This document shows, one piece after another, positions 1 to 64,000 of a stretch of DNA of 64,000 nucleotides. Source of the DNA: Clitopilus passeckerianus (Eukaryota; Basidiomycota; Agaricomycetes; Agaricales; Entolomataceae); assembly GCA_944990035.1 (NCBI GenBank), contig CALYLX010000066.1, positions 1,550,001-1,614,000 on the forward strand, in the 5' to 3' direction. The first letter of the stretch is position 1. Each line of letters starts with the position of its first letter. The notes under the pieces are model-generated. The model did no database searches and had not been told where the DNA came from. It saw nothing but the letters and a program-made list of their open reading frames with translations. The translations under genes were made by a program, and so were the position numbers.

Positions 1-757
1 AAGGCGTGAACAGATGGGTCAAATTGGCCGGAGATGTTGTGGTTGTCTGCCGGTTTGACAAACCGTTCATTCTGTAAGGCGTCGGTTCCCTGTAAGAAGA
101 GTTGGTTGAGATTCATAATACAGAACTATACCCTCTTAAAATAAGGTTGAATTTTATCCCAAGACCAGCCATCATCATTAACCAGAAGAGCGTAGTGATT
201 CCAATTGTCGACCGAGCCTCGGGTGTAGACCATACCATCTGGCAAGATATCAAAATGCTGAGAGGGTGCGACTGACTGAAGCCTAAACTCACTGATGGAG
301 CTACTTCCTCCCAGGATGTATCCTCTGGTATAGCCAAGGGTTCGATTATTGGCATGAATCAGTGGCGTCGTGGTGTAGTTCCAATTCCATTGGCTTTGCA
401 AGAGGCGGGAACAATAGAACGGCACGATAGTGTTTAGAACGTTCTCATTTCTACAAATCAGCTGGCATTTAACAAGAGAATTATATGATATTGAACTCAC
501 GAGTCACCGGCTTCGAGAAGGAGAACAGAAGTAGATGGGTCGTCGGTAAGTCGATTGGCGACAACGCTTCCTCCAACTCCTCCTAAAGATGATGAAATGT
601 TAGTTTCTTGCGAACATATTCGGAGAGCGACTTCACCTCCTACTATAACGAAGTCGTACTCAAGCGTCGGTAGGTCATCTACAGATTCGTAGACAGCTGC
701 GCTGGTAGCCAAAGCAAAGGCTAGAGACACCAGAACTCTCATGGTGAACGTTCGCAT
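1..757 (-). CDS. GMC oxidoreductase, aryl-alcohol oxidase type (partial, runs off left edge)
   Basis: Predicted secreted FAD-dependent alcohol oxidase of the glucose-methanol-choline family; fungal members oxidise aryl or related alcohols and release H2O2 outside the cell. The start at 757 (or the in-frame ATG at 742) gives a hydrophobic signal peptide, MRVLVSLAFALATSAA. Splicing by eye joins FVIVGG to GVGGSVVANRLTDDPS, rebuilding the N-terminal GxGxxG FAD-binding fold, and then LLLEAGDS. Later exons give WNYTTTP, a TRGYILGGSSSIS segment (GMC signature 1 region), YTRGSVDNWNHYA, and NERFVKPADNHNISGQF next to the edge. Introns are 50-70 nt; the last seen is 72-131. The C-terminal half, with the catalytic His pair, lies outside the window. 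No lesion is visible. The family is secure; the substrate is not. Confidence 0.88.
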
Positions 758-814
758 CTTAGTTGACGGGGATCTGAGAACGATCTAACAGGTGGGATCG
801 GTGGTCGTTTTCCA

Positions 815-822
815 TTATATAG
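815..822 (-). promoter_or_regulatory. TATA-like box of the GMC oxidase gene
   Basis: The minus strand reads CTATATAAT about 60 nt upstream of the ATG at 757, a suitable position for a fungal core promoter. Inference from sequence and spacing only. Confidence 0.45.
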
Positions 823-1455
823 GGTGAAAGGATAGAAGGTTACCAAACCACCGTGAGGTCACCTTGCCCGAAGCCAGGAGCCCGTTGATCGTTGAGAGGC
901 AATCCCATGCTTCCCCACCGGTAAAATTAATTACATCAAAATGTAGCTTACACACGAGATTTCCTCCCTAATCTACTCCAAAAACGATCCGCCTTTGCAG
1001 GAAATCAGCAAAAGCCGGCACGATCACCTCTCTGCCTAGCCGAAATGAGCATTGACCGCAATTCGCTAGTCAGGCTCAACTTTGGGTGCAATACTGAGTC
1101 CTGACTCTGCGTCACCACCGCCTAAGCCGAGTGGAGCATCCATGAACAAGGTCGGCTTGGTATGAGTGTCCATGGGTTACATTCACTACATGATTGAGGG
1201 CTTTCGAATCTGACTCCATTCTCTTGTACTTCAATAAGGTAATCCGGTGGCCGATTGGGTCTGTTCATGGTAAAAAAAATAACCATCCGCTATGTGATAA
1301 GTATGGCACCCGGGCTATAGTTTCGCTGAGCCAACGTCAGTGTTCAACACTTCAGAGTGCGCTTCTCAAAATGCAGAACAGACTATATTTCAATTGTACC
1401 AGGGTAAAATCGTCCAATACATCGAGAAAGAGAGAAGGAGTATGACTGATTCACG
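823..1455. other. Intergenic, no gene seen
   Basis: Upstream region of the GMC oxidase. Only short open frames without recognisable features are present on either strand. Confidence 0.5.
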
Positions 1456-2290
1456 TCACATACCATACTTAAAAGACCTCTTCAAAATCCTATCCTCGTC
1501 TTCACAAGCCCTAGCCCGTTTCCTTTTCCCCAGTGTTACTGATCCATCTTCATCTTCGTCATATCCGTCATTATAGACCGACCTCCCGAAATCCACTAAC
1601 CTGAAAGAGGGCTTCACTTTGCTATTCCTCGGACCTTCGTTAGGGTCAATCGATATGGGATGGTTGATGGGTCCGGCCTGCATGACGCAGTTCCGGATGA
1701 CGGGAGATCCGTGTGTCCACTCGTTGGCGTGGAAGCAGTCGAAGAGGGTTTGGATCTTATCCCTGCGATATGATGTGTGAGATACATAGATGAGGGACGA
1801 GGAAAATATTCCTAGACTTCGAAGACAAATTCATCCCATTTGTAATCCCTCACCGCAATTTTCCATGAACAGAATATCGCTGAAGTATCCCTTATCCTTC
1901 TTCCCCTTCTTGCTCCCTGTAACAATCTCCTTGCCCTTCCCACCCCCACCCTCTTCAAAACGCCCCCCTTATCTGGTCTTCGCTCATCTCGTCCATCTCT
2001 GCCACCTGATTCTGGATATCCTCACCTTTCCGTTTGGCGGAAACGGATCTAGGCCAAGCGGCTCCTAGAGAGCCCTTTTTATACGGTGCTCTTGGGGCCC
2101 CAGGGCTTCTAGGCGGGAGGGCATCGAGTCGTTTTCGGCTGCTAGCGGCCTCTTTCTCGTCCTCCAGAATACGAGTATAGTCACGACGAATGTCTGGGTC
2201 GGGTATTCGATAAATAGGCATGTATTCGTTGCGTTGAGCGCCTCGTGTTGAGGTACACCGAATGCTCGGACGTCCGGATCATAGGCCAAG
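1456..2290 (-). pseudogene. Kinase-like (HGS-loop family) gene copy, probably decayed
   Basis: Parts of this stretch match the C-terminal half of the kinase-like gene at 23331-26278. In order on the minus strand: KDKGYFSDILFMENCG, then an intron of about 90 nt (GTGAGG...CGCAG), then a segment with FDCFHANEWTHGSP and VIRNC, then FRLVDFGRSVYND. The other copy has GYFSDILLKENCG, FQSYGWTHGSPYERN and FRLIDFGRAEYHE, with an intron at a comparable position. The DFG motif is kept, but the catalytic-loop Asp is replaced (HGS). Upstream, the candidate coding frames at 1955-2290 do not join without a shift and a stop follows IRGAF, so the N-terminal part looks broken or missing. An unusual but functional splice pattern cannot be excluded. 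Confidence 0.55.
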
Positions 2291-2955
2291 AAACGAGGAA
2301 GGCAGGAGCTGCGTTTAGGCGTCCAGGTGCAATGTTATCAGGCGTTATCGAGGATATCAGCAAAAAGTCCAAGGATCAGCTGTATGCATGCACAACGGTA
2401 AGAATCCCATCATTTTGGCGCTTTGTTGACAGATACACGATCGAAGTTCGAAGAGAGGAATTCAAATTAAATGGAATCAAAAGGGGAAACCCGGATCTGC
2501 CAGTGCCGAGGTTACGTCAGCCAGTATCTGTCTCGATACAAACACCATGATGATCAAACCTCGCCAGGCGACCTTGGAGGTTTTTCGTCGCTTTGCTGCT
2601 GAAACTATTGTGGCATGAAAAAACGGCTAGTTCTTTGGTTAAAGGCACGCCCACTATACGGTTGTGTCACTCGACCTGGTGACCAATGTAAATGCGCTCA
2701 ATGTAGTTCCCCGAGTCTGGCACATCGGCGGAACCATTGACCATCGGACGGTCTATGCCCAAGGCCTATCCACTTTGACACATCCAAACGTCGGGATTTT
2801 TCTTGGCTCATGGTCCCCTACAAAGCTCTCTTATCTCGCTTAAAGTACCTGCTTTGATGAGGGATCTGTGCATTATTGTCGTGACACCGTCAGTGCTTTG
2901 GCCTGCCATCAATTCGGCACTGTTGGGCCTACGATTGGGCCACCAGGAATTGCGT
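2291..2955. other. Intergenic, no gene seen
   Basis: Lies between the decayed kinase-like copy and the promoter of the gene at 3132. Open frames here are short and without recognisable motifs. Confidence 0.4.
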
Positions 2956-2961
2956 ATAAAA
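2956..2961 (+). promoter_or_regulatory. TATA box
   Basis: GTATAAAAG motif about 170 nt upstream of the ATG at 3132, followed by a pyrimidine-rich leader. A plausible core promoter for that gene. Confidence 0.5.
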
Positions 2962-3131
2962 GCGACCGTCGATTCTCGTTCTCGTCTCCTCACCGGAAAC
3001 ATTAGCTAGCCACGTCCAGTACCTTCGCCACTGCTCTTAACCAGCTCAGCTTTATCACCTTCCCCATCCCTGTTCACCATAACAGAGACTGAACGGCGTC
3101 TTTATTCCCAAAAACACTCCTTCCTTTCAAG

Positions 3132-3656
3132 ATGAATCCCGTCGAAAACCCACAGCTAGCCGCTGAATCCACCGTTGAGAACCCTCAGCCAGCTGCTGAA
3201 TCCCCCACCAATCCTCAGTCCGCAGACGGCGTAACAGCTGCCAACACGGTCAACACGGCCGACACTTCCGAGTCAGCCCAAACCGCCGACAGTCAACCCC
3301 AAGCCGCACAGCATGGACCCCCCAACCGAACTGTGCGTAGACATCCGATGGTCTTCCCCCCCAACCCGAGGTGTCACCCATTCCTTCCTGGAGCTCCTAT
3401 CAATCCCGAAGACTGCATCCCGGAGGACATGCCCGAGCTGGACATGAATTCCTGGCTGCGAGAGCCCATTCCGGGTCATTTGCAACTCGCATCGGATCCC
3501 GTGTTTATCGCGGTGACAGAGGAAGTCGACTCTATGGATGAAATTGAGCACTGGTTCCTCAACAACCCAATTGATGGGCCGCTTCAAGGTGTAGAGGTTA
3601 TTGTCGAGGATGGGACGGATATGTACGGGTCTATGGCGGCGGAGTGGACCCAATGA
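3132..3656 (+). CDS. Hypothetical protein, 174 aa, single exon
   Basis: Unspliced open frame with a TATA box upstream and a CT/CA-rich leader (CTTTCAAG immediately before ATG). Residues 1-60 are low-complexity and disordered, with two near repeats of VENPQ(L/P)AAES. Residues 65-174 are more ordered, with a Pro-rich part (HPMVFPPNP, HPFLPGAPINPEDCIPEDMP) and an acidic C-terminus. There is no signal peptide, membrane segment or domain I recognise. The composition and promoter make it a credible gene, perhaps lineage-specific. Function unknown. Confidence 0.6.
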   Translation: MNPVENPQLAAESTVENPQPAAESPTNPQSADGVTAANTVNTADTSESAQTADSQPQAAQHGPPNRTVRRHPMVFPPNPRCHPFLPGAPINPEDCIPEDMPELDMNSWLREPIPGHLQLASDPVFIAVTEEVDSMDEIEHWFLNNPIDGPLQGVEVIVEDGTDMYGSMAAEWTQ

Positions 3657-4355
3657 AGATACCAAACGCATGAACTATTCGTCGAGGCATTCGTTCAACG
3701 GACAATTCATATTACAATTTCTCGAGTAGCCTATTCATTCGTATACCCTCCTAATGCTACGAAATAGTCAATAAATATTCGCTTTCGATGCAATTCTGGA
3801 GTCACGAACTCTTGTTACACGACTATTCTAAAATAGCATCTTCTGCAGAATAAAGGCTTATAGAACCCTCATCAACGAGAAGGTACGTATCACGAATATC
3901 GAAGTGTGAGGTATCAATGATACTGTGTTGCCACTGGGGTCTCGTGCAATCTGCCTTGCTTATTCATTCCTCTACCATCCGTTTTGGCCTCGTACCGGGC
4001 TCAAAATGAACCATCCGCTTTACTGGTCACTCGTAGCCTCCAGGAACCCCGTCGTGACCAGGGCGTCCGAGACGCCGTCATTCCCTGTTTGGTCCGTCAG
4101 CCAGCGCCTAATACTGCTTCTGCCACCATCAACACGCCTTTGACGCGTGTTCTCCACAGTCTCAGGTGACAGGATATGGCACACATGATAGGTGTGCCAT
4201 GACAGCCACGGTGATATTGCCGGGCCTTGATATCAACCCGTTTTGTGCGTTGATCAATCTTCCTCCCTTCCCTTCCCTGGTCCCCCATCCGCTCGACCAA
4301 TTCGAGTCAGGTCGTCTCCCTCTCTGCTATCTCTCTAGCTAACTAGGCTGGGGTG
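3657..4355. other. Intergenic with small ORF and short hairpin
   Basis: Contains a 61-codon plus-strand frame at 3984-4169 with no recognisable features, and a 9-bp perfect inverted repeat (4176-4184 with 4192-4200, 7-nt loop). I could not join the ORF in frame to the gene starting at 4356. Confidence 0.4.
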
Positions 4356-5249
4356 ATGATGGATACGAAAGAAAGCTTGAACGGCGAGTTCGCCCAGGCG
4401 GCGCCCGTTGGTTTGGCCTTCTGTGCAAAGTCGCCCAGTGCTACGCCACACGAATGTGGCGAGAGCCTTTCTAGCCACACCAACCCCTCCAGTCCAGTAA
4501 GAAGGAGTCATCTACACTTATGACACCTTACTAGAGCGTTTTTAGTACTTGAAAAACATCTTGGACATGATTGAAAGTGTCAAACTCGCCGATACACTCA
4601 ATTGTGGCGACGTTCGCCACACAGGAGAAAGCATCATACCTTCTAATAATGACTCATTCCGTGATTCTCCTCGCAACGACCGATCCAAGAGGTATATCTC
4701 TGATGGTCCATCTGGTACGTAGTCGCCTAGTACGCAGACCGTCGACTAACCCGACGCTGACAGCGCCACGGCTGGGACTGGTACTCAACACGAACATCAC
4801 GTCCAAATTTGATTATTGTGGGGGAGATGGTGGCGTTCTGTCGCCAATTACTATTGATGAAGACACGATTTTTGACCTAATCCAATTCGAAGACGTCCCG
4901 AGTGAGTTCAAATAGGACTGATCTTGACCGGCGCCTAAACAACGACGCAGACGCCCAAGGGCCTATTAATGTGACCATTCCCAACAGTCCTCACATCGCG
5001 TCCATTTCCCTCCCTCCCAACCCAGCTGGAGACTTGTTTCTGCAGCCACTTCCACAAGTCGACGCCGATCCTCGTGGTCATTTCTCTCCCTTTGCTGGCA
5101 TTTCCCCGTTCCTTTCGCCGCTTATCATCATCCCTACGTCTCAGCGTTTCCCATCCGTTCCTTTGCCTGGATTAGACGCTTGCGCTGATAAGAATTGCTC
5201 TTGCTCCCTTGTAGGATTTGATACCGACAACTTCCTCATGCAGTTGTAG
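4356..5249 (+). CDS. Hypothetical protein, 248 aa, four exons
   Basis: Splicing by eye gives exons 4356-4496, 4546-4714, 4764-4901 and 4951-5249, 747 nt in total and open to TAG. All three introns are exactly 49 nt, GT-AG; the second has a clear CTAAC branch site. The protein begins MMDTKESLNGEF and has a Ser/Asn-rich middle. After an acidic stretch (DEDTIFDLIQFEDVP) comes a Pro-rich C-terminal region with FAGISPFLSP and CADKNCSCSL. No known domain is recognised. Recovery of an open frame across four exons is the main evidence that the gene is real. A perfect hairpin follows 43 nt after the stop. Confidence 0.62.
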
Positions 5250-5292
5250 AGACAGTGTGGTGGATTACACACATATACTATCTAAATACTAT

Positions 5293-5342
5293 CTTACAAG
5301 TTTCACTGGGTAGTATACCGCCTACCCAGTGAAACTTGTAAG
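5293..5342. repeat. Perfect 21-bp inverted repeat with 8-nt loop
   Basis: Arm 5293-5313 (CTTACAAGTTTCACTGGGTA plus G) is the exact reverse complement of 5322-5342; the loop is 5314-5321. It lies in the probable 3' UTR of the 248-aa gene. An RNA from either strand would form a stable stem. It could be an inverted micro-duplication, a 3'-end processing structure, or a small-RNA hairpin. Confidence 0.9.
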
Positions 5343-5574
5343 GTACATATTGATTCATTCTTGACACGATACCACTCAATTTCTTCGGTATGACTATCTA
5401 TATTCATTCGCATCTATACGTCACATATTCTACGACCTCTACTCAGATCCCAAACCAACCTGTACTAACGCGATATCAGTCACCAATGCATCGTCCCATA
5501 CGGGAAAGCTGTTACTAGGCGCACATGGGTGATATGTTCAGGGTGGTGATTCGTGACAAACATTTTAGGGAGAC

Positions 5575-7656
5575 TTACGCGTTAGCCGTTGCGAGAACAT
5601 CTTTAATCTTGATCCCCAACGTTTCCTCGCACTTCGTCAGGTGTTTTCCTGAAATACAGAGGTAAGCATCCTGTGAGATTACGACGTCAGACGTTCGCTT
5701 ACGAAGGAGTACACTGCTCGCAGAAAGCTCGCCCCACAAGTCAGATATCGCACTGAGCGAGGAGACGCTAACCGTAAATTGCCCGTTCACAAGCCGACCA
5801 GCGATCAACTCACACGCAATAACTTGACATGCGGAAGACCAAATAACCTGGGCCGACCATACAAGAATCAGGGGGATACTGTATCATCAAAGGAAACAAC
5901 GTACTCCGAGGGTGGGTTCGACGTGCTGAGGTTGGCCTCCAGCTGTCACAGACGCCACGGCCTGACCAATTGCGTTCGCAGCTTCAAGGCATTTTCTCCG
6001 ACATTGCTCGTCATTTTCAAGGTAGGGTAGGTGAAGACGAATCATGGTTGCATGTATTAGTAGCTCCGTGATCGTCTTTTTGTGTTTCAAACAAGCTGGG
6101 CTGCCGTCTTCGGGGGATGCCTCAATGACGAGAAGGTCACCCTTGAGTGCTTCAAGAAGCCCTTCGAGTTGAAGAACCTCCGGCCATGGTAAAGTGTTTT
6201 CGCCACCTATGCATGTTGAGAAAGCTTCGAGGACACGACGTGGAATAGAGTACGCGTACCACTATCTCTGTGTGATGTCACCACTCGCTCTAGTAAGATG
6301 ACGGTCTTCATGTATAGTGCAGTTACCGAAAAGCCCGATACGCTAACGCCTTGGAGAAATGCTTGTAAAGGCCGCTCAGCGACATTACCATGCTGTAAGA
6401 GTCAATTAGTAAGGCTCATATCCGAGAAAAGAGAGTAGGCTACGGAAGTGACCGGGTGATCTTGATTGGATGGCCAAGGTGTGCTGATCTTGGCGAGCTG
6501 AACTCTATGGATGGGGGCTTGCAATCCCAGGAACATAGCACAGTGGCTATTAAGGGCGACTGCTTCCCAGAATCCCTCAATTCGTTCCTTGAATTCTTGC
6601 ATCAGGCTGGTAGCAAGAGCTTGGCGATTTGGGCCTACGGAGGGCGGGACTCGAACCTGATGAAACCCTGACGCAAGGGCAAGCGAGAATGCTGCATCGG
6701 CGTGATGGGCAGCCTGCAATATCTTGCCATCATAGAGGAAATAGTAACCGACGAGGACTTCTGCCTGAATGGCTTTTAGTGCTTTCACGCTATCGCGTCC
6801 AGCGGTGTCGCTGGAGAGATTATCCAATACGTTTTGGAGAAGAGTTGACTCGTTAATTGGGTCAGGAGCCGAGAGACGGTTGTTCCAGAGGTTGACGACC
6901 TCGTTCAAAGCGACAGAGATATTGGCAGTGTCGTCAGAGAGTTCATCAAGCAAGCTCTTCTGCCAAAGCCGCTCGGGGTTGATGAAGAAGCCAATGTTAT
7001 GTGAGTCGGCTGAGAACGCGCTAAAACTTTGGAAGGTTTATCGTATTGTAGCTGCTTAACGTATGAAGGTGACTTACTAGAGATCCCATTCGTCCCGAGA
7101 TAAAGAGACAGATGGAGATGGGGATGGAGAGTAAGAGCTGGGTGCCGAATTGTGAACTTCTCCTGGAAAAGGATTAGTTATATAGCCGAAACCGCAGTAT
7201 AGGATACGCACCGGCTTCCAAGGAGGGTTGCTCTTCGAGATGATTTGGATCGACGTATGGATGATGAAGCGCAATGTGCTCCGCCTGATTTGGATCTTCA
7301 AGCACACGTATCCTATCCCTAACAATTGCAATTCGGTCTTCTAGGATCGAAACTTGGGATGGCCGGCTGCTGCTTGGGTATTCGCAGTCTTCGAACTGCG
7401 TTCCTCCTCGGGAACAGTTAGTGCACATCGGCTGGACGCCGTCACATCTCTAAAATACCGGGTTTATATTGGGTGTATGACTGAGATATAGCGCTTGTCT
7501 TACAATCCTTCTGCGCCTGTGATGAATACTTGGTGAGAGGTGTGTGCAGGGAAGCCAGTCCGTAACTTACCTGCAGTTAAAGCAAGTATTGCCTCTGCGA
7601 CCTCGAGGTCTGAGAGCCTCGGTGTCGTCATTTGAACTGTTGGGAGATGCACACAT
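5575..7656 (-). CDS. Zn2Cys6 fungal-type transcription factor
   Basis: Nuclear DNA-binding regulator. The start at 7656 (MCASPNSSNDDTEALRPRGR) leads into a complete binuclear zinc cluster, CFNCRRRRIRCDG...MCTNC...DC, with all six Cys at the usual C-x2-C-x6-C spacing. The cluster is split over three exons: 7571-7656, a 13-nt exon 7504-7516, and 7212-7449. A coiled-coil-like linker follows (VSILEDRIAIVRDRIRVLED), then a Ser/Pro stretch. Next comes the fungal_trans-like middle region (YFLYDGKILQAAHHADAAFS, ERIEGFWEAVALNSHC), and a C-terminal part ends at 5575 (IKDVLATANA). About six further short introns are needed, one with TACTAAT. No lesion was found. It sits 6 kb from the terpene synthase; whether it regulates it is a guess. 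Confidence 0.85.
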
Positions 7657-8581
7657 GAGTACTCGTTCTGACTGTTTGATGAGACAAGGATAGGCTTACC
7701 CTCCGTTTTATAGTTGTCGAAGATCCCACTCATTATCAAATACTACGTCAATGACGAGGCGGCTGAGCGGAGCCCTGCAAGTTTCTTAGCCAAAATTCTG
7801 TAATCAGTTTCATGGAACAAGGTGGGTCTGCGAACTGCGATGCTGATTCAGGTTAGAGTCGGTCGTCGTGGTTCGGTAGAATTACCATAAGCAAGCATTT
7901 GTTTCCTTCGGAATCCTTTCTCGACATGCCGCATTGTCATCCTGAAGGTTTTTAGAACGTCCTAGATTGTTTCGTTACAGTGCTGTCCTGAATGGTCTCC
8001 AAGATGACGAGCTCGTTCCCAGTGTACTTGATCAACTGGCCAGCGTTGTAGGGGTGCATGGGATAATATCGGTGGAAAAAGGAAATTGATCTCACGTAAT
8101 GGGCAAATCCGAGTCACACCCGTTTGTCTTGCTGAGCTGATGGAAGTGATGCGCAATCTAGGCGCCCTCTGGTAGGTCAAGATGGACACGATAGTCGTAG
8201 GTGACCAAGCGTATTATCTGAGAACGCTGCCTTCTGCCGTGGAGAGACTACTTGCAATTAATGGACGGCTGCGCGGAATGGAAGTTACTAGACGTATTCC
8301 TGGCTAGCCTTCCTTACGTGTTCCCAGCTGATAGAGCAGCTCGACACGCCCAACCTGAACAGGACGCAATCATGGTGGACTTCCTATGCATTAGCCGAGT
8401 TTGGGAAGAGCCTCAACTCCTCGCGTCATTTTATTGCATGCTTGCTAGAAGATTTTGACATGTCACTGACTCCCCTTCAACGTTGCCAGGGTTGGGTGTC
8501 GCCTCCTCACGAAACTCGACATCCCCGAGCATGGATGACCCCGACACTCATCGTGTGTTCTCAATGCGTTCACCTTAACAT
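7657..8581. other. Intergenic, no gene seen
   Basis: Upstream region of the Zn2Cys6 gene up to the tRNA. Short open frames only. Confidence 0.45.
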
Positions 8582-8661
8582 GGCAACATGGCCGAGCGGT
8601 CTAAGGCGCCAGAATCAGGATCTGGTCCGAAAGGGCGTGAGTTCGAATCTCACTGTTGTCA
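8582..8661 (+). tRNA. tRNA-Leu (CAG anticodon)
   Basis: Full cloverleaf without intron. Acceptor GGCAACA pairs with TGTTGTC, followed by discriminator A. The D arm (GCCGAGCGGTCTAAGGC) holds the A box. The anticodon stem is CCAGA/TCTGG with loop ATCAGGA, giving anticodon CAG. A long class II variable arm follows, then T arm GTGAGTTCGAATCTCAC with the B box. The nuclear tRNA gene looks intact. Confidence 0.95.
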
Positions 8662-9769
8662 TTGCTTTTTTGCTGCCATACGTGGAAGCCAACCTGACCC
8701 GGCCAACATCCGGTTTCTCCATGATTCTGAACCCAGTCATTCAGCTAATTCACCCAAGTTCGATCCTAATCAGCTGCCCATTCATAGAGTCACCTCGATG
8801 AGTGGTTTATAGAGGCGAGCCTGGTGCGATCTGTTCTTGACTCACGAGAACAGGATCCAGGCGAGACTTCAAGCTTCAAACCCTTCGAAGACCAACCGAC
8901 GGTGGATACCTGCCAGTATTTCATCTCACTATGAATAATTAAACCAGGGCAACCTGGAACTGCAAGTGCAGACGAATGATGAAGTTTTTCTTCTCTCCAG
9001 CTGCCTCTTCGGGAGTAGACTGATCGCTGGGTCTGCCTGTATTTTCTTCCCCTCCCATTCTTCACCATGATCCACCGGCTAATGCAGAAGCGCTGGGCAG
9101 AGTCGCTAACCGAAACGACCTGTAGGAAGAGAATATATATCCCTTGGTTACAGGACAATCAACGCTTCGACATAGTTCCAGATCACTAGGGATATCCGAT
9201 CCGATTCGTTTTTGCGGTCATGATAGGGTCAACCGGTGATCTTGCTGCTCGGGCTCATGAAACTAAGATTTGAGGTGGACCTCTCTGTTCTATCCCTGCT
9301 TGAAGGAACAATTCCTGGATGCAGTGCGGCTATTGTTGGTTCCTCTACGAATCTTGCTGCCGCACCGCTGATGCTCTGCGTAGCGGTATTATGAGGGTCC
9401 AATGCTCGACGTAATCGCAGGTCAGGCTATCAAAATTTACAACAAACAATTGTCCTACTAACGACACTGCTATCGACAGAGCTAGCAAGCTCAAACCCCC
9501 GTGCCTGCCTACAATTTGGACCAACGTTTCCACTTCAATGTTGATCGGAGCTGTGCCGTTCGTGCTGGATGGCTCTTTTTGAGGTAACGGAAGTAAGGTA
9601 CAAAACAGAGAAGATTGATATGTCACGCTAAGACTTTGGTACGTTTCCAACAGGGGACCCGTAACCCCTCCCTGGAAGCATTGAATTCTAACGTTTCCGG
9701 GTCCAATGCGGAGGTTCTTCTAACCTAAGATTATGCAGACATGGCCTATTATATGTAGTTGTAGCGGGA
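8662..9769. other. Intergenic, no convincing gene
   Basis: Two minus-strand open frames of 100-122 codons (8790-9158 and 9345-9650) lack recognisable domains. The second has one hydrophobic stretch (LSLLALSIAVSLVGQLFVV). I could not connect either into a spliced gene. Confidence 0.35.
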
Positions 9770-9985
9770 TTAAGGGCCCCATAACTCACTCGTGTTGATA
9801 GGAACGCTCTTGCCTGTCGCTTTCGTCCTCGAAGCATTTCGAGCACACGTTCCCCTGGATGTTGGCTTGAGATCCGGTGCGCACAAGAAAACGGGGATAC
9901 GAACCTCCTCCTCAGCTGGGATAGCTGAAGCAAAGATGCCTACTGACACAATGCAGAGCAAAAAACTGGCGAGCAGGTAGTTCAT
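9770..9985 (-). CDS. Small secreted protein, hypothetical
   Basis: From the ATG at 9985 the frame encodes a 71-aa protein with a strong signal peptide (MNYLLASFLLCIVSVGIFAS, cleavage near ASA-IP). A mature part of about 50 aa follows, with two Cys and a basic stretch (RNASRTKATGK). An upstream in-frame ATG at 10000 is less likely because it separates the signal peptide from the start. A GTGAGT donor near the end (around 9787) could change the last residues. It resembles small secreted proteins common in Agaricomycetes. No family recognised. Confidence 0.45.
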   Translation of the reverse strand: MNYLLASFLLCIVSVGIFASAIPAEEEVRIPVFLCAPDLKPTSRGTCARNASRTKATGKSVPINTSELWGP

Positions 9986-10390
9986 AGTGGGCGACGTCAA
10001 TCAAGGTGGGCAAAGGACGAATATGCAAATGGTGGTGGCAGCTTACGTCAGAGCTGGCGCATACATGTAGGAGTCAGCAAATTAAAACAATGCAGCGCAG
10101 CTGAATGATCAATGGTCATTTAGGCGCATTCAATGCTGAAAGATGACCACGTAAAAGGATAGCAAGCAGGGCACAAACTGACGCCTGTGTCTTTAGACGT
10201 TGTACAGTATATGTCGCTCCTGATGGAGTTGTTGTCCTCTTTCTCTAAAGAGGTTGGATGTCGGATTGGGCCAGGATGACGTAGGAATGGATGCACCACA
10301 ACTGCACGACCTCAGGCCACGAGGTTTTCATACAGCTCTGATAACCTCCTGGCTCGGTCACAACGGCAATATCCTCCGACGAGACGCTTG
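9986..10390. other. Intergenic, no gene seen
   Basis: Upstream region of the small secreted protein. Nothing recognisable on either strand. Confidence 0.45.
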
Positions 10391-12039
10391 TCAAGGGTTG
10401 TCATTACTGGGCGTCGCGTGGTCGGTTGAACTAATGTACAAATCTATTATCAAACATAATTCCGGACATAGGGAGTTGCCATGCTTCCTCGCTCCTGACA
10501 TCGGTCGTGGATCCTCCTCCGAAATTTCACTGATCTCTCCTGTGTCTGCCGTCTGCGGGGGCGCGGCCCGCTGGCTGAAAGACATCGAGGTGGCGAGTTC
10601 GTTCTTGGTGACTACGGAATGATAGCTTCGGATCTAGTAGGGTGAATATGAGACGGGAGATTAAAACTGAAGCGACGCTAAACCAACGCGTGGTGCAAAA
10701 GGGAGTTGGTTGTTGTCCGAGTTCATCGGTACCGACCTACTGGTGAGCGTTGCAGTTATACCCTCGCTGAAATCCTGGAGCATATGCATTCTAACGAACC
10801 CTCCTTGGCGTCAAGATGGACCCTCACTGTTCCAGCCTGAACACGAACATCTTAGTTGATACCAATGCTAGATAAAATACGACCTACAGCGAATGTGACG
10901 AGATTGACAACATTGCAGATGGTCATCGCACAACTGAAGAAGTTACATCATCTAGTTATGAGCTCAACAAGTGATAGCGAGAAGCGACTCACACAAAGTA
11001 CAGGGAACCTATGCATTGACAACATCGTTCAGATTCCTTGTTGATGACAACGTTGGTGGCAACTAACCGTCACAAAGCATGATTGCTTCAATTGTTGGAG
11101 TACTAGTTCTGCGCACGATTAGCCCCTTGTAGGTAGCGACGGATTCATAGACCGTCATCAAGAACACCAGCGTGTTAAAAGCGAGCATGCACGCCCAAGT
11201 AGAAACAAATCCTGAAGGAGTATAGTCAATAAAACTTACCTTGGACTGGACTGATTTACGCACGTAATGCCCTATGAATGATTATCGGTGGGAGATTAGA
11301 GAAATGGTGCTTATCACGCACTGACGGTGGTAGATCGAGACCGGAGATCCGACGGGTGCATTGTAAGCCACCTTCTCTGCACCCTTCTGTCCGGACCATA
11401 CTGAGCACTACGGGATTCAAATGAGTCTAGTTTCTCCTAGGCGAGCTACCATTCGATTTACACAACCTACAGAGAGTCCCGTAAGCCCGACGCACACATA
11501 GAGGGCAAGAACACGTTGGCTGCAATCATATAGCGCGTAAATTCTCATGAACAACATAACTGTAGTGGGTACAGGTTAGTTCAAGATCCGAAGGAGATGG
11601 GCCAGGGACAACTCACTCAAGGTATAGATTTGAACCGCGGCCACGAAGTACTGATGGTATCCATGGAGCTGGTCGCATCTAAGACCAATCCATTTCGAGC
11701 TTAGCAGATCCACAGATATCAGATAGATTTACATCTGTATATGTTAGAATGGAATGACCGCCTCGAACTTCCAGCAACGTACTTCATGTTAATATGGGGA
11801 ATTTTATACTCTAACATGACAGGCACGTACCCTAGGATTGTCACATATCGACTGAGGAAGAAGAACAAAAGTGGCCCGGTGAAATTCGAACGCTTCGCGA
11901 ACCAAATCCTCTAAACCTCCATGGAAAATGTCAGGAGGTAATCATAAAGGAGAAGTGCTGATCGCAATGTAAATCAGCGATGCAACAGTTGTCAAATCGT
12001 CCACTCACAAACCGCAGCAGTGCTGATGAAAGAGAACAT
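10391..12039 (-). pseudogene. DUF6533-type multi-helix membrane protein with in-frame stop
   Basis: Fungal integral membrane family of unknown role. The spliced 5' part reads MFSFISTAAVSLLLYDYLLT and then FSMEV-stop-RIWFAKRSNF followed by PLLFFFLSRYVTIL. This matches the family start, where YDYLLT is followed by an E-V-x-x-IW motif and an RY helix; here TAG (11911-11913) takes the place of one residue. Exon 1 is 12009-12039, intron 11958-12008, exon 2 11831-11957. Later exons give CDQLHGYHQYFVAAVQIYTL, FMRIYALYDCSQRVLALYV, WSGQKGAEKVAYNAP, LAFNTLVFLMTVYESVATYK and SRLIFTLLDPKL, all with typical family spacing. The remaining exons look open, so inactivation may be recent, or the base may be a sequencing error. 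The 3' boundary is approximate. Confidence 0.6.
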
Positions 12040-13700
12040 ATTTCTACTCCGCCGTGCAGCGGAGGCTCTCGAGTGAGAAAACGAGACGTACATCGTGTCC
12101 AGCTCAGCGGGAGTGACTATCGAGTTTCCCATCCGAGAAAGATATCTTATCTTCGCTTCTATGACGATGATGGTGAAAGAAGATACGGGAAACAGAAGAA
12201 GCCGGGCTCTAAGGCAGTACATGGAACCTTGAATAGCCACTGGACTTCTGCCTGTCAATGTTCGTCATGTATATCTGGCAACTGCCCAGAAGACAGGAAC
12301 TTGAAGCTCGGTGCAAGCGTCGCCAGACATACTATCAGATAGCAAACACCAATTTGGAGTCGCGCTTGGTAGGCCTGGCCCAGATGCCTTGCCCAATTCC
12401 CGTCGCTTGAAGTCATACAGGGTGGTATGCTCAGAATTACGGCCGATGGTGTTGACGCGAGGACGGCCAAAGAGTTAAGATCTCCCTAGATACATCAAAG
12501 TGCCCATGTGTTAAGTCTTTCGCCCTCCGGCGCCAATCAGTTTCACATCATTGGGAATCCTGGTTTTGAGGCGTCAGCTGTCAATTAGATATTTTCGAAT
12601 GTGACGCCCACTAAGGCTGGAACACAATGTTGAATCCTTGAATGAGAACAAGATCGGCCGCACGAGGTTCATTTCAGATAGGATTGTTTGCAGAGAAAGC
12701 GTAAAGAAGGTTTTGACCTTGGCCTTCGTTGGACAAGCTTGGAGCCGCTTTGATGGTTGGCAATTTGCCAGTGGCGTGCCACAGACTTGTTTGGCAGTAT
12801 TGTGCAAGCCTATCACGGCTTTCTCCGAGATAGATCCGCAGAAGCGCCTAATTGCGATCTCGCTGTCTCCCTCAACTGTCGGCTTTCGCCAGAGATAACG
12901 AAGGGTCCAGACATCCCCATACTTGTATAAACAGGCGATCCTCTGCATGCCTTACCGAAGCTAGGTCAGATTTTCTCCACTAATCGAATATAGCAACTGC
13001 CTCCCAAAAATGCTGCATTCCGGCCTGACAGCCGCTGAAACCAAGTTTCGGGGTTCTCTTTAATCGGCGCGACCAAAATTCCGAGCATTTACGAACACGC
13101 TTCCATGTGGACACCATTGCTGGAACGTCGTAACTCTGGATCCATTTCAAGCATGAAGAGCCGATGATGCTACGAATTCGATGCCTTTGGACTTCGGGCC
13201 TGGCCTTTGCCACGCCCTGCCCAGTACCTGAGATCGACCGCTTATTAGTGGGTGCATGAAAGCATGCTTGTGATCAATGGAACGATCGCGGGTGCTTGCC
13301 GAATACATTCAGTGCTATTCAACGTGCACAGTTCATGTCCATAGCCGTAAGTTCCCGTGGCATCTTCCTGAATGAATGCAGACGGTTACAAATGGATATT
13401 CTCCACAATATTAATCTGAATTAGCGGGTCCTTAATCTGTCGTCATCGTTTTTGACGTGTTTTCTTTCTCTGGTCTAGTTCTTCCACTGATGGTGGAACG
13501 AACCCGGGGCGCCGCGTAGCTATTGAGGAGTCACTTCCTCCCAATGCATCTTTTCAAGTCCTAGTTCGTGGGTCCTGGTATCACTGCATCCCTGACCTTG
13601 GTGGAATGAAAAGCCACCAACAGGTCTACACAGCTGTTCCTGCAGATCTGCCAACCATCGCTGAGCTGCGCCTCCGACACAAAAGGCCATTTATCTCGGA
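12040..13700. other. Intergenic, no convincing gene
   Basis: Minus-strand open frames of 70-124 codons (12255-12470, 12574-12948, 12980-13213) carry no recognisable domain and do not join in a clear splice pattern. An old gene remnant is possible. Confidence 0.35.
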
Positions 13701-13706
13701 ATAAAA
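13701..13706 (+). promoter_or_regulatory. TATA-like box before the terpene synthase
   Basis: GGAATAAAAGGCG lies about 40 nt upstream of the ATG at 13744. This is short for a leader, but the motif is the only TATA-like one nearby. Inference. Confidence 0.3.
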
Positions 13707-13743
13707 GGCGCCAGATTATTGTGGGTCATCCTCATCTACCCAA

Positions 13744-14855
13744 ATGGTTTCCGTTCTATCTACAGCTCTCTGCAAACGACCCAATTTCGTCTCTCGTTTT
13801 CCCGCGAACGAGCATTTCGATCGCGGTGTCATTGCCGAGAACGTCCAGTGGTACCTGTCTGAAAAGTGGCCTTGGAAGTCGGACGCCGAGCGAGAACGAT
13901 ACCTCACCAAAGACTTTGAAGGTTGGGGTCTTATGATCCTTGGGGATGCACCAAGCGATCGCACTGAGGCAGCTTGTCTCTGGTTCTCCTGGCTTTTCCT
14001 CTGGGATGATATGGTCGAGAAGATGTCTTCTTCCGAAGTGAGTATCATCGTTTGAATACAGGCACGGTTTTAACACTCTTTATATTAGGCTCGCCTGTCA
14101 CTAGTGCAACTCGCTGAAATATTCTCAGACACTCGCATTCCCAAAGATCCGACGCCTATCGAGCGCATCGCGCTCGCCATTCGCGATATGCTTCTCGAAG
14201 TAGATGACGATGATCTACGGGATCTTGGACGCTCTATTCTGACCCAGGTCTGCCACTTCTTCACCGCAATTGGCTCGAAACAAGATCGTGCCAGGGCATT
14301 TGCAGGAGGATTCGACAGCTTCATCAAATATCGACTCAACGATGTTGGCGGCCGGTAAGATACATCGCAATTCATTCGAAGACGCCATACTAAAACCCCT
14401 GAATAATACCCAGCCTGGCCCTCGAGCTTCTGCTGTGGGCTCGTGGTTGTATCATTCCTCCGAACGCCAAATCCACCGGGCTTGCCGACCTCGTTAATAT
14501 CAGTCTTCTGCACGCTACACTCATCAATGACTTCTTCTCCTACGAGGTCGAAGCTGAGGTACTAAGGGAACTGGAGTTCTCCGGCCGCAAGAAACACGGT
14601 TACATGGTATTCAATACCGTGGCAGTTCTCATGGCCGAGAAGAGTATGAGTCGCACGGATGCATATGTCGAACTTATCGAGAAGATCAAGGTAGTGGAGA
14701 AGCGGTATGTGAAGGCCTTGGATGACTTACGGATTCGCCACAGAGAGTCAGGAGAGGATTTAACCAGGATCGAAGAAGTATCCGATGTCCTCGTTGACCT
14801 GATGGGAGGGAATTCAGTGTGGTCAGAGACTTGTGGTCGATACAATCCTGCATGA
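13744..14855 (+). CDS. Sesquiterpene synthase (class I terpene cyclase), 333 aa
   Basis: Predicted cytosolic enzyme that ionises and cyclises a prenyl diphosphate, probably farnesyl diphosphate, using Mg2+. Exons are 13744-14037, 14089-14354 and 14414-14855; together 1002 nt, open to TGA, with introns of 51 and 59 nt. The metal-binding motifs are present: DDMVE in LWDDMVEKM (exon 1) and the NSE-type triad NDFFSYEVE in LINDFFSYEVEAE (exon 3). The end carries the pyrophosphate-sensing RY pair (VWSETCGRY). Length and layout fit basidiomycete sesquiterpene synthases, which are usually 300-370 aa. There is no transit peptide. The product cannot be read from the sequence. No P450 or other tailoring enzyme is adjacent. 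Confidence 0.93.
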
Positions 14856-17099
14856 GATGCGGCGGCCACGGGATCGACTAAACACGGACGATATCATATG
14901 ATCTTCCCTGTAATGTACTAGTATCCGAATCTCTATCTTGACATATTACATCAATCAAAAAATGTGTTCCTGTCCTGAGCTCTCGTCATAATAATAGGCA
15001 GCCATTCCAGATCGGGAGACAGACCAAATTAGTGAGCATCCCAGAATAGACTTTGTTTCCAGTCAGGCATTTCTATTGTTTCAGTACGCTGCACCGTTCA
15101 GACAGTATAATTGGGCCCTGAGCAAGACGAACGGACCAGTCTCAGCTAGGCTAATCGCAGCCGATTATTTGGGATGGTGTGTGCGCCGTGAGCATGGTGT
15201 TCCTCAGATCAACCTCGTGATAGCCCGAGTACCATGACCAGTCACGGCCCGGATAGAAGGGTCGATAATGCCTTGTAATAACGTCCCCGCCCAGCGGATC
15301 ATCCTAGACCTACATAAGACCCTCATAAGCGTGGCTTCGGCACCAGAGGTAAGAACGAAGCGAAACAGCGATGTGAAGGGTCTGATAGCAATCAGAAAGC
15401 TATCACTGGTACTTATCAACGTGGTGGGTGGTGGGTGAGCTTTGGAATGTTTGACGAGACTGGAGATCTGGCCATACATCCACTGGGCAGAGAAATGGGA
15501 ACCGTCTCCCCAAAGAAAAACTACTCGCAATTTCGCTTGCCTGGAGGCGAAATTGACACAGAACCTCCCCTGCAACTGCATATATCTAGGCTACAGAAAG
15601 ATGCCACGATGAGCTTAACGCCATTCGTGGCCTGTATTCATGCTGCAGTTTGATGAAGGTATCGCAACCGAAAGCGTTGCCTCACCTTTCCCTCCTGGCC
15701 TGAGCGTGGATTGGCGGCCCCAGAGAGGGCCCCGAAGAGCAAGCGTTTTGAAGCTTCCTAAGATGTATTATTTCTATGCTGAATCCTATTGGCTCGGGTT
15801 CAGTACGTGTAAGGCTTGTGTTGAACACAAGTTGACAGAAATACACTAACCTAGAGTCATTTGATATGATATTTTATGAACGGGTGAAATAAGATCGTAC
15901 ACACGGAAACGAATGCCAGGTGTCATAATAAAATCCTCAGACAGAAGCGTCTACTATTGTAATTGACGACTGTAACCAACCAACTACATACACCATCATG
16001 TATCTAGTCAGAACACGAAAATTCGAGGTGTCCCATTTCCCAAACGTCACGAGCAGAATATCCTCCACTTTCAGCTCCCGACAAGCCGGCGGGATGTGCC
16101 TGTGCCTGGCATGAAATTGCTCTCGTCTCTCACTTGAAGCCTTCACTTCCTGGGTCATGGTCTCCTTAATTTATCTTATCAACACGGACATTAATTGGAA
16201 ATTAGAAAATTTTGTTCTACCATTTCGTCGGACATGTTACGTCCAACTTGGCATGACAGCCTCACTCCGACTTCCTCCATTTACTGCACCACCGGGGTCG
16301 TGTTTGAAGCTCCACCCCTTCAGTTCAGTCCACCCTCAGACTGGTCAACTTTCCTTACGGAGAACCACCAAATAACGTCCCAGCGACGCTGGTGGTCCCG
16401 ATCCATGCCAGGTCCCCCGATCGCGCCCGTTGGATATCTTTGCTTTGGAGGCCGGAGTTGTAAGAGGCGGCGGTGGTGGAGGTGACGTGGTACCAGGATA
16501 TTTCCGGTCCTGCAGCGGTGATGCCAGCACTTCATAATGCGTGGTGGGGGTTTCAGAACGCCACGCAAAGCGACATGAGAAGTAATCATACCTGAGGAGT
16601 GGTACGGCGACAGCCGAGGAAGCGAGGGTAGGGACTACGGGCGTTGATCGCCATATCCGCTGATTGGAGTGCCCCCTGAGGTAGCGTCTGCATCGGTTCT
16701 GAGAAGATCGCTATGGTGCACGTTCGGGGTCAGAGTTGTGCTCCTTCTATTAAAAAAGACATGTTCAGGGAATGTGGACGAACCTATACTAGACCGATTA
16801 TAGCCCTTGGCTTTCCACGATACCTTGCCTATCTGACCTCATTGTGGACGCCTGGAGTTCGTCTCCAAGGCTGACCCGGTATTAAATGTTGTGTGCATTA
16901 GACACGCCCACAACGTGGAGTTGGACCCCGCCTCAGATGCATATGTGAGGCTCTGATAACGCACTGGCGCTTGCAAGCGCTGGTCCAGCTGTCCCTAGTT
17001 CATGAGATGAGTTTAAAGGCCTTGACCATTTTAGAATTGGTGATCGTACAGTGTACAAAGATCATGCGCACAAATGAGGCTGGACTCTACTCGCAGGAG
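14856..17099. other. Intergenic, no convincing gene
   Basis: Short open frames on both strands without domains. The best small candidate is a 73-codon minus frame at 15937-16158 (MTQEVKASSERREQFHARHR...), with no known relatives and no clear promoter. Confidence 0.35.
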
Positions 17100-17165
17100 G
17101 GGTCTCGAACCCTAGTAAGTTAGGAACTTCAGAGCAGTAGCTTTGCCCACTCTGCTATATCCCTC
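17100..17165 (-). repeat. Degenerate tRNA-like sequence
   Basis: The minus strand reads GGAGGGATA, then a D-arm-like TAGCAGAGTGGGCAAAGCTA (4-bp stem, A-box match). About 30 nt later comes AGGGTTCGAGACCC (B-box match), then CTCC. The anticodon and acceptor stems do not close properly. It may be a decayed tRNA, a nuclear copy of an organelle tRNA, or the head of a SINE. Not counted as a functional tRNA. Confidence 0.5.
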
Positions 17166-18791
17166 CTTCGGTCGTTTCACAAAGTTCAGAGTGAGAAAAC
17201 GGTGGAGTATTGACAGGAAAAAAGATGTATTTAAATTCGGGATTCAGGGTACTGGGGTTCGATCCCAATACGTGACGATGGTACTGATACACCATCGAGA
17301 CTTGCGATTGATAGCACGACGGAAATAGACGATCATCAAAACGATAACGGGAGGTACGGTTGGTTGGCAAAACAATTGCCAAATGTATCCCGGGAAGTCG
17401 AGCCACGAACAACGAAGCCACGAGGAATGCCATTAGGGTGCGTCAACCGCTGGATCCAATAGCTAGATATATGAATGGATATATGATTGGACCAAAGATT
17501 CGTCTATGTGATTGATAGGAAAAGTACTGAGCTGGGATATATAGCGCCAGAATAATGGTCAAAACCGACGACGAAGTGGAGGTTGGTAAAACTTTTTCCT
17601 CGATTATGCGAAGGAGTCGACGACGTTCGAATCCGGCGTACCCTCAACGATTGATGATATAACGATGATACCACTAGGCCACTGCTCCTTGAGTTATGAA
17701 ATGACAGCCTGATGACCTGGAATGGATAAGTCGAACTCTTGGACCGGTAAAAAGCACAGATCCTTCGGAAGTATGGCGAGGCAAGCGCTAGAGTCGACAG
17801 CCAGGCTCACTATAACTCTTAAGAAGATTCGAAAATGCTTGGAGGCCTAGGGATATTTAGTAGCAGTCTTGTAGACAAAATATTAACGCGGACCTACATT
17901 AAAGTACCAGGACGCAAGCTCGCTACCTCCAAAAACACCGGTAGATAGGCTTTTGGATGGTAATTCCGTATGCCACCGCACCTCGTTGGATACATGCACG
18001 GTAATTGAATTGGTGGGTGTCATTCCCGTAGTCATACGTCGACATGGAAATCAGCGTGAGTAACCCATGAGCTACCTCGCCGTTTGAGGCGTCAAAGAAG
18101 TCCTGATGCACAGAGCAGCTTGCCTAGGGTATCAGCTCACGAAAAGAAAAGGAGGAATGTAGATCACTTCCGTGAATGAATGGACGCGCGGGTGAATAAA
18201 ATCATTCGAGTGAACACCTGCTATAAGGAGGGATGTCATTCAAATCCAACCCACCTCAATAATCAATTCCCTCGTGGAAGTTTAGATATGAAATGTGATC
18301 ATCGTGTATTGGACCCCAGGAGAGATGGGGAATGCAAGTTCCAGAACTTCCGATCACCAAAGAACGGATGGACGACGATACCACTGTGCCATCGTACTGT
18401 AGTTTGAGATCAATCAAAATCTAATTGATCAACGACCCAAGGGGAAGGACGAGAAGCACGATCATCAAGGTTATATCACCTCTTCCCTTTGCAGCGGACG
18501 AGGAACCGGCCAAATTATTTCCTTTTGCCAATTTGAAAGGCGAATGTCAATGACACAACCCATATATATAGACGCGCCAGTAAACTGCAATTCGCTATGC
18601 TGCTTTTGGTAATAGGTAGAACAGAACTGTAACCCGATTTGGAAAGACAATCATACAGTACAGTAAGAAATACTACGAAAATAAAGAACATTATGATACA
18701 CTAGTTATGATAACACATACACCCAAAATCGTTTATCTCATTCTCAAAAAAGAAAAGAAAACCCGGACCATCATCTTCACCCCACCACCCC
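17166..18791. other. Intergenic with further tRNA-like motifs
   Basis: Plus-strand GGGGTTCGATCCC near 17256 resembles a T arm. On the minus strand, 17620-17690 reads AGTGGCCTAGTGGTATCATCG followed by GGATTCGAAC, again tRNA-like but unable to fold. Otherwise nothing is recognised. Confidence 0.4.
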
Positions 18792-21700
18792 TCACTCCTT
18801 CCCCATCATCATCCTCCTCCCCTCCTCAACCTTCTTCTCATTATGCCCAAGCTTCCCACTGAGCATCATAGCCTCGCCCCTGATCTTATCCATAAGCTTC
18901 ACCTTCCCAGTCCCCGTCCCGCTTCCACCGCTTCCAGCGCTGCCACCAAGGTGACTTCCACTGTCGCTCTTCCCTACACCAGCACTCGCACCACCAGCAG
19001 CGGAAGCGGCAACGTCGTCGTCACGAGCCAAGGAAGATGGGCTTTGCACGTCCGGATCGTGTTTCCCTGTATCTCCTCCACCAACCCCAGCACCGGCTGT
19101 ATCCGCGGTACGACCACCCTCAGAAGTGATCCCAGGTCCAGTTGTACCAGGTACACCTTGTCCTACACTACTCCCAACAGCGCCGCCACTGGAACCAGAA
19201 CCTGCGCCAGCAACGCCGGCAGCACCTGCAGCAGCGGCACCGAGTCCGATACCAGCAGCAGCCACAGAAGGCTTCGTGTTCGTCGTGTTTGAGGGTGAAG
19301 TTGACGTTTCCGATTCCTTAGCAGTATCCGTAGCCGAAGTCGTAGTAGCCGAAGCCCTAGGCTCGTCCTTGTTCATAGAGGGGAAGGTGTCATATCCCGC
19401 ATTCTGACGAGGGTCTGTATTAGCTTTGTGCTCGGAGGTCGAAGCAGTAGTCGTGGGCTCCGCCCTGGTGGTGGTGGGCTCGGTTGTGGTCGTGTCGCCC
19501 ATCGCCCCAGGAATATTTGCAGCACCTGCACCGCCACCTCCAGGTTCAGCTGTAGCTTCAGCTTCACCTACTCCACCACTGCTAATAGCACCAGCACCGG
19601 GTTCGTTTGCATTTTCATCTCCAGGTGCAGAGGCAGGACCGAAGTTAACCGCGCTGGGTTCGTTGACGTCTACATCCCTCTCAGGACGCACACCAGCCCC
19701 AGTCCCCCCACCAGCTTTCATCTCCCTCTCCGCACCAGAACCAGCAGCCGAGGTCGACGCTGTAGTTGGAGTCTCCTCCTTGGTCGACAAACCACTCGTA
19801 AACGTATGCTTCATCTTCTGAATCAAGCTTTCCTACATAATCACAACGTATACGTCAGCTCCCCTTATCCCACAGCACGAAAGAACGAAGAAACCAACCT
19901 TTCTCTGACTCCCTCCAGCCCCAGCAGGAGTCCCGGCAACACCTTCCGCACCCTTATCACCGCCCAATCTATCCTCAGCAGCTCCATGCCCACTCAACGC
20001 CCTCCCATACGCAGCACCACCTAACCCAGCACCAGCAGCAGCGATACCGGGTCCAAGACCTGGATTCCTGGCTCCACGCGAGCCGGGATTTTGTTCGTGT
20101 CCTGGAGTGGCGGTGGTACCGGAGGCTGGTGACAGTGGAGTTCCAGTACCCTTGGCGCCGGCTAAAGCTGAAGGCGACGTGGTAGTTCCAGGAACGGTGG
20201 TAGGCGAAGTAGCGGTGGTGGGAGCTGTAGGCGTAGACATCGTCGTGTTCGCGAGAGAGTGGGGTTTCTTAAAGTTTGAGGACGCATATACTCGGTCTAT
20301 GGAGACGAGGAATTAGCATCGACGAACTGGGATGAATAGAAAAGATATGAGAAATGTGGAAAGCAAGACTATATGCGGCCGGAATGAAGGATAAAGACGA
20401 GATAAATGGGAGATTTGGGACTAACCTTCAGACAACACCCTCTCCTCCGGCAACTTCGCCACACCAACCTCACTGATATTCCCTGGTAACGAACCGACTC
20501 CCACCGCCGACGTGGAGGGCGTCTCTGTCCCAGGGAGGGAGGTGGGTTCGTGGGTCCATGTTGATGTTGGGGCGGGTTGGGTGTGGCTACCGGCTAGAGA
20601 AGGGGGAGGGAGGTTAGAATGGGTGTATGAGGAGGGAGAGAGAGGAGAGGGAGGAGGAAGAAGCGAAAAACGCGGTGATACGTAGAAAACGACGGCGTAA
20701 ACGTAAGAGAAAAGGATGGATGGAGGGGGGGAAGGCAAGGAAAACGTTCAACAGAAGAGAGAAAGGGGAAGAAAGAACTCGTGATATATATGGGGTAAGA
20801 AAGGTAAGGTACGAGGATGCACGCCAACGATAGGAAGTAGTAGGTGAAGTAAAACGAAAGGGATACAATGTAACATGTTCGCGTCCGTAAAAGAAAATGT
20901 CCATAGAATTCGACAGGAATGCATACTCACGCAGATACGAATAAACAGTCGACCCAGCATTACTCAACCCCCGCTGCGTGCTCGCCCAAACATCAGCCCC
21001 GAGGGCTGCTATACCTCCTGCAGCTGCTGCCGTTTCAGCGTGATGCTGCTGTTCGGCAGTAGTGGCAGAGGATGGAGCGGTAGAGCTGTCGGCGAGGTTT
21101 CGGATTGGAGCACCTAGCGGGGAGAACAGTCAGATAAGAAGAAATAAGAGGTAGGGTATGGGAAGAACAAACCGATAGTCGAATCACCAGCAGCACTTGT
21201 AGCCGCCTCCTCAGGTCTCGGAATCGACCCCTCCAAAACCCTCTCTTCAGGCAACTTCGCCACACTCGCCTCACTTATATTCCCTGGGAGCGAACCGACC
21301 CCACCATGAGAGGTGGAGGGTGTTTCGGTTGATGGGAGTTCAGCTTTCCGGGCGCCAGCTATTGAGTATCATTGTCAGCAGCTCATTTATGTATCGGCAT
21401 GATACAAAGGAAAGGAGTAAAGGAATGGGGAGGAAGAGAGGAAAGGAATACTAACGTAACAAATCAACAACCCTCTCCGGCAAATACTCCTTCGCCCTGT
21501 CCAACAAGCTTCCTCCCGTGGATTCGCCAAAACTGGGAGCACGCATGCCACCGTCCGCGTTGGTGTCGTGGATGTATGCGCCTGGTGGGGAGATATTTTC
21601 TTCTTCGTGGGCTTGGGCTTGGTCTCCGGTAGCAGCAGAGGGTTGAGGATGAATAGAAGCAGACAGAGCCACAGCTTCACCACCACCTCGATCAACACCC

Positions 21701-22029
21701 CGGACGCCAGGTTGAGCTTCCATAGGATCCAATCCACAACCTCCAGGTGTTCCTCCTCTTTCTCCTCCTACATCCCCTCGTTTTCCAGCTCCAGGAACAA
21801 CCTCAACATGCTCAATCCCCGCCGCCGTATCCTTCGCCCAATCTCTCGCCGTATCTCCTTGACCCGAGAGGACAGGCGGTAGGGTGCCTGTCCGAGTTGC
21901 GCCTGAGGTGACCCCTGGACTGGGGTGCCGTCCGCCGCCGCCGGTGGGTGTTATGGGGTTACGGCGTTGGGAGGGCTTGAGCGTGGAGAGGGGGTTGAGT
22001 GGGTCGATTGGGGGGAGGGAGGATGCCAT
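18792..22029 (-). CDS. Low-complexity protein with LPGNISE repeat, 849 aa, six exons
   Basis: Exons (minus): 21456-22029, 21173-21358, 20931-21113, 20426-20593, 19899-20296 and 18792-19832. They sum to 2550 nt and stay open across every junction. The protein is rich in Gly, Ala, Ser, Thr and Pro. Exons 2 and 4 each encode a version of ETPSTS-xxGVGSLPGNISE-xxVAKLPEERVL. Exon 1 ends in an amphipathic segment (LLDRAKEYLPERVVDLL), and exon 3 has a helical QHHAETAAAAGGIAALGADV. The last exon has long Gly/Ala runs and a basic C-terminus (VKLMDKIRGEAMMLSGKLGH, then NEKKVEEGRRMMMGKE). There is no signal peptide or catalytic motif. Related low-complexity proteins with LPG...GVA.LPEE motifs occur in fungi, but their role is unknown to me. 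Confidence 0.8.
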
Positions 22030-23330
22030 TGTGGTTGCAGATGCTTAGTATACGCGTTGTTCAACGTTCGAGTTCAGTGAACCTGATAGATGCGAGAGAC
22101 GTTCTCGAGGACAAATAAAGATTCAAGTGGTTTGAGAGAGAGCGGTGGTGAGACATGGTTGACGTATATATGGACGTCGAGGTTGGACGATCGAGATGTT
22201 GCTCCATTATGGTTTGAGTCGAGGACGTCATGGCATGTGCTTCGGTGGATTTGCGGGGAAATAGAGATAAACAGTGCGCTAGGTTGTCGTAGAGGTGAGA
22301 ACAGAGGATGAGCGACAGAATGGGTGAGAAGAGCGAAGAGAGAAGAGATTTTCGGACGGTGCAGCCGAAAGAGGTTCCCACGCTTTGATTACTCCCTGAT
22401 TGGATTTCCTCTCAAGCTGCGGTGGTGTAGTAGTATGGGTACCATCGTTTGACTATCGTATGCTACAGGTGCCATGGATTAGAATGACGCTTATTGGTGT
22501 GCTTCTATGTGCACGGGTCCGACACCCGTCATAAAGGGATTAGGCATGATGTGATAGCTGTCTTTTGCTCACAGTCGGATCAATTGTCAATATCCAGAAG
22601 AATCGCTCTCTGCGGCATAGATAGTGACGAAACTCCAGCCGCGGTCGTAGAGTGGTACCACTGTCGTCTTCATAAGATTCAGTGCCCGCCATCGGTTTGA
22701 TTGGCAAAGAAACTCTACCTTCACCCAAGATTATTTTCACTTTTGCCGGTGTATTTGATCCTGTAGGTTGCTTTTTTGACCAAGGCTACGACAAGATGAG
22801 TTGGCTCAACGGCAAACCATACCGACATTCGATTCCTTGAAGCACATATGGTAACCTTTTACCACAGGGCAAGGTTTATGTTTTGTGTGCCCTGTTATGG
22901 ATGGTGATATATGGGCCCCACAAAACATGGTATTCAATTGTCCGCCCTCCAGACTCTTTGAAGCTTGAGCGCTTGAGCTTCCACAGAACAAACGTTGATA
23001 AAAGTCGGCCCGCCATCCGGACCGCTAAATTGACGGTCACATAAGCAAGGCTTCTTGGCTTCCGAGTTCCGCAACCTAGGCCAGTCTTTTCTGACCACGA
23101 GCACAACAAGAGCAGGTAATATCGATTAGCGCCCACAGAAATGCTGTTGAGTTTGTTGTGGCCCTACTCTGGCTTCGTCTCTACCTTCATCGTGCTGCCA
23201 CGATAACATACCGATAAATTGGACTCTGGGGCTCGTGTTGCATTCTGCGGCGCTATAAATCTTCAGATACTCTGAGCTGGCGAAAGAACTGCACCCTGAC
23301 GCTGTTCACCCGTGAAATATCTGGGTTGCA
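22030..23330. other. Intergenic, no gene seen
   Basis: Shared upstream region of the divergent genes at 22029 (minus) and 23331 (plus). It contains short open frames only. Confidence 0.45.
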
Positions 23331-26278
23331 ATGGAAGAGACGAAGCCTAAAGATAAGCTTTCGGATGGTCGAAACCCAGCATTTATATTTCGTTGCCTCG
23401 AGATAATGCTAACCGATTGCTACATTATACAGCCACCATACACTGGCCCTCTCTCAGTAGATGCATTCCCACCGAACTGGCCCACTATCCCATTCAGTTA
23501 CCGCACTCGCCGTCTAAAAGCCTACATCCCTCTACATCACCTACCTTCCAAACTCACAGTCCGCGACCCGTGGAACCTTCTTGCCATGTCTTCCACCAAC
23601 CACTTCGGGAAAGCGACGAGTGATGAGGAAGAGGGCAAGGAGGAGTGGACGAAGATGCAGGATAAGGTGCATACGTATAAGCTGAAGATATTCAGTGAAG
23701 AGAGGGAGGAGGAGATGTATGCGGGATACGAGGATGTGACGGAGGATCAGGAGGGACGGGTGAGAGGTTCGATGGAGGCGATGGAGACTATCTGGGAGCA
23801 GAGGGAGAAGGATGGATCGTTGGAAGGAGGCGATCAAGGCCCGTATATGCTCGAATGGTCGAAATCTGCGGGGACCCTATCCCCGATATCCACCTCCACA
23901 GAAGTCAAAAAGTTCTATAGAGGCGCAGATATCAAGGCTGAGCCCGTACAGTTTCTGTTCCCAGACTTGGATTCGTTGTTGGGCACGCTGAAGCCTGAAT
24001 AACATGAGGCCGAACTTGCGTCGTCTGCCTATGCCTCAAAGCAAGTCTCCACCCCAATCCCACCTCCGATCACAATAGCCCACTACCCACGTCCCTCGTC
24101 GTCATCCCCCTCTTCTCCCATTAGAGATCGCACGCCGTTGGGCGAAAACACGCATGTATACCTCTCCCCAGCGAAGCTGGCAGGCACGGGACATCATAGT
24201 CGCGCGTATAAAGTCGAATGGGAGGTTCCGAGGGGATTTGTATTCCCGGATGAGGGGGATGGTGGTGATTCGGCGTCTCCATCTAACGAAGGGACGAAGA
24301 TAGGGGAGGGGGAGAAGGAGGAGGAGGAGGAGGAATACGTCCTTTGCGAAGAATGTGTCCTGGAGGACATCAAGGAACAGTTATCACGCGAGAAAGTGTG
24401 GGATGTGGGAGGGAGGAGTGGGACGATATACCGGACCAAGACGACGACAACGATGGTCTCTGAACCCGCACATGGCGAGTCAGATTCGGCACCGTCGAAT
24501 TGTGAATCATCTGCAAAGCCCGAACCCGCACCTGAGGAATGCAAGACGCCGACTATGACGCCGAAGATGGATGTTGGTTCTGACACTGACACGCCCGCGT
24601 CATCAATTTCTCGACCACCAGAACAAGAGTCCGTATCCTCGGCTGCTCCGGGAGATTCGCCTTCTACCCTACCCTTGCCCCCTTCTCCATCTCTACCTGA
24701 TCCTGAACCCGAGCCTACCCAGTCCCCATCTTCAACGCCCCAGCCAGATTCGGTATCGCAGCCGAATCTGAAGGTCGACACCACCAAGATGCACACGTCC
24801 TACATGTATACGTATCGTGGCCCCTTGAGGCCGCCTATACTCACGACGACGAAGTGGCAGCATCGGATGAGGCCGAAGTGTAAACATCTGGATCCGGTCT
24901 GGAGCCCACGGGAGGAGGTGGAGAAGGTGGTAACGAAGGAGGAGGAGGAACAGGAGGAACAGGAGGAACAGGAACAGGAACAGGAACAGGAGGAAAAGGA
25001 GGACGAAAAGGAGGAAGAGGAAGACGTGAAGGACGGTAGACCGCCTGAAGAAGCGAAGGCGGATGGGAAGGTGCCAGTGAACGAGGATGCCGTTGAGGCA
25101 GGGGCGAAAGAGGAGGAGGAAGAAGAGAAGGAAGACGAAGAAGTAGAAGATACCTGCGTATGCGGACAGAAGGTCTTCTACCGAGATCCACACCACTTGG
25201 TATTCGGATGCAAGTCCTTGTCGCGGCGGGTCTCCCTTTCACACACCGAAGTTCCTGTCGACTTCGATCCTGATGAACAGATCAAGGCTACGGGGTTCGA
25301 CCCTGGAGTTTATGAGCTCGTCCATGACGACTGGGAGACCCAAATTGAACGTCGGGTTAGGAAAGAAGAAGAAATGGCGAAAGAGAAGCAAGGGAAAAAG
25401 GAACCGCCTGTCCTCCCACCAACCACCAAAGTTCGTCTCCTCGCGAAACTGACGCACCCGAGTGGACATGATTCGGAGTGTGGGCATCGGGAGTGTGGAG
25501 CTGGGATGAGCGACCATGCGAGGCATTTGAGGAGAGAGGCGAGGTGTTATGAGAAGTTTGAGGAGGGGATGTGGATGCATTGGGGAGAGGCGAGAGAGGG
25601 TGATGAGGGTGATGGAAATGGAAGTGGGCAGGGAGATATTGAGCTTGGAGCGATTGTGCCGAGGTATTACGGGTACTGGGTTCATGACGAGGAATGTGGA
25701 TGCCATCAAGAGGCGGAGAGGGGGAAGAGGAAGGAGGAAGGAGGAAGGAAAAGCTGAGAAAGCTGGGGGAGGAGAAGCAGAGGAAAAGATGGCGGAGGAT
25801 GGCTCGAATGGCGAGAAAGAGAAAAAGGAGGAGCAGAAATTGGACCTGGGATACTTCAGTGATATCCTCTTGAAGGAGAATTGTGGAACGCCGCTGGAAG
25901 GAAAACGACTGCGGACGGCCGAAAAGTATGTCTCAATGTCTGCATCTTTCTGCTGCTTTCTTCTAACGGTTCTTCCATAGAAAGCATATCCACACCCTCC
26001 TCCAATGCTTCCAATCTTATGGCTGGACACACGGTTCCCCATATGAACGAAACATTGTATGGGATTTGGGTCCTATTAACCGGGATATGTCGAGGAGACC
26101 GACGGGGTGGGATGATAGGAAATTGAGTTTCAGGTTGATTGACTTTGGAAGGGCGGAATATCACGAGGTGTGGGATACGGACCAGGAGAGTGGGCAGGGA
26201 GAACAGTCGAAGATGAAGAAGTGGGAGGAGGCATGCGCTAAGGAGATGAGATCGATTAGAGCAGACTTTGTGGCTTGA
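23331..26278 (+). pseudogene. Kinase-like (HGS-loop) protein gene with in-frame stop and frameshift
   Basis: Agaricomycete kinase-fold family. One frame is open from 23331 to 25757 except for TAA at 24000-24002 (LLGTLKPE-stop-HEAELASSAYASKQ); coding character continues past it. Near 25690-25757, in a GGA/GAA-rich run, the frame shifts by one and continues as GKAEKAGGGEAEEKMAEDG. It then reads LGYFSDILLKENCG, a 55-nt intron (25926-25980), FQSYGWTHGSPYERN, FRLIDFGRAEYHE and a stop at 26278. Kinase landmarks: a REARCYEKFE helix (alpha C-like), VPRYYGYW, catalytic loop HGSPYERN with Ser for the usual Asp, and DFG. A long Glu/Gln tract (24930-25030) and two Cys/His-rich patches (CEECVLED, DTCVCGQK) are inserted. 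It is either a recent pseudogene or an assembly error in purine repeats. Confidence 0.65.
24930..25030 (+). repeat. GGAACA/GGAGGA purine microsatellite in coding sequence
   Basis: Short tandem GGAGGAACA and GGAACA units encode an E/Q run (EEQEEQEEQEQEQEQEEK). Such tracts expand and contract readily and are prone to assembly error; a second purine tract 700 bp downstream holds the apparent frameshift. Confidence 0.8.
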
Positions 26279-26644
26279 CGTTAGAGTAGGATACTGTGTG
26301 CTAGTATATCCTACCTATATATCGAAGATCATTTAGATGTTTTCAGGATCTCTAATCTCGACACGAACCGTTTGGTGGTGAGATACCAATTGAATAATCC
26401 CTTCCGGGATGTGTAGATCTTATCTCAAATAACAAACAGAATGTTGTCAAACCAAGGCCGGTAACCCAACCCTGTTCGCTCAAATCGCCTGAAGAGAATG
26501 ATTTCGTCCGGGACCTGGACCCATACCTGCAGTTGACGCCGTTTCATAACTTCCAGTTCGACATTCGGTAATAATTGTGTAGTAATATTTAGTTGAAGAC
26601 CGACGTAAAGAGAGATGATATAAACAAGAAGCAACTCCAGACCC
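26279..26644. other. Intergenic between convergent genes
   Basis: 3' flanks of the kinase-like gene (plus) and the ZNFX1-like gene (minus). No gene seen. Confidence 0.5.
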
Positions 26645-29600
26645 CTAAGCTCCGTAAGGATTAGCCCAATAACCTTGACGAACGCTACTATCGACATTCC
26701 GCGCAATTTCATCATATTCCGTGGCTTGAGTGTTGGATCTGTCCAACTGGTGATTGTGGCCTCCTATGACAGCGTTGCACTCGGGGCACCGAGAGGTTTC
26801 CATTGCGCCTCCACACTGAAGAGATAATCAAGTTCGTGTACTCCGTAAAGCGGGAGCATGCGAGAAAGAGCGGATCTGCTAACCTCTCCGATTGCAAATA
26901 CATGTCCGTTTGGGCAAGCGAAGAAATGGCCGGTGGTGGCTAGGCGACATTTTAGACAAATGTTCAAAGATGATATTTGGCACAACGTACCGAAGCCCAT
27001 CGCTTTCACGACTGCCATCTTCTCTTCCAGTAACACAGGCTGATAAAACGTGTCCATTCGGATCGACTTGGCTATCTCCTCCCATTCATTGATGATCGTT
27101 GTGGCGGCATCCTTGAAGTTGTCCTTGATCCACTTCGTTTCCGCGGAGACGCTGATACCCTGGCGACTGAGATACTCGGTGATGGTTTGCGTTGCGTACC
27201 CTCTGGCTTCTCTTCCGGATGTGGTGGCCCTGTCAAGAAGTTCTTCTCGATTCTGCTTGATTGTTCCGGTCTGCTTGCACATTGAAAAGTTGAACCGGAA
27301 TCGCTCGAGGGTGGTCCTCATGCACAGAAGTGCGCATTGAACGGTTTGGCGAGGTGATCCGGACCCGGTAGCAAGCTCATGAGCCTTCTCGGCGTCTCGC
27401 TCACAGCTGTTCAGAAGAAACTGAAGGTAGCTCGCCCATTGATCGCGGTGGAAGGGTGTGTATTTTTCGAGGCGGTTGCTCGCTTCATTCAGCCACGCCT
27501 CCCCAACCCGAACGAGTATAAGCCGAATATTGATCGCTGACCAGAAGGCCTCGACAAGGAAGCGTTTATCGGCGAGAGGCTTTGGCTGGCCGACTTGAAT
27601 CTTCGCCATTCGGAGAGCATGGTCTTGAGGCGGGGTAGTGCAGGGTAGGGAAGATGGGTTATCCATACATAACTGGATTTCGCGTTCGTAGAGGAACGAA
27701 AATGAGGATTCCCAGGCCTGAGTATGAGCAGAGCGGGTTCCTGCGATCTTGACGATTTCCCTGTACGCCATGTATAACGGATGTGTGGCCTTCCTCCATA
27801 TATCCAAGACTTTTCCATCAATAAAGAACAGCGTGTTGTTACTTGGCTGTATGTCGCGCTCCGATATGGGCAGGTCTACGTTGGCTTCCAGGATCGTCTT
27901 CCTGGCGCTCTTCGGCTTCTTCGGGAGGGATTTAGGGACCTGAAGGGAGAGGGCATTTTGACCTTTGACAAGCTGAGCGGCTACGACCTCTTCATTGAAT
28001 CGGCTAACCGCAGTCTGCTGTTGGCCAAGCGACCTAGACATTTGACCAGCTACGTTTCTCTCCAAGATGTCCAGATCAGCACGCTTGGCGACTCGTCCGT
28101 AGCGAGGTGATGTTATTTGGGCACGGCAGGTTGGGCAGGACGGAGGTTTGACTAGACCCTGTGGGGACTTCAGGCCAGTCCATTGGTGCCGGGCCTCGTT
28201 GTACTCGTAGAAGTCCTGGAGGGCAGTAATCCCATCCAGCGTTTCGACGGTGAAGATATGGCCACATGCTGGTATCGTTATAACGAGCTCATCGATCGCC
28301 TCGGAGTCTGGGACCAAATCATCAAGGGTTCGGTGGAGAATCAGGTCGACGACCGCAGATTTCTGCGTGGGCGAGGCACATTCTGGGCAAACTTGGATGG
28401 TGCAATCTTCACCACATACTAGAACGCAGTCAGCCGGTATGGTATCGGTATAGCACGAGGACATACCAGATGGGCATGGGTGTCCGCATTTGAGAGTATT
28501 CGGGCAACGCTTGTCGCAAGGTAAGCGTACACAAATCTAAAACATCGTATTAGAGGAAACTTCGAAGATAGAACTGAGCAACATACTGAGCCACAGGAGA
28601 CTGGACACGTCTGATGGGAGCAACTCCTATAGCGGAATGAGGTAATGACCTAACGACAGCAGTAGAAGGGGCGCCTACCAGGTGCATTTTTCTTGACAAG
28701 GTGCGCATGGAACGTGGCATGGTTGGCGACACTGGGCATGCCGACATGTTTGCCGACACCGCTCCATGCATTTCGCCGTATGGTGGTGATCCACCGAGCA
28801 CCTTTCTTGGCATCTGTGCCCACATTGGAGGTCCTTCTCGCACCGATGCTGCTGGTGGGATGTTCTGTGAATCGCTCCGGATTCAGCAGGTGGGCTTAAT
28901 CCCTGGCACTCGTGGCACTTCCCAACGCATATCTTGGTACAGCATCCCATAGGGGTGTCGCAGCGCGCTTGGCATGCGTAGGTTGACGGGTCTTGACCGC
29001 ATGGTAAAACAGCCGAATGTTCACAAGAAGGGAGCACCTTCTCAACTTGGGAATCACAGAAAACGGTATCAAGCGATTCCATCTGCCAACTTTTCGCCAA
29101 TTAACAAAAAACACACAGGGGGAAATTACGAGCACAATACCATGGGACGGAGGGTTTGACGTGTCCACAGGGGAGATGAACGTTCGATACCGGGAAGCGA
29201 CACTGGCCACATTCCACGCTACAGAGCTTCGAGCATGGATGCCCTCTTGAACACAGGCGTCGGCAAGGTTGATGACATACCACGCTAACATGTTTGGGAT
29301 CGTCGCAGTGGCACTATGGACAAGTGTAAGCTATTATCTAATTCCAAAGGTTTTCGACCGAACCTTGTAGGGGCATAGATGCCCACATGGCAATCGAGTC
29401 TCGCAAGGACGTAAACAACCACCTGAAGATCGTCAGCTAGCTAAACAGTGAGAAACACAGATAAAGGCGAACCGTCCGGTGCCAGGGTCGGTAGCTTGCC
29501 TGGTTGGGAAACAAGCTCAATGTCATCTGAGTGCCGATGACAGACGATTGGCAGTGCGGGCCCAATACAATCGGTTTCCGCCAGCTCCTGAATTATCGAA

Positions 29601-32600
29601 TTCCACATTGGGCTATGATTGGATAAGTTCTGCGCGTTTCCTAAAATATACAGTCCTTCTTTTGCCCTCGAGAGAGCGACTGTGACGGTGGTGGCTCAGT
29701 GACTCGTACTCTGTAGAGTAACCCAAAAAATTGTCTTACCATTGGTGCGATTACGAGACTACCAAACCATGTCAACAGGAAATTAAGTATTTTCACCAAG
29801 CACACACCTTCAAGAATCCTATCGTGGGTCGTATGGCATGACGGTAAGCCCGGTCTGCGGAATCATCTTCAGGGTCGCCAGAGTTTCTCACAAGAGAAAG
29901 GATTACGACCTGCCATCAGTCAGACAGGTACGAAACGAGCTCATGACGGCTTACCCTTCCTTCCTCTCCTTGATAGTTATCCACAGTTCGGAGTTTGACC
30001 TAATATCATATTTGGTCAGGCGAGATAGCAGATGGATCGGGAAGACCCACCCTCTTCGTGACGTTGACGCGCTCAATCGTTGGAGAAATGGTGATATCTT
30101 CAGTGTCGTCTTCTACATCGTTGAGGGCAGCCTGATCCTTCTCGTCAATGATGACAGCGATTTCACTGGCAAGTGCGTCACGAAGCCTCGCCAGCTGTCC
30201 GAGATAGGCACAAAGCACCACGATGTCGCCCTCGTCCGAGTAACAGCCCTGCCTACACCAATTGGACGGTCATGAGCATACTTTACACTGCAATCTAGCC
30301 TCATGTCAACTTACCGTAGGAGATACATGACGAGGTCTCGAATCATCTGGACCTGGGAACGTGTCAGACAGGGCCCGCAGGCAAACCATTTAAAATGGCA
30401 GCTTACCTCGTACGTATTGAACTTGCTTGCGGTCTCATCGCTACCGTCGTTCTCTGGATGTGTATGATTCAGGAAAAAGACATTCTTTGCCAGTCCGCGA
30501 ACGTCAGGGTATTCGTGGACAAGTGGATGGTCCTCTAATTTAGGGTAAAGTGTATTTCTTCGGACGAAATGAGATGATGAATATCAAGAGGACAGAAAGC
30601 CATACCTGATGAGGCTAGAGATGGTTGGTCTCATCCGCCGCTGGACGTCAATCTGTGACATGGGGAGCCCTGACACGGAGAGGCGCTCCATCAGGGACAT
30701 ATCGAAGCGATATAACTCCCGTCCACGTTTACTGTCCATCGAGAGCGCTAAAAAACATGTGAGGATAGGACCCACACGAAGATATGTTCTACTCACAGAA
30801 GTTGTTGAGTGTTGGTCGCAGCTGAAGTGGATCCCCAATCAGGATAAGATGCTCGATGGAGGGAACAAGGCTACCGAGGATGTGCGCTTCCATGACCTGG
30901 CCTGCCTCTTCGACTAGGAGCACACGTGGGCTTAGAGCCTACTCGTCTTATCAGAAACATGCGCTGTGGATGCAATACCAGAAGATATACCTTGAGCAGA
31001 CTCGTAAGTTGTGCCGCCCCTGCGAATGCGACCAATTAGTTACTGCAAAGTGCTACATACGCCAGACGAACCGGTGGTTGTGCAACCAATGATATCAATT
31101 GATTGGAGGAGATTTCTCCGTGCCTGTAATCTTGTCAAAATCATGGAAATCCAAATGGAACCAGAACGCACTTCTGCCCTCCCTTCATTACACTCTGTGA
31201 GCTTATCAGCATGCAGGTCCCTTAGTCTTTGAAACTCGTTCGTTTGATTTTCAGCCAGTTCACGACGCGTTTCATCAACCCAAAAGTTGTGAAGACGGAG
31301 ACGTTCATAGCTGTTCATATCCCATATGTTCTCGCCGTCGTCTAGGAGTTCTGCCAGAGTACGATCCGTATGCGTGAATGTCGGTTTCTGGTCGTAACCG
31401 AGAGCCGCCAGAAAGCCTTCTAAATCACGAATATCAGGCGAGTCGTCCGATAACTCCGGGTCGATGGTAGGAGCAGGGGAGAGGTAATCAATTTCGGGAG
31501 TAATAGGACGATCAGAGGGGAGGTATTGCGCTGTGTCCCAACTTTCTTCAGCATCCTCGGAATCTGAATCCGTGTCGGCAGAGTCGTCGTCTGAGTCGGA
31601 TTCGTCTAAAGCCTGTTCGACTTCTAGAGTACTGAACGCATTCAGAGCGGCCTGTTGCAAAGGTGGTGGCGTCGGTGGCTCCCAAGGTCTGAGAGTGCCG
31701 TTCATAACCTGACCGAGAAACATTTGATCCCGAGATTCTCTCCAGAAAGAGTAAAATGAATCGTCGACCATTTCAGTCCTGCCTCCCCGCCCTACTCTCT
31801 GCCACGCTTCCCCTTCGCCATCGCTGGTGGAAATGAGCTCTTTGACGTTTCGTGTTCCGAGCGGTGGATGGGATAGATGATGATGGTGCTCAGGGTAGAA
31901 AATTTGAATATGTTGCATGACAAGCTCGGAGTCACGCTCAACGTCCGCGGTGACGATCTTTTTGAGCAGGTCCTCGATCTTCTTCTGGGTATCTTTGAGA
32001 TCTCTCCGTTGCTGGGAGAATGCTCGATCCAAACGTGATTCGCTCCTAGCCATCTCTAAAGTTTCGATCGAGTAGTTCCTGATACGCTCATCGCTGGACT
32101 GGCGGCCAAGACGAATAATTTTGTAGGTGATACCGGCATCCAGCACTGAGGATAACATGTGGTCGAGGGCATGATTGGTAAACGCAATCATCAAGATAGG
32201 TCCGACCTGATTCTCGCGAAGAACTCGGAGAATCTCGACGCCAGTGAAACTCTGCAATATCTCGAATTCAGCAACTGAACTCCCTGAACACAGCTAGCTC
32301 TTACCTTTCCAGTTCCTGGAGGTCTGACAGCCAGAACGGAAATAAGTAATTGTCATGTTGACGGAGTAGCCTCGAACGTACCCCTGAATTAATGCGACTT
32401 CTCGTGTCAACGCATCCACCACAGCGTCTGCTTGACTGGGATCAAGGCGACTCTTGCGGAGCTCAATCCGAGCGCGCTGAACCGATGCTGGGTCAGATAC
32501 CGAGAGTGTGAGGTCGTCGATATTAGCCTCGTCAGGAAACAATGACGATAGCTGGAATACGAAGTTGGGAAGGGTTGCGTATTTGGGAGGCTCGAGGTTA

Positions 32601-35122
32601 CAGCTTTGAAGATACCCTTCGGGGCGATGGACGAGATATTTGGAGAATGGAAGAAGTTCGGGTTCAGCCTTGAGAGCTTCGAGGAAAGGGCGAACTGCTT
32701 CGAACATGACAGGTGACTCGACCAAGAGTTTGACGCCGCCGTCGTCCTTTGACTTGGATCTGAGAGACTGGAGGACGCGGAGCTCCATCTGGGGATCGAA
32801 GAAGCTGATTTGTAGGCGGAGTTGGTTCTTACTCTGGGAAACGAAGTTCTTGACCTCGGGATCCCTGAACGAACTTGTGATAATACCGAGGCTGATAGAG
32901 GTCTTCCCGTGCGCCTCCCATACGAGGGCGATGAGACCACCCTGGATGAGTCGTTTTCCGCCCATACTCTCCCAGAATGCGACCCGCGCGCCGGGTCGTT
33001 CGGAGCGAGCTCGCCCAGGTGGAGTATCGATGAGAAGGCTGGTGGAAAGGCCCTTCCACCCTGCAACGAGCGAGACGAACTTGATGCCCGTGTAAACGTT
33101 GAACATGATGGACTCTTGCGAGTCGGAGAGGCCATGATACTTTCCGCCTTGTTTGTCGATTAGCGATGCTAGTTTCGTCTTGTCTGGGCGGATGGACTTG
33201 AGGTCGTCGTGAATAAGCTGAACAGACTTTCGTAAAGGCGCGCTGCAATTGAAGAGGGATATGAGATTACATCCGTGAAGGTTTAAGGAACGGCACGTAC
33301 GTTAGCTCCTCTCGGAGAAGCCTGAACTGAATATCAAGAAGTCGCTGCATACTTTCTGCGGGTGCATGATGGGGAGCAGCGAAGAAATTGGCAGGTAGAT
33401 AGGGCTGCTCCCGGCAGAGAAGCTCCTGGTGGGTGGGCGCAATACGGATCTCATAGATATCGTCGTGATCGTTATCGTGGCGGGGACCGCCCTCTCGTAG
33501 ATCACCAGGACCTTGGAAGGTTGTGTGGAGGGCGGAAACGAGAGCTTCGGATGAATGTCGAGTGGCGGATCCTTCTTTCGCCTGCTTTGCCTGACCATTC
33601 TCTTCCTTGCGGTGCTCGCGTTCTACGATGGAAACTAGACGGGAAACTCGTTCTTCAATCGAGCCAATGATGAGGTCGCGTACTGTTCGAGATTGACCCC
33701 CGCCAATCGGATCCTCGAATAGAGGTGGAGAGGCATTGATTCCCGCTACCCAATCTCGTACCCATCCTTGCAGATTTTCGACTAGAGATCGGAGCCTTGG
33801 GTGAGAGGCGATTACGTTCTTGAAACGAACGAGGATTCTGAATCATGTCGTTAGTGAAGGCTGCCACAACGAAGTAGGAAGCACAACTTACTCGTGAAGC
33901 AATCCAGCAATAGATGCGAAGACTTGTGTATCGATCGGGGATGCCGTTTTGACAGCAAGTGGGTCTGTGAAGGTATGACGTTTCATCGCATCTTCTACGC
34001 AGGATTCGATAACGTCTGCGAGTTTATCCAAATTTTGAAGGACAAGCGTATAGAGTTGACTAGAAACACTGATCAGTCTCCAAAAAAGCCTGAGGAGGAT
34101 AGAGGCGTACTTGGCTTGAGTGACTAAGATGCTCTTTACGACGAACTCGGAAGACAGATACTGTTAAGCCAGGTGAGTTCAATCCTCATGAAAGTCTATC
34201 GTGGTATACATACCCGGAGAAGTGGAAGTATTCCACGTTGAAACGACAGCACTGTCCTGTTGGAGCCCGCACGGCATGAGACTTCTGGCCAGTTGATAAT
34301 CTCGACAAGGCGAAGGCTACCCTCCGACTAAGTAGAGGTCAGTAGCAATATAACCAAACAATGTAAGACGACCAACAGAAGTGATGTTTTTGAGCAGGAG
34401 CTATGAGAATCGATATAAGAATGAATCCATCATCGATAACGAATGGACATACCTGCCCTTCTTCTGGAGTCTGTATGAAGAAAGATCGTTGAGATCAATG
34501 AGAAAGATGATGATCGGATGGAAGGACGTACCCATAAATCGTTTGTTGCGTTGGCACTGTTTAGGGTGGAGAGGAAAGGATAGATATCGAAGACATTTCT
34601 GAACCGATAACCCTCTTGAAGGAATCGACGAATGCGGCCGTGAGCATCCGTAGGTGACACGGAGGTCAAGGGCTCCTCGGCGAAGAATCCATCCGTAGCG
34701 ACCGCATTGATTTTAGCGAGGCCTTTCTCAGTGAGGAAAGGCGCGATCGCCGCTTTGGTGCTTTCAGGGATGGACCCAAAGGTCCTTTGTGGCGGCAGAG
34801 GCGAGGGCTCTCCCTCTTTGACATGCTTGAAACGACACTGAAATTCGTGCTTGCATTTTCCTGTCGTCCAGAAGAAGCGGCATGTTCCACCTGGAACGGG
34901 AGGACCAGCAGGACGAGGAGTGGATGGGCCTCCATTGTCTTGACTGCCGTTACGATTGTGGCGATTCTGCTGCGGAGAACGAGGCGTTTGACCAGTTGAG
35001 GCTGTTGCGCCAGGGCTTTGGGCTATAACAGGATCGTTATCCTGATGAGAGTACTTGCAGTTGGCTCCCTTGCGACATCCGCCTCGAGACGTGAGAAATT
35101 TGCACGGCTGTCGACGAGACAT
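26645..35122 (-). CDS. ZNFX1/Hrr1-type superfamily 1 helicase with CCCH, NFX1 and RZ zinc fingers
   Basis: Very large multi-exon gene, start at 35122 (MSRRQPCKFLTSRGG). Two CCCH fingers (C-x8-C-x5-C-x3-H) come first, with PCKFLTSRGGC and TCRFFWTTGKC. Next is a long N-terminal domain (31-34 kb), then the SF1 helicase core: Walker A GPPGTGKS rebuilt across a 19-nt exon (32305-32323), IAFTNHALDHML, VEEAGQV (motif II), GDPLQLRP (III), QRRMRP (IV), RTVDNYQGEE (V) and VALSRAKEGLYILGN (VI). NFX1-type Cys/His repeats follow (about 28.4-29.4 kb), and last an RZ finger: HFFACPNGHVFAIGE joined to CGGAMETSRCPEC. Relatives act in RNA silencing, heterochromatin or antiviral RNA sensing (Hrr1 in fission yeast, ZNFX1 in animals). 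Core motifs are intact, so it is probably functional. Confidence 0.88.
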
Positions 35123-36111
35123 TGTGGGTGATGATAACGAACAGGTTTCCAACAGGACGTGTTTATCAAGCTTTGCACAGGCAGAACACGTTTTGTTCTG
35201 TGGGTCCGACGACGTACAAAGTGGTGTACACAGCGGCTGTTGTGAGATCTCGAGAGGTAAAAGCGGTCATGTCCCTGGTCAGCTGAAGCATGGCTGTGGC
35301 TGCGACGTAAGCTGTAGAACTTTCTACGAGATTGGCACCTTTTTAGGAGAACGCAGATCTTTGTGTAGGCGCCAAAGTAATGAGCGCCTCTGGGCGTCTA
35401 ATTCGTTCATGTGGATCGAGGGGAGAAACTGGCCACGGGGCGCAGGTGCACATAAGACTCTTTCCCAAGGTGCTAATATTGAGGACTGGTGAACTTCGCC
35501 ATAGGGGCATTCAAACCAAGAGTCGTCTGTGAGAGCCATCGAGAGAAAACCAAACCAACACAGGGCTGCGGCCTCGGCTAAGTCGGCTCAAAGTCACCGA
35601 CGCCTACCCTAAACTTTCGCACACAGGCCGAGACTCGAGAGGCAAAAACTCATGATTGAACTGTATACGAAATTGATAACAGCTGAGGCTCGTAAAGGAA
35701 GGTGCCGCGTAGGAATAAAACGCCAATAATCAAGCGGAATCGTAACACATATGAATAAAGAGTCTATATAAACTGTAGGAACGTTGTCTTCAAAGGCACT
35801 AGGAAAATTGGTGTGTACGAAATGGGAAGCGAACACAGTAAAGGTCGGCACAGTGGGATACGGTACATCAGACATGCGGGAAGGGTTCGACGATGAACAC
35901 CTCGTGAATAGCGATGAGTTTTATGCAGAACTGAAAGCCTTGGTTTTCCATCAGCATCACGATTTTCTGCGAGTGAAGAAGCACCACTAACCTGTCCATT
36001 CCCGCGAACTTCGTCAAACGACTGCAAATCCGACACCCGAGTTACAAGGTGGGGACATGTCTAGGTGCAGATGCAGGCAGCAGAGTAGTGAATGATGTTA
36101 GGTAAGCCTAC
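35123..36111. other. Intergenic, no convincing gene
   Basis: Upstream region of the helicase gene. A 90-codon minus frame (35764-36036, MSDLQSFDEVRGNGQ...) and an overlapping one end in hydrophobic residues but have no recognised domain. Confidence 0.35.
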
Positions 36112-36467
36112 ACGACGGAGTACCAATACGGCTTGAAAGCGCTGGACATGTTGTAGATGTCGATAAGCTGAAGACAAAGGTCAGGCCATCGATGATGAAC
36201 AAGCTAGAGAACACTTACTCGGACAAAAGAGCTTGTCTCCATGAAACGCAGCACCAGCACCATTACGTATGTGTCTAGTTCCCTTCCTGCAAAACGCAAG
36301 GCAGTCGTTGTCTCCATCTGACCTCTGCTTAGCCGGTGGGTTGCAAGTGCGATGAGCTGAAGTAGGAGGGCCAGTCTTTCGGTGAAGAAGACTGTTAGGG
36401 CACTGCGAGAGACGCTAGGAAGTAACAATGCTGTACGAACTTTGAGAGACCAGTGTCCACTTGACAC
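36112..36467 (-). CDS. Hypothetical short two-exon ORF
   Basis: The minus frame from 36467 (MSSGHWSLKVRTALLLPS) runs to FMETSSFVR. A good donor (GTAAGT) and acceptor (CTTCAG) lead to a last exon LIDIYNMSSAFKPYWYSVV ending at a stop near 36113. The frame upstream of 36467 stays partly open, so the true start is uncertain. Clean splicing suggests a real or formerly real gene. No domain recognised. Confidence 0.3.
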
Positions 36468-36650
36468 TTCAGCTGCTCGTACCCCAGTTCCAGTGACCAG
36501 ATCTTCAGAGGCAAGTACGATTGTATGTGGCAGTCCGGAACCGCCTGGTTTCCGGATCTGTTAGCTTGAGTTTTTAGGGCAGATTGCTGCCGAAACAGTG
36601 AAGGTTATCAGTCGAACCATCGCATAAAGTTGGTGAGGTTGGTGAGGTAG

Positions 36651-37681
36651 GTGGTCAACACGTCCAAGAGTAGAGAGCTGTTGCGGCTGTTCCCGATCGG
36701 ACTTCCCACAGCTCGGCTAGCTACTTGGCGTTGTGTCGACAGCCGTTTCCCGTTTCAACCGCAGGATATCACTTTAAAGTGCTTTGACTCTTCCCTGTTC
36801 TCCGAAACCTATACCTCACTAAAGCCCTTCAATAAAGCTCTCTCACTGCAATTTCACCATGGGAGATTCGCCTGTCCCGCGGCACTTCAGCTCTACCTCG
36901 GGGATTTCACCTGCCTGGAGAACTTTGCCCTCGTATCCTGTACCTTTTCCGGATTTGTCCGATTCATCCCTTCGCAAGCTAATGCAAAGATCAACTTCTC
37001 GTCTCTTCGGCAACTTGATCTGGGCATGACCCTCAGGATCGATGATATACTTTCGCCACTTTTTGCGAGGCCGTGCCTCGTGAACACGCTTAAAATTCAT
37101 TGGGAGACCACACAGCTCGAGAACCGTGAACGAGATGCAGCTGTTGAGCTACTGCGCTACATAGGACCGGCCCTGAAATCGTTTTATTTGGACATCTCAT
37201 GCGATATCAGCTGGGGGAACGAAGTTCATTCCGAAAGTAAGGTCCCTACCTCGAAGTTGTTTGACTTTATACTGATACCGACTTATAAGACATCCCTTTA
37301 CGACTTAGTACCAACACCAACCTCACGTTCCTCTCTATTCAACCTATCACACTACCATTTGATCGCCGATACAGCTCTAGGTGGCTTAGGGGTCTCTTAG
37401 GATCGATCAACTCGGCATTGCTCCAAGAGCTAAGCATTTCATTTGTGCTCTCCTATACCCAACGCGACGAAATGGAACGTTTTTGGGAGCCATATTTAGC
37501 AAGCTTTGACTGGAGCTCAATCGACGATGTTATTACCTCAAACTCACATTTTGGGCAGTGGAAAGCGATAGAGATAGTTATCGGGAAGGTCGGAAAGGAG
37601 AATAGTATAGAGTCGGAGCTTAAGGCATGTCTCCCTCGATTAGATGCGAGTGGAAAGCTCACGGTGATCGCGGAAATCTGA
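36651..37681 (+). pseudogene. 5'-truncated F-box/LRR-like paralogue
   Basis: Two exons, 36651-37236 and 37290-37681 (53-nt intron), give 325 codons open to TGA. The sequence matches the middle and end of the F-box genes at 55-63 kb. Shared blocks include LRQLDLGMTLRIDDILSPLF, YIGPALKSFYLDIS, FDRRYSSRWLRGLLGSINSA, FDWSSIDDVITSNSHFGQW and a conserved intron position (codon split A/AC). The first roughly 100 residues, including the F-box (IPxEVQERI...CQHWY), are missing, and no upstream exon supplies them. It is probably a truncated duplicate; an alternative start with a shorter function cannot be excluded. Confidence 0.6.
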
Positions 37682-37783
37682 TGCCGTATAAACGGGGAGA
37701 AAGTGATCCAATTCTAGTATATATTTCGTTTTATACCAGAATGACGCGCTTTTCTCATTAAAAAGATCAAACTTCTCTGGATG

Positions 37784-37889
37784 TGTGACAGAGAGATTTG
37801 AACTCCCGACCTCCAATTGGAGGACCAGACGTAAGCCGGACCCGAGGGTCTGCTTTGTTTGGTGCCTTAAGCCACTCGGCCATGCCACA
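37784..37889 (-). tRNA. Class II tRNA-like gene (Leu/Ser type), intron-containing or degenerate
   Basis: The acceptor TGTGGCA pairs with TGTCACA. The D arm GGCCGAGTGGCTTAAGGC carries an A box, the long variable arm is CCTCC-AATT-GGAGG, and the T arm is GGGAGTTCAAATCTCTC. Between D and variable arms lie about 43 nt, enough for an anticodon arm plus an intron. The 5' half of the anticodon stem (CCAAA) mispairs with TCTGG, no T33 is obvious, and the discriminator would be C. A CAGAC/GTCTG stem forms instead. Either an unusual intron-containing tRNA-Leu or a tRNA pseudogene; I do not assign an anticodon. Confidence 0.5.
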
Positions 37890-38981
37890 TTTTGAGGGAG
37901 GGAATAACGAGGCCAAGAGTAGTGGTCACCAGAATGTGATAGTCCAGGATGTCCGATTTGACGTTTGTTCGGTCACGCCAAGAAATGGAATCGGATTCGG
38001 CAAGGGATAATTGAGAAAATCTGGAATTTAGCTTACGAGAGTCCTTCATCGTTTGAATGATGGATTTCAAGGCCAAACTTGCAGCAGATGCTAAGAACAA
38101 GTCGAAGAGGAGAGGGAATACGCAGGCGAGAGGCTGGTGATTGCTGAAGGATATCGTTGTTGTGGTCTGCTTGGCAATGGCTTTGACGGTTCTGGCTGAC
38201 GTTTTTGTGCTTACTCAGTTCGCCTCTTTCATCCCTGTGCACGTCTACCAAGCTCAGAATTCAGATTCTGCTTCAAGACCCGCTCAGTAGTTGGCGTCCT
38301 TACAATATCTTGGAGTATAAAGATTCCACAGCCCTAGAAACAGCTGGTCAGGCCAGTCGGCAGCTGGCGTTATTAAATCTGCGTACTACCTGGAGACACG
38401 CAAAACACAAACCTGTTTGCACATCGAGGACCCGGTCATGCCCAAGCTTCCAACTGGGGATCCTCGTCCCATCCTATGGAGCCTTCGTCATACCCGCAGC
38501 TATGTTTTGTTGTACTAGAAGGTGTGCGGTTCTCGAACGAGACCGCAATCGGGAGCAGCAAGCAAAGTCTCTGCCTTGGAAGGATATGGCGGCAGATTTC
38601 GTCAATTATTCCTAGGTGTAGTTAAGCTTGAAATAGAGTATATAGAGTGGATTTATAGGATTTCGTAGGCTCTTTGTGTACCTGTAATTGCTGGGCTAAG
38701 ACGACAACTGTCCACTTGATAAATGTTTGGTCAAGCTTTAGTTCAGGCTATTGGGTTTGGTTTGAGTTTGGTTTGAGTGTGGTTCACCATGGGTTGGTGG
38801 AAACCGACGTTGATCGCTTGATGGCATTCAATCTTTGATCAACCATTGTTGAACTTTTGTCTGGCTCTTGTGCAATTCTGTGAGATGTATGGTTCACCAT
38901 AGCTGGACTCTTTGGTCAACCACCACAAAATGCTAGTCTGAGAAAATTGAATAGGATCATCTGATCCTTGGGGTTTTCCTG
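37890..38981. other. Intergenic / left flank of the mobile locus
   Basis: Short open frames only (for example 38205-38615 plus). From about 38720 the sequence has repeated TTTGGT-type motifs (TTTGGTTTGAG twice, GTTCACCAT twice) that resemble inverted motifs at 54200-54320. Confidence 0.45.
38725..38935 (+). repeat. Subterminal repeat region, left end of mobile locus
   Basis: Contains TTTGGTTTGAGTTTGGTTTG and two copies of GGTTCACCAT. The opposite flank (54200-54320) has TTTGGTTTGGGTCTGGTCC and related units on the other strand. This fits subterminal transposase-binding repeats of a DNA transposon, but exact ends and a target duplication were not found. Confidence 0.4.
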
Positions 38982-38990
38982 TATATTTAA
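38982..38990 (+). promoter_or_regulatory. TATA box of the HECT-like gene
   Basis: GTATATTTAAG about 125 nt upstream of the ATG at 39113, with a pyrimidine-rich leader between. Good position and sequence. Confidence 0.55.
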
Positions 38991-39112
38991 GAACTCTGAG
39001 CTGGCAGTATTCGAACTCTCTCTTTTACTATTGCCTCTACTTGAACTATTCTTCGACATACCTTTCTCATTTCTTTCCGCTTAATCACCTTCCAAGCTAA
39101 TTTCACATTAAA

Positions 39113-42100
39113 ATGAACTTTGACGCTGACCAGCTTGTCCAAGCTCTTGCCCGCCTGGATCCTACCCAACTTCGAAGCATTCTGTCGTTTGCAACCAACG
39201 ACACTACTCCGCCTAACACCAGCACACCAGCTTCCTTGCAACAATCTGAGAGGAGCTCCTCTGTTGGGCTCCCCCCAGGCCTCCAGCGTATGCCTAATGC
39301 TAACCTAAGCATTAACTTGTCCACCCCACCAGAGACAAGCCATGCTAGCTCAAATATTTTGCCATACAGAAGGCCAACGGGTTCAGCAACACGTCCAACA
39401 GACAACAGTAGACAAGCTACACACCCTTTAACACAGGTGTCCCCGTCAGCTGTGCCGCAACATTCGAGTGCAGGCCCCAGACCTTTAATGCCCTTCCAGG
39501 GGCTTCGCTCTATAAGCTCGAATATAACAGCCCAACAGCCCAAGTCAACTCTCAGAGATTGAGATCTGCAGCTACAACTCTGCCACGACCCCCAAGCCTC
39601 AATACTAGGCAGTCAATCACTTCACGTGGAAGAAGAGGAGCACACACAAGAGGGCCTTCTATGCCTCTGCCTACTATTGCATCCAATGCCAATAGCTCTG
39701 TGACGCAGACATGCATCGGTCCCAACGGCAATCTAGAATTGGTGGTGCAGGTTTACCCTGCTAGAGTATGTGGTTCAGCTATGATATTGCATACATTATA
39801 CTAACAAAATGACGCGGTTTAGCCTGACGGGGTCATCACTGGTGGTGATATGTATGTGTATCATACTTTTAAGCAAACTTTTGCAGTGGTTTTAAGCCAG
39901 TACGGCCTTCTTTTCAATGACATCTCTCTTCCAACAACCACCTCCGTCCTTTCCCTTCTCAACGTAATCAAGGATAGAATGGAAGCAGCACCATTCTCCT
40001 ACCACTTTGAACCATCGCCTGTTCATGAAACTCTTTTCCATGAACATCATCCCTTGAGGCTTCTCCGTCTTGTCAACAGAGGGAGGCCAAGAGCAAGTGA
40101 TAACCAGATTTGACTGGTGCAGGCTGCTATCAATCCCAACTTTACTCTCTTGGACATGATGCAACACAATGACTACGCCAATCCTAGCTGCTGTATTGAA
40201 GGAAACAAGATGGTGATAAGACTTGGTATGATTTTCTATCCCTCTTACTCTGAGTACAAGTGAATCTAACTTTAACGCACTGTAGCTGTTGCTCATGCCC
40301 CTCTCATGGCTAGAGTAAACTTTAACTCTACTCCACCTACTCCTGGAGGTGCATTGCATAGCTGTATTCCTCAGCGTGTATATCTCCAAATGAGCTTCTA
40401 TGTCTTCCCCTCTTTGAGAACCGATGGTGGTTATCCAGATCCAGAGACTGGAGCCTTTGAAGACTGTAACAGCTGCAGCAATATAGCTCCACTGTCCCAC
40501 CCACCATTGCCTAGAAGAAGCAATCTGGTTAGTGCTTAGATGCAGACTTTTTCTGATAGTTACCTGACATGATTCATACTAGGCACCCAGGCCACAGGCT
40601 GTAGCTGGAAGAGTGTCCAGGGAAGACTATGCCATCTCTTCAAGGCCCGGTAGTGCAACCTCTTCACGCAGAGTCTCAGCGACTACATCAAGACTCACCT
40701 CCTCCTCGTCTAGAGCTCCTTCCACCCCTGTGGACACATCTGGTATAGATGCAGACATCTCTTCTGAAGACGACGTGCCCCCACCTTCAAGTTCTCCTAC
40801 CATGATTGTCTCGTCCCCCGTTATCCCCACCTCTCCAGTGCTGCCAGAACCAATAGACATTGTTCGAGAAGGTGCTATTCATCATGCCACATCAGCCATC
40901 TTATCTAGAGAAGCAACACTTCCTGTTCTCTGGAGCAATGATTGGGCAGAAACTAGAAGAGTACACATTTCTTCTGGAAACGTACCAGCTTTCGACTTCG
41001 AAGACTTCCCTTTCTGTGTATCAGATGCCGTGTCTAGAAATACCAGCAGGCCGTCACCAATGGTTCTCAACGGTACCGACGTAGATGATCTTGCCAGACA
41101 GCTGATTGTACGCATCGAGGCTGCTCTAGTTGAAGGCAACTTTGCCTCTATTCTTCACCAAGAGAGACGATACAACATTGTGTAAGTGACCATTTAATTG
41201 CAACACCTAGTGTACCACAAGCTGAATATTTTTTAGGGGACCCAGAGGGAATATTATCTCCTTGGGCGATGGTATTGAGAGAGAAGCAGCCTATAAGGCA
41301 TACAAGCTCTTTGCTGATGGTCACAAAGGCTTATTCTTAACTCCTCGCCTGGATGATCGTGCATCCATAGCTATTCAGGCGGCACCTGGCATGGAGAGAT
41401 GGGTTACTCAGCAACGCAAGAAAGACGTTCAAGTCTTTGGTGCTCTCACCGCACTGCTAATGGTCCTAAAGATGACACCAGATAAATTCTCGCCTCTTTT
41501 TCTTCACTGGATCATCCACGACAGGGACATCAAGGCTCTTTCGGAGGACTGCGTACAAGAATGGTACCCCAACCTATACCGAGCACTGAAAACTTGGCTC
41601 CAACTAAGCCACGAAGAAACCAATATCAGGACCTACTTGCCCTTATTTGGCGCTTGGATGGACCTTGAGGTAAGCCTACTTCGAGAACCATGTTGCCATA
41701 TTGAATATATTGTCTGATATTACTTATAGGCAGGTCATCTAGTTCCACGATCAAAAGAAATGCATATCCATCTGGCAGACCAGCTCTTATACAAGAGTAT
41801 TATTGGCAATTATCCCAGAGATCACCCAGAGGTTAGAGCATTTGCGTACGGTTTCGGTCTACCTTGTCGTAATGGCTTTGATTTCACAACGGTAAGTCAC
41901 TCATGTTGCCAGCATTCTTAGGTCTAACGGTTCTGCTTTTCTAGTATTTGCAAAAGATAACCGGAGGCTCTGATCTATTTCTGAGCTTACTCTGGACGAC
42001 CCACATCAAATCACCAGGAGACCTGCTGGAAAGCATGAATATTATCGAAGTTCCAGAGGAAGACTGGTCCTCCTGCAAAGGACACTGTGACAAGACATTC

Positions 42101-42592
42101 AGCGAGCTCTTCACTTCTTTTCTTGGGGGTACGGGTGCTCCTTGCCCATCCACTTTCGACACAGGACCATTCACCAACTGCATCAACTTTGACGACATCG
42201 ACCAGCCTTTTTTCAGGGCACGCATGTTTGCTTGGGCAGCCACAGGAGCCCCTTTTCTGCCATCTGCTGACGATAGCGAGAAAATCAAGGTACGGTGCTC
42301 AATTTAAACGCAAATCTAATTTCTGAAATTGTTGCAGATATCAGTCGTCGGTGACGATCATCCCTCTTTCAATGTCAACCATGATCCTGCTCTCACCGCT
42401 TTAATGGTCCAGCAAGGCAAGATTGCACTCAAGACATGCTTCAGAACAGTCTATCTGCCTCTTAGCTATCTGAAATCGTTAGCCACTAAGAGGTACGATG
42501 TAGCAGCCTCCCCTTCTTCCTTTGTCAACGCTTTTGAGGAATGGTTACTTCGCGAACTTCTTTCTGCTATCGGTGGGCACACAATACTCTAA
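39113..42592 (+). CDS. HECT-type E3 ubiquitin ligase-like protein of a mobile element
   Basis: Multi-exon gene. Exon 1 starts MNFDADQLVQALARLD and is Ser/Thr/Pro-rich; an 80-nt intron (39437-39516) restores the frame into LEYNSPTAQVNSQRLRS. Later exons carry VQVYPAR, PDGVITGGDMYVYHTFKQTF and a Ser-rich linker (40.6-40.9 kb). Then comes a HECT-like region: GPRGNIISLGDGIEREAAY; VQVFGALTALLMVLKM with SPLFLHWII and DRDIKALSEDC (N-lobe); TGAPFLPSAD; and C-lobe KTCFRTVYLPLSYLKSL, which aligns with the catalytic TCxNxLxLPxY. The active-site Cys codon is at 42437-42439. The final exon ends 120 bp from the convergent dioxygenase gene. HECT genes accompany integrase-type mobile elements in some animals, from memory. 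No lesion was found, though every junction was not proven. Confidence 0.68.
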
Positions 42593-42712
42593 ACACTTGT
42601 TTTTCATATCGTATACGTACATGTTTCTGAAATCTCCTGCATTTTTGATCCCTTTATAAACATTTTAATAGCTCTAATATTCCTACATATCTTTTTAATA
42701 AGTGTCTATAGT

Positions 42713-45678
42713 TCAAGCCAAATCCTTATGAGATGCCCGGCCATTACGATTAAGATACCACCTTTCAATTGCATTGTCCATGTGGAAAACTATGGATGAA
42801 CGATAGCCCTTGAAGTGTTCATTGTAGTGTGTGATCCTTGAGGAGTCAAAGCCGCTAAAGTCTCCATTGCGTAGAAGTAGAACCACACCTATCTCCTCCA
42901 GAACCACACCTCCTTCCTGGCACTTTGAAATGACAAGAAGTAAACAGAAGAACTTGTCCAACAAGTCTCTATGAGGACGCGTCGCCATATTGAAATTTAC
43001 GACAAGGCCAGAAAACGGATACGACAGAGGTAAGACGTGGTTGGGTAGAGTCGTTATACGTTCATTGAGCTCCGAAAATTGCACTGGAAGTACTTGCTCT
43101 GTCTATGAACGGGGTAAGAGCTATAATAAGACCAGCTTCTAAATGAAAAAGTGGGACTCACGATGTTACGTATCCATTGGAAAGCCTGTGACATTAGATT
43201 ATCCAAAGAATTGTATTCTTCCTGAAACTGTAGAAGTTCCTGAGAAGCTCTTGGAGTATACTCTGCGATACTACAGAGTCTTTTCTTTCTACTATCTTTC
43301 TGAAGTAGTTCGATATCTATGTCTTCAGGTGCATTATCTCCCTGGCAGTAAATGTTAGTACTAGTCTAGCTCAAGCATATCTAACTGACCGAAGTAGCGT
43401 ATCTGTTATAAATTGAAAAATGGACGGCCTGTGATATAGTACTTTCTCTTGCAAGCTGTGCGTCAACTAGCGTTTTTGAATCAACATCTTGAACCGTATC
43501 CTTGAAGATGCACTGGATGTCCGTCATTAGACTGCACCTCAGATCTTCCGGCATGGACGGGCACAGGAAGAAGATGAGGCCACCTTCTTTATCTAGCACC
43601 AAGAGTATTTGGCTAAACAGACCAAGCTTAGAACATATCGACATTATTGGAAATAACACCTACTTTTTCAGGATTTCAGGATTTAGGCGATAATATACGT
43701 CTGATGTACGCTTGCCAGTCTTTAAGGATTCCTGGAGCTACGTAAATAATTAGTTCAATAGTTTAAAAAGTGATGTATTAAGTGGCACTACCTGTTTCTC
43801 GAAATCATCCAATGTTTCTACATCCACAGCCTTATCTCGTACCTGGCTTCTCTTTCTTTCGCAGGTTGCTATCTCCTCCTCCAGATTACCTTTAGGGAAA
43901 GAGTACTTTGAATTTGCTTCTAGAGAGGGATCGTAACAGGTTTTGATGATACGAATTGTTAAAACCTGAGTTTCGAGTGCTCCTGAGCTGGTCATAGGAG
44001 AAAGGACCTGGTCCTGCCAAGAACTTCCAGCAACGATAGAATGGCTGCCCAAGGTAGTGACGTTTGCCATAGGCACTGGCACTTCCTGTAAGCAAGGGGC
44101 CCAAGCTTCATTACATCTAGAAGTGCAGAACACACTGAACGAAGGATTTATGGTCAGATAATAGAACATAGGAAACATGAAGTGCTCACTTCGTCAAAAG
44201 TTTTGAGAAGAATGCTTCAGTTTTCACTAGCTGAGAGCAACTTATGGCTAGGGCATTCTCATCGTAGAGGAGCAATATCTTTGTAGGTATGAGAGTCGAA
44301 AGGGGAATATTATAGGAGATTTGAAGATGGCGTATTGTTGGGATGAGGCGTTTCAGAACTTGATTCGCGCGTTCTCCTTGAATGACCATGAATATCAGAA
44401 TAAGGCTTTCAACATAACCCTTGATCTCACCTTTGCCTGGACTTCGTAGAAACCTGTTCAGGCTTTCTACTTCTCCCACATTCAAGGCTAGGTATCTAGA
44501 CTGCTGACGTTTTGCAGAAAGAACCATCAGCATGTATATGCTCCCTTCGAGGAGTAAAGGTTAAAAAGAGAATTCACTTAAGATGATCTTCTCACCTGAG
44601 TAGATGAGCTGAATCAATTTAGAACCATGCTCATTCCATTTTCTGAGAGTGGCTTCTTTCTTGGAACTGAGGTATTTGCGAAATACAGACGCTATGTTTG
44701 GAGTTGAATCATCATGGGCGATCATGCTACAGAAATGTATATCAGAAAGAAACCTCACGGCTCGATAAGATGTACTCAACTAGTTGACGATGAGATGGAA
44801 AATAATCTTATTAACCATTGTGTAAAAACAGACAACTCCGTCTGCACGTTCCACCTGTTCACAATTGGTAGCTGCTGTCACCAGATCGTCTTGAATAGAG
44901 GATGTGCCAGAGTCTCTAAAGGTGCCCAAAGTAATGCTCTCATTCTGGCCGAATAGCTCCCGAGCATGCCTAGAAACGTCAAGCTCCAGGCCAGAGTCCA
45001 TAACCATATTGACAAGACTTTCAGCATGGACACTCAAGGGGTTCTCTCGAGCCACGTTGGCGTTTACTACCCAGATCTCAGCACCTCTTCTACATGGAGG
45101 CCAGGCATGGGCAACTTGCGGCTGACCATTACCACCGGTAGATCTTCCTGGGTTTCGCCCTTTGCTGGAAGCATCTGAGTTTGTCTTTCGTCGTTTGGAT
45201 GGTCTGGAGCTGCCATCATCCAAGTCTACAAAGACAGAGTCCCCAGGTTGCAAAGCAGGAGTAAGAGTAGGAGAGGGTGTAGGAGGATAGTACTGCATAT
45301 GAGCGGAAGAGGGCAGCGGGGTTCCAGTTTGTAAAGGCGACAAAAGGGCGCGTGGCTCATGTGCTTGCGCCAAGTCATCTAGAGAAAGATGTTTGATATT
45401 CAGTAACTTACATAGATCAAAGGATGCATACCTTCATCCTCTTCTGGACCCTGAGTGGAGGGATAAGCCTGGTGATATGGTGGAGTATTACTCTCGGTGG
45501 ACTGGGGCCGGTCTTCCAGCAATGCAATACGCAGTGTTCTTCGGAGTCTCTCGAGCGCGTCGCTGATATCACTCACTTCATCTAAGTGGTCAAGAAGAAT
45601 AGAAATTTCACTGTGACTGAGGCTGTAGCCCATGTAATCCAGTGTCCCGAAAGTGACCAGCGAACTTGAAGTATACAA
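42713..45678 (-). CDS. Multi-exon protein with C-terminal TET/JBP-like 2OG-Fe(II) dioxygenase domain
   Basis: The likely start is MGYSLSHSEISILLDHLDEV (about 45633) or an upstream ATG at 45678. Exons include a nucleic-acid-protein-like linker (DDGSSRPSKRRKTNS), MVMDSGLELDVSRHARELFG, FRKYLSSKKEATLRKWNEHG, ALNVGEVESLNRFLRSPGKG and others; the junctions I checked keep frame. The last exon (42713-43084) encodes SGLVVNFNMATRPHRDLLDK, then GVVLLLRNGDFSGFDSSRITH and GYRSSIVFHMDNAIERW. This fits the fungal TET/JBP double-stranded beta-helix: HxD (His codon 42971-42973, Asp 42965-42967), distal His (42827-42829) and a 2OG-binding Arg (42800-42802). Family members oxidise methyl groups on DNA bases and often travel with fungal transposons. 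Substrate unknown. Confidence 0.62.
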
Positions 45679-46117
45679 GTGCTCCTAAGTTTCCTGAGTT
45701 GGCGCGTTTTCTGACGCGTTCAATGGGCGTGAGAATGCTTGAGACAACCATCTCACCGCGTATCATTTCTCTTAGCATGTCCCCTCAGCACTATGAAGTT
45801 CTCAGTGTGGAACATCGCTCATTTTTGCAAGATCGAAACACAGTAGAGAACAAAATGAAGTAGGTTCCTCCACACTTGACGTTTTGGGAAAGTCGGTTGA
45901 TTGACGAAATGCCTGAAGGCATAACCGGGTCCACCCAGCACGCTGTTCGCCTTCCAAATTCGTGATGTTCGCGAAGTTCTCGTGCACCCCCGCGTCTGGT
46001 GTACAATTCTCAATATCCAGGCAAAAAGAGCGGTCGTTTGGACTTATTGGGAGGCTATCGGTGTTATTTAATGTGTAGGGTGGATTGCGAGGGCCAAGTG
46101 GAGGGAATCCCTAGGAT
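45679..46117. other. Spacer between dioxygenase gene and cyclin remnant
   Basis: Upstream region of the minus-strand dioxygenase gene. Only overlapping short frames occur here, with no gene supported. Confidence 0.4.
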
Positions 46118-47830
46118 TTGGGTGCGTCTTTTATCCTTTTCGTTCAAAGGTTCCATTCTAATGTGACTACCATTAGAACGCAACCTCTCTCTGGGCAACT
46201 CACAAGTTTACGACCTTCACGTCACCATTATCTCGCAAATCACGACTGCACGGCCTCGTTTGCGGCACCGAGAGCATCACCTTTCAGCAACGCCAATAAC
46301 TCCTATCCTCACCAACCACGGCCTATCACACCCTCAAGCGACGTTCCACACCTTCTACATCAACTTGGCAGTCCTCAAACTCACAACAGAGGTGGCATAT
46401 CTATGCTAACTCAATCGTTGATGGTATATAACCCCACCCATATCATGAAACCACCGGCCGTCCATGAAGACCTCAAATACCGGCCGTCCCTCCCAAGCAT
46501 AACCTCGGTAATGCGCCACGGAGTCGTTATACTGCTGTTCCACCCACTGTGAGCTCTCTGACACCTTACCATTAAGCGCTCGGGCTGAACTTGTGAAGAA
46601 TAATTCGTCCAGTGTTAACCTTCCTCACGGCTCAGATCTTTTCTACGATCACAATGAGTTCGCTCGATTGAGCGCTCGTTTCATGACACACCTCTGCGCC
46701 TGCCTGGAACTCCCTCCCGTCGCCACTCACCAGAATGCACGCCTCCCACTCTTCATCGCATATATGCTCCATCGGACTAAACTCAACCCATGCGTGTCTA
46801 TAACTGCCCTTGTCCTTCTGCAAAGGCTGAAGGCTCGATTCCCCACTGCTCGTGGTTCATCAGGTCATCGACTTTACATTTCTGCGTTTATGATTGCCTC
46901 ATAGGTGATATGTGACGATACCTATTCGAACAAATCCTGGGGCATCGTTGTGCAGGGCATGTTCTCGCTGAGAGAGATCAACCAGATGGAATGCGAGATA
47001 TGCAGGTATTTGGAGTGGGAGTTGAATGTTGACAATACGATGCTCACGACCTTCGAGACGAAGCTATGGAGACGAAGCTACGGAAGGATTTCGCCAGCCC
47101 CGATGGCCCTTACCCCACATACCCTCTCGTGATGGTGTAGAAACGTGCAGCTCACACAGCAGCAACGGCTTCGACATCATCATCACCGTCCAACACACGT
47201 CCGGTCCCACTCTCGCCCTCACAAAAACCCGCTCCACCAATGGTTTCCGTCCCTCCACTAGCACCTATTACCCAGCACCTGCCGCCAACAATCATCAACC
47301 ACTCCCGACAATCCCTCGCCATCATCCTCGAACACAACGTCTCCCACCTCATCAGGATTGCAGGCGACTCCTGTGGGTGGCGAGGTTTACAACCCACAGG
47401 TCAAAACTTTCGATTGGCCACTGGACTTCATGCTCTCAAAAGAAGACCTCCCACCGATTCATCCCCTCAAAGGCCAGATGTACGCTATGACCGTCCCTTC
47501 GACATAGTAGCACCTATACCCAGCACCTACCGCCAACAATCACCCTCGTGGTGACTTCTGTGGGAGGAGAGGTTTACAACCAGCAAGCCAAAACTTTCGA
47601 TTCGCCACTGAACTTCAGGCTATCAAAAGAAGAACTCCCACTGATCCATCCCCTTAATGGCCACCTCTTTGACTTGGTAGCATCTGCCGCTGACCACCAC
47701 CGACACTCCCTCGCCATGGTTCTGGAACGTCATCTAATGCCAAATGACACACCAGCCTCAAAACTCACAAACCAGTCTAGAACCTCAAGTGAGTCATTTC
47801 CCCCAAATCTGATTAGAGCCAGAACCTGAT
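46118..47830 (+). pseudogene. PHO80/PCL-like cyclin pseudogene with duplicated C-terminal segments
   Basis: The Ser/Pro-rich N-terminal part (46118-46552) is followed by a recognisable cyclin box: FARLSARFMTHLCACLELPP, LPLFIAYMLHRTKLNPCVS, RLKARFPTARGSSGHRLYIS, AFMIAS then TAG at 46902-46904 where family members have Lys, then VICDDTYSNKSW and FSLREINQMECEICRYLEWE. The frame is otherwise the same before and after the stop, so this is a point lesion. The C-terminal tail appears twice in tandem: VGGEVYNPQVKTFDWPL-type at about 47350-47480 and VGGEVYNQQAKTFDSPL-type at about 47550-47650, in shifting frames. A further tail-like copy lies at 48250-48430 inside the HSP70 remnant. Confidence 0.72.
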
Positions 47831-48064
47831 AGGCAACTTCAGTCTGTAGTTGACGACCTGGCGAGAACACCAGTCAAATTGCCGGTTTTGGTGTTTCTCT
47901 CCGGCCCACTTTCGTGCTCCAACTACAAATTCAAATTTATGTACGTGTGCAGGCACATGTTGTATTCAAATTGTCCTAACTTGACCTCGTTTCTTCTAGT
48001 CTCCCCCGCAAAACAAACGCCTGTGAGTTTGTAGTGGAAGGACCGACCACCTGCGTCAACAAGA

Positions 48065-50152
48065 ATGTCAAAAGGAGCACAAACAACACCATCTGTTGTC
48101 ACCGTCATGAAACACAATGAACATTGTGTTTGTCTACTCGTCAAGCACCTGGCTGTCGTCATGAACTCTGCCAACACCGTCTTCGCATCTGGGTTATCAA
48201 TTGCTCGCAACCTTTCTGACAAGGAGGCCAAGCTGGTCCTTGATGTCCTCCCCATCGTCGACTTCAGCTTTGGCTTTGGCATCATCATCACCGTCCAACA
48301 CAGGTCCCATCCCACTTTCGCTCTTACAAACGCGCACTCCAGCAACGGTTTCCATCCCTGCACCAGCACCTATCCCCAGCACTCGCTCCCAACAATCACT
48401 GACCATCCCCGACACTCCCTCATTGTTGTTCTAAAACCTCTTATTGAGCTCCTACGAAACCACGTTCCCATTCAAATGATAAGGAGGTCAAGGGAGATCA
48501 AGCACATTGGTAGGTTTTCTCTCACTCCTTACGTTTTCACATCTCTTACCATCATAACATAGGCTCTTCGAGCTTGTGCCCGCACTCGATAGTCGACCAG
48601 CTGTAGAGGTTGAAACCAATGGCAAGCTGCAGACTTTGGTCCTCTAGTCAGCAGAGGTCCTCACCGAGCTGCAGCAGATCACTGAGCAGTACCGGAATAA
48701 GAAAGTGAAGTGAGTCAGCCTGAAATTTTTGACCAGAGCTTGAAACTAATGGAAAATCTTAGCTGTCATCACAGTGCCAGCTTACTTCAACGACATTTCG
48801 ATCCTTGAGCTGCAAAAGGGTGTATTCAAGGTCAAATCTACCAACGGTGATACTCATCTTGGTGGTGAAGATTTTAACGTCGTTCTTGTTGAACACATTC
48901 TGGCCGAGTTCAAGAAGACCGATGGCGTCAACCTCTCTTCCAACCACATGGCAATTCAGCGTGTACGTGAAGCCGCCGAGAAGGCCAAGATCGAGCCGCC
49001 GTCAACCACTTAGGCAGAAATCAACTTGCCTTCCACCACTGCCGACGCACCTGGCCCCAAGCACATCAACCTCAAGCTTATGCGCTCCCAGTTCGAGTCT
49101 CTTGTCAGCCCCTTGGTTCAACGCACCGCTGACCCCTGCAAGAAGGCTTTGTCAGATGCTGGTGTAAAGGCTAGCGATATCAACGAAGTCATCCTAGTCG
49201 GCGATATGAGCTGAATGCTCAAGGTTGTCGACACCGTCAAGACCGTTTTCGGCCGTGAGCCCAGCAAGGATGCCAACCCTGATGAGGCTGCCGCTACCGG
49301 TGCAGCCATTCAGGGTGGTGTGCTGGTCGGCAACGTCACTGATATCCTTCTTCTCGACATCACACCCTTGTCCCTCGGTATCGAGACCCTCGGTGGTGTT
49401 ATGAAGTTATGACCAAGCTCATCAACTGTAACCGCGACACCACCATCCCCACCAAGAAGTCCCAGACCTTCTCTACCGCTGCCAATGGCCAGACTGCCAT
49501 CGAGGTCAAGATTCTCCAGGGTGAACGTGAAACTTGTCCGCGACAACAAGCTGTTGGGTAACTTCAACCTTGTCGGTATTCCCCTGCTCCTAAAGGTGTC
49601 CCCCAGATTGAGATCACCTTCGACATCGACGCTGGTAAGTCTGACACGCCATGTAATGCTTTCTTCATTTGACTGAATTTTTCACTCTAGAGAGTATTGT
49701 CAATGTCTCCACCAAGGACAAGGCCACCGGCAAGGATCAATCTATGACCATTGCTTCCACTTCTGGTCTCTCCACCAAGGACATCGAGCGCATGGTCGAC
49801 GAGGCTGACCAGTACTCTGAGACCGGCAAGGCTCGCAAGACTCTTATTGAGGAAGCCAACAAGGCTGACTCGGTCTGTGCCGATACCGAGAAGGTCATGA
49901 AAGAGTTCAAGGACCAACTTGATGTCGCCAAGAAGGAGAAGGTCACCAAGCACATCGCTGAGCTCAAGGAGCTCGCCGTCAAGGGACAAGCTGGTGATGC
50001 CACCATTACCACCGAGCAGATCCGCGAGAAGAACAACAAGACTCAGCAAGCATCTCTCGGTCTCTTTCAGAAGGTCTACGAGAAGCGCTCGGCCGAGAAC
50101 ACATTGTCAGAGCAAACATCTGAGCAGCCTAAGGAGGAGGAGAAGGATTAAG
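48065..50152 (+). pseudogene. Mitochondrial HSP70 (SSC1-type) pseudogene
   Basis: Fragments follow the order of mitochondrial HSP70. GAQTTPSVVTVMKHNEH and NSANTVFAS mark the N-terminus, then a cyclin-tail-like insertion (48250-48430), [22 protein letters not shown] and [19 protein letters not shown]. Between AYFND and ISILE about 65 residues of the ATPase domain are missing. Stops replace residues at 49011-49013 (TAG) and 49212-49214 (TGA, after GDMS). Frameshifts follow GGVMKL (49410). An intact-looking last exon (STKDKATGKDQSMTIASTSG to KEEEKD, stop 50150-50152) encodes the substrate-lid region. Multiple independent lesions mean no functional chaperone. The parent gene would act in the mitochondrial matrix. 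Confidence 0.85.
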
Positions 50153-50158
50153 GATTAA

Positions 50159-50623
50159 ACGTCCTGACACCCTGACTGTTGTGCTTTCGACCCGTCTCTT
50201 GCAGCATCATTGACATCGTCGATATCGTCCTCTCGTTGTCCTCGGCACCATGCGCTTTCATTACTTATTGGCTTCCCTATTGCATCATGTTTTACTAACA
50301 AAAAGTAGACTTCACGAATCATATACACATTATATTACTACCTGCTACATAGCTACTACATCCCACTGTCAGTTGTAATACAACTAATAGATCAGGTTTC
50401 CTGGTTCTTGATCGTAATGACCCCAACAGTGATCATGGTGCATGGTATCGCAGTGGTATAGATCCTCCTTCCAGCACAGGAAGGTGCCCTTCTTTTTTAT
50501 ATCGGAATTCTAATAGAAAGGGCAGCTCTTTTTCTTGGGAAAACAAATGTCGTCTTTATAGTCAGTCTTGATATGCATGGATTGCAAAATTTTGATTCCT
50601 ACTAATTAAAATGTGTTATTTCT
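50159..50623. other. Spacer downstream of the HSP70 remnant
   Basis: AT-rich, no gene. It contains the 3' flank of the pseudogene and the 3' flank of the convergent integrase gene. Confidence 0.5.
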
Positions 50624-52605
50624 CTAAAATAATGATGGTTCTATTTCACGTAAGTAAGTCAACGATTGAACCCACAATTGCACAACCTGCTCCTCATCAG
50701 TATTCCATCGCAAGTGTTGAATATGAGCTTCTAAGTTTTCCACCGTCTGGGGATCCAAAGGTGCATTTGGAATGTCAACAGCCACTTCGTTGAGGTTTGG
50801 AGGAGGTCCACCTCTTCTGAACCAGGTGTCATCTCCATCATCTTCGACATTGCGCCCATGAGACTCCAAAAGGCTACGGTTCTCCAAGCCATCCCAATCA
50901 ACCCCATAGACCTCAAGCTCCTCATCAGTCATGTCGCCATCTCCCAATTGTTCCCCGTGCACACCATGCACTAGCATGCCAAGCCCCCACATAGCAATAG
51001 GAGACTGATTAGGAGCATTACGTAGATCCATCTTATGCTCATTCCAACTTTCCTTGAACAACTCTAGGAGAGCATTGATTTGGGGAAGAAAGAGGTACTG
51101 TAGGAGCCATCTGTGGCAATCATTGTTGACATCCATGGCGTAGTCTTCCTCCAGCATGACAAAGTGATTATACCATGTCGCAGTTACCTGAGCAGTGACA
51201 TCTACCCAGAGACGCTCTATGCGTACATTGTGAATGCTTCTGTTATAAGTAAATTATATATATATATCAGTAGCGTAATTTTGAGAATGCTTGCCTTCCC
51301 CAGATGTAAGCTCCTTTCTCAGGCCCATACCTCTCCTCCATCCAAGCGGCAACATAGAGGTTTTCAAGACCATGATCTCCTCTGAGACGAGATGGGATAC
51401 CAAAGGTCGTGCTTGATTCCAGGAAAAGATGAAGCACCGTATCCGCCTTGTTATTGTTACTTGCTCGCAGACCCGTGATCAGGCGAGAATATCCATCAAT
51501 AAACCCATGTATAACGATTCCCCAACGAATGAGACCTATAAAATGTAAGCAATAATTCAGCAAAATCTGTGATAATAACCTTACGGTGTTGTCCATCATG
51601 GTGCCACAATGCATTTGGCCCAGCAACCTTGTACTCTCTTCTTCTGATCCTAATCCTCTGAAATACTCTGTGGACGGGGTCGACACGCCTGAGAGAGTCA
51701 CTAATTCTCTGTCTGCTCAGGCGATGGCCTAACCGGCTCAATAACCCCTGCATCATCCTCAAACCAGCGCGCCTGTAGTGCATCTTGAGATTCCAGACAA
51801 TGTCGTCTAACTGGGAGTCAGATAGCACAGAAAGCTCTTCAGCATTTGTGATTTCTAGGATTTCCTCTAGGGCACCTTCGAGGGCTGGATCTGGATCTGG
51901 ATCGAGTAAGGGGTCTATGACTGTATTGTCTTCGCCACTAGGAGCTTCCAAGATGTTATCGTTAACTTCCTGGTCTACTGTGGATAAATTTCAGATCAAA
52001 TCAAAACATGATACTTGAGTTTCTCTTACAGATGTTCTCATCTATTTCTAAGTCCTCTGATGGGAAAGGTTTTCTCCCTGGCCTCACAATTCCATGATGC
52101 AGTAAAGCTGATCGTAGAGTTGTGCGTCCCACTCCAAGAAACCTTGCTAACGCTGACTGTGAAAGATGTTGTACTGCCCATGCCAGAAATTCTGGGTCAA
52201 ATTCATATCTAGGTCGGCCGGGTCTCCCAGATTGAATACTTTGGATGACTGTTGGCCTTTCTTGATGAGCTTCATGGCGTATAGCATCCAATCTTATCTG
52301 CATGTCTAATTTCATCATTGCAGTGCTGTCATGCAGCGACTGAAGGTCTTCAGGCTCAAAGATAGCTGCATACTGTGTTCGTTGAGCGAACTAAAGTCCC
52401 AAGGCTCCGATATAGGTATATTTCTCACCTGATCTACGATAGCAGTATAGGTGCTAATCTCTTGAATTGTTCGTTCGATCAGAATTGGATCATGAGATCC
52501 CAAAAAGTAATGTTCCACTTTTGATTTCAAGCTTTCATGCTGTTCTTTAAAGGCATTCAAAAGCTCAGCTAGCAGATGTGGAGAACTAGGTACAAGGGAC
52601 GCCAT
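50624..52605 (-). CDS. DDE integrase-core transposase-like protein
   Basis: Start at 52605 (MASLVPSSPHLLAELLNAFK) or ATG 52623. Splicing by eye joins IVDQ to SLHDSTAMMKLDMQIRLDA, then a helix-turn-helix (LSQSALARFLGVGRTTLRSA), DENI to LDQEVNDNILEAPSG, a second helical DNA-binding-like region (LSRLGHRLSRQRISDSL), and the integrase core: ALWHHDGQH|RLIRWGIVIHGFIDGYSRL, LESSTTFGIPSRLRGDHGLEN, and SIHNVRIERLWVDVT. Candidate catalytic D, D and E lie in HDGQH, RGDHGLEN and RIERLW. The exon before SIHN ends with a GC donor (GC-AG intron). The C-terminal tail is acidic (GDGDMTDEELEVYGVDWDG) and ends at 50624. All junctions tested stay open. Similar integrase proteins are multi-copy in fungi and animals, which fits a transposase. 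Confidence 0.8.
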
Positions 52606-52612
52606 TAGATGA

Positions 52613-52798
52613 ATGGATGTCAAAGAGCAGCTGAAGCCTGAAAATTCTCAACTCAATCAGTTCAGTTACCTCCGAGGCGAGCCAAACAACGACAATTGCT
52701 TCTGCCAAGCTTTTGTCCCTTACTTTGAACCACAAGCTCGGACTCTCGCTACAAATCACCGTCATTTGAACAACTGCAGCCAGATTATTGAGGTAAGA
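52613..52798 (+). other. Open reading segment with Cys/His pattern, possible upstream exon
   Basis: The plus frame MDVKEQLKPENSQLNQFSYL continues to DNCFCQAFVPYF and ATNHRHLNNCSQIIE, then a GTAAGA donor. The C-x-C...H-x3...C spacing loosely resembles a BED-type finger. It did not join in frame to the gene at 52852, so it is either a separate short exon or chance. Confidence 0.25.
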
Positions 52799-52851
52799 AA
52801 TTCCTTTCAGAAATTAAAATTCTACCTTGAATTAGTGATACTCTTTTAGAA

Positions 52852-54100
52852 ATGGCGATGACTACTACTCAAATTTCATGCACTATCTTTATACCGGATA
52901 CCTTCCCTGACTCGGAGCCTTGCCACCACACATTCTTCAATATCCTTGTCCTCAGTCATCTGGTTGCTGAGCGCTCAAGTTGCTGTACCTCTGTCAATGT
53001 GGCCACTCTCTTGCACGCCATCAAGCAGGAGTCACAGCAGTCTCTACCAAAGACAGTCCGTAGCCTCATAGCTAACGAACTCAGTGGAGTCCAAGTTTAC
53101 ACGGGAAGAAGTATGGACTATGCAACGCTCAAGAAACCAGAGTCAGGCTATCGCTCACTAGGGGAGTATTCATGCATACCTCCTACTCCAATATCTCCCA
53201 ATGCCACTTTCAATGCCCAAACGGAAGTCCTCTCAGTGGACAGCGAACTAGACGGAGTACGGAAGTTTGCAAGAACCTGGGAACCAACGGGGCTTCTAAA
53301 CTTGACAACACACTATGTACTAGTGTGCGCTATAGAACAAGAAGGCTCTCTAGCAAACGGAACCCCTTACAGAAGCACACCGCCTCATTTATTTCCTACA
53401 GATTCCAGAAGCACACTTTCATCTCTGACGGCACACTCCTCATCCTACTCTCAGCAGTCGGCTATATCATCCAACCTTTCCCTCCATACCCATACAAATC
53501 AAGCAACGTCTATCACAAGCCTTCTCAAGGAATCTCATGTATCAGAGGCAGATTTAGAAGGCGCACGGATTGCGAAAGGAAACAAAGGTCCCGGTTCATC
53601 CCTCTTTGCAATGCTAAAAGCCTATTACTGCATGAAGCATATCATTGATGCCCTAGGATTCATCACATATGCTAAAATGCCACCTAAACTGGAGCACGAA
53701 GTGGTCACATGGCATAACGTTCCGTTACGTTTCAACTCAGTCCTGGAGGAATTTGGTTGGTCCTCCAAAACTTTTACCAACAAACTTGTTTGGTATACAT
53801 GGGCAGAGAGGGTAGCTATACGTAATTGGAGAGGGACGGCTCCAGGTGTGTTGTCAACAGCTTGACTAGTTATAATTTGCTCATTGAACCCGTCTAGTAT
53901 TGGACGAAGAACCTGTGCTCTATAATCTGTATAGGGTTCATAGGTCTATCAATTTCATTTGGGGTCCTCAAGGGTCATTAAAGTCTGGGATTCCCCCAAG
54001 AGAAGATTCAACAAACAGAGCAGAGGTTGAGGCATCTAAACTCACTCAGCAAGATGTTTCAAGATATCGTTCGTCTATAGAAAATTACTTAGAAAATTGA
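52852..54100 (+). CDS. Hypothetical mobile-element protein, 398 aa, two exons
   Basis: Exon 1 is 52852-53845 and exon 2 is 53898-54100 (52-nt intron); 1197 nt open to TGA. The protein starts MAMTTTQISCTIFIPDTFPD and has a Cys/His-rich stretch (DSEPCHHTFFNIL, SSCCTSVNVATLLHAIKQES). A Ser/Thr-rich linker (residues about 175-225) follows, then a helical part (SLFAMLKAYYCMKHIIDALG) and an aromatic segment (LEEFGWSSKTFTNKLVWYTW). No domain recognised. It is divergent from the integrase gene and next to the right-hand motifs, which suggests an accessory gene of the element. The start is the first ATG after an AG acceptor-like site, so an upstream exon is possible. Confidence 0.55.
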
Positions 54101-54199
54101 GTACCAATATACCGTATTATTGACACATTCTATATAATACTTTCATGGATGCCTATTATCCTCAAAGCTTAGATTTGACTTGAAATACTCTATGTTCCT

Positions 54200-54320
54200 T
54201 GAACGTACCTGAACCAAACCCAGATCAGACTCAGACCAAACATGGACCATACTTGGACCAGACCCAAACCAAATGCAGACCATGCCTTCCTGCCTTTAAA
54301 CCAAACACCATGGTTTTTCA
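54200..54320 (-). repeat. Subterminal repeat region, right end of mobile locus
   Basis: The minus strand reads TTTGGTTTGGGTCTGGTCC, TATGGTCC, TTTGGTCTGAG and GGGTTTGGTTC, related to the left-flank TTTGGTTTGAG units and facing the other way. It also has AACCATGGTGTTTGGTTT. This supports an inverted subterminal repeat pair, but a base-exact terminal inverted repeat was not established. Confidence 0.4.
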
Positions 54321-55198
54321 CCTTGAAGTAAGGGATACTATTCAGCTGTACTAGCAGCCCACTTTATATGGTAGATTCTACGACCAAAATAGGCTGTTTT
54401 ACAACACTCCGATCACACAAAATGCATATTTTCCAAGCCTAGGAATATTTGACGAAATCTGCCGTCATAGAAGGAGGTATGCGTGCCAATCCACTGGGTC
54501 TCCGCTAATACTAAGCAAGAGCTTTTCTCCAGATCGTCGACGCGTCTATCAGAACCCACCCGACATTCATGCTGAATTTCTGTCGTTAGTGCAAAAAACA
54601 CGCGGTTTGGTGGGGCCAGATGTTGTGACGGGGTTTTGATGCCAGAAGGACAACGTCTAGGTTCTTCCATGGTCAACTACTCTTCGTAAGCTTCCTTCAA
54701 GCGTTAGGTCTTGAGGCCTGTTTCCGACAATGTTTGGTTACAGGAAACGGCAAGGCGGAATCATCAACGTAACCCATGCACTCGGAAGCCCTCACAGAAC
54801 GGCGGCCGACTCTACTACCCCTCCCACTTTACGAAGAGCCAAGGATATTGGGAGGACGCATCATCTACAGAGGGCTCCCGATTGAAGCACGAAGGCTGCC
54901 ATAGCCATACACCAGTGACATATGATTCGGGAGATGAGGCGATCCGTGCTTTCGGGACTCATGAGGGTGTATCTACAATGTATGTAGACACCGCATAAAC
55001 CTTCTTTATTATCCGCTATTTTACACTAGCTGTCGATTTCTGGTTTTATCATTGCAAAGCACCATGTATGCTGTATATTTTCAATGGAAATGTCCACATG
55101 ACCCATATGATACGGTAAACGCCGCCTTGCTCCGGCGTAGCTTCGACTCAACAGACGCCATCATCCGCGTAATAACTCTCTACCACTCACGATTAGGG
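54321..55198. other. Intergenic, no convincing gene
   Basis: Contains an 87-codon minus frame (54413-54676) and a 95-codon plus frame (54711-54998) without recognisable domains, plus the upstream region of the F-box gene. Confidence 0.35.
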
Positions 55199-55694
55199 AT
55201 GACTGTCGAGAACGATCCAACTACAACATCCCATCCGAGGGTTCCTCTCGATGTGCAAGAACGTATCATCTCAGAAATCGAAATCGACGACAACGCCCTG
55301 ACTGAAGCGTCGCTCGTGTGCCAACGCTGGTATACTGTTGCGATGCATAGGTTCTGGGCATGCCGACCTCTGGTCATCAATGAAAAGCCTGATGCCCACC
55401 AACTCCACACGGTTCTTGACGACCCTAAATGTCGTTTCGTTCACCACGTCCAGCATCTGCAACTCGACGGGCCACGGGTTGGAAGTGGCAATTTCTACCG
55501 TGGTATAGATAACACCGTAAATCTCCTGGCTCGTTTCAAAATTCAACCCGAGTCCATCGCGTTAAAGGGCTTGAAATTTGCCTGGTTATTGCCTCAAACC
55601 CATGCCTCCCTACAATCCTTCAATAAGATAGCCTCGTTGGAATTTCTCTATATGACATTCACCGTCCCCTCGGAGCCTTTAAACTTCCTCCCGG

Positions 55695-56723
55695 TGTGGA
55701 AATAAATTCCTTAGCCGCAGGGAGTGCACTGTAGCCGGGTCTCGTTGATGTTGGTATAGTACGAGCGGACCTGAATGAAAAATAGTTCCTCGAAGATCGA
55801 GGAGTGAGCGTGAACGTAAGGGATCAAGAGCTGATGGTGGCCTTTAGCCGAGACGCGCGACGCGTCTGAGGAGGGGAAAGAGAGAGACTGAAAACTGAAC
55901 GTAAAAACACTCAACAAACTAATGCCCACTCTTTGTGGACGATGCTGGAGTTCTCTTTGAACTCAATGCTGAAGTATTCTTGAGTTGTCCGACTGACGAA
56001 CGAGCTATCACAGGCTGGAAAGTTGGGGAGAAACTGTATATTGCAGGGAGCGGGGAAAAGTGGGAAGTATGAAAGTGGGGATTGTGGGGCTTCCCCCGGT
56101 CGAAAATACAGGTGGTGGGTATTAATAATGTACAGAAACCGAAGGCGCACGTACTCTCGTGCCCCCGGACCCAAAATGATGTCATAATGTACAGAAAAAC
56201 GAAGAGGGAGCTCGAAAATGAGAGAGAAAGAATAACATATGAAAAAGGAAAGGCCTTGACCGAATGTGGAAATACCTCCGGATGACGAGTTCTGGGGAAT
56301 TTCTCGAGGCGATGGGAGTCGCGTAGGCGTGCTGTGGCCCTAGCAGCATCTTTTACGCGTCCTAGGACTCCCTTCAGCACTCTACCATCCCAGATTCGTT
56401 TCCCCTTTGATATCTCCAGACCCGAAGTCGGCTGTATAGTACAATGTAATTAATTATGGAATAGAAAAGAAATATACGTATCGTTCGTCTCGAGAGTCCT
56501 TAACCATATCCTGCAGAGAATGTGATGCGGTTTACACGATGGAATGGAAGTCTTGACCATCCAGACACGCAGAATAACATAACGAGGTGTATAGCGATCT
56601 TGAGGAGGAATGTGAGGTTTGCTGCGAATGCCGAGAAAGCTTGATGGTGTCGGGAAATACCAAGTTGCCGGTGAACGATCTTCTTCTGCACGTTCCCTCT
56701 GTACGTCCAGATTCCCTTCCACA
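55695..56723 (-). repeat. LTR, 3' in element orientation
   Basis: Direct repeat partner of 59700-60728, offset 4005 nt. Termini are TGTGGAA/TTCCACA. The C-terminal end of the gag-like frame runs into it (stop at 56532). Confidence 0.9.
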
Positions 56724-59411
56724 GCGGTCGGAACTTAAACGACGACCCCGTCGTTTCCCACAATCAACTAACCATTCGCGAAGCAGAACCCATCCGTTTC
56801 CATACCAGGGTTCAAGGTCAGTGTTGAGAATCTTGAGATCTTGTTCTTCGTTGTCGTCTACCAAGTGCAGATACATAGTGAGGTAGGTTTTCTCCAGTCC
56901 GTTGTACCGTTCACGTAGAGTGATGCGGTTTCGAATAAACACGTTGAAGTTGATGCTCGTACTTGAAGTCAAGGGGAAGTAGGTGGTATTGTCGTCATAG
57001 GCAAAAGGTGGATGTATGCGCCAATGCATGAAACTGGGTTTAATGAAGTTGTAGAACGAGGGGTTGTCAACTGCGTAGACGAGAACATGGTTTAATTGTT
57101 GCGAATCTAGAACTAAACGAATAGTGGGAAGCTTCGTGACAGTAGTCTTGAGACTGCCCATGGGTGCGATAGAAAGCGTTCTAGACGATAGAATAGAAAC
57201 GGATAAGCATATACTGCGCAAGATTTGAAAATCGGGAGGAATAAATGAGAAAACATGTTTAAGGCGGTCGGAACTTAGCCTTTCGTCCCATGCAAGGTCG
57301 CTTTCTGGAGAGGGACCATGCCAAAACGCGGAGAGCATCGTAATTTTGACCACTTTGAGTGCGAAGCTGGGAATGGGGCTGGTCTTCTTCATGACTAAAT
57401 AGCAGTTCTTCTTCGTTCCTCGTCCGGTCGAATGAGTGGCAAGGTCTTCAGATGTCGGATTCTTGGACAAGCTTGAAGGGCAAGAAGACGATATGATAGA
57501 GGCCATGGAAGGAGCGGCAGCAGCTCTATGCGAAATAAGCGCGTCAGAAAGCAAGTAAGGTCGAGAAACAGAAGTATGAGGGGAACAAGAGCGAGAGCGA
57601 AATAATGCAAGCAAACCATGACCAGCTGAGGCTTGGTCTGTCGAGAATTCTTCGATCTTCTCTTGAAGTTTTTGAGGGTTTCTTGCGAAACGCTGTTGCC
57701 ACGTTTCCGAGCTTTCAAGTTGAGGCTCTTGAGGAGGCGTACTTTTAGGTTTGGGGTTTCGTTCTTGAAGTTTGTGGTGATCATGAGGTTGAACATTATC
57801 TTCGGATTCGATCTTCTTCTCGTCCTTACGATATGCGTCGTAGATAACGGTGACAGGCGGCATCAAAGGAAATGGAGGCGTGGAGGGATTAATGGGGTGC
57901 GGCGTTACGAATCTCAAACTCGATTCTGCGAGATTCTTAGTAGGGATGTGGACAATAGGGGGCTTACATTGGTTTATAGGCCTTCCTTCGGTAGGTGGGT
58001 TATGATCTTTCATGGTCCTAGCATAAGGTTCAGCGCGTTTTAGACGTTCCTCACCTTTGCGTGCTGTAGGTGCCGAGTTTTCGATCGGATACCTTGCTTG
58101 AAGATAGTGCTTTTCTGTAGAGCGATTTCGGTCAATATCTCCACGAGGAATCGGCTTACCGTCGAATAATAGACCCGCATATCTGGCCGACAAGGTGGGA
58201 GAGTGGTCTTGGTCATCCCGGCCTTCACCTTTTAAACTGCTCGAGCTAGCTTGAGGAAGTTTCTGAGCTTCAAATCGTCCACGTATTATAGCGGCTATTC
58301 CGCCCGGCGCAGAAGAGGGTCTAGGGAAAGGAGAGTTGTCAGTCATCTCTAAGTCACCAGTGGATTGAGAAAAACGAATGAGCCCCTCGCTAACGAGCTG
58401 CTTAACAGCTGGGCAGTGACGAGGCCCGATAGAATGCGAATCCATGTTACAGTAGAAGCATTTCCTGAGCTTTGAAGGCGAAGATGGATAGCTCTCAGGT
58501 GCGTCGTATGGGCTGCGAGGGCGAATATATGGGTTTTGCGAAGGAGAACCTGTTTTATGCTGGAGGTCGTTAAGTTCGCGAGTCAGGGCTTCAATCTTCT
58601 TGTTGACGTTGTCTTCTGATCGGGGATTTGCAGTCGGGGGCGGCATTCTAGCAAACTTGACGGTCTTCGTGTTCTTTAACGACGACTTGCGAGGGTGATC
58701 GAACTCGTCATCTGAACGCGAATTATCAGTTTCATCTTCTGAATAGAGATCCACGTCACCATATTCTGCATCGATGTCGTCTTCAGCAAACATAGAACGA
58801 AGGAGGAGGAGGGTTTTCTGTTTAGAAGGAGGAGACGTTAGCGAGAGCTTCTCTTCATCCCCAAACCGAGGACGAAGTAGTTTCCGGACGCCTTTAGGAA
58901 TTCCTCGGTAGAAGAGCGAGTTGAGCTCCTTCTGCGTGATGGCTTCTTGAGAAAGGAGTCCATTTGATCTCTTGGTAAACGCGCGCAGGTAGCGTTCCAC
59001 ATCCTGGATAGAGTCGATAGAGCCATTAGCCTCGTGTTTCTTTACCCATTCACGAAGCCTCTCAGTAGAGGTGCTGTAGGTTTCGTCCAGAGAGCCGTAG
59101 AACTCCGTCATATGAGCGGTACATTCAGCCCAGTCATCGCTTTTGAACACCAGAGAGTCACGAAAGACATTCCGAACGCCTCGAGAGCAGTACTGGAGAA
59201 CCAGGCCAGGAAGCCTATCATGAGAGATATTTGCTTGATCCGCTAGCAGTTCCAGTTGGTAGACGAAGTCCGAAACATTTCGACCAGAAAACTTAGGAGC
59301 GAGAGACGAGTGAGGAGCTGGCATCGGATGGGTGACGAAAACACTGGTGCGGTCAAAAGAGTCAGACCGCCGAGAGTGATTAGAAACCCGAGACGAGTCG
59401 GATGGAGCCAT
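56532..59411 (-). CDS. Gag-like polyprotein of the LTR element
   Basis: The likely start is 59411 (MAPSDSSRVSNHSRRSDSF), giving about 959 aa; an upstream in-frame ATG lies at 59510. The N-terminal third has a retrotransposon-gag-like helical region (LAPKFSGRNVSDFVYQLEL, DWAECTAHMTEFYGSLDETY, LNSLFYRGIPKGVRKLLRP). An acidic linker follows, then a zinc knuckle CFYCNMDSHSIGPRHC (C-x2-C-x4-H-x6-C, unusually long last spacing) followed by VKQLVSEGLIRFSQSTGDLE, a typical post-knuckle segment of basidiomycete gag. The second half is Ser/Pro-rich, and its C-terminal 250 residues have no domain I recognise. No DTG/DSG protease or YxDD motif. Confidence 0.75.
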   Translation of the reverse strand: MAPSDSSRVSNHSRRSDSFDRTSVFVTHPMPAPHSSLAPKFSGRNVSDFVYQLELLADQANISHDRLPGLVLQYCSRGVRNVFRDSLVFKSDDWAECTAHMTEFYGSLDETYSTSTERLREWVKKHEANGSIDSIQDVERYLRAFTKRSNGLLSQEAITQKELNSLFYRGIPKGVRKLLRPRFGDEEKLSLTSPPSKQKTLLLLRSMFAEDDIDAEYGDVDLYSEDETDNSRSDDEFDHPRKSSLKNTKTVKFARMPPPTANPRSEDNVNKKIEALTRELNDLQHKTGSPSQNPYIRPRSPYDAPESYPSSPSKLRKCFYCNMDSHSIGPRHCPAVKQLVSEGLIRFSQSTGDLEMTDNSPFPRPSSAPGGIAAIIRGRFEAQKLPQASSSSLKGEGRDDQDHSPTLSARYAGLLFDGKPIPRGDIDRNRSTEKHYLQARYPIENSAPTARKGEERLKRAEPYARTMKDHNPPTEGRPINQCKPPIVHIPTKNLAESSLRFVTPHPINPSTPPFPLMPPVTVIYDAYRKDEKKIESEDNVQPHDHHKLQERNPKPKSTPPQEPQLESSETWQQRFARNPQKLQEKIEEFSTDQASAGHGLLALFRSRSCSPHTSVSRPYLLSDALISHRAAAAPSMASIISSSCPSSLSKNPTSEDLATHSTGRGTKKNCYLVMKKTSPIPSFALKVVKITMLSAFWHGPSPESDLAWDERLSSDRLKHVFSFIPPDFQILRSICLSVSILSSRTLSIAPMGSLKTTVTKLPTIRLVLDSQQLNHVLVYAVDNPSFYNFIKPSFMHWRIHPPFAYDDNTTYFPLTSSTSINFNVFIRNRITLRERYNGLEKTYLTMYLHLVDDNEEQDLKILNTDLEPWYGNGWVLLREWLVDCGKRRGRRLSSDRCGRESGRTEGTCRRRSFTGNLVFPDTIKLSRHSQQTSHSSSRSLYTSLCYSACLDGQDFHSIV

Positions 59412-59680
59412 GGGGAGTAAGGATAGATAAGATGAAGTAGGGAGTGGATGATGACGATCTAGAAAACTATACGTAAGAACTAAGAAGTTGGTGGCGGCGT
59501 ACCTTTCCAATGGCGGAGCGAGGTGCCAAAAAGTGATATTCGTGAAGAGAAGTGGATATATGCGCGGTTATATGCGCGAAATCCGATAGGAAAGGGTTCC
59601 TAAAGACGTTAGGCGAGGAAAGCGATGATGAAACGTACCGTTTCCAGCAGTGATGACGAGACCAATCGTCGTTGCACAAT

Positions 59681-59698
59681 CCCCTGCGGTGGTCACCA
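59681..59698 (-). promoter_or_regulatory. Candidate primer-binding site
   Basis: One nucleotide inside the 5' LTR (minus orientation), an 18-nt stretch begins TGG, as expected for pairing with a tRNA 3' CCA end. The matching tRNA is not identified. Supports minus-strand orientation of the element. Confidence 0.4.
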
Positions 59699-59699
59699 C

Positions 59700-60728
59700 T
59701 GTGGAAATAAATTCCTTAGCCGCAGGGAGTGCACTGTAGCCGGGTCTCGTTGATGTTGGTATAGTACGAGCGGACCTGAATGAAAAATAGTTCCTCGAAG
59801 ATCGAGGAGTGAGCGTGAACGTAAGGGATCAAGAGCTGATGGTGGCCTTTAGCCGAGACGCGCGACGCGTCTGAGGAGGGGAAAGAGAGAGACTGAAAAC
59901 TGAACGTAAAAACACTCAACAAACTAATGCCCACTCTTTGTGGACGATGCTGGAGTTCTCTTTGAACTCAATGCTGAAGTATTCTTGAGTTGTCCGACTG
60001 ACGAACGAGCTATCACAGGCTGGAAAGTTGGGGAGAAACTGTATATTGCAGGGAGCGGGGAAAAGTGGGAAGTATGAAAGTGGGGATTGTGGGGCTTCCC
60101 CCGGTCGAAAATACAGGTGGTGGGTATTAATAATGTACAGAAACCGAAGGCGCACGTACTCTCGTGCCCCCGGACCCAAAATGATGTCATAATGTACAGA
60201 AAAACGAAGAGGGAGCTCGAAAATGAGAGAGAAAGAATAACATATGAAAAAGGAAAGGCCTTGACCGAATGTGGAAATACCTCCGGATGACGAGTTCTGG
60301 GGAATTTCTCGAGGCGATGGGAGTCGCGTAGGCGTGCTGTGGCCCTAGCAGCATCTTTTACGCGTCCTAGGACTCCCTTCAGCACTCTACCATCCCAGAT
60401 TCGTTTCCCCTTTGATATCTCCAGACCCGAAGTCGGCTGTATAGTACAATGTAATTAATTATGGAATAGAAAAGAAATATACGTATCGTTCGTCTCGAGA
60501 GTCCTTAACCATATCCTGCAGAGAATGTGATGCGGTTTACACGATGGAATGGAAGTCTTGACCATCCAGACACGCAGAATAACATAACGAGGTGTATAGC
60601 GATCTTGAGGAGGAATGTGAGGTTTGCTGCGAATGCCGAGAAAGCTTGATGGTGTCGGGAAATACCAAGTTGCCGGTGAACGATCTTCTTCTGCACGTTC
60701 CCTCTGTACGTCCAGATTCCCTTCCACA
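59700..60728 (-). repeat. LTR, 5' in element orientation
   Basis: Direct repeat partner of 55695-56723. By eye the two copies do not differ, and the open frames they contain are identical, which suggests a very recent insertion. Confidence 0.9.
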
Positions 60729-61889
60729 CCGGCTTTCACCTACCTACAGAATTACGCCTTTATGTACTGCACCATTCTTTCAACTACTGGAAACCCACAC
60801 ATTAGCATCAAAACCAGTCTTCCATCGCTCCAGCGACTCGATATAGGGATGACCCTCGGGATCAACAGTATCATCTCGCCTTTGCTCGGGAGTCCTCGTC
60901 TTGTGGACACTCTTAGAATTTCTTGGTCCTCTCTAGCACTCGACGATCGCGAGCTTAGTGCAGCGGCCGATCTATTGCGTCACGTAGGATCAACACTAAA
61001 AAAATTCTATTTGGACGTCTCAGCCTACATCGGTTACGGAAACGAAGCTAGCTCGGAGAGTGTGTACCTACCTTTATGTTTTACTCTTTACTGATCTGGA
61101 CCTCTAAGACATCCCTTTACGACTTACCAACAATATCAACCTGACATTCCTGTCCGTCCGATCCATCTTTGTACCATTCTATCGCCGCTACGCCTCCAAG
61201 TGGCTCAGGAGTCTTCTTGGATCGATCAACTCCCCATTCCTCCGAGACCTACGTATCGAATTCCTCCCCGACTATACTGACAGCGACGGCATAGAATGTT
61301 CTCTGGAGGACTGTTTCCAAAACTTTGACTGGAGCTCAATTGACGATGCTATTACCGCAAACTCACATTTTGGGCAATGGGGGACGATAGAGATAGTTGC
61401 TGAGGAGGTTCCTAAGGGGAGTGGTATGGATTCAGCGTTGAGGGCGCACCTCCCTGGATTGAATGCAAGTGGAAAGCTTGTCATACTGAAAATCTGATGT
61501 AGAAATAATGAGTGGCGAGGGATCTCTTTCTTCGGATAGATACGTACCGCGATACCGTTCTATTGCGCTTCCTCTTAGGATGTATCGTATTTTCTTTAAT
61601 TGTAAGATGAAAAAAGTCAAATCGATTTTCCCGCTCGAGGTCCTATGTGGGCACATAACAGCGCGATCCATTCCATCAAGATGCTTAATATCGAGGCCCG
61701 GAAAAAGGAAGTTAGCAATAATCTGGGTTCGTACCTGTTGCCATCTAAAGTATGACATCTTCGAGATTGCCGAGCGCCACATTGAGGCGGGCGCCATCGA
61801 TTGAACCCATGACCTGGCAACCTCACAGATAGGATAAGCCTGGGTTCAACGTCGTCCAGGAACTTTCATCAAACCTCCTAGGATTCGAG

Positions 61890-63157
61890 ATGCAGACTGC
61901 TGACTTGGACGAAGTCTCCTCTCCCCCCATCCCTCCCGAAATACAGGAACATGTTATCTTGTCCATCGATTGGGAAGACAGTGACCTAATCAAGGCATCC
62001 CTCGTGTGCCAGCACTGGTACAAGGTCGCAATGCAAAAATTCTGGGCACACCGGGCGTTCAGAATCTATGGCAGGGGCAAAAGCTACGCTCTTCGTTGGC
62101 TACTTGAAAATCCAAAATGCCGTTTTATTCGTCATGTCCAGCATCTGGTCATCGATGGAAGATCGCCGGACGGAGATGATGTCTACTATGATATTCGTAA
62201 AACAGTGGATCTCATGGCTAAATTTACACCTTACCCGCGATCGATTCGGCTGGAATACATGAGATATACCTGGCTGTTTCCCCAGACCCTTCGGATACTG
62301 AAGTCTTTCAAGGAAGTGTCGTCCTTGGAATTGTACGACATGACGTACACATCTCCTGGGGAGTTCTTGAACTCTCTGAATATTTTCGATAGCCTACGGT
62401 ACCTCGCCTTCAAATCTTGTTTCGTCACTAGACGCCCAATGAAACCCGCTCCTATCCCGGATCCCGACCTCTCTTCTCTCCAGCGGCTGAATATTGGGAT
62501 AACCCCAAACTCAGCCGATGACCTTATTAGGTACCTGCTTACGAGACCATGCACAGTGGAGAGGCTCAAACTATCTTTGGAGACAAAGGGTTCTGAAGGT
62601 GGAGATGTGGCCGCGAGGCTACTGAGCCACATTGGACCGGCATTGAAATCCCTTCACTTGAATGTCTTTCCTCCTGAAAACATCCTGAGAAGTACGCATT
62701 CTCTTCGACGTGTAACTTCAGTCCTAATGTCTGACTCACAGACTCTCCTTTCCAACTAACAAACAATACAAGCCTCACATACCTTTCCGTCGAATCCATC
62801 TTGATAGCATCCGATAGGCGCTACGACTGCAGCTGGCTCGGAGGCCTCATTGAATCGATCAATTCATCTGTATTTCGGCATTTACGAGTTGGATTCTTGT
62901 CCGAGTACATCCCAGACGGTGAGGGGCATTATGGGATCCATTTCAAGAACTTCGATTGGAACTCCATTGACAATACCCTTACCGGGAGCTCTTATTTCGA
63001 CCATTGGAAAACGGTAGAGATATGGGTCAAGCAAACGATGGGGTATGAGTTGGAGGACGAAAACGTGGAAGGGCAGTTCAGAGAAAACCTTCCGAAATTG
63101 AATGGAAGTGGAAAACTGGTCGTCATCCAGGAAACAATAGGGGAGGAAGAGGACTAG
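61890..63157 (+). CDS. F-box/LRR-like protein, 405 aa, two exons
   Basis: Probable substrate receptor of an SCF ubiquitin ligase. Exons are 61890-62691 and 62742-63157 (50-nt intron); 1218 nt, open to TAG. It starts MQTADLDEVSSPPIPPEIQE. The F-box-like region reads IPPEIQEHVILSID ... KASLVCQHWYKVAMQKFWAH. The rest is a repeat-like region with hydrophobic-polar alternation (SSLQRLNIGITPNSADDLIR, SHIGPALKSLHLNVFP, LTYLSVESILIASDRRYD), ending in FDWNSIDNTLTGSSYFDHW and GKLVVIQETIG. Intron position and C-terminal blocks match the copies at 36651 and 55199, so the three are paralogues. It is the only complete, unbroken copy in the window. Confidence 0.85.
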
Positions 63158-63805
63158 GGATCGGACAAAGTTGCCAGGTTTCTGGCTGTATCTGTTTAAT
63201 TATTTACCTTGTTACTGTATTGACCCTAAATCCAACATTCAACCAAATCGTACGCTATTCCGATATGCATCGGAGCATGCTTGAATATGAAAGGCTGCTG
63301 ATTCAAATTATTTCCTGGTATCTACGTCTGTGAGCGCAGTGTGCACCTATGCACGAAAGAACCAGCTCCAGCTTGCTGCATAATGGGATAAGTTTAGGGC
63401 ACCGGTAATTGGATCAGATAGTACGACACGATTGTCGTCACCGTAGTAGCAACTCGCTGAGGGAGCTGAGATAGCTGGTCGTCACGACCACCCAGCAAGA
63501 ACACCAGAACAACCTTCAAACGGTAGTTCCTCCTCCAGCCTTTATCCTGGTCGGAGGTCCTGGTCGCTAGTCCTACACCCCTCTACTCGTCTTTTAGAAT
63601 TGATCTTGCCGACCTTCTGGATTTACAAATCCTCTGCGCCTCTGGGGTCGTCAAGATTGCTGAGCATCAAATTGACATCCATCTGAACACTGCCGCCCAA
63701 ATGTCACATACAATCGACCTTCTGAAACCCGTGATCTTGCCTGTGGCACAGCACGTTGATTCAACGTTGCGTAGCAACTTCCATCAACACTCCTGAGCAT
63801 TCGGC
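63158..63805. other. Intergenic between F-box paralogues
   Basis: Upstream region of the last F-box copy. No gene seen. Confidence 0.5.
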
Positions 63806-64000
63806 ATGGGAGCTGGCGATACAAGTTTTCACGCAGTTTCCTATCCTCGCATTCCTCTCGAGGTCCAAGAGCGCATCATCTTATCCGATGGTTGGACACG
63901 GAGGGGCCTTATCAGAGCATCCCTCGTCTGCCAGCACTGGTATACGGTCATGATGCAAAGTTTCTGGGCAGCTAACCCGTTAATAATCGACGCTGGACAT
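63806..64000 (+). CDS. F-box protein, N-terminal part (runs off right edge)
   Basis: From the ATG at 63806 (MGAGDTSFHAVSYPR) the frame is open to the window end. It contains the F-box-like region IPLEVQERIILSDGWTRRGL, IRASLVCQHWYTVMMQ and SFWAANPLIID, closely matching the genes at 55199 and 61890. The fourth member of the local family; integrity beyond residue 65 is unknown. Confidence 0.75.
   Translation, partial: MGAGDTSFHAVSYPRIPLEVQERIILSDGWTRRGLIRASLVCQHWYTVMMQSFWAANPLIIDAGH

Follow-up and report, generated by a model that had tools for sequence, protein, structure and literature searches.

The question raised by this locus of Clitopilus passeckerianus is whether four neighbouring genes, one of them an integrase and another a TET/JBP-like dioxygenase, belong to a single mobile element and, if so, to which kind. 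They lie in a window of 64,000 nucleotides (the whole stretch of DNA analysed, to which positions given without a contig refer) on contig C66 of the assembly searched, which comprises 64.8 Mb in 160 contigs. An earlier note on this DNA had joined the four genes into one candidate element with ends at 38725 and 54320. DNA searches of the host contigs with the window instead place the element at 38585-54469 (15,885 bp), some 140-150 bp further out on each side; the motifs that had served to set the earlier ends are subterminal, with terminal inverted repeats (TIRs) outside them. The ends comprise the following features.

38579..38584, no strand: left copy of the target site duplication (TSD; GAAGGA), identical 6 bp in both flanks and a single copy in the C67 empty site
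38585..38616, plus strand: left TIR of 32 nt, beginning TATGGCGGCAGATTTCG, 94% complementary to 54438-54469, with ends shared by 3/3 full-length copies
54438..54469, minus strand: right TIR, pairing with 38585-38616
54470..54475, no strand: right copy of the TSD (GAAGGA), the same 6 bp as on the left

The junctions in the window read ...CCTTGGAAGGA / TATGGCGG ... CCGTCATA / GAAGGAGGT..., and the matching empty site on contig C67 reads ...CCTTGGAAGGAGGT..., with GAAGGA present once. The flanks of the element (left of 38585 and right of 54469) are contiguous on C67 with a 6-bp overlap, and the element is therefore delimited as 38585-54469, flanked by GAAGGA and absent from C67. The nearest flanks are 99.7% identical to C67 over 584 bp and 99.6% over 531 bp, and the left flank 97% over 1.8 kb; we take C67 for the other haplotype. 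Allowing up to three mismatches, the TIR core occurs at two sites in the window, as against a mean of 0.01 across 100 shuffles. When the window was scanned for inverted ends that start with TA (14 nt, ≤2 mismatches) and have equal 6 bp beside them, the element's own ends were the sole pair recovered.

The earlier note had called for further host copies, exact ends, TIRs and TSDs, all of which were found. The four genes recur within the same termini in two further full-length copies, at C156:296505-334058 and C8:419710-441805, and all three copies are bounded by 6-bp duplications (GAAGGA in the window, GTTATG in C156, GAAAGC in C8). The joined flanks of the C156 copy have an unbroken match on C77 at 83% identity; a search for an empty site of the C8 copy found none. 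The proposal that the four genes constitute one mobile unit is thus borne out by a single pair of termini, the 6-bp TSD, the empty site on C67 and three copies with both gene pairs inside the same ends. Separate termini for the HECT/dioxygenase and integrase blocks, which the note had named as the pattern that would divide the unit, were looked for in the three copies and are absent. The genes and their key exons are as follows.

39113..42592, plus strand: large gene, previously read as HECT-like, 1025 aa by the gene model in the C8 copy
42338..42592, plus strand: last exon of the large gene, with the motif TCFRTVYLP (candidate HECT catalytic Cys, from reading the translation)
42713..45633, minus strand: TET/JBP-like dioxygenase gene, of 719 or 795 aa depending on the gene model, with middle exons and start uncertain
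42716..43102, minus strand: dioxygenase core exon with HRD (HxD), distal His (THYN) and Arg (GYRSS); Tet_JBP E 5.7e-5 for the exon alone
50624..52605, minus strand: DDE integrase/transposase gene, 589 aa in five exons, with a GC-AG intron at 51240-51294; curated model, PF24764
52858..54100, plus strand: 396-aa gene with no Pfam match, two exons, from a gene model

The copies differ in their state of preservation. The C156 copy matches the window copy at 99.5-100% identity in three pieces, split by nested insertions, and the C8 copy is more diverged from the window copy and likewise interrupted by a nested insertion. These insertions, one of 7.2 kb in C8 and two of 7.2 and 14.5 kb in C156, are all members of a single repeat family whose 7.2-kb units carry ~466-bp terminal repeats; they are therefore most likely one LTR retrotransposon. 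Of the four open spliced genes described earlier, the integrase gene, the gene with a Tet_JBP-like C-terminus and the fourth gene (at 396 rather than 398 aa) were confirmed; the large gene in the window copy is frame-broken by an 8-bp tandem duplication near 39525-39540, which shifts the frame of its first exon. The C156 copy lacks this duplication; judged by position, one nested insertion falls within the first exon of its large gene and another at the edge of an integrase exon, and its TET-like gene contains a single gap that changes the frame. The C8 copy has no stop in the aligned exons of any of the four genes, and the large gene there is open for 1025 aa by model; its 396-aa gene has two frame-changing gaps that apparently offset one another, an open first exon and the nested insertion within its intron.

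Comparison of the window and C8 copies gave dN/dS values of 0.15 for the large gene (693 codons, with exon 1 and most of exon 2 left out), 0.20 for the TET-like gene (645 codons), 0.09 for the integrase (580 codons) and 0.14 for the 396-aa gene (388 codons). Codons of the TET-like gene were drawn from eight segments in the frame with fewest stops, with stop codons skipped, and a recount of the C8 copy found zero stops. We read the range of 0.09-0.20 as purifying selection between copies that has kept all four genes. Among the best candidates scored, the large, TET-like and 396-aa proteins had matches at three loci, namely the three element copies, and no separate host homologue at E ≤ 1e-3. 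Integrase sequence matching PF24764 is present at four further loci (C144, C80, C126 and C66:694.8 kb), so that the four-gene set is found at 3/7 integrase loci; around two of these four (9 and 8 kb) no TA-starting end pair was found.

The two halves of the element differ strongly in divergence. Between the window and C8 copies, noncoding identity is 94.2% in the left half (to ~46.85 kb) and 74.0% in the right half (from ~50.2 kb), and dS is 0.08-0.11 for the left genes and 0.40-0.46 for the right genes. The step falls at 46.9-50.2 kb, in a decayed stretch holding Hsp70 sequence beside a cyclin-like piece.

46472..47515, no strand: captured or dispersed sequence that resembles a cyclin by inspection only, with DNA matches elsewhere in the genome
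48012..50407, plus strand: decayed captured Hsp70 gene fragment between the gene pairs, with an HSP70 Pfam match and a DNA match to C133

The first of these has 85-90% DNA matches at C133:175 kb and at C97:370 and 421 kb, and its frames gave no match to a cyclin family in a Pfam scan. The decayed host Hsp70 sequence (48.0-50.4 kb) did not form part of the earlier note's finding: positions 49657-50148 match HSP70 at E 1.1e-17, and the stretch has a 70-88% DNA match to the Hsp70 gene at C133:264.8-267.2 kb, which has a 411-aa open frame.

So unequal a divergence is what might be expected had a HECT/dioxygenase element and an integrase element come to lie side by side. Against this, each of the three copies holds both halves in one TIR pair with one 6-bp duplication, the C67 empty site is without both halves, and the step falls in the decayed captured region, with no further TIR core or TA-type end pair in the window. 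Recombination between family members offers a better explanation of the step, and we reject two adjacent elements, on the three copies, as very improbable. The simplest reading of the single element is that family members recombined inside the decayed stretch, which would account for left and right gene pairs of different ages; the gene pairs may accordingly behave as exchangeable cassettes.

The earlier reading of an integrase-core protein with D, D and E is upheld by a clear match to Pfam PF24764 (E 4.2e-70), with catalytic residues D301, D358 and E393, the last two of them separated by 34 residues. An HHCC pattern was looked for in the model and is absent. The model was curated, two introns (including the GC-AG one) being placed by eye to join motifs of the family, in place of the exons proposed by the splicing program, and the position of the first catalytic D at 301 depends on an inferred start codon, the IS3EU/GingerRoot criterion being 100 to 300 residues from the N-terminus. 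A scan of viral contigs with the integrase found no relative.

The dioxygenase domain with HxD, distal His and Arg described in the earlier note is likewise recovered: the C-terminus of the protein matches Tet_JBP at E 6.3e-7, albeit with 29.2 bits, below the curated cut-off of 34.9. PHRD, THYN and GYRSS occur in HxD-His-Arg order and align to Tet_JBP sequences read from the host genome, an order that is shared with other 2OG oxygenases. When the core exon was compared by hhalign with three such host readings it scored 29.2, the best of 60 shuffles reaching 20.5; another HxD oxygenase frame of the host (locus L046) reached 23.5 on this small Tet_JBP profile, likewise higher than any shuffle, and the comparison is hence firmer evidence of kinship with oxygenases than of TET identity. 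A database search with parts of the gene found no match among the best ~8,000 candidates, in a database presumed poor in spliced fungal proteins.

Two types of TET protein serve for comparison in the part of PMC12730594 drawn on here: the AG type, with equivalents of Gly/Ser331 and Asp337, and the PE type, in which HxE replaces HxD. The AG-type hallmark (CcTET numbering) is not found in the element's protein, which has an Asp at His+5 and a Leu (ungapped) or Cys (aligned) at the place of Asp337; a host Tet_JBP reading at locus L059 has Ser and Asp at the hallmark positions. The PE-type HxE is also absent, with HRD instead. The enzyme appears to be TET/JBP-like while fitting neither the AG nor the PE type. 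The missing Asp337 equivalent, the score below the Pfam cut-off and the behaviour of the L046 control on the same profile would all suit some other 2OG-Fe(II) oxygenase with protein or RNA as its substrate, but Tet_JBP is the only Pfam match of the protein at E up to 1, and the alignment to the three host readings, which extends from HxD to the distal His and Arg, scores above both the control and the shuffle maximum; we consider a non-TET oxygenase rather unlikely.

Identification of the large gene is more difficult. The earlier note read it as a HECT-like ligase with its catalytic Cys, a label that the searches do not sustain. Whole and in pieces, the protein had no Pfam match at E up to 10, and a sequence search of the PDB returned no HECT chain at E up to 10. 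TCFRTVYLP lies ~50 residues from the C-terminus and aligns to TCFNRIDLP of a host HECT protein, although such a motif alone can arise by chance. Compared with host HECTs by hhalign, the protein scored 16.6, with 7/20 shuffles higher. Semiglobal alignment to a HECT profile fell below the shuffle mean, 74/150 shuffles being as high, with free ends allowing a 25-residue overlap to win; forced over the whole profile, the alignment was borderline, with a separation from the integrase control too small for proof. An AlphaFold model of the last exon was unusable (pLDDT 53). No homologues were found in viral contigs or among the best ~8,000 candidates of the protein database, and since that database presumably holds few spliced fungal proteins, the empty searches are weak evidence of rarity. 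A genuine, highly diverged HECT ubiquitin ligase removing host silencing or repair proteins is conceivable, and we hold it to be somewhat less probable than the contrary. As the HECT label lacks statistical support, the earlier note's union of base oxidation and ubiquitin transfer with an integrase is unproven as regards ubiquitin transfer. Among the open-licence literature matches listed, none brought HECT together with an element of this sort.

As for the fourth gene, the 396-aa protein had no match in Pfam, its first exon had none in the protein search, and an AlphaFold model of that exon reached a pLDDT of 32.

Short sequences with the same ends are also present in the genome. The TIR core (≤2 mismatches) has 37 genome matches, compared with 0 for the reversed pattern. 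Beyond the full copies, 11 regions with the core were taken, comprising seven facing pairs, three regions with a single end in the fetched stretch, and a region on C72 which, with one left-hand and two right-hand ends, was excluded from the pair count. In the seven short pairs the facing ends are 704-897 bp apart and mutual identity is 86-99.6%; an exact 6-bp duplication flanks three and is absent from four. All seven share the termini and the subterminal TTTGGT-type repeats of the full element, and on that ground look like its non-autonomous derivatives. Their subterminal repeats are mostly spaced at 11 bp in one arm. The corresponding repeats in the full element are these.

38751..38776, plus strand: left subterminal repeats TTTGGTTTGA, including two at a spacing of 11 bp, from a motif count; also subterminal in 7/7 short derivatives
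54231..54305, minus strand: right subterminal TTTGGTYTGR-like repeats, inward-facing, from a motif count

The inward-facing TTTGGTTTGRG-like motifs reported at both flanks were confirmed. With one mismatch allowed, TTTGGTYTGR occurs four times within 450 bp of each end, eight inward and none outward, as against four times in the 14,985 bp between these end zones. The repeats are likely transposase-binding sites, and we infer that such sites may lie on one helix face.

To which kind of transposon does the element belong? IS3EU elements have TA..TA termini, usually a 6-bp TSD, and no HHCC, according to the part of PMC10045372 drawn on here. The present element has TA..TA termini (TATGGCGG.../...CCGTCATA) with a 32-nt TIR, a 6-bp TSD (3/3 full copies and 3/7 short pairs) and a DDE transposase without HHCC, all features of IS3EU/GingerRoot. 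TET-bearing IS3EU elements, published in December 2025 (Kojima 2025, PMC12730594), are reported from rusts and the truffle Tuber indicum; in the sections of that paper available here, they are described with a 6-bp TSD, a TIR over 30 bp, termini TAYGG..CCRTA and TET between the transposase and an opposite-strand gene, all families having an alpha-kinase gene. The same sections list Kyakuja, Zisupton, EnSpm, Plavaka and Helitron2 as the TET transposons of Agaricomycotina. Compared with these published IS3EU families, as there described, the mushroom element shares the 6-bp TSD, the TIR over 30 bp, the TA..TA termini, the DDE transposase, and a TET/JBP gene placed between the transposase and an oppositely oriented gene and oriented as the transposase, like three of the families. 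Its left end, TATGG, fits the published consensus, and its right end reads TATGACGG, not TAYGG. It differs in its host, a mushroom, in a dioxygenase with HxD (not PE type) and without the AG-type Asp337, as compared with these two types only, and in its further genes: neither the gene beyond the TET-like gene nor the 396-aa gene had a Pfam match to alpha-kinase, the element carrying instead the large gene, whose type is unproven, together with the 396-aa gene. The earlier suggestion of a distinct element class is therefore unsupported, given that the features compared fit IS3EU and that IS3EU elements carrying TET/JBP are already in print, as the consulted part of PMC12730594 attests. On its sequence features, the element looks like an atypical form of a kind of transposon that was described only recently.

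Two other kinds of element bear comparison. With the KDZ transposons (Kyakuja, Dileera, Zisupton) it has in common a TET/JBP cargo in a fungal DNA transposon. It differs from them in transposase type and in its ends, Kyakuja having a 7-bp TSD without TIRs and Zisupton an 8-bp TSD in the portion of PMC12730594 drawn on. Four other places in the host genome, possibly including alleles, score above the Tet_JBP cut-off.

Polinton/Maverick elements have an integrase of the retroviral-like superfamily and are about 15-20 kb long. Their TSD is 6 bp (PMC10045372, as excerpted). In superfamily of integrase, TSD and size the present element resembles them, but only four genes were found and its short TIRs start with TA. 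No Pfam match to DNA polymerase, capsid, packaging ATPase or protease families was obtained among the element pieces scanned, and with its genes missing among those pieces the Polinton reading was rejected.

Taken together, the element is very probably one 15,885-bp DNA transposon of the cut-and-paste type and IS3EU kind, with four genes including an integrase, a TET/JBP-like enzyme and two putative helpers kept by selection, and with copies that recombine. The integrase, with an HTH-like N-terminus and a DDE core, would bind the subterminal TTTGGTYTGR array and join the ends, which start with TA, to a target cut with a 6-bp stagger. By analogy, the TET/JBP-like enzyme would most likely oxidise methylated bases in the DNA of the element itself and thereby counter host silencing, an anti-silencing role of the sort proposed for TET genes carried by fungal transposons in the section of PMC12730594 consulted. 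The large gene, which might encode a highly divergent HECT ligase, and the 396-aa gene would be helpers maintained by selection, and recombination of copies within the family would leave the left and right gene pairs with different ages. A broader reading is a mushroom IS3EU lineage that combines two means of opposing silencing, a further kind of TET/JBP enzyme editing methylated DNA and, where rust elements have the alpha-kinase, a HECT-type ligase marking a host silencing or repair protein for destruction, with another kept helper and with gene pairs swapped as cassettes between family members; taken as a whole, this is unlikely.

The element apparently extends the TET-carrying IS3EU transposons to mushrooms, with a different set of helper genes. 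Its exact ends, empty site and short derivatives open mobility and cis requirements to experiment. The swapping of gene pairs, together with a lineage-specific helper (alpha-kinase versus the large gene), would provide a way to ask which silencing steps such elements must defeat. If the HECT reading were true, DNA-base oxidation and protein degradation would be linked in one parasite.

The nearest flanks of the element (window 38585-54469) are 99.6-99.7% identical to host contig C67, where the element is absent (C67:50079-50084), so that its insertion is probably heterozygous; on this evidence, both haplotypes seem to be present in the host assembly. Left-flank sequence at 37002-37683 of the window recurs about 24 kb away at 60825-61499 with 69% identity, probably representing a local flank duplication.

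Both other full-length copies were hit by a single 7.2-kb repeat family, in one place on C8 and two on C156, one of the latter insertions being double, with two repeat copies in inverted arrangement. Based on its terminal repeats of ~466 bp, this family is most likely an LTR retrotransposon. A DNA search of the host assembly showed that the cyclin-like piece inside the element is dispersed and multi-copy, with matches at 85-90% identity.

Repeats in and around element copies, and an integrase locus, in the host assembly
C8:434001-441220, 7.2-kb repeat insertion
C156:297135-304338, 7.2-kb repeat insertion
C156:317144-331622, double insertion of the 7.2-kb repeat
Window 46472-47515, cyclin-like piece
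C133:175164, match to cyclin-like piece
C97:370036, match to cyclin-like piece
C97:421619, match to cyclin-like piece
C126:720001-728000, positions 590-1525, integrase gene
C126:720001-728000, positions 3832-5426, HxD dioxygenase-like frame

At C72:278380-279072, a single left-hand end is accompanied by two right-hand ends that are separated by 51 bp, with flanks GCAATG/GCAATA (5/6 equal); this arrangement may reflect two subfamilies of short derivatives.

No element ends were found in C126:720001-728000 for a further PF24764 integrase gene and, ~2.3 kb from it, an HxD dioxygenase-like frame weakly matching the Pfam profile 2OG-FeII_Oxy_3 (E 0.017). This neighbourhood is possibly a second association of integrase with dioxygenase.
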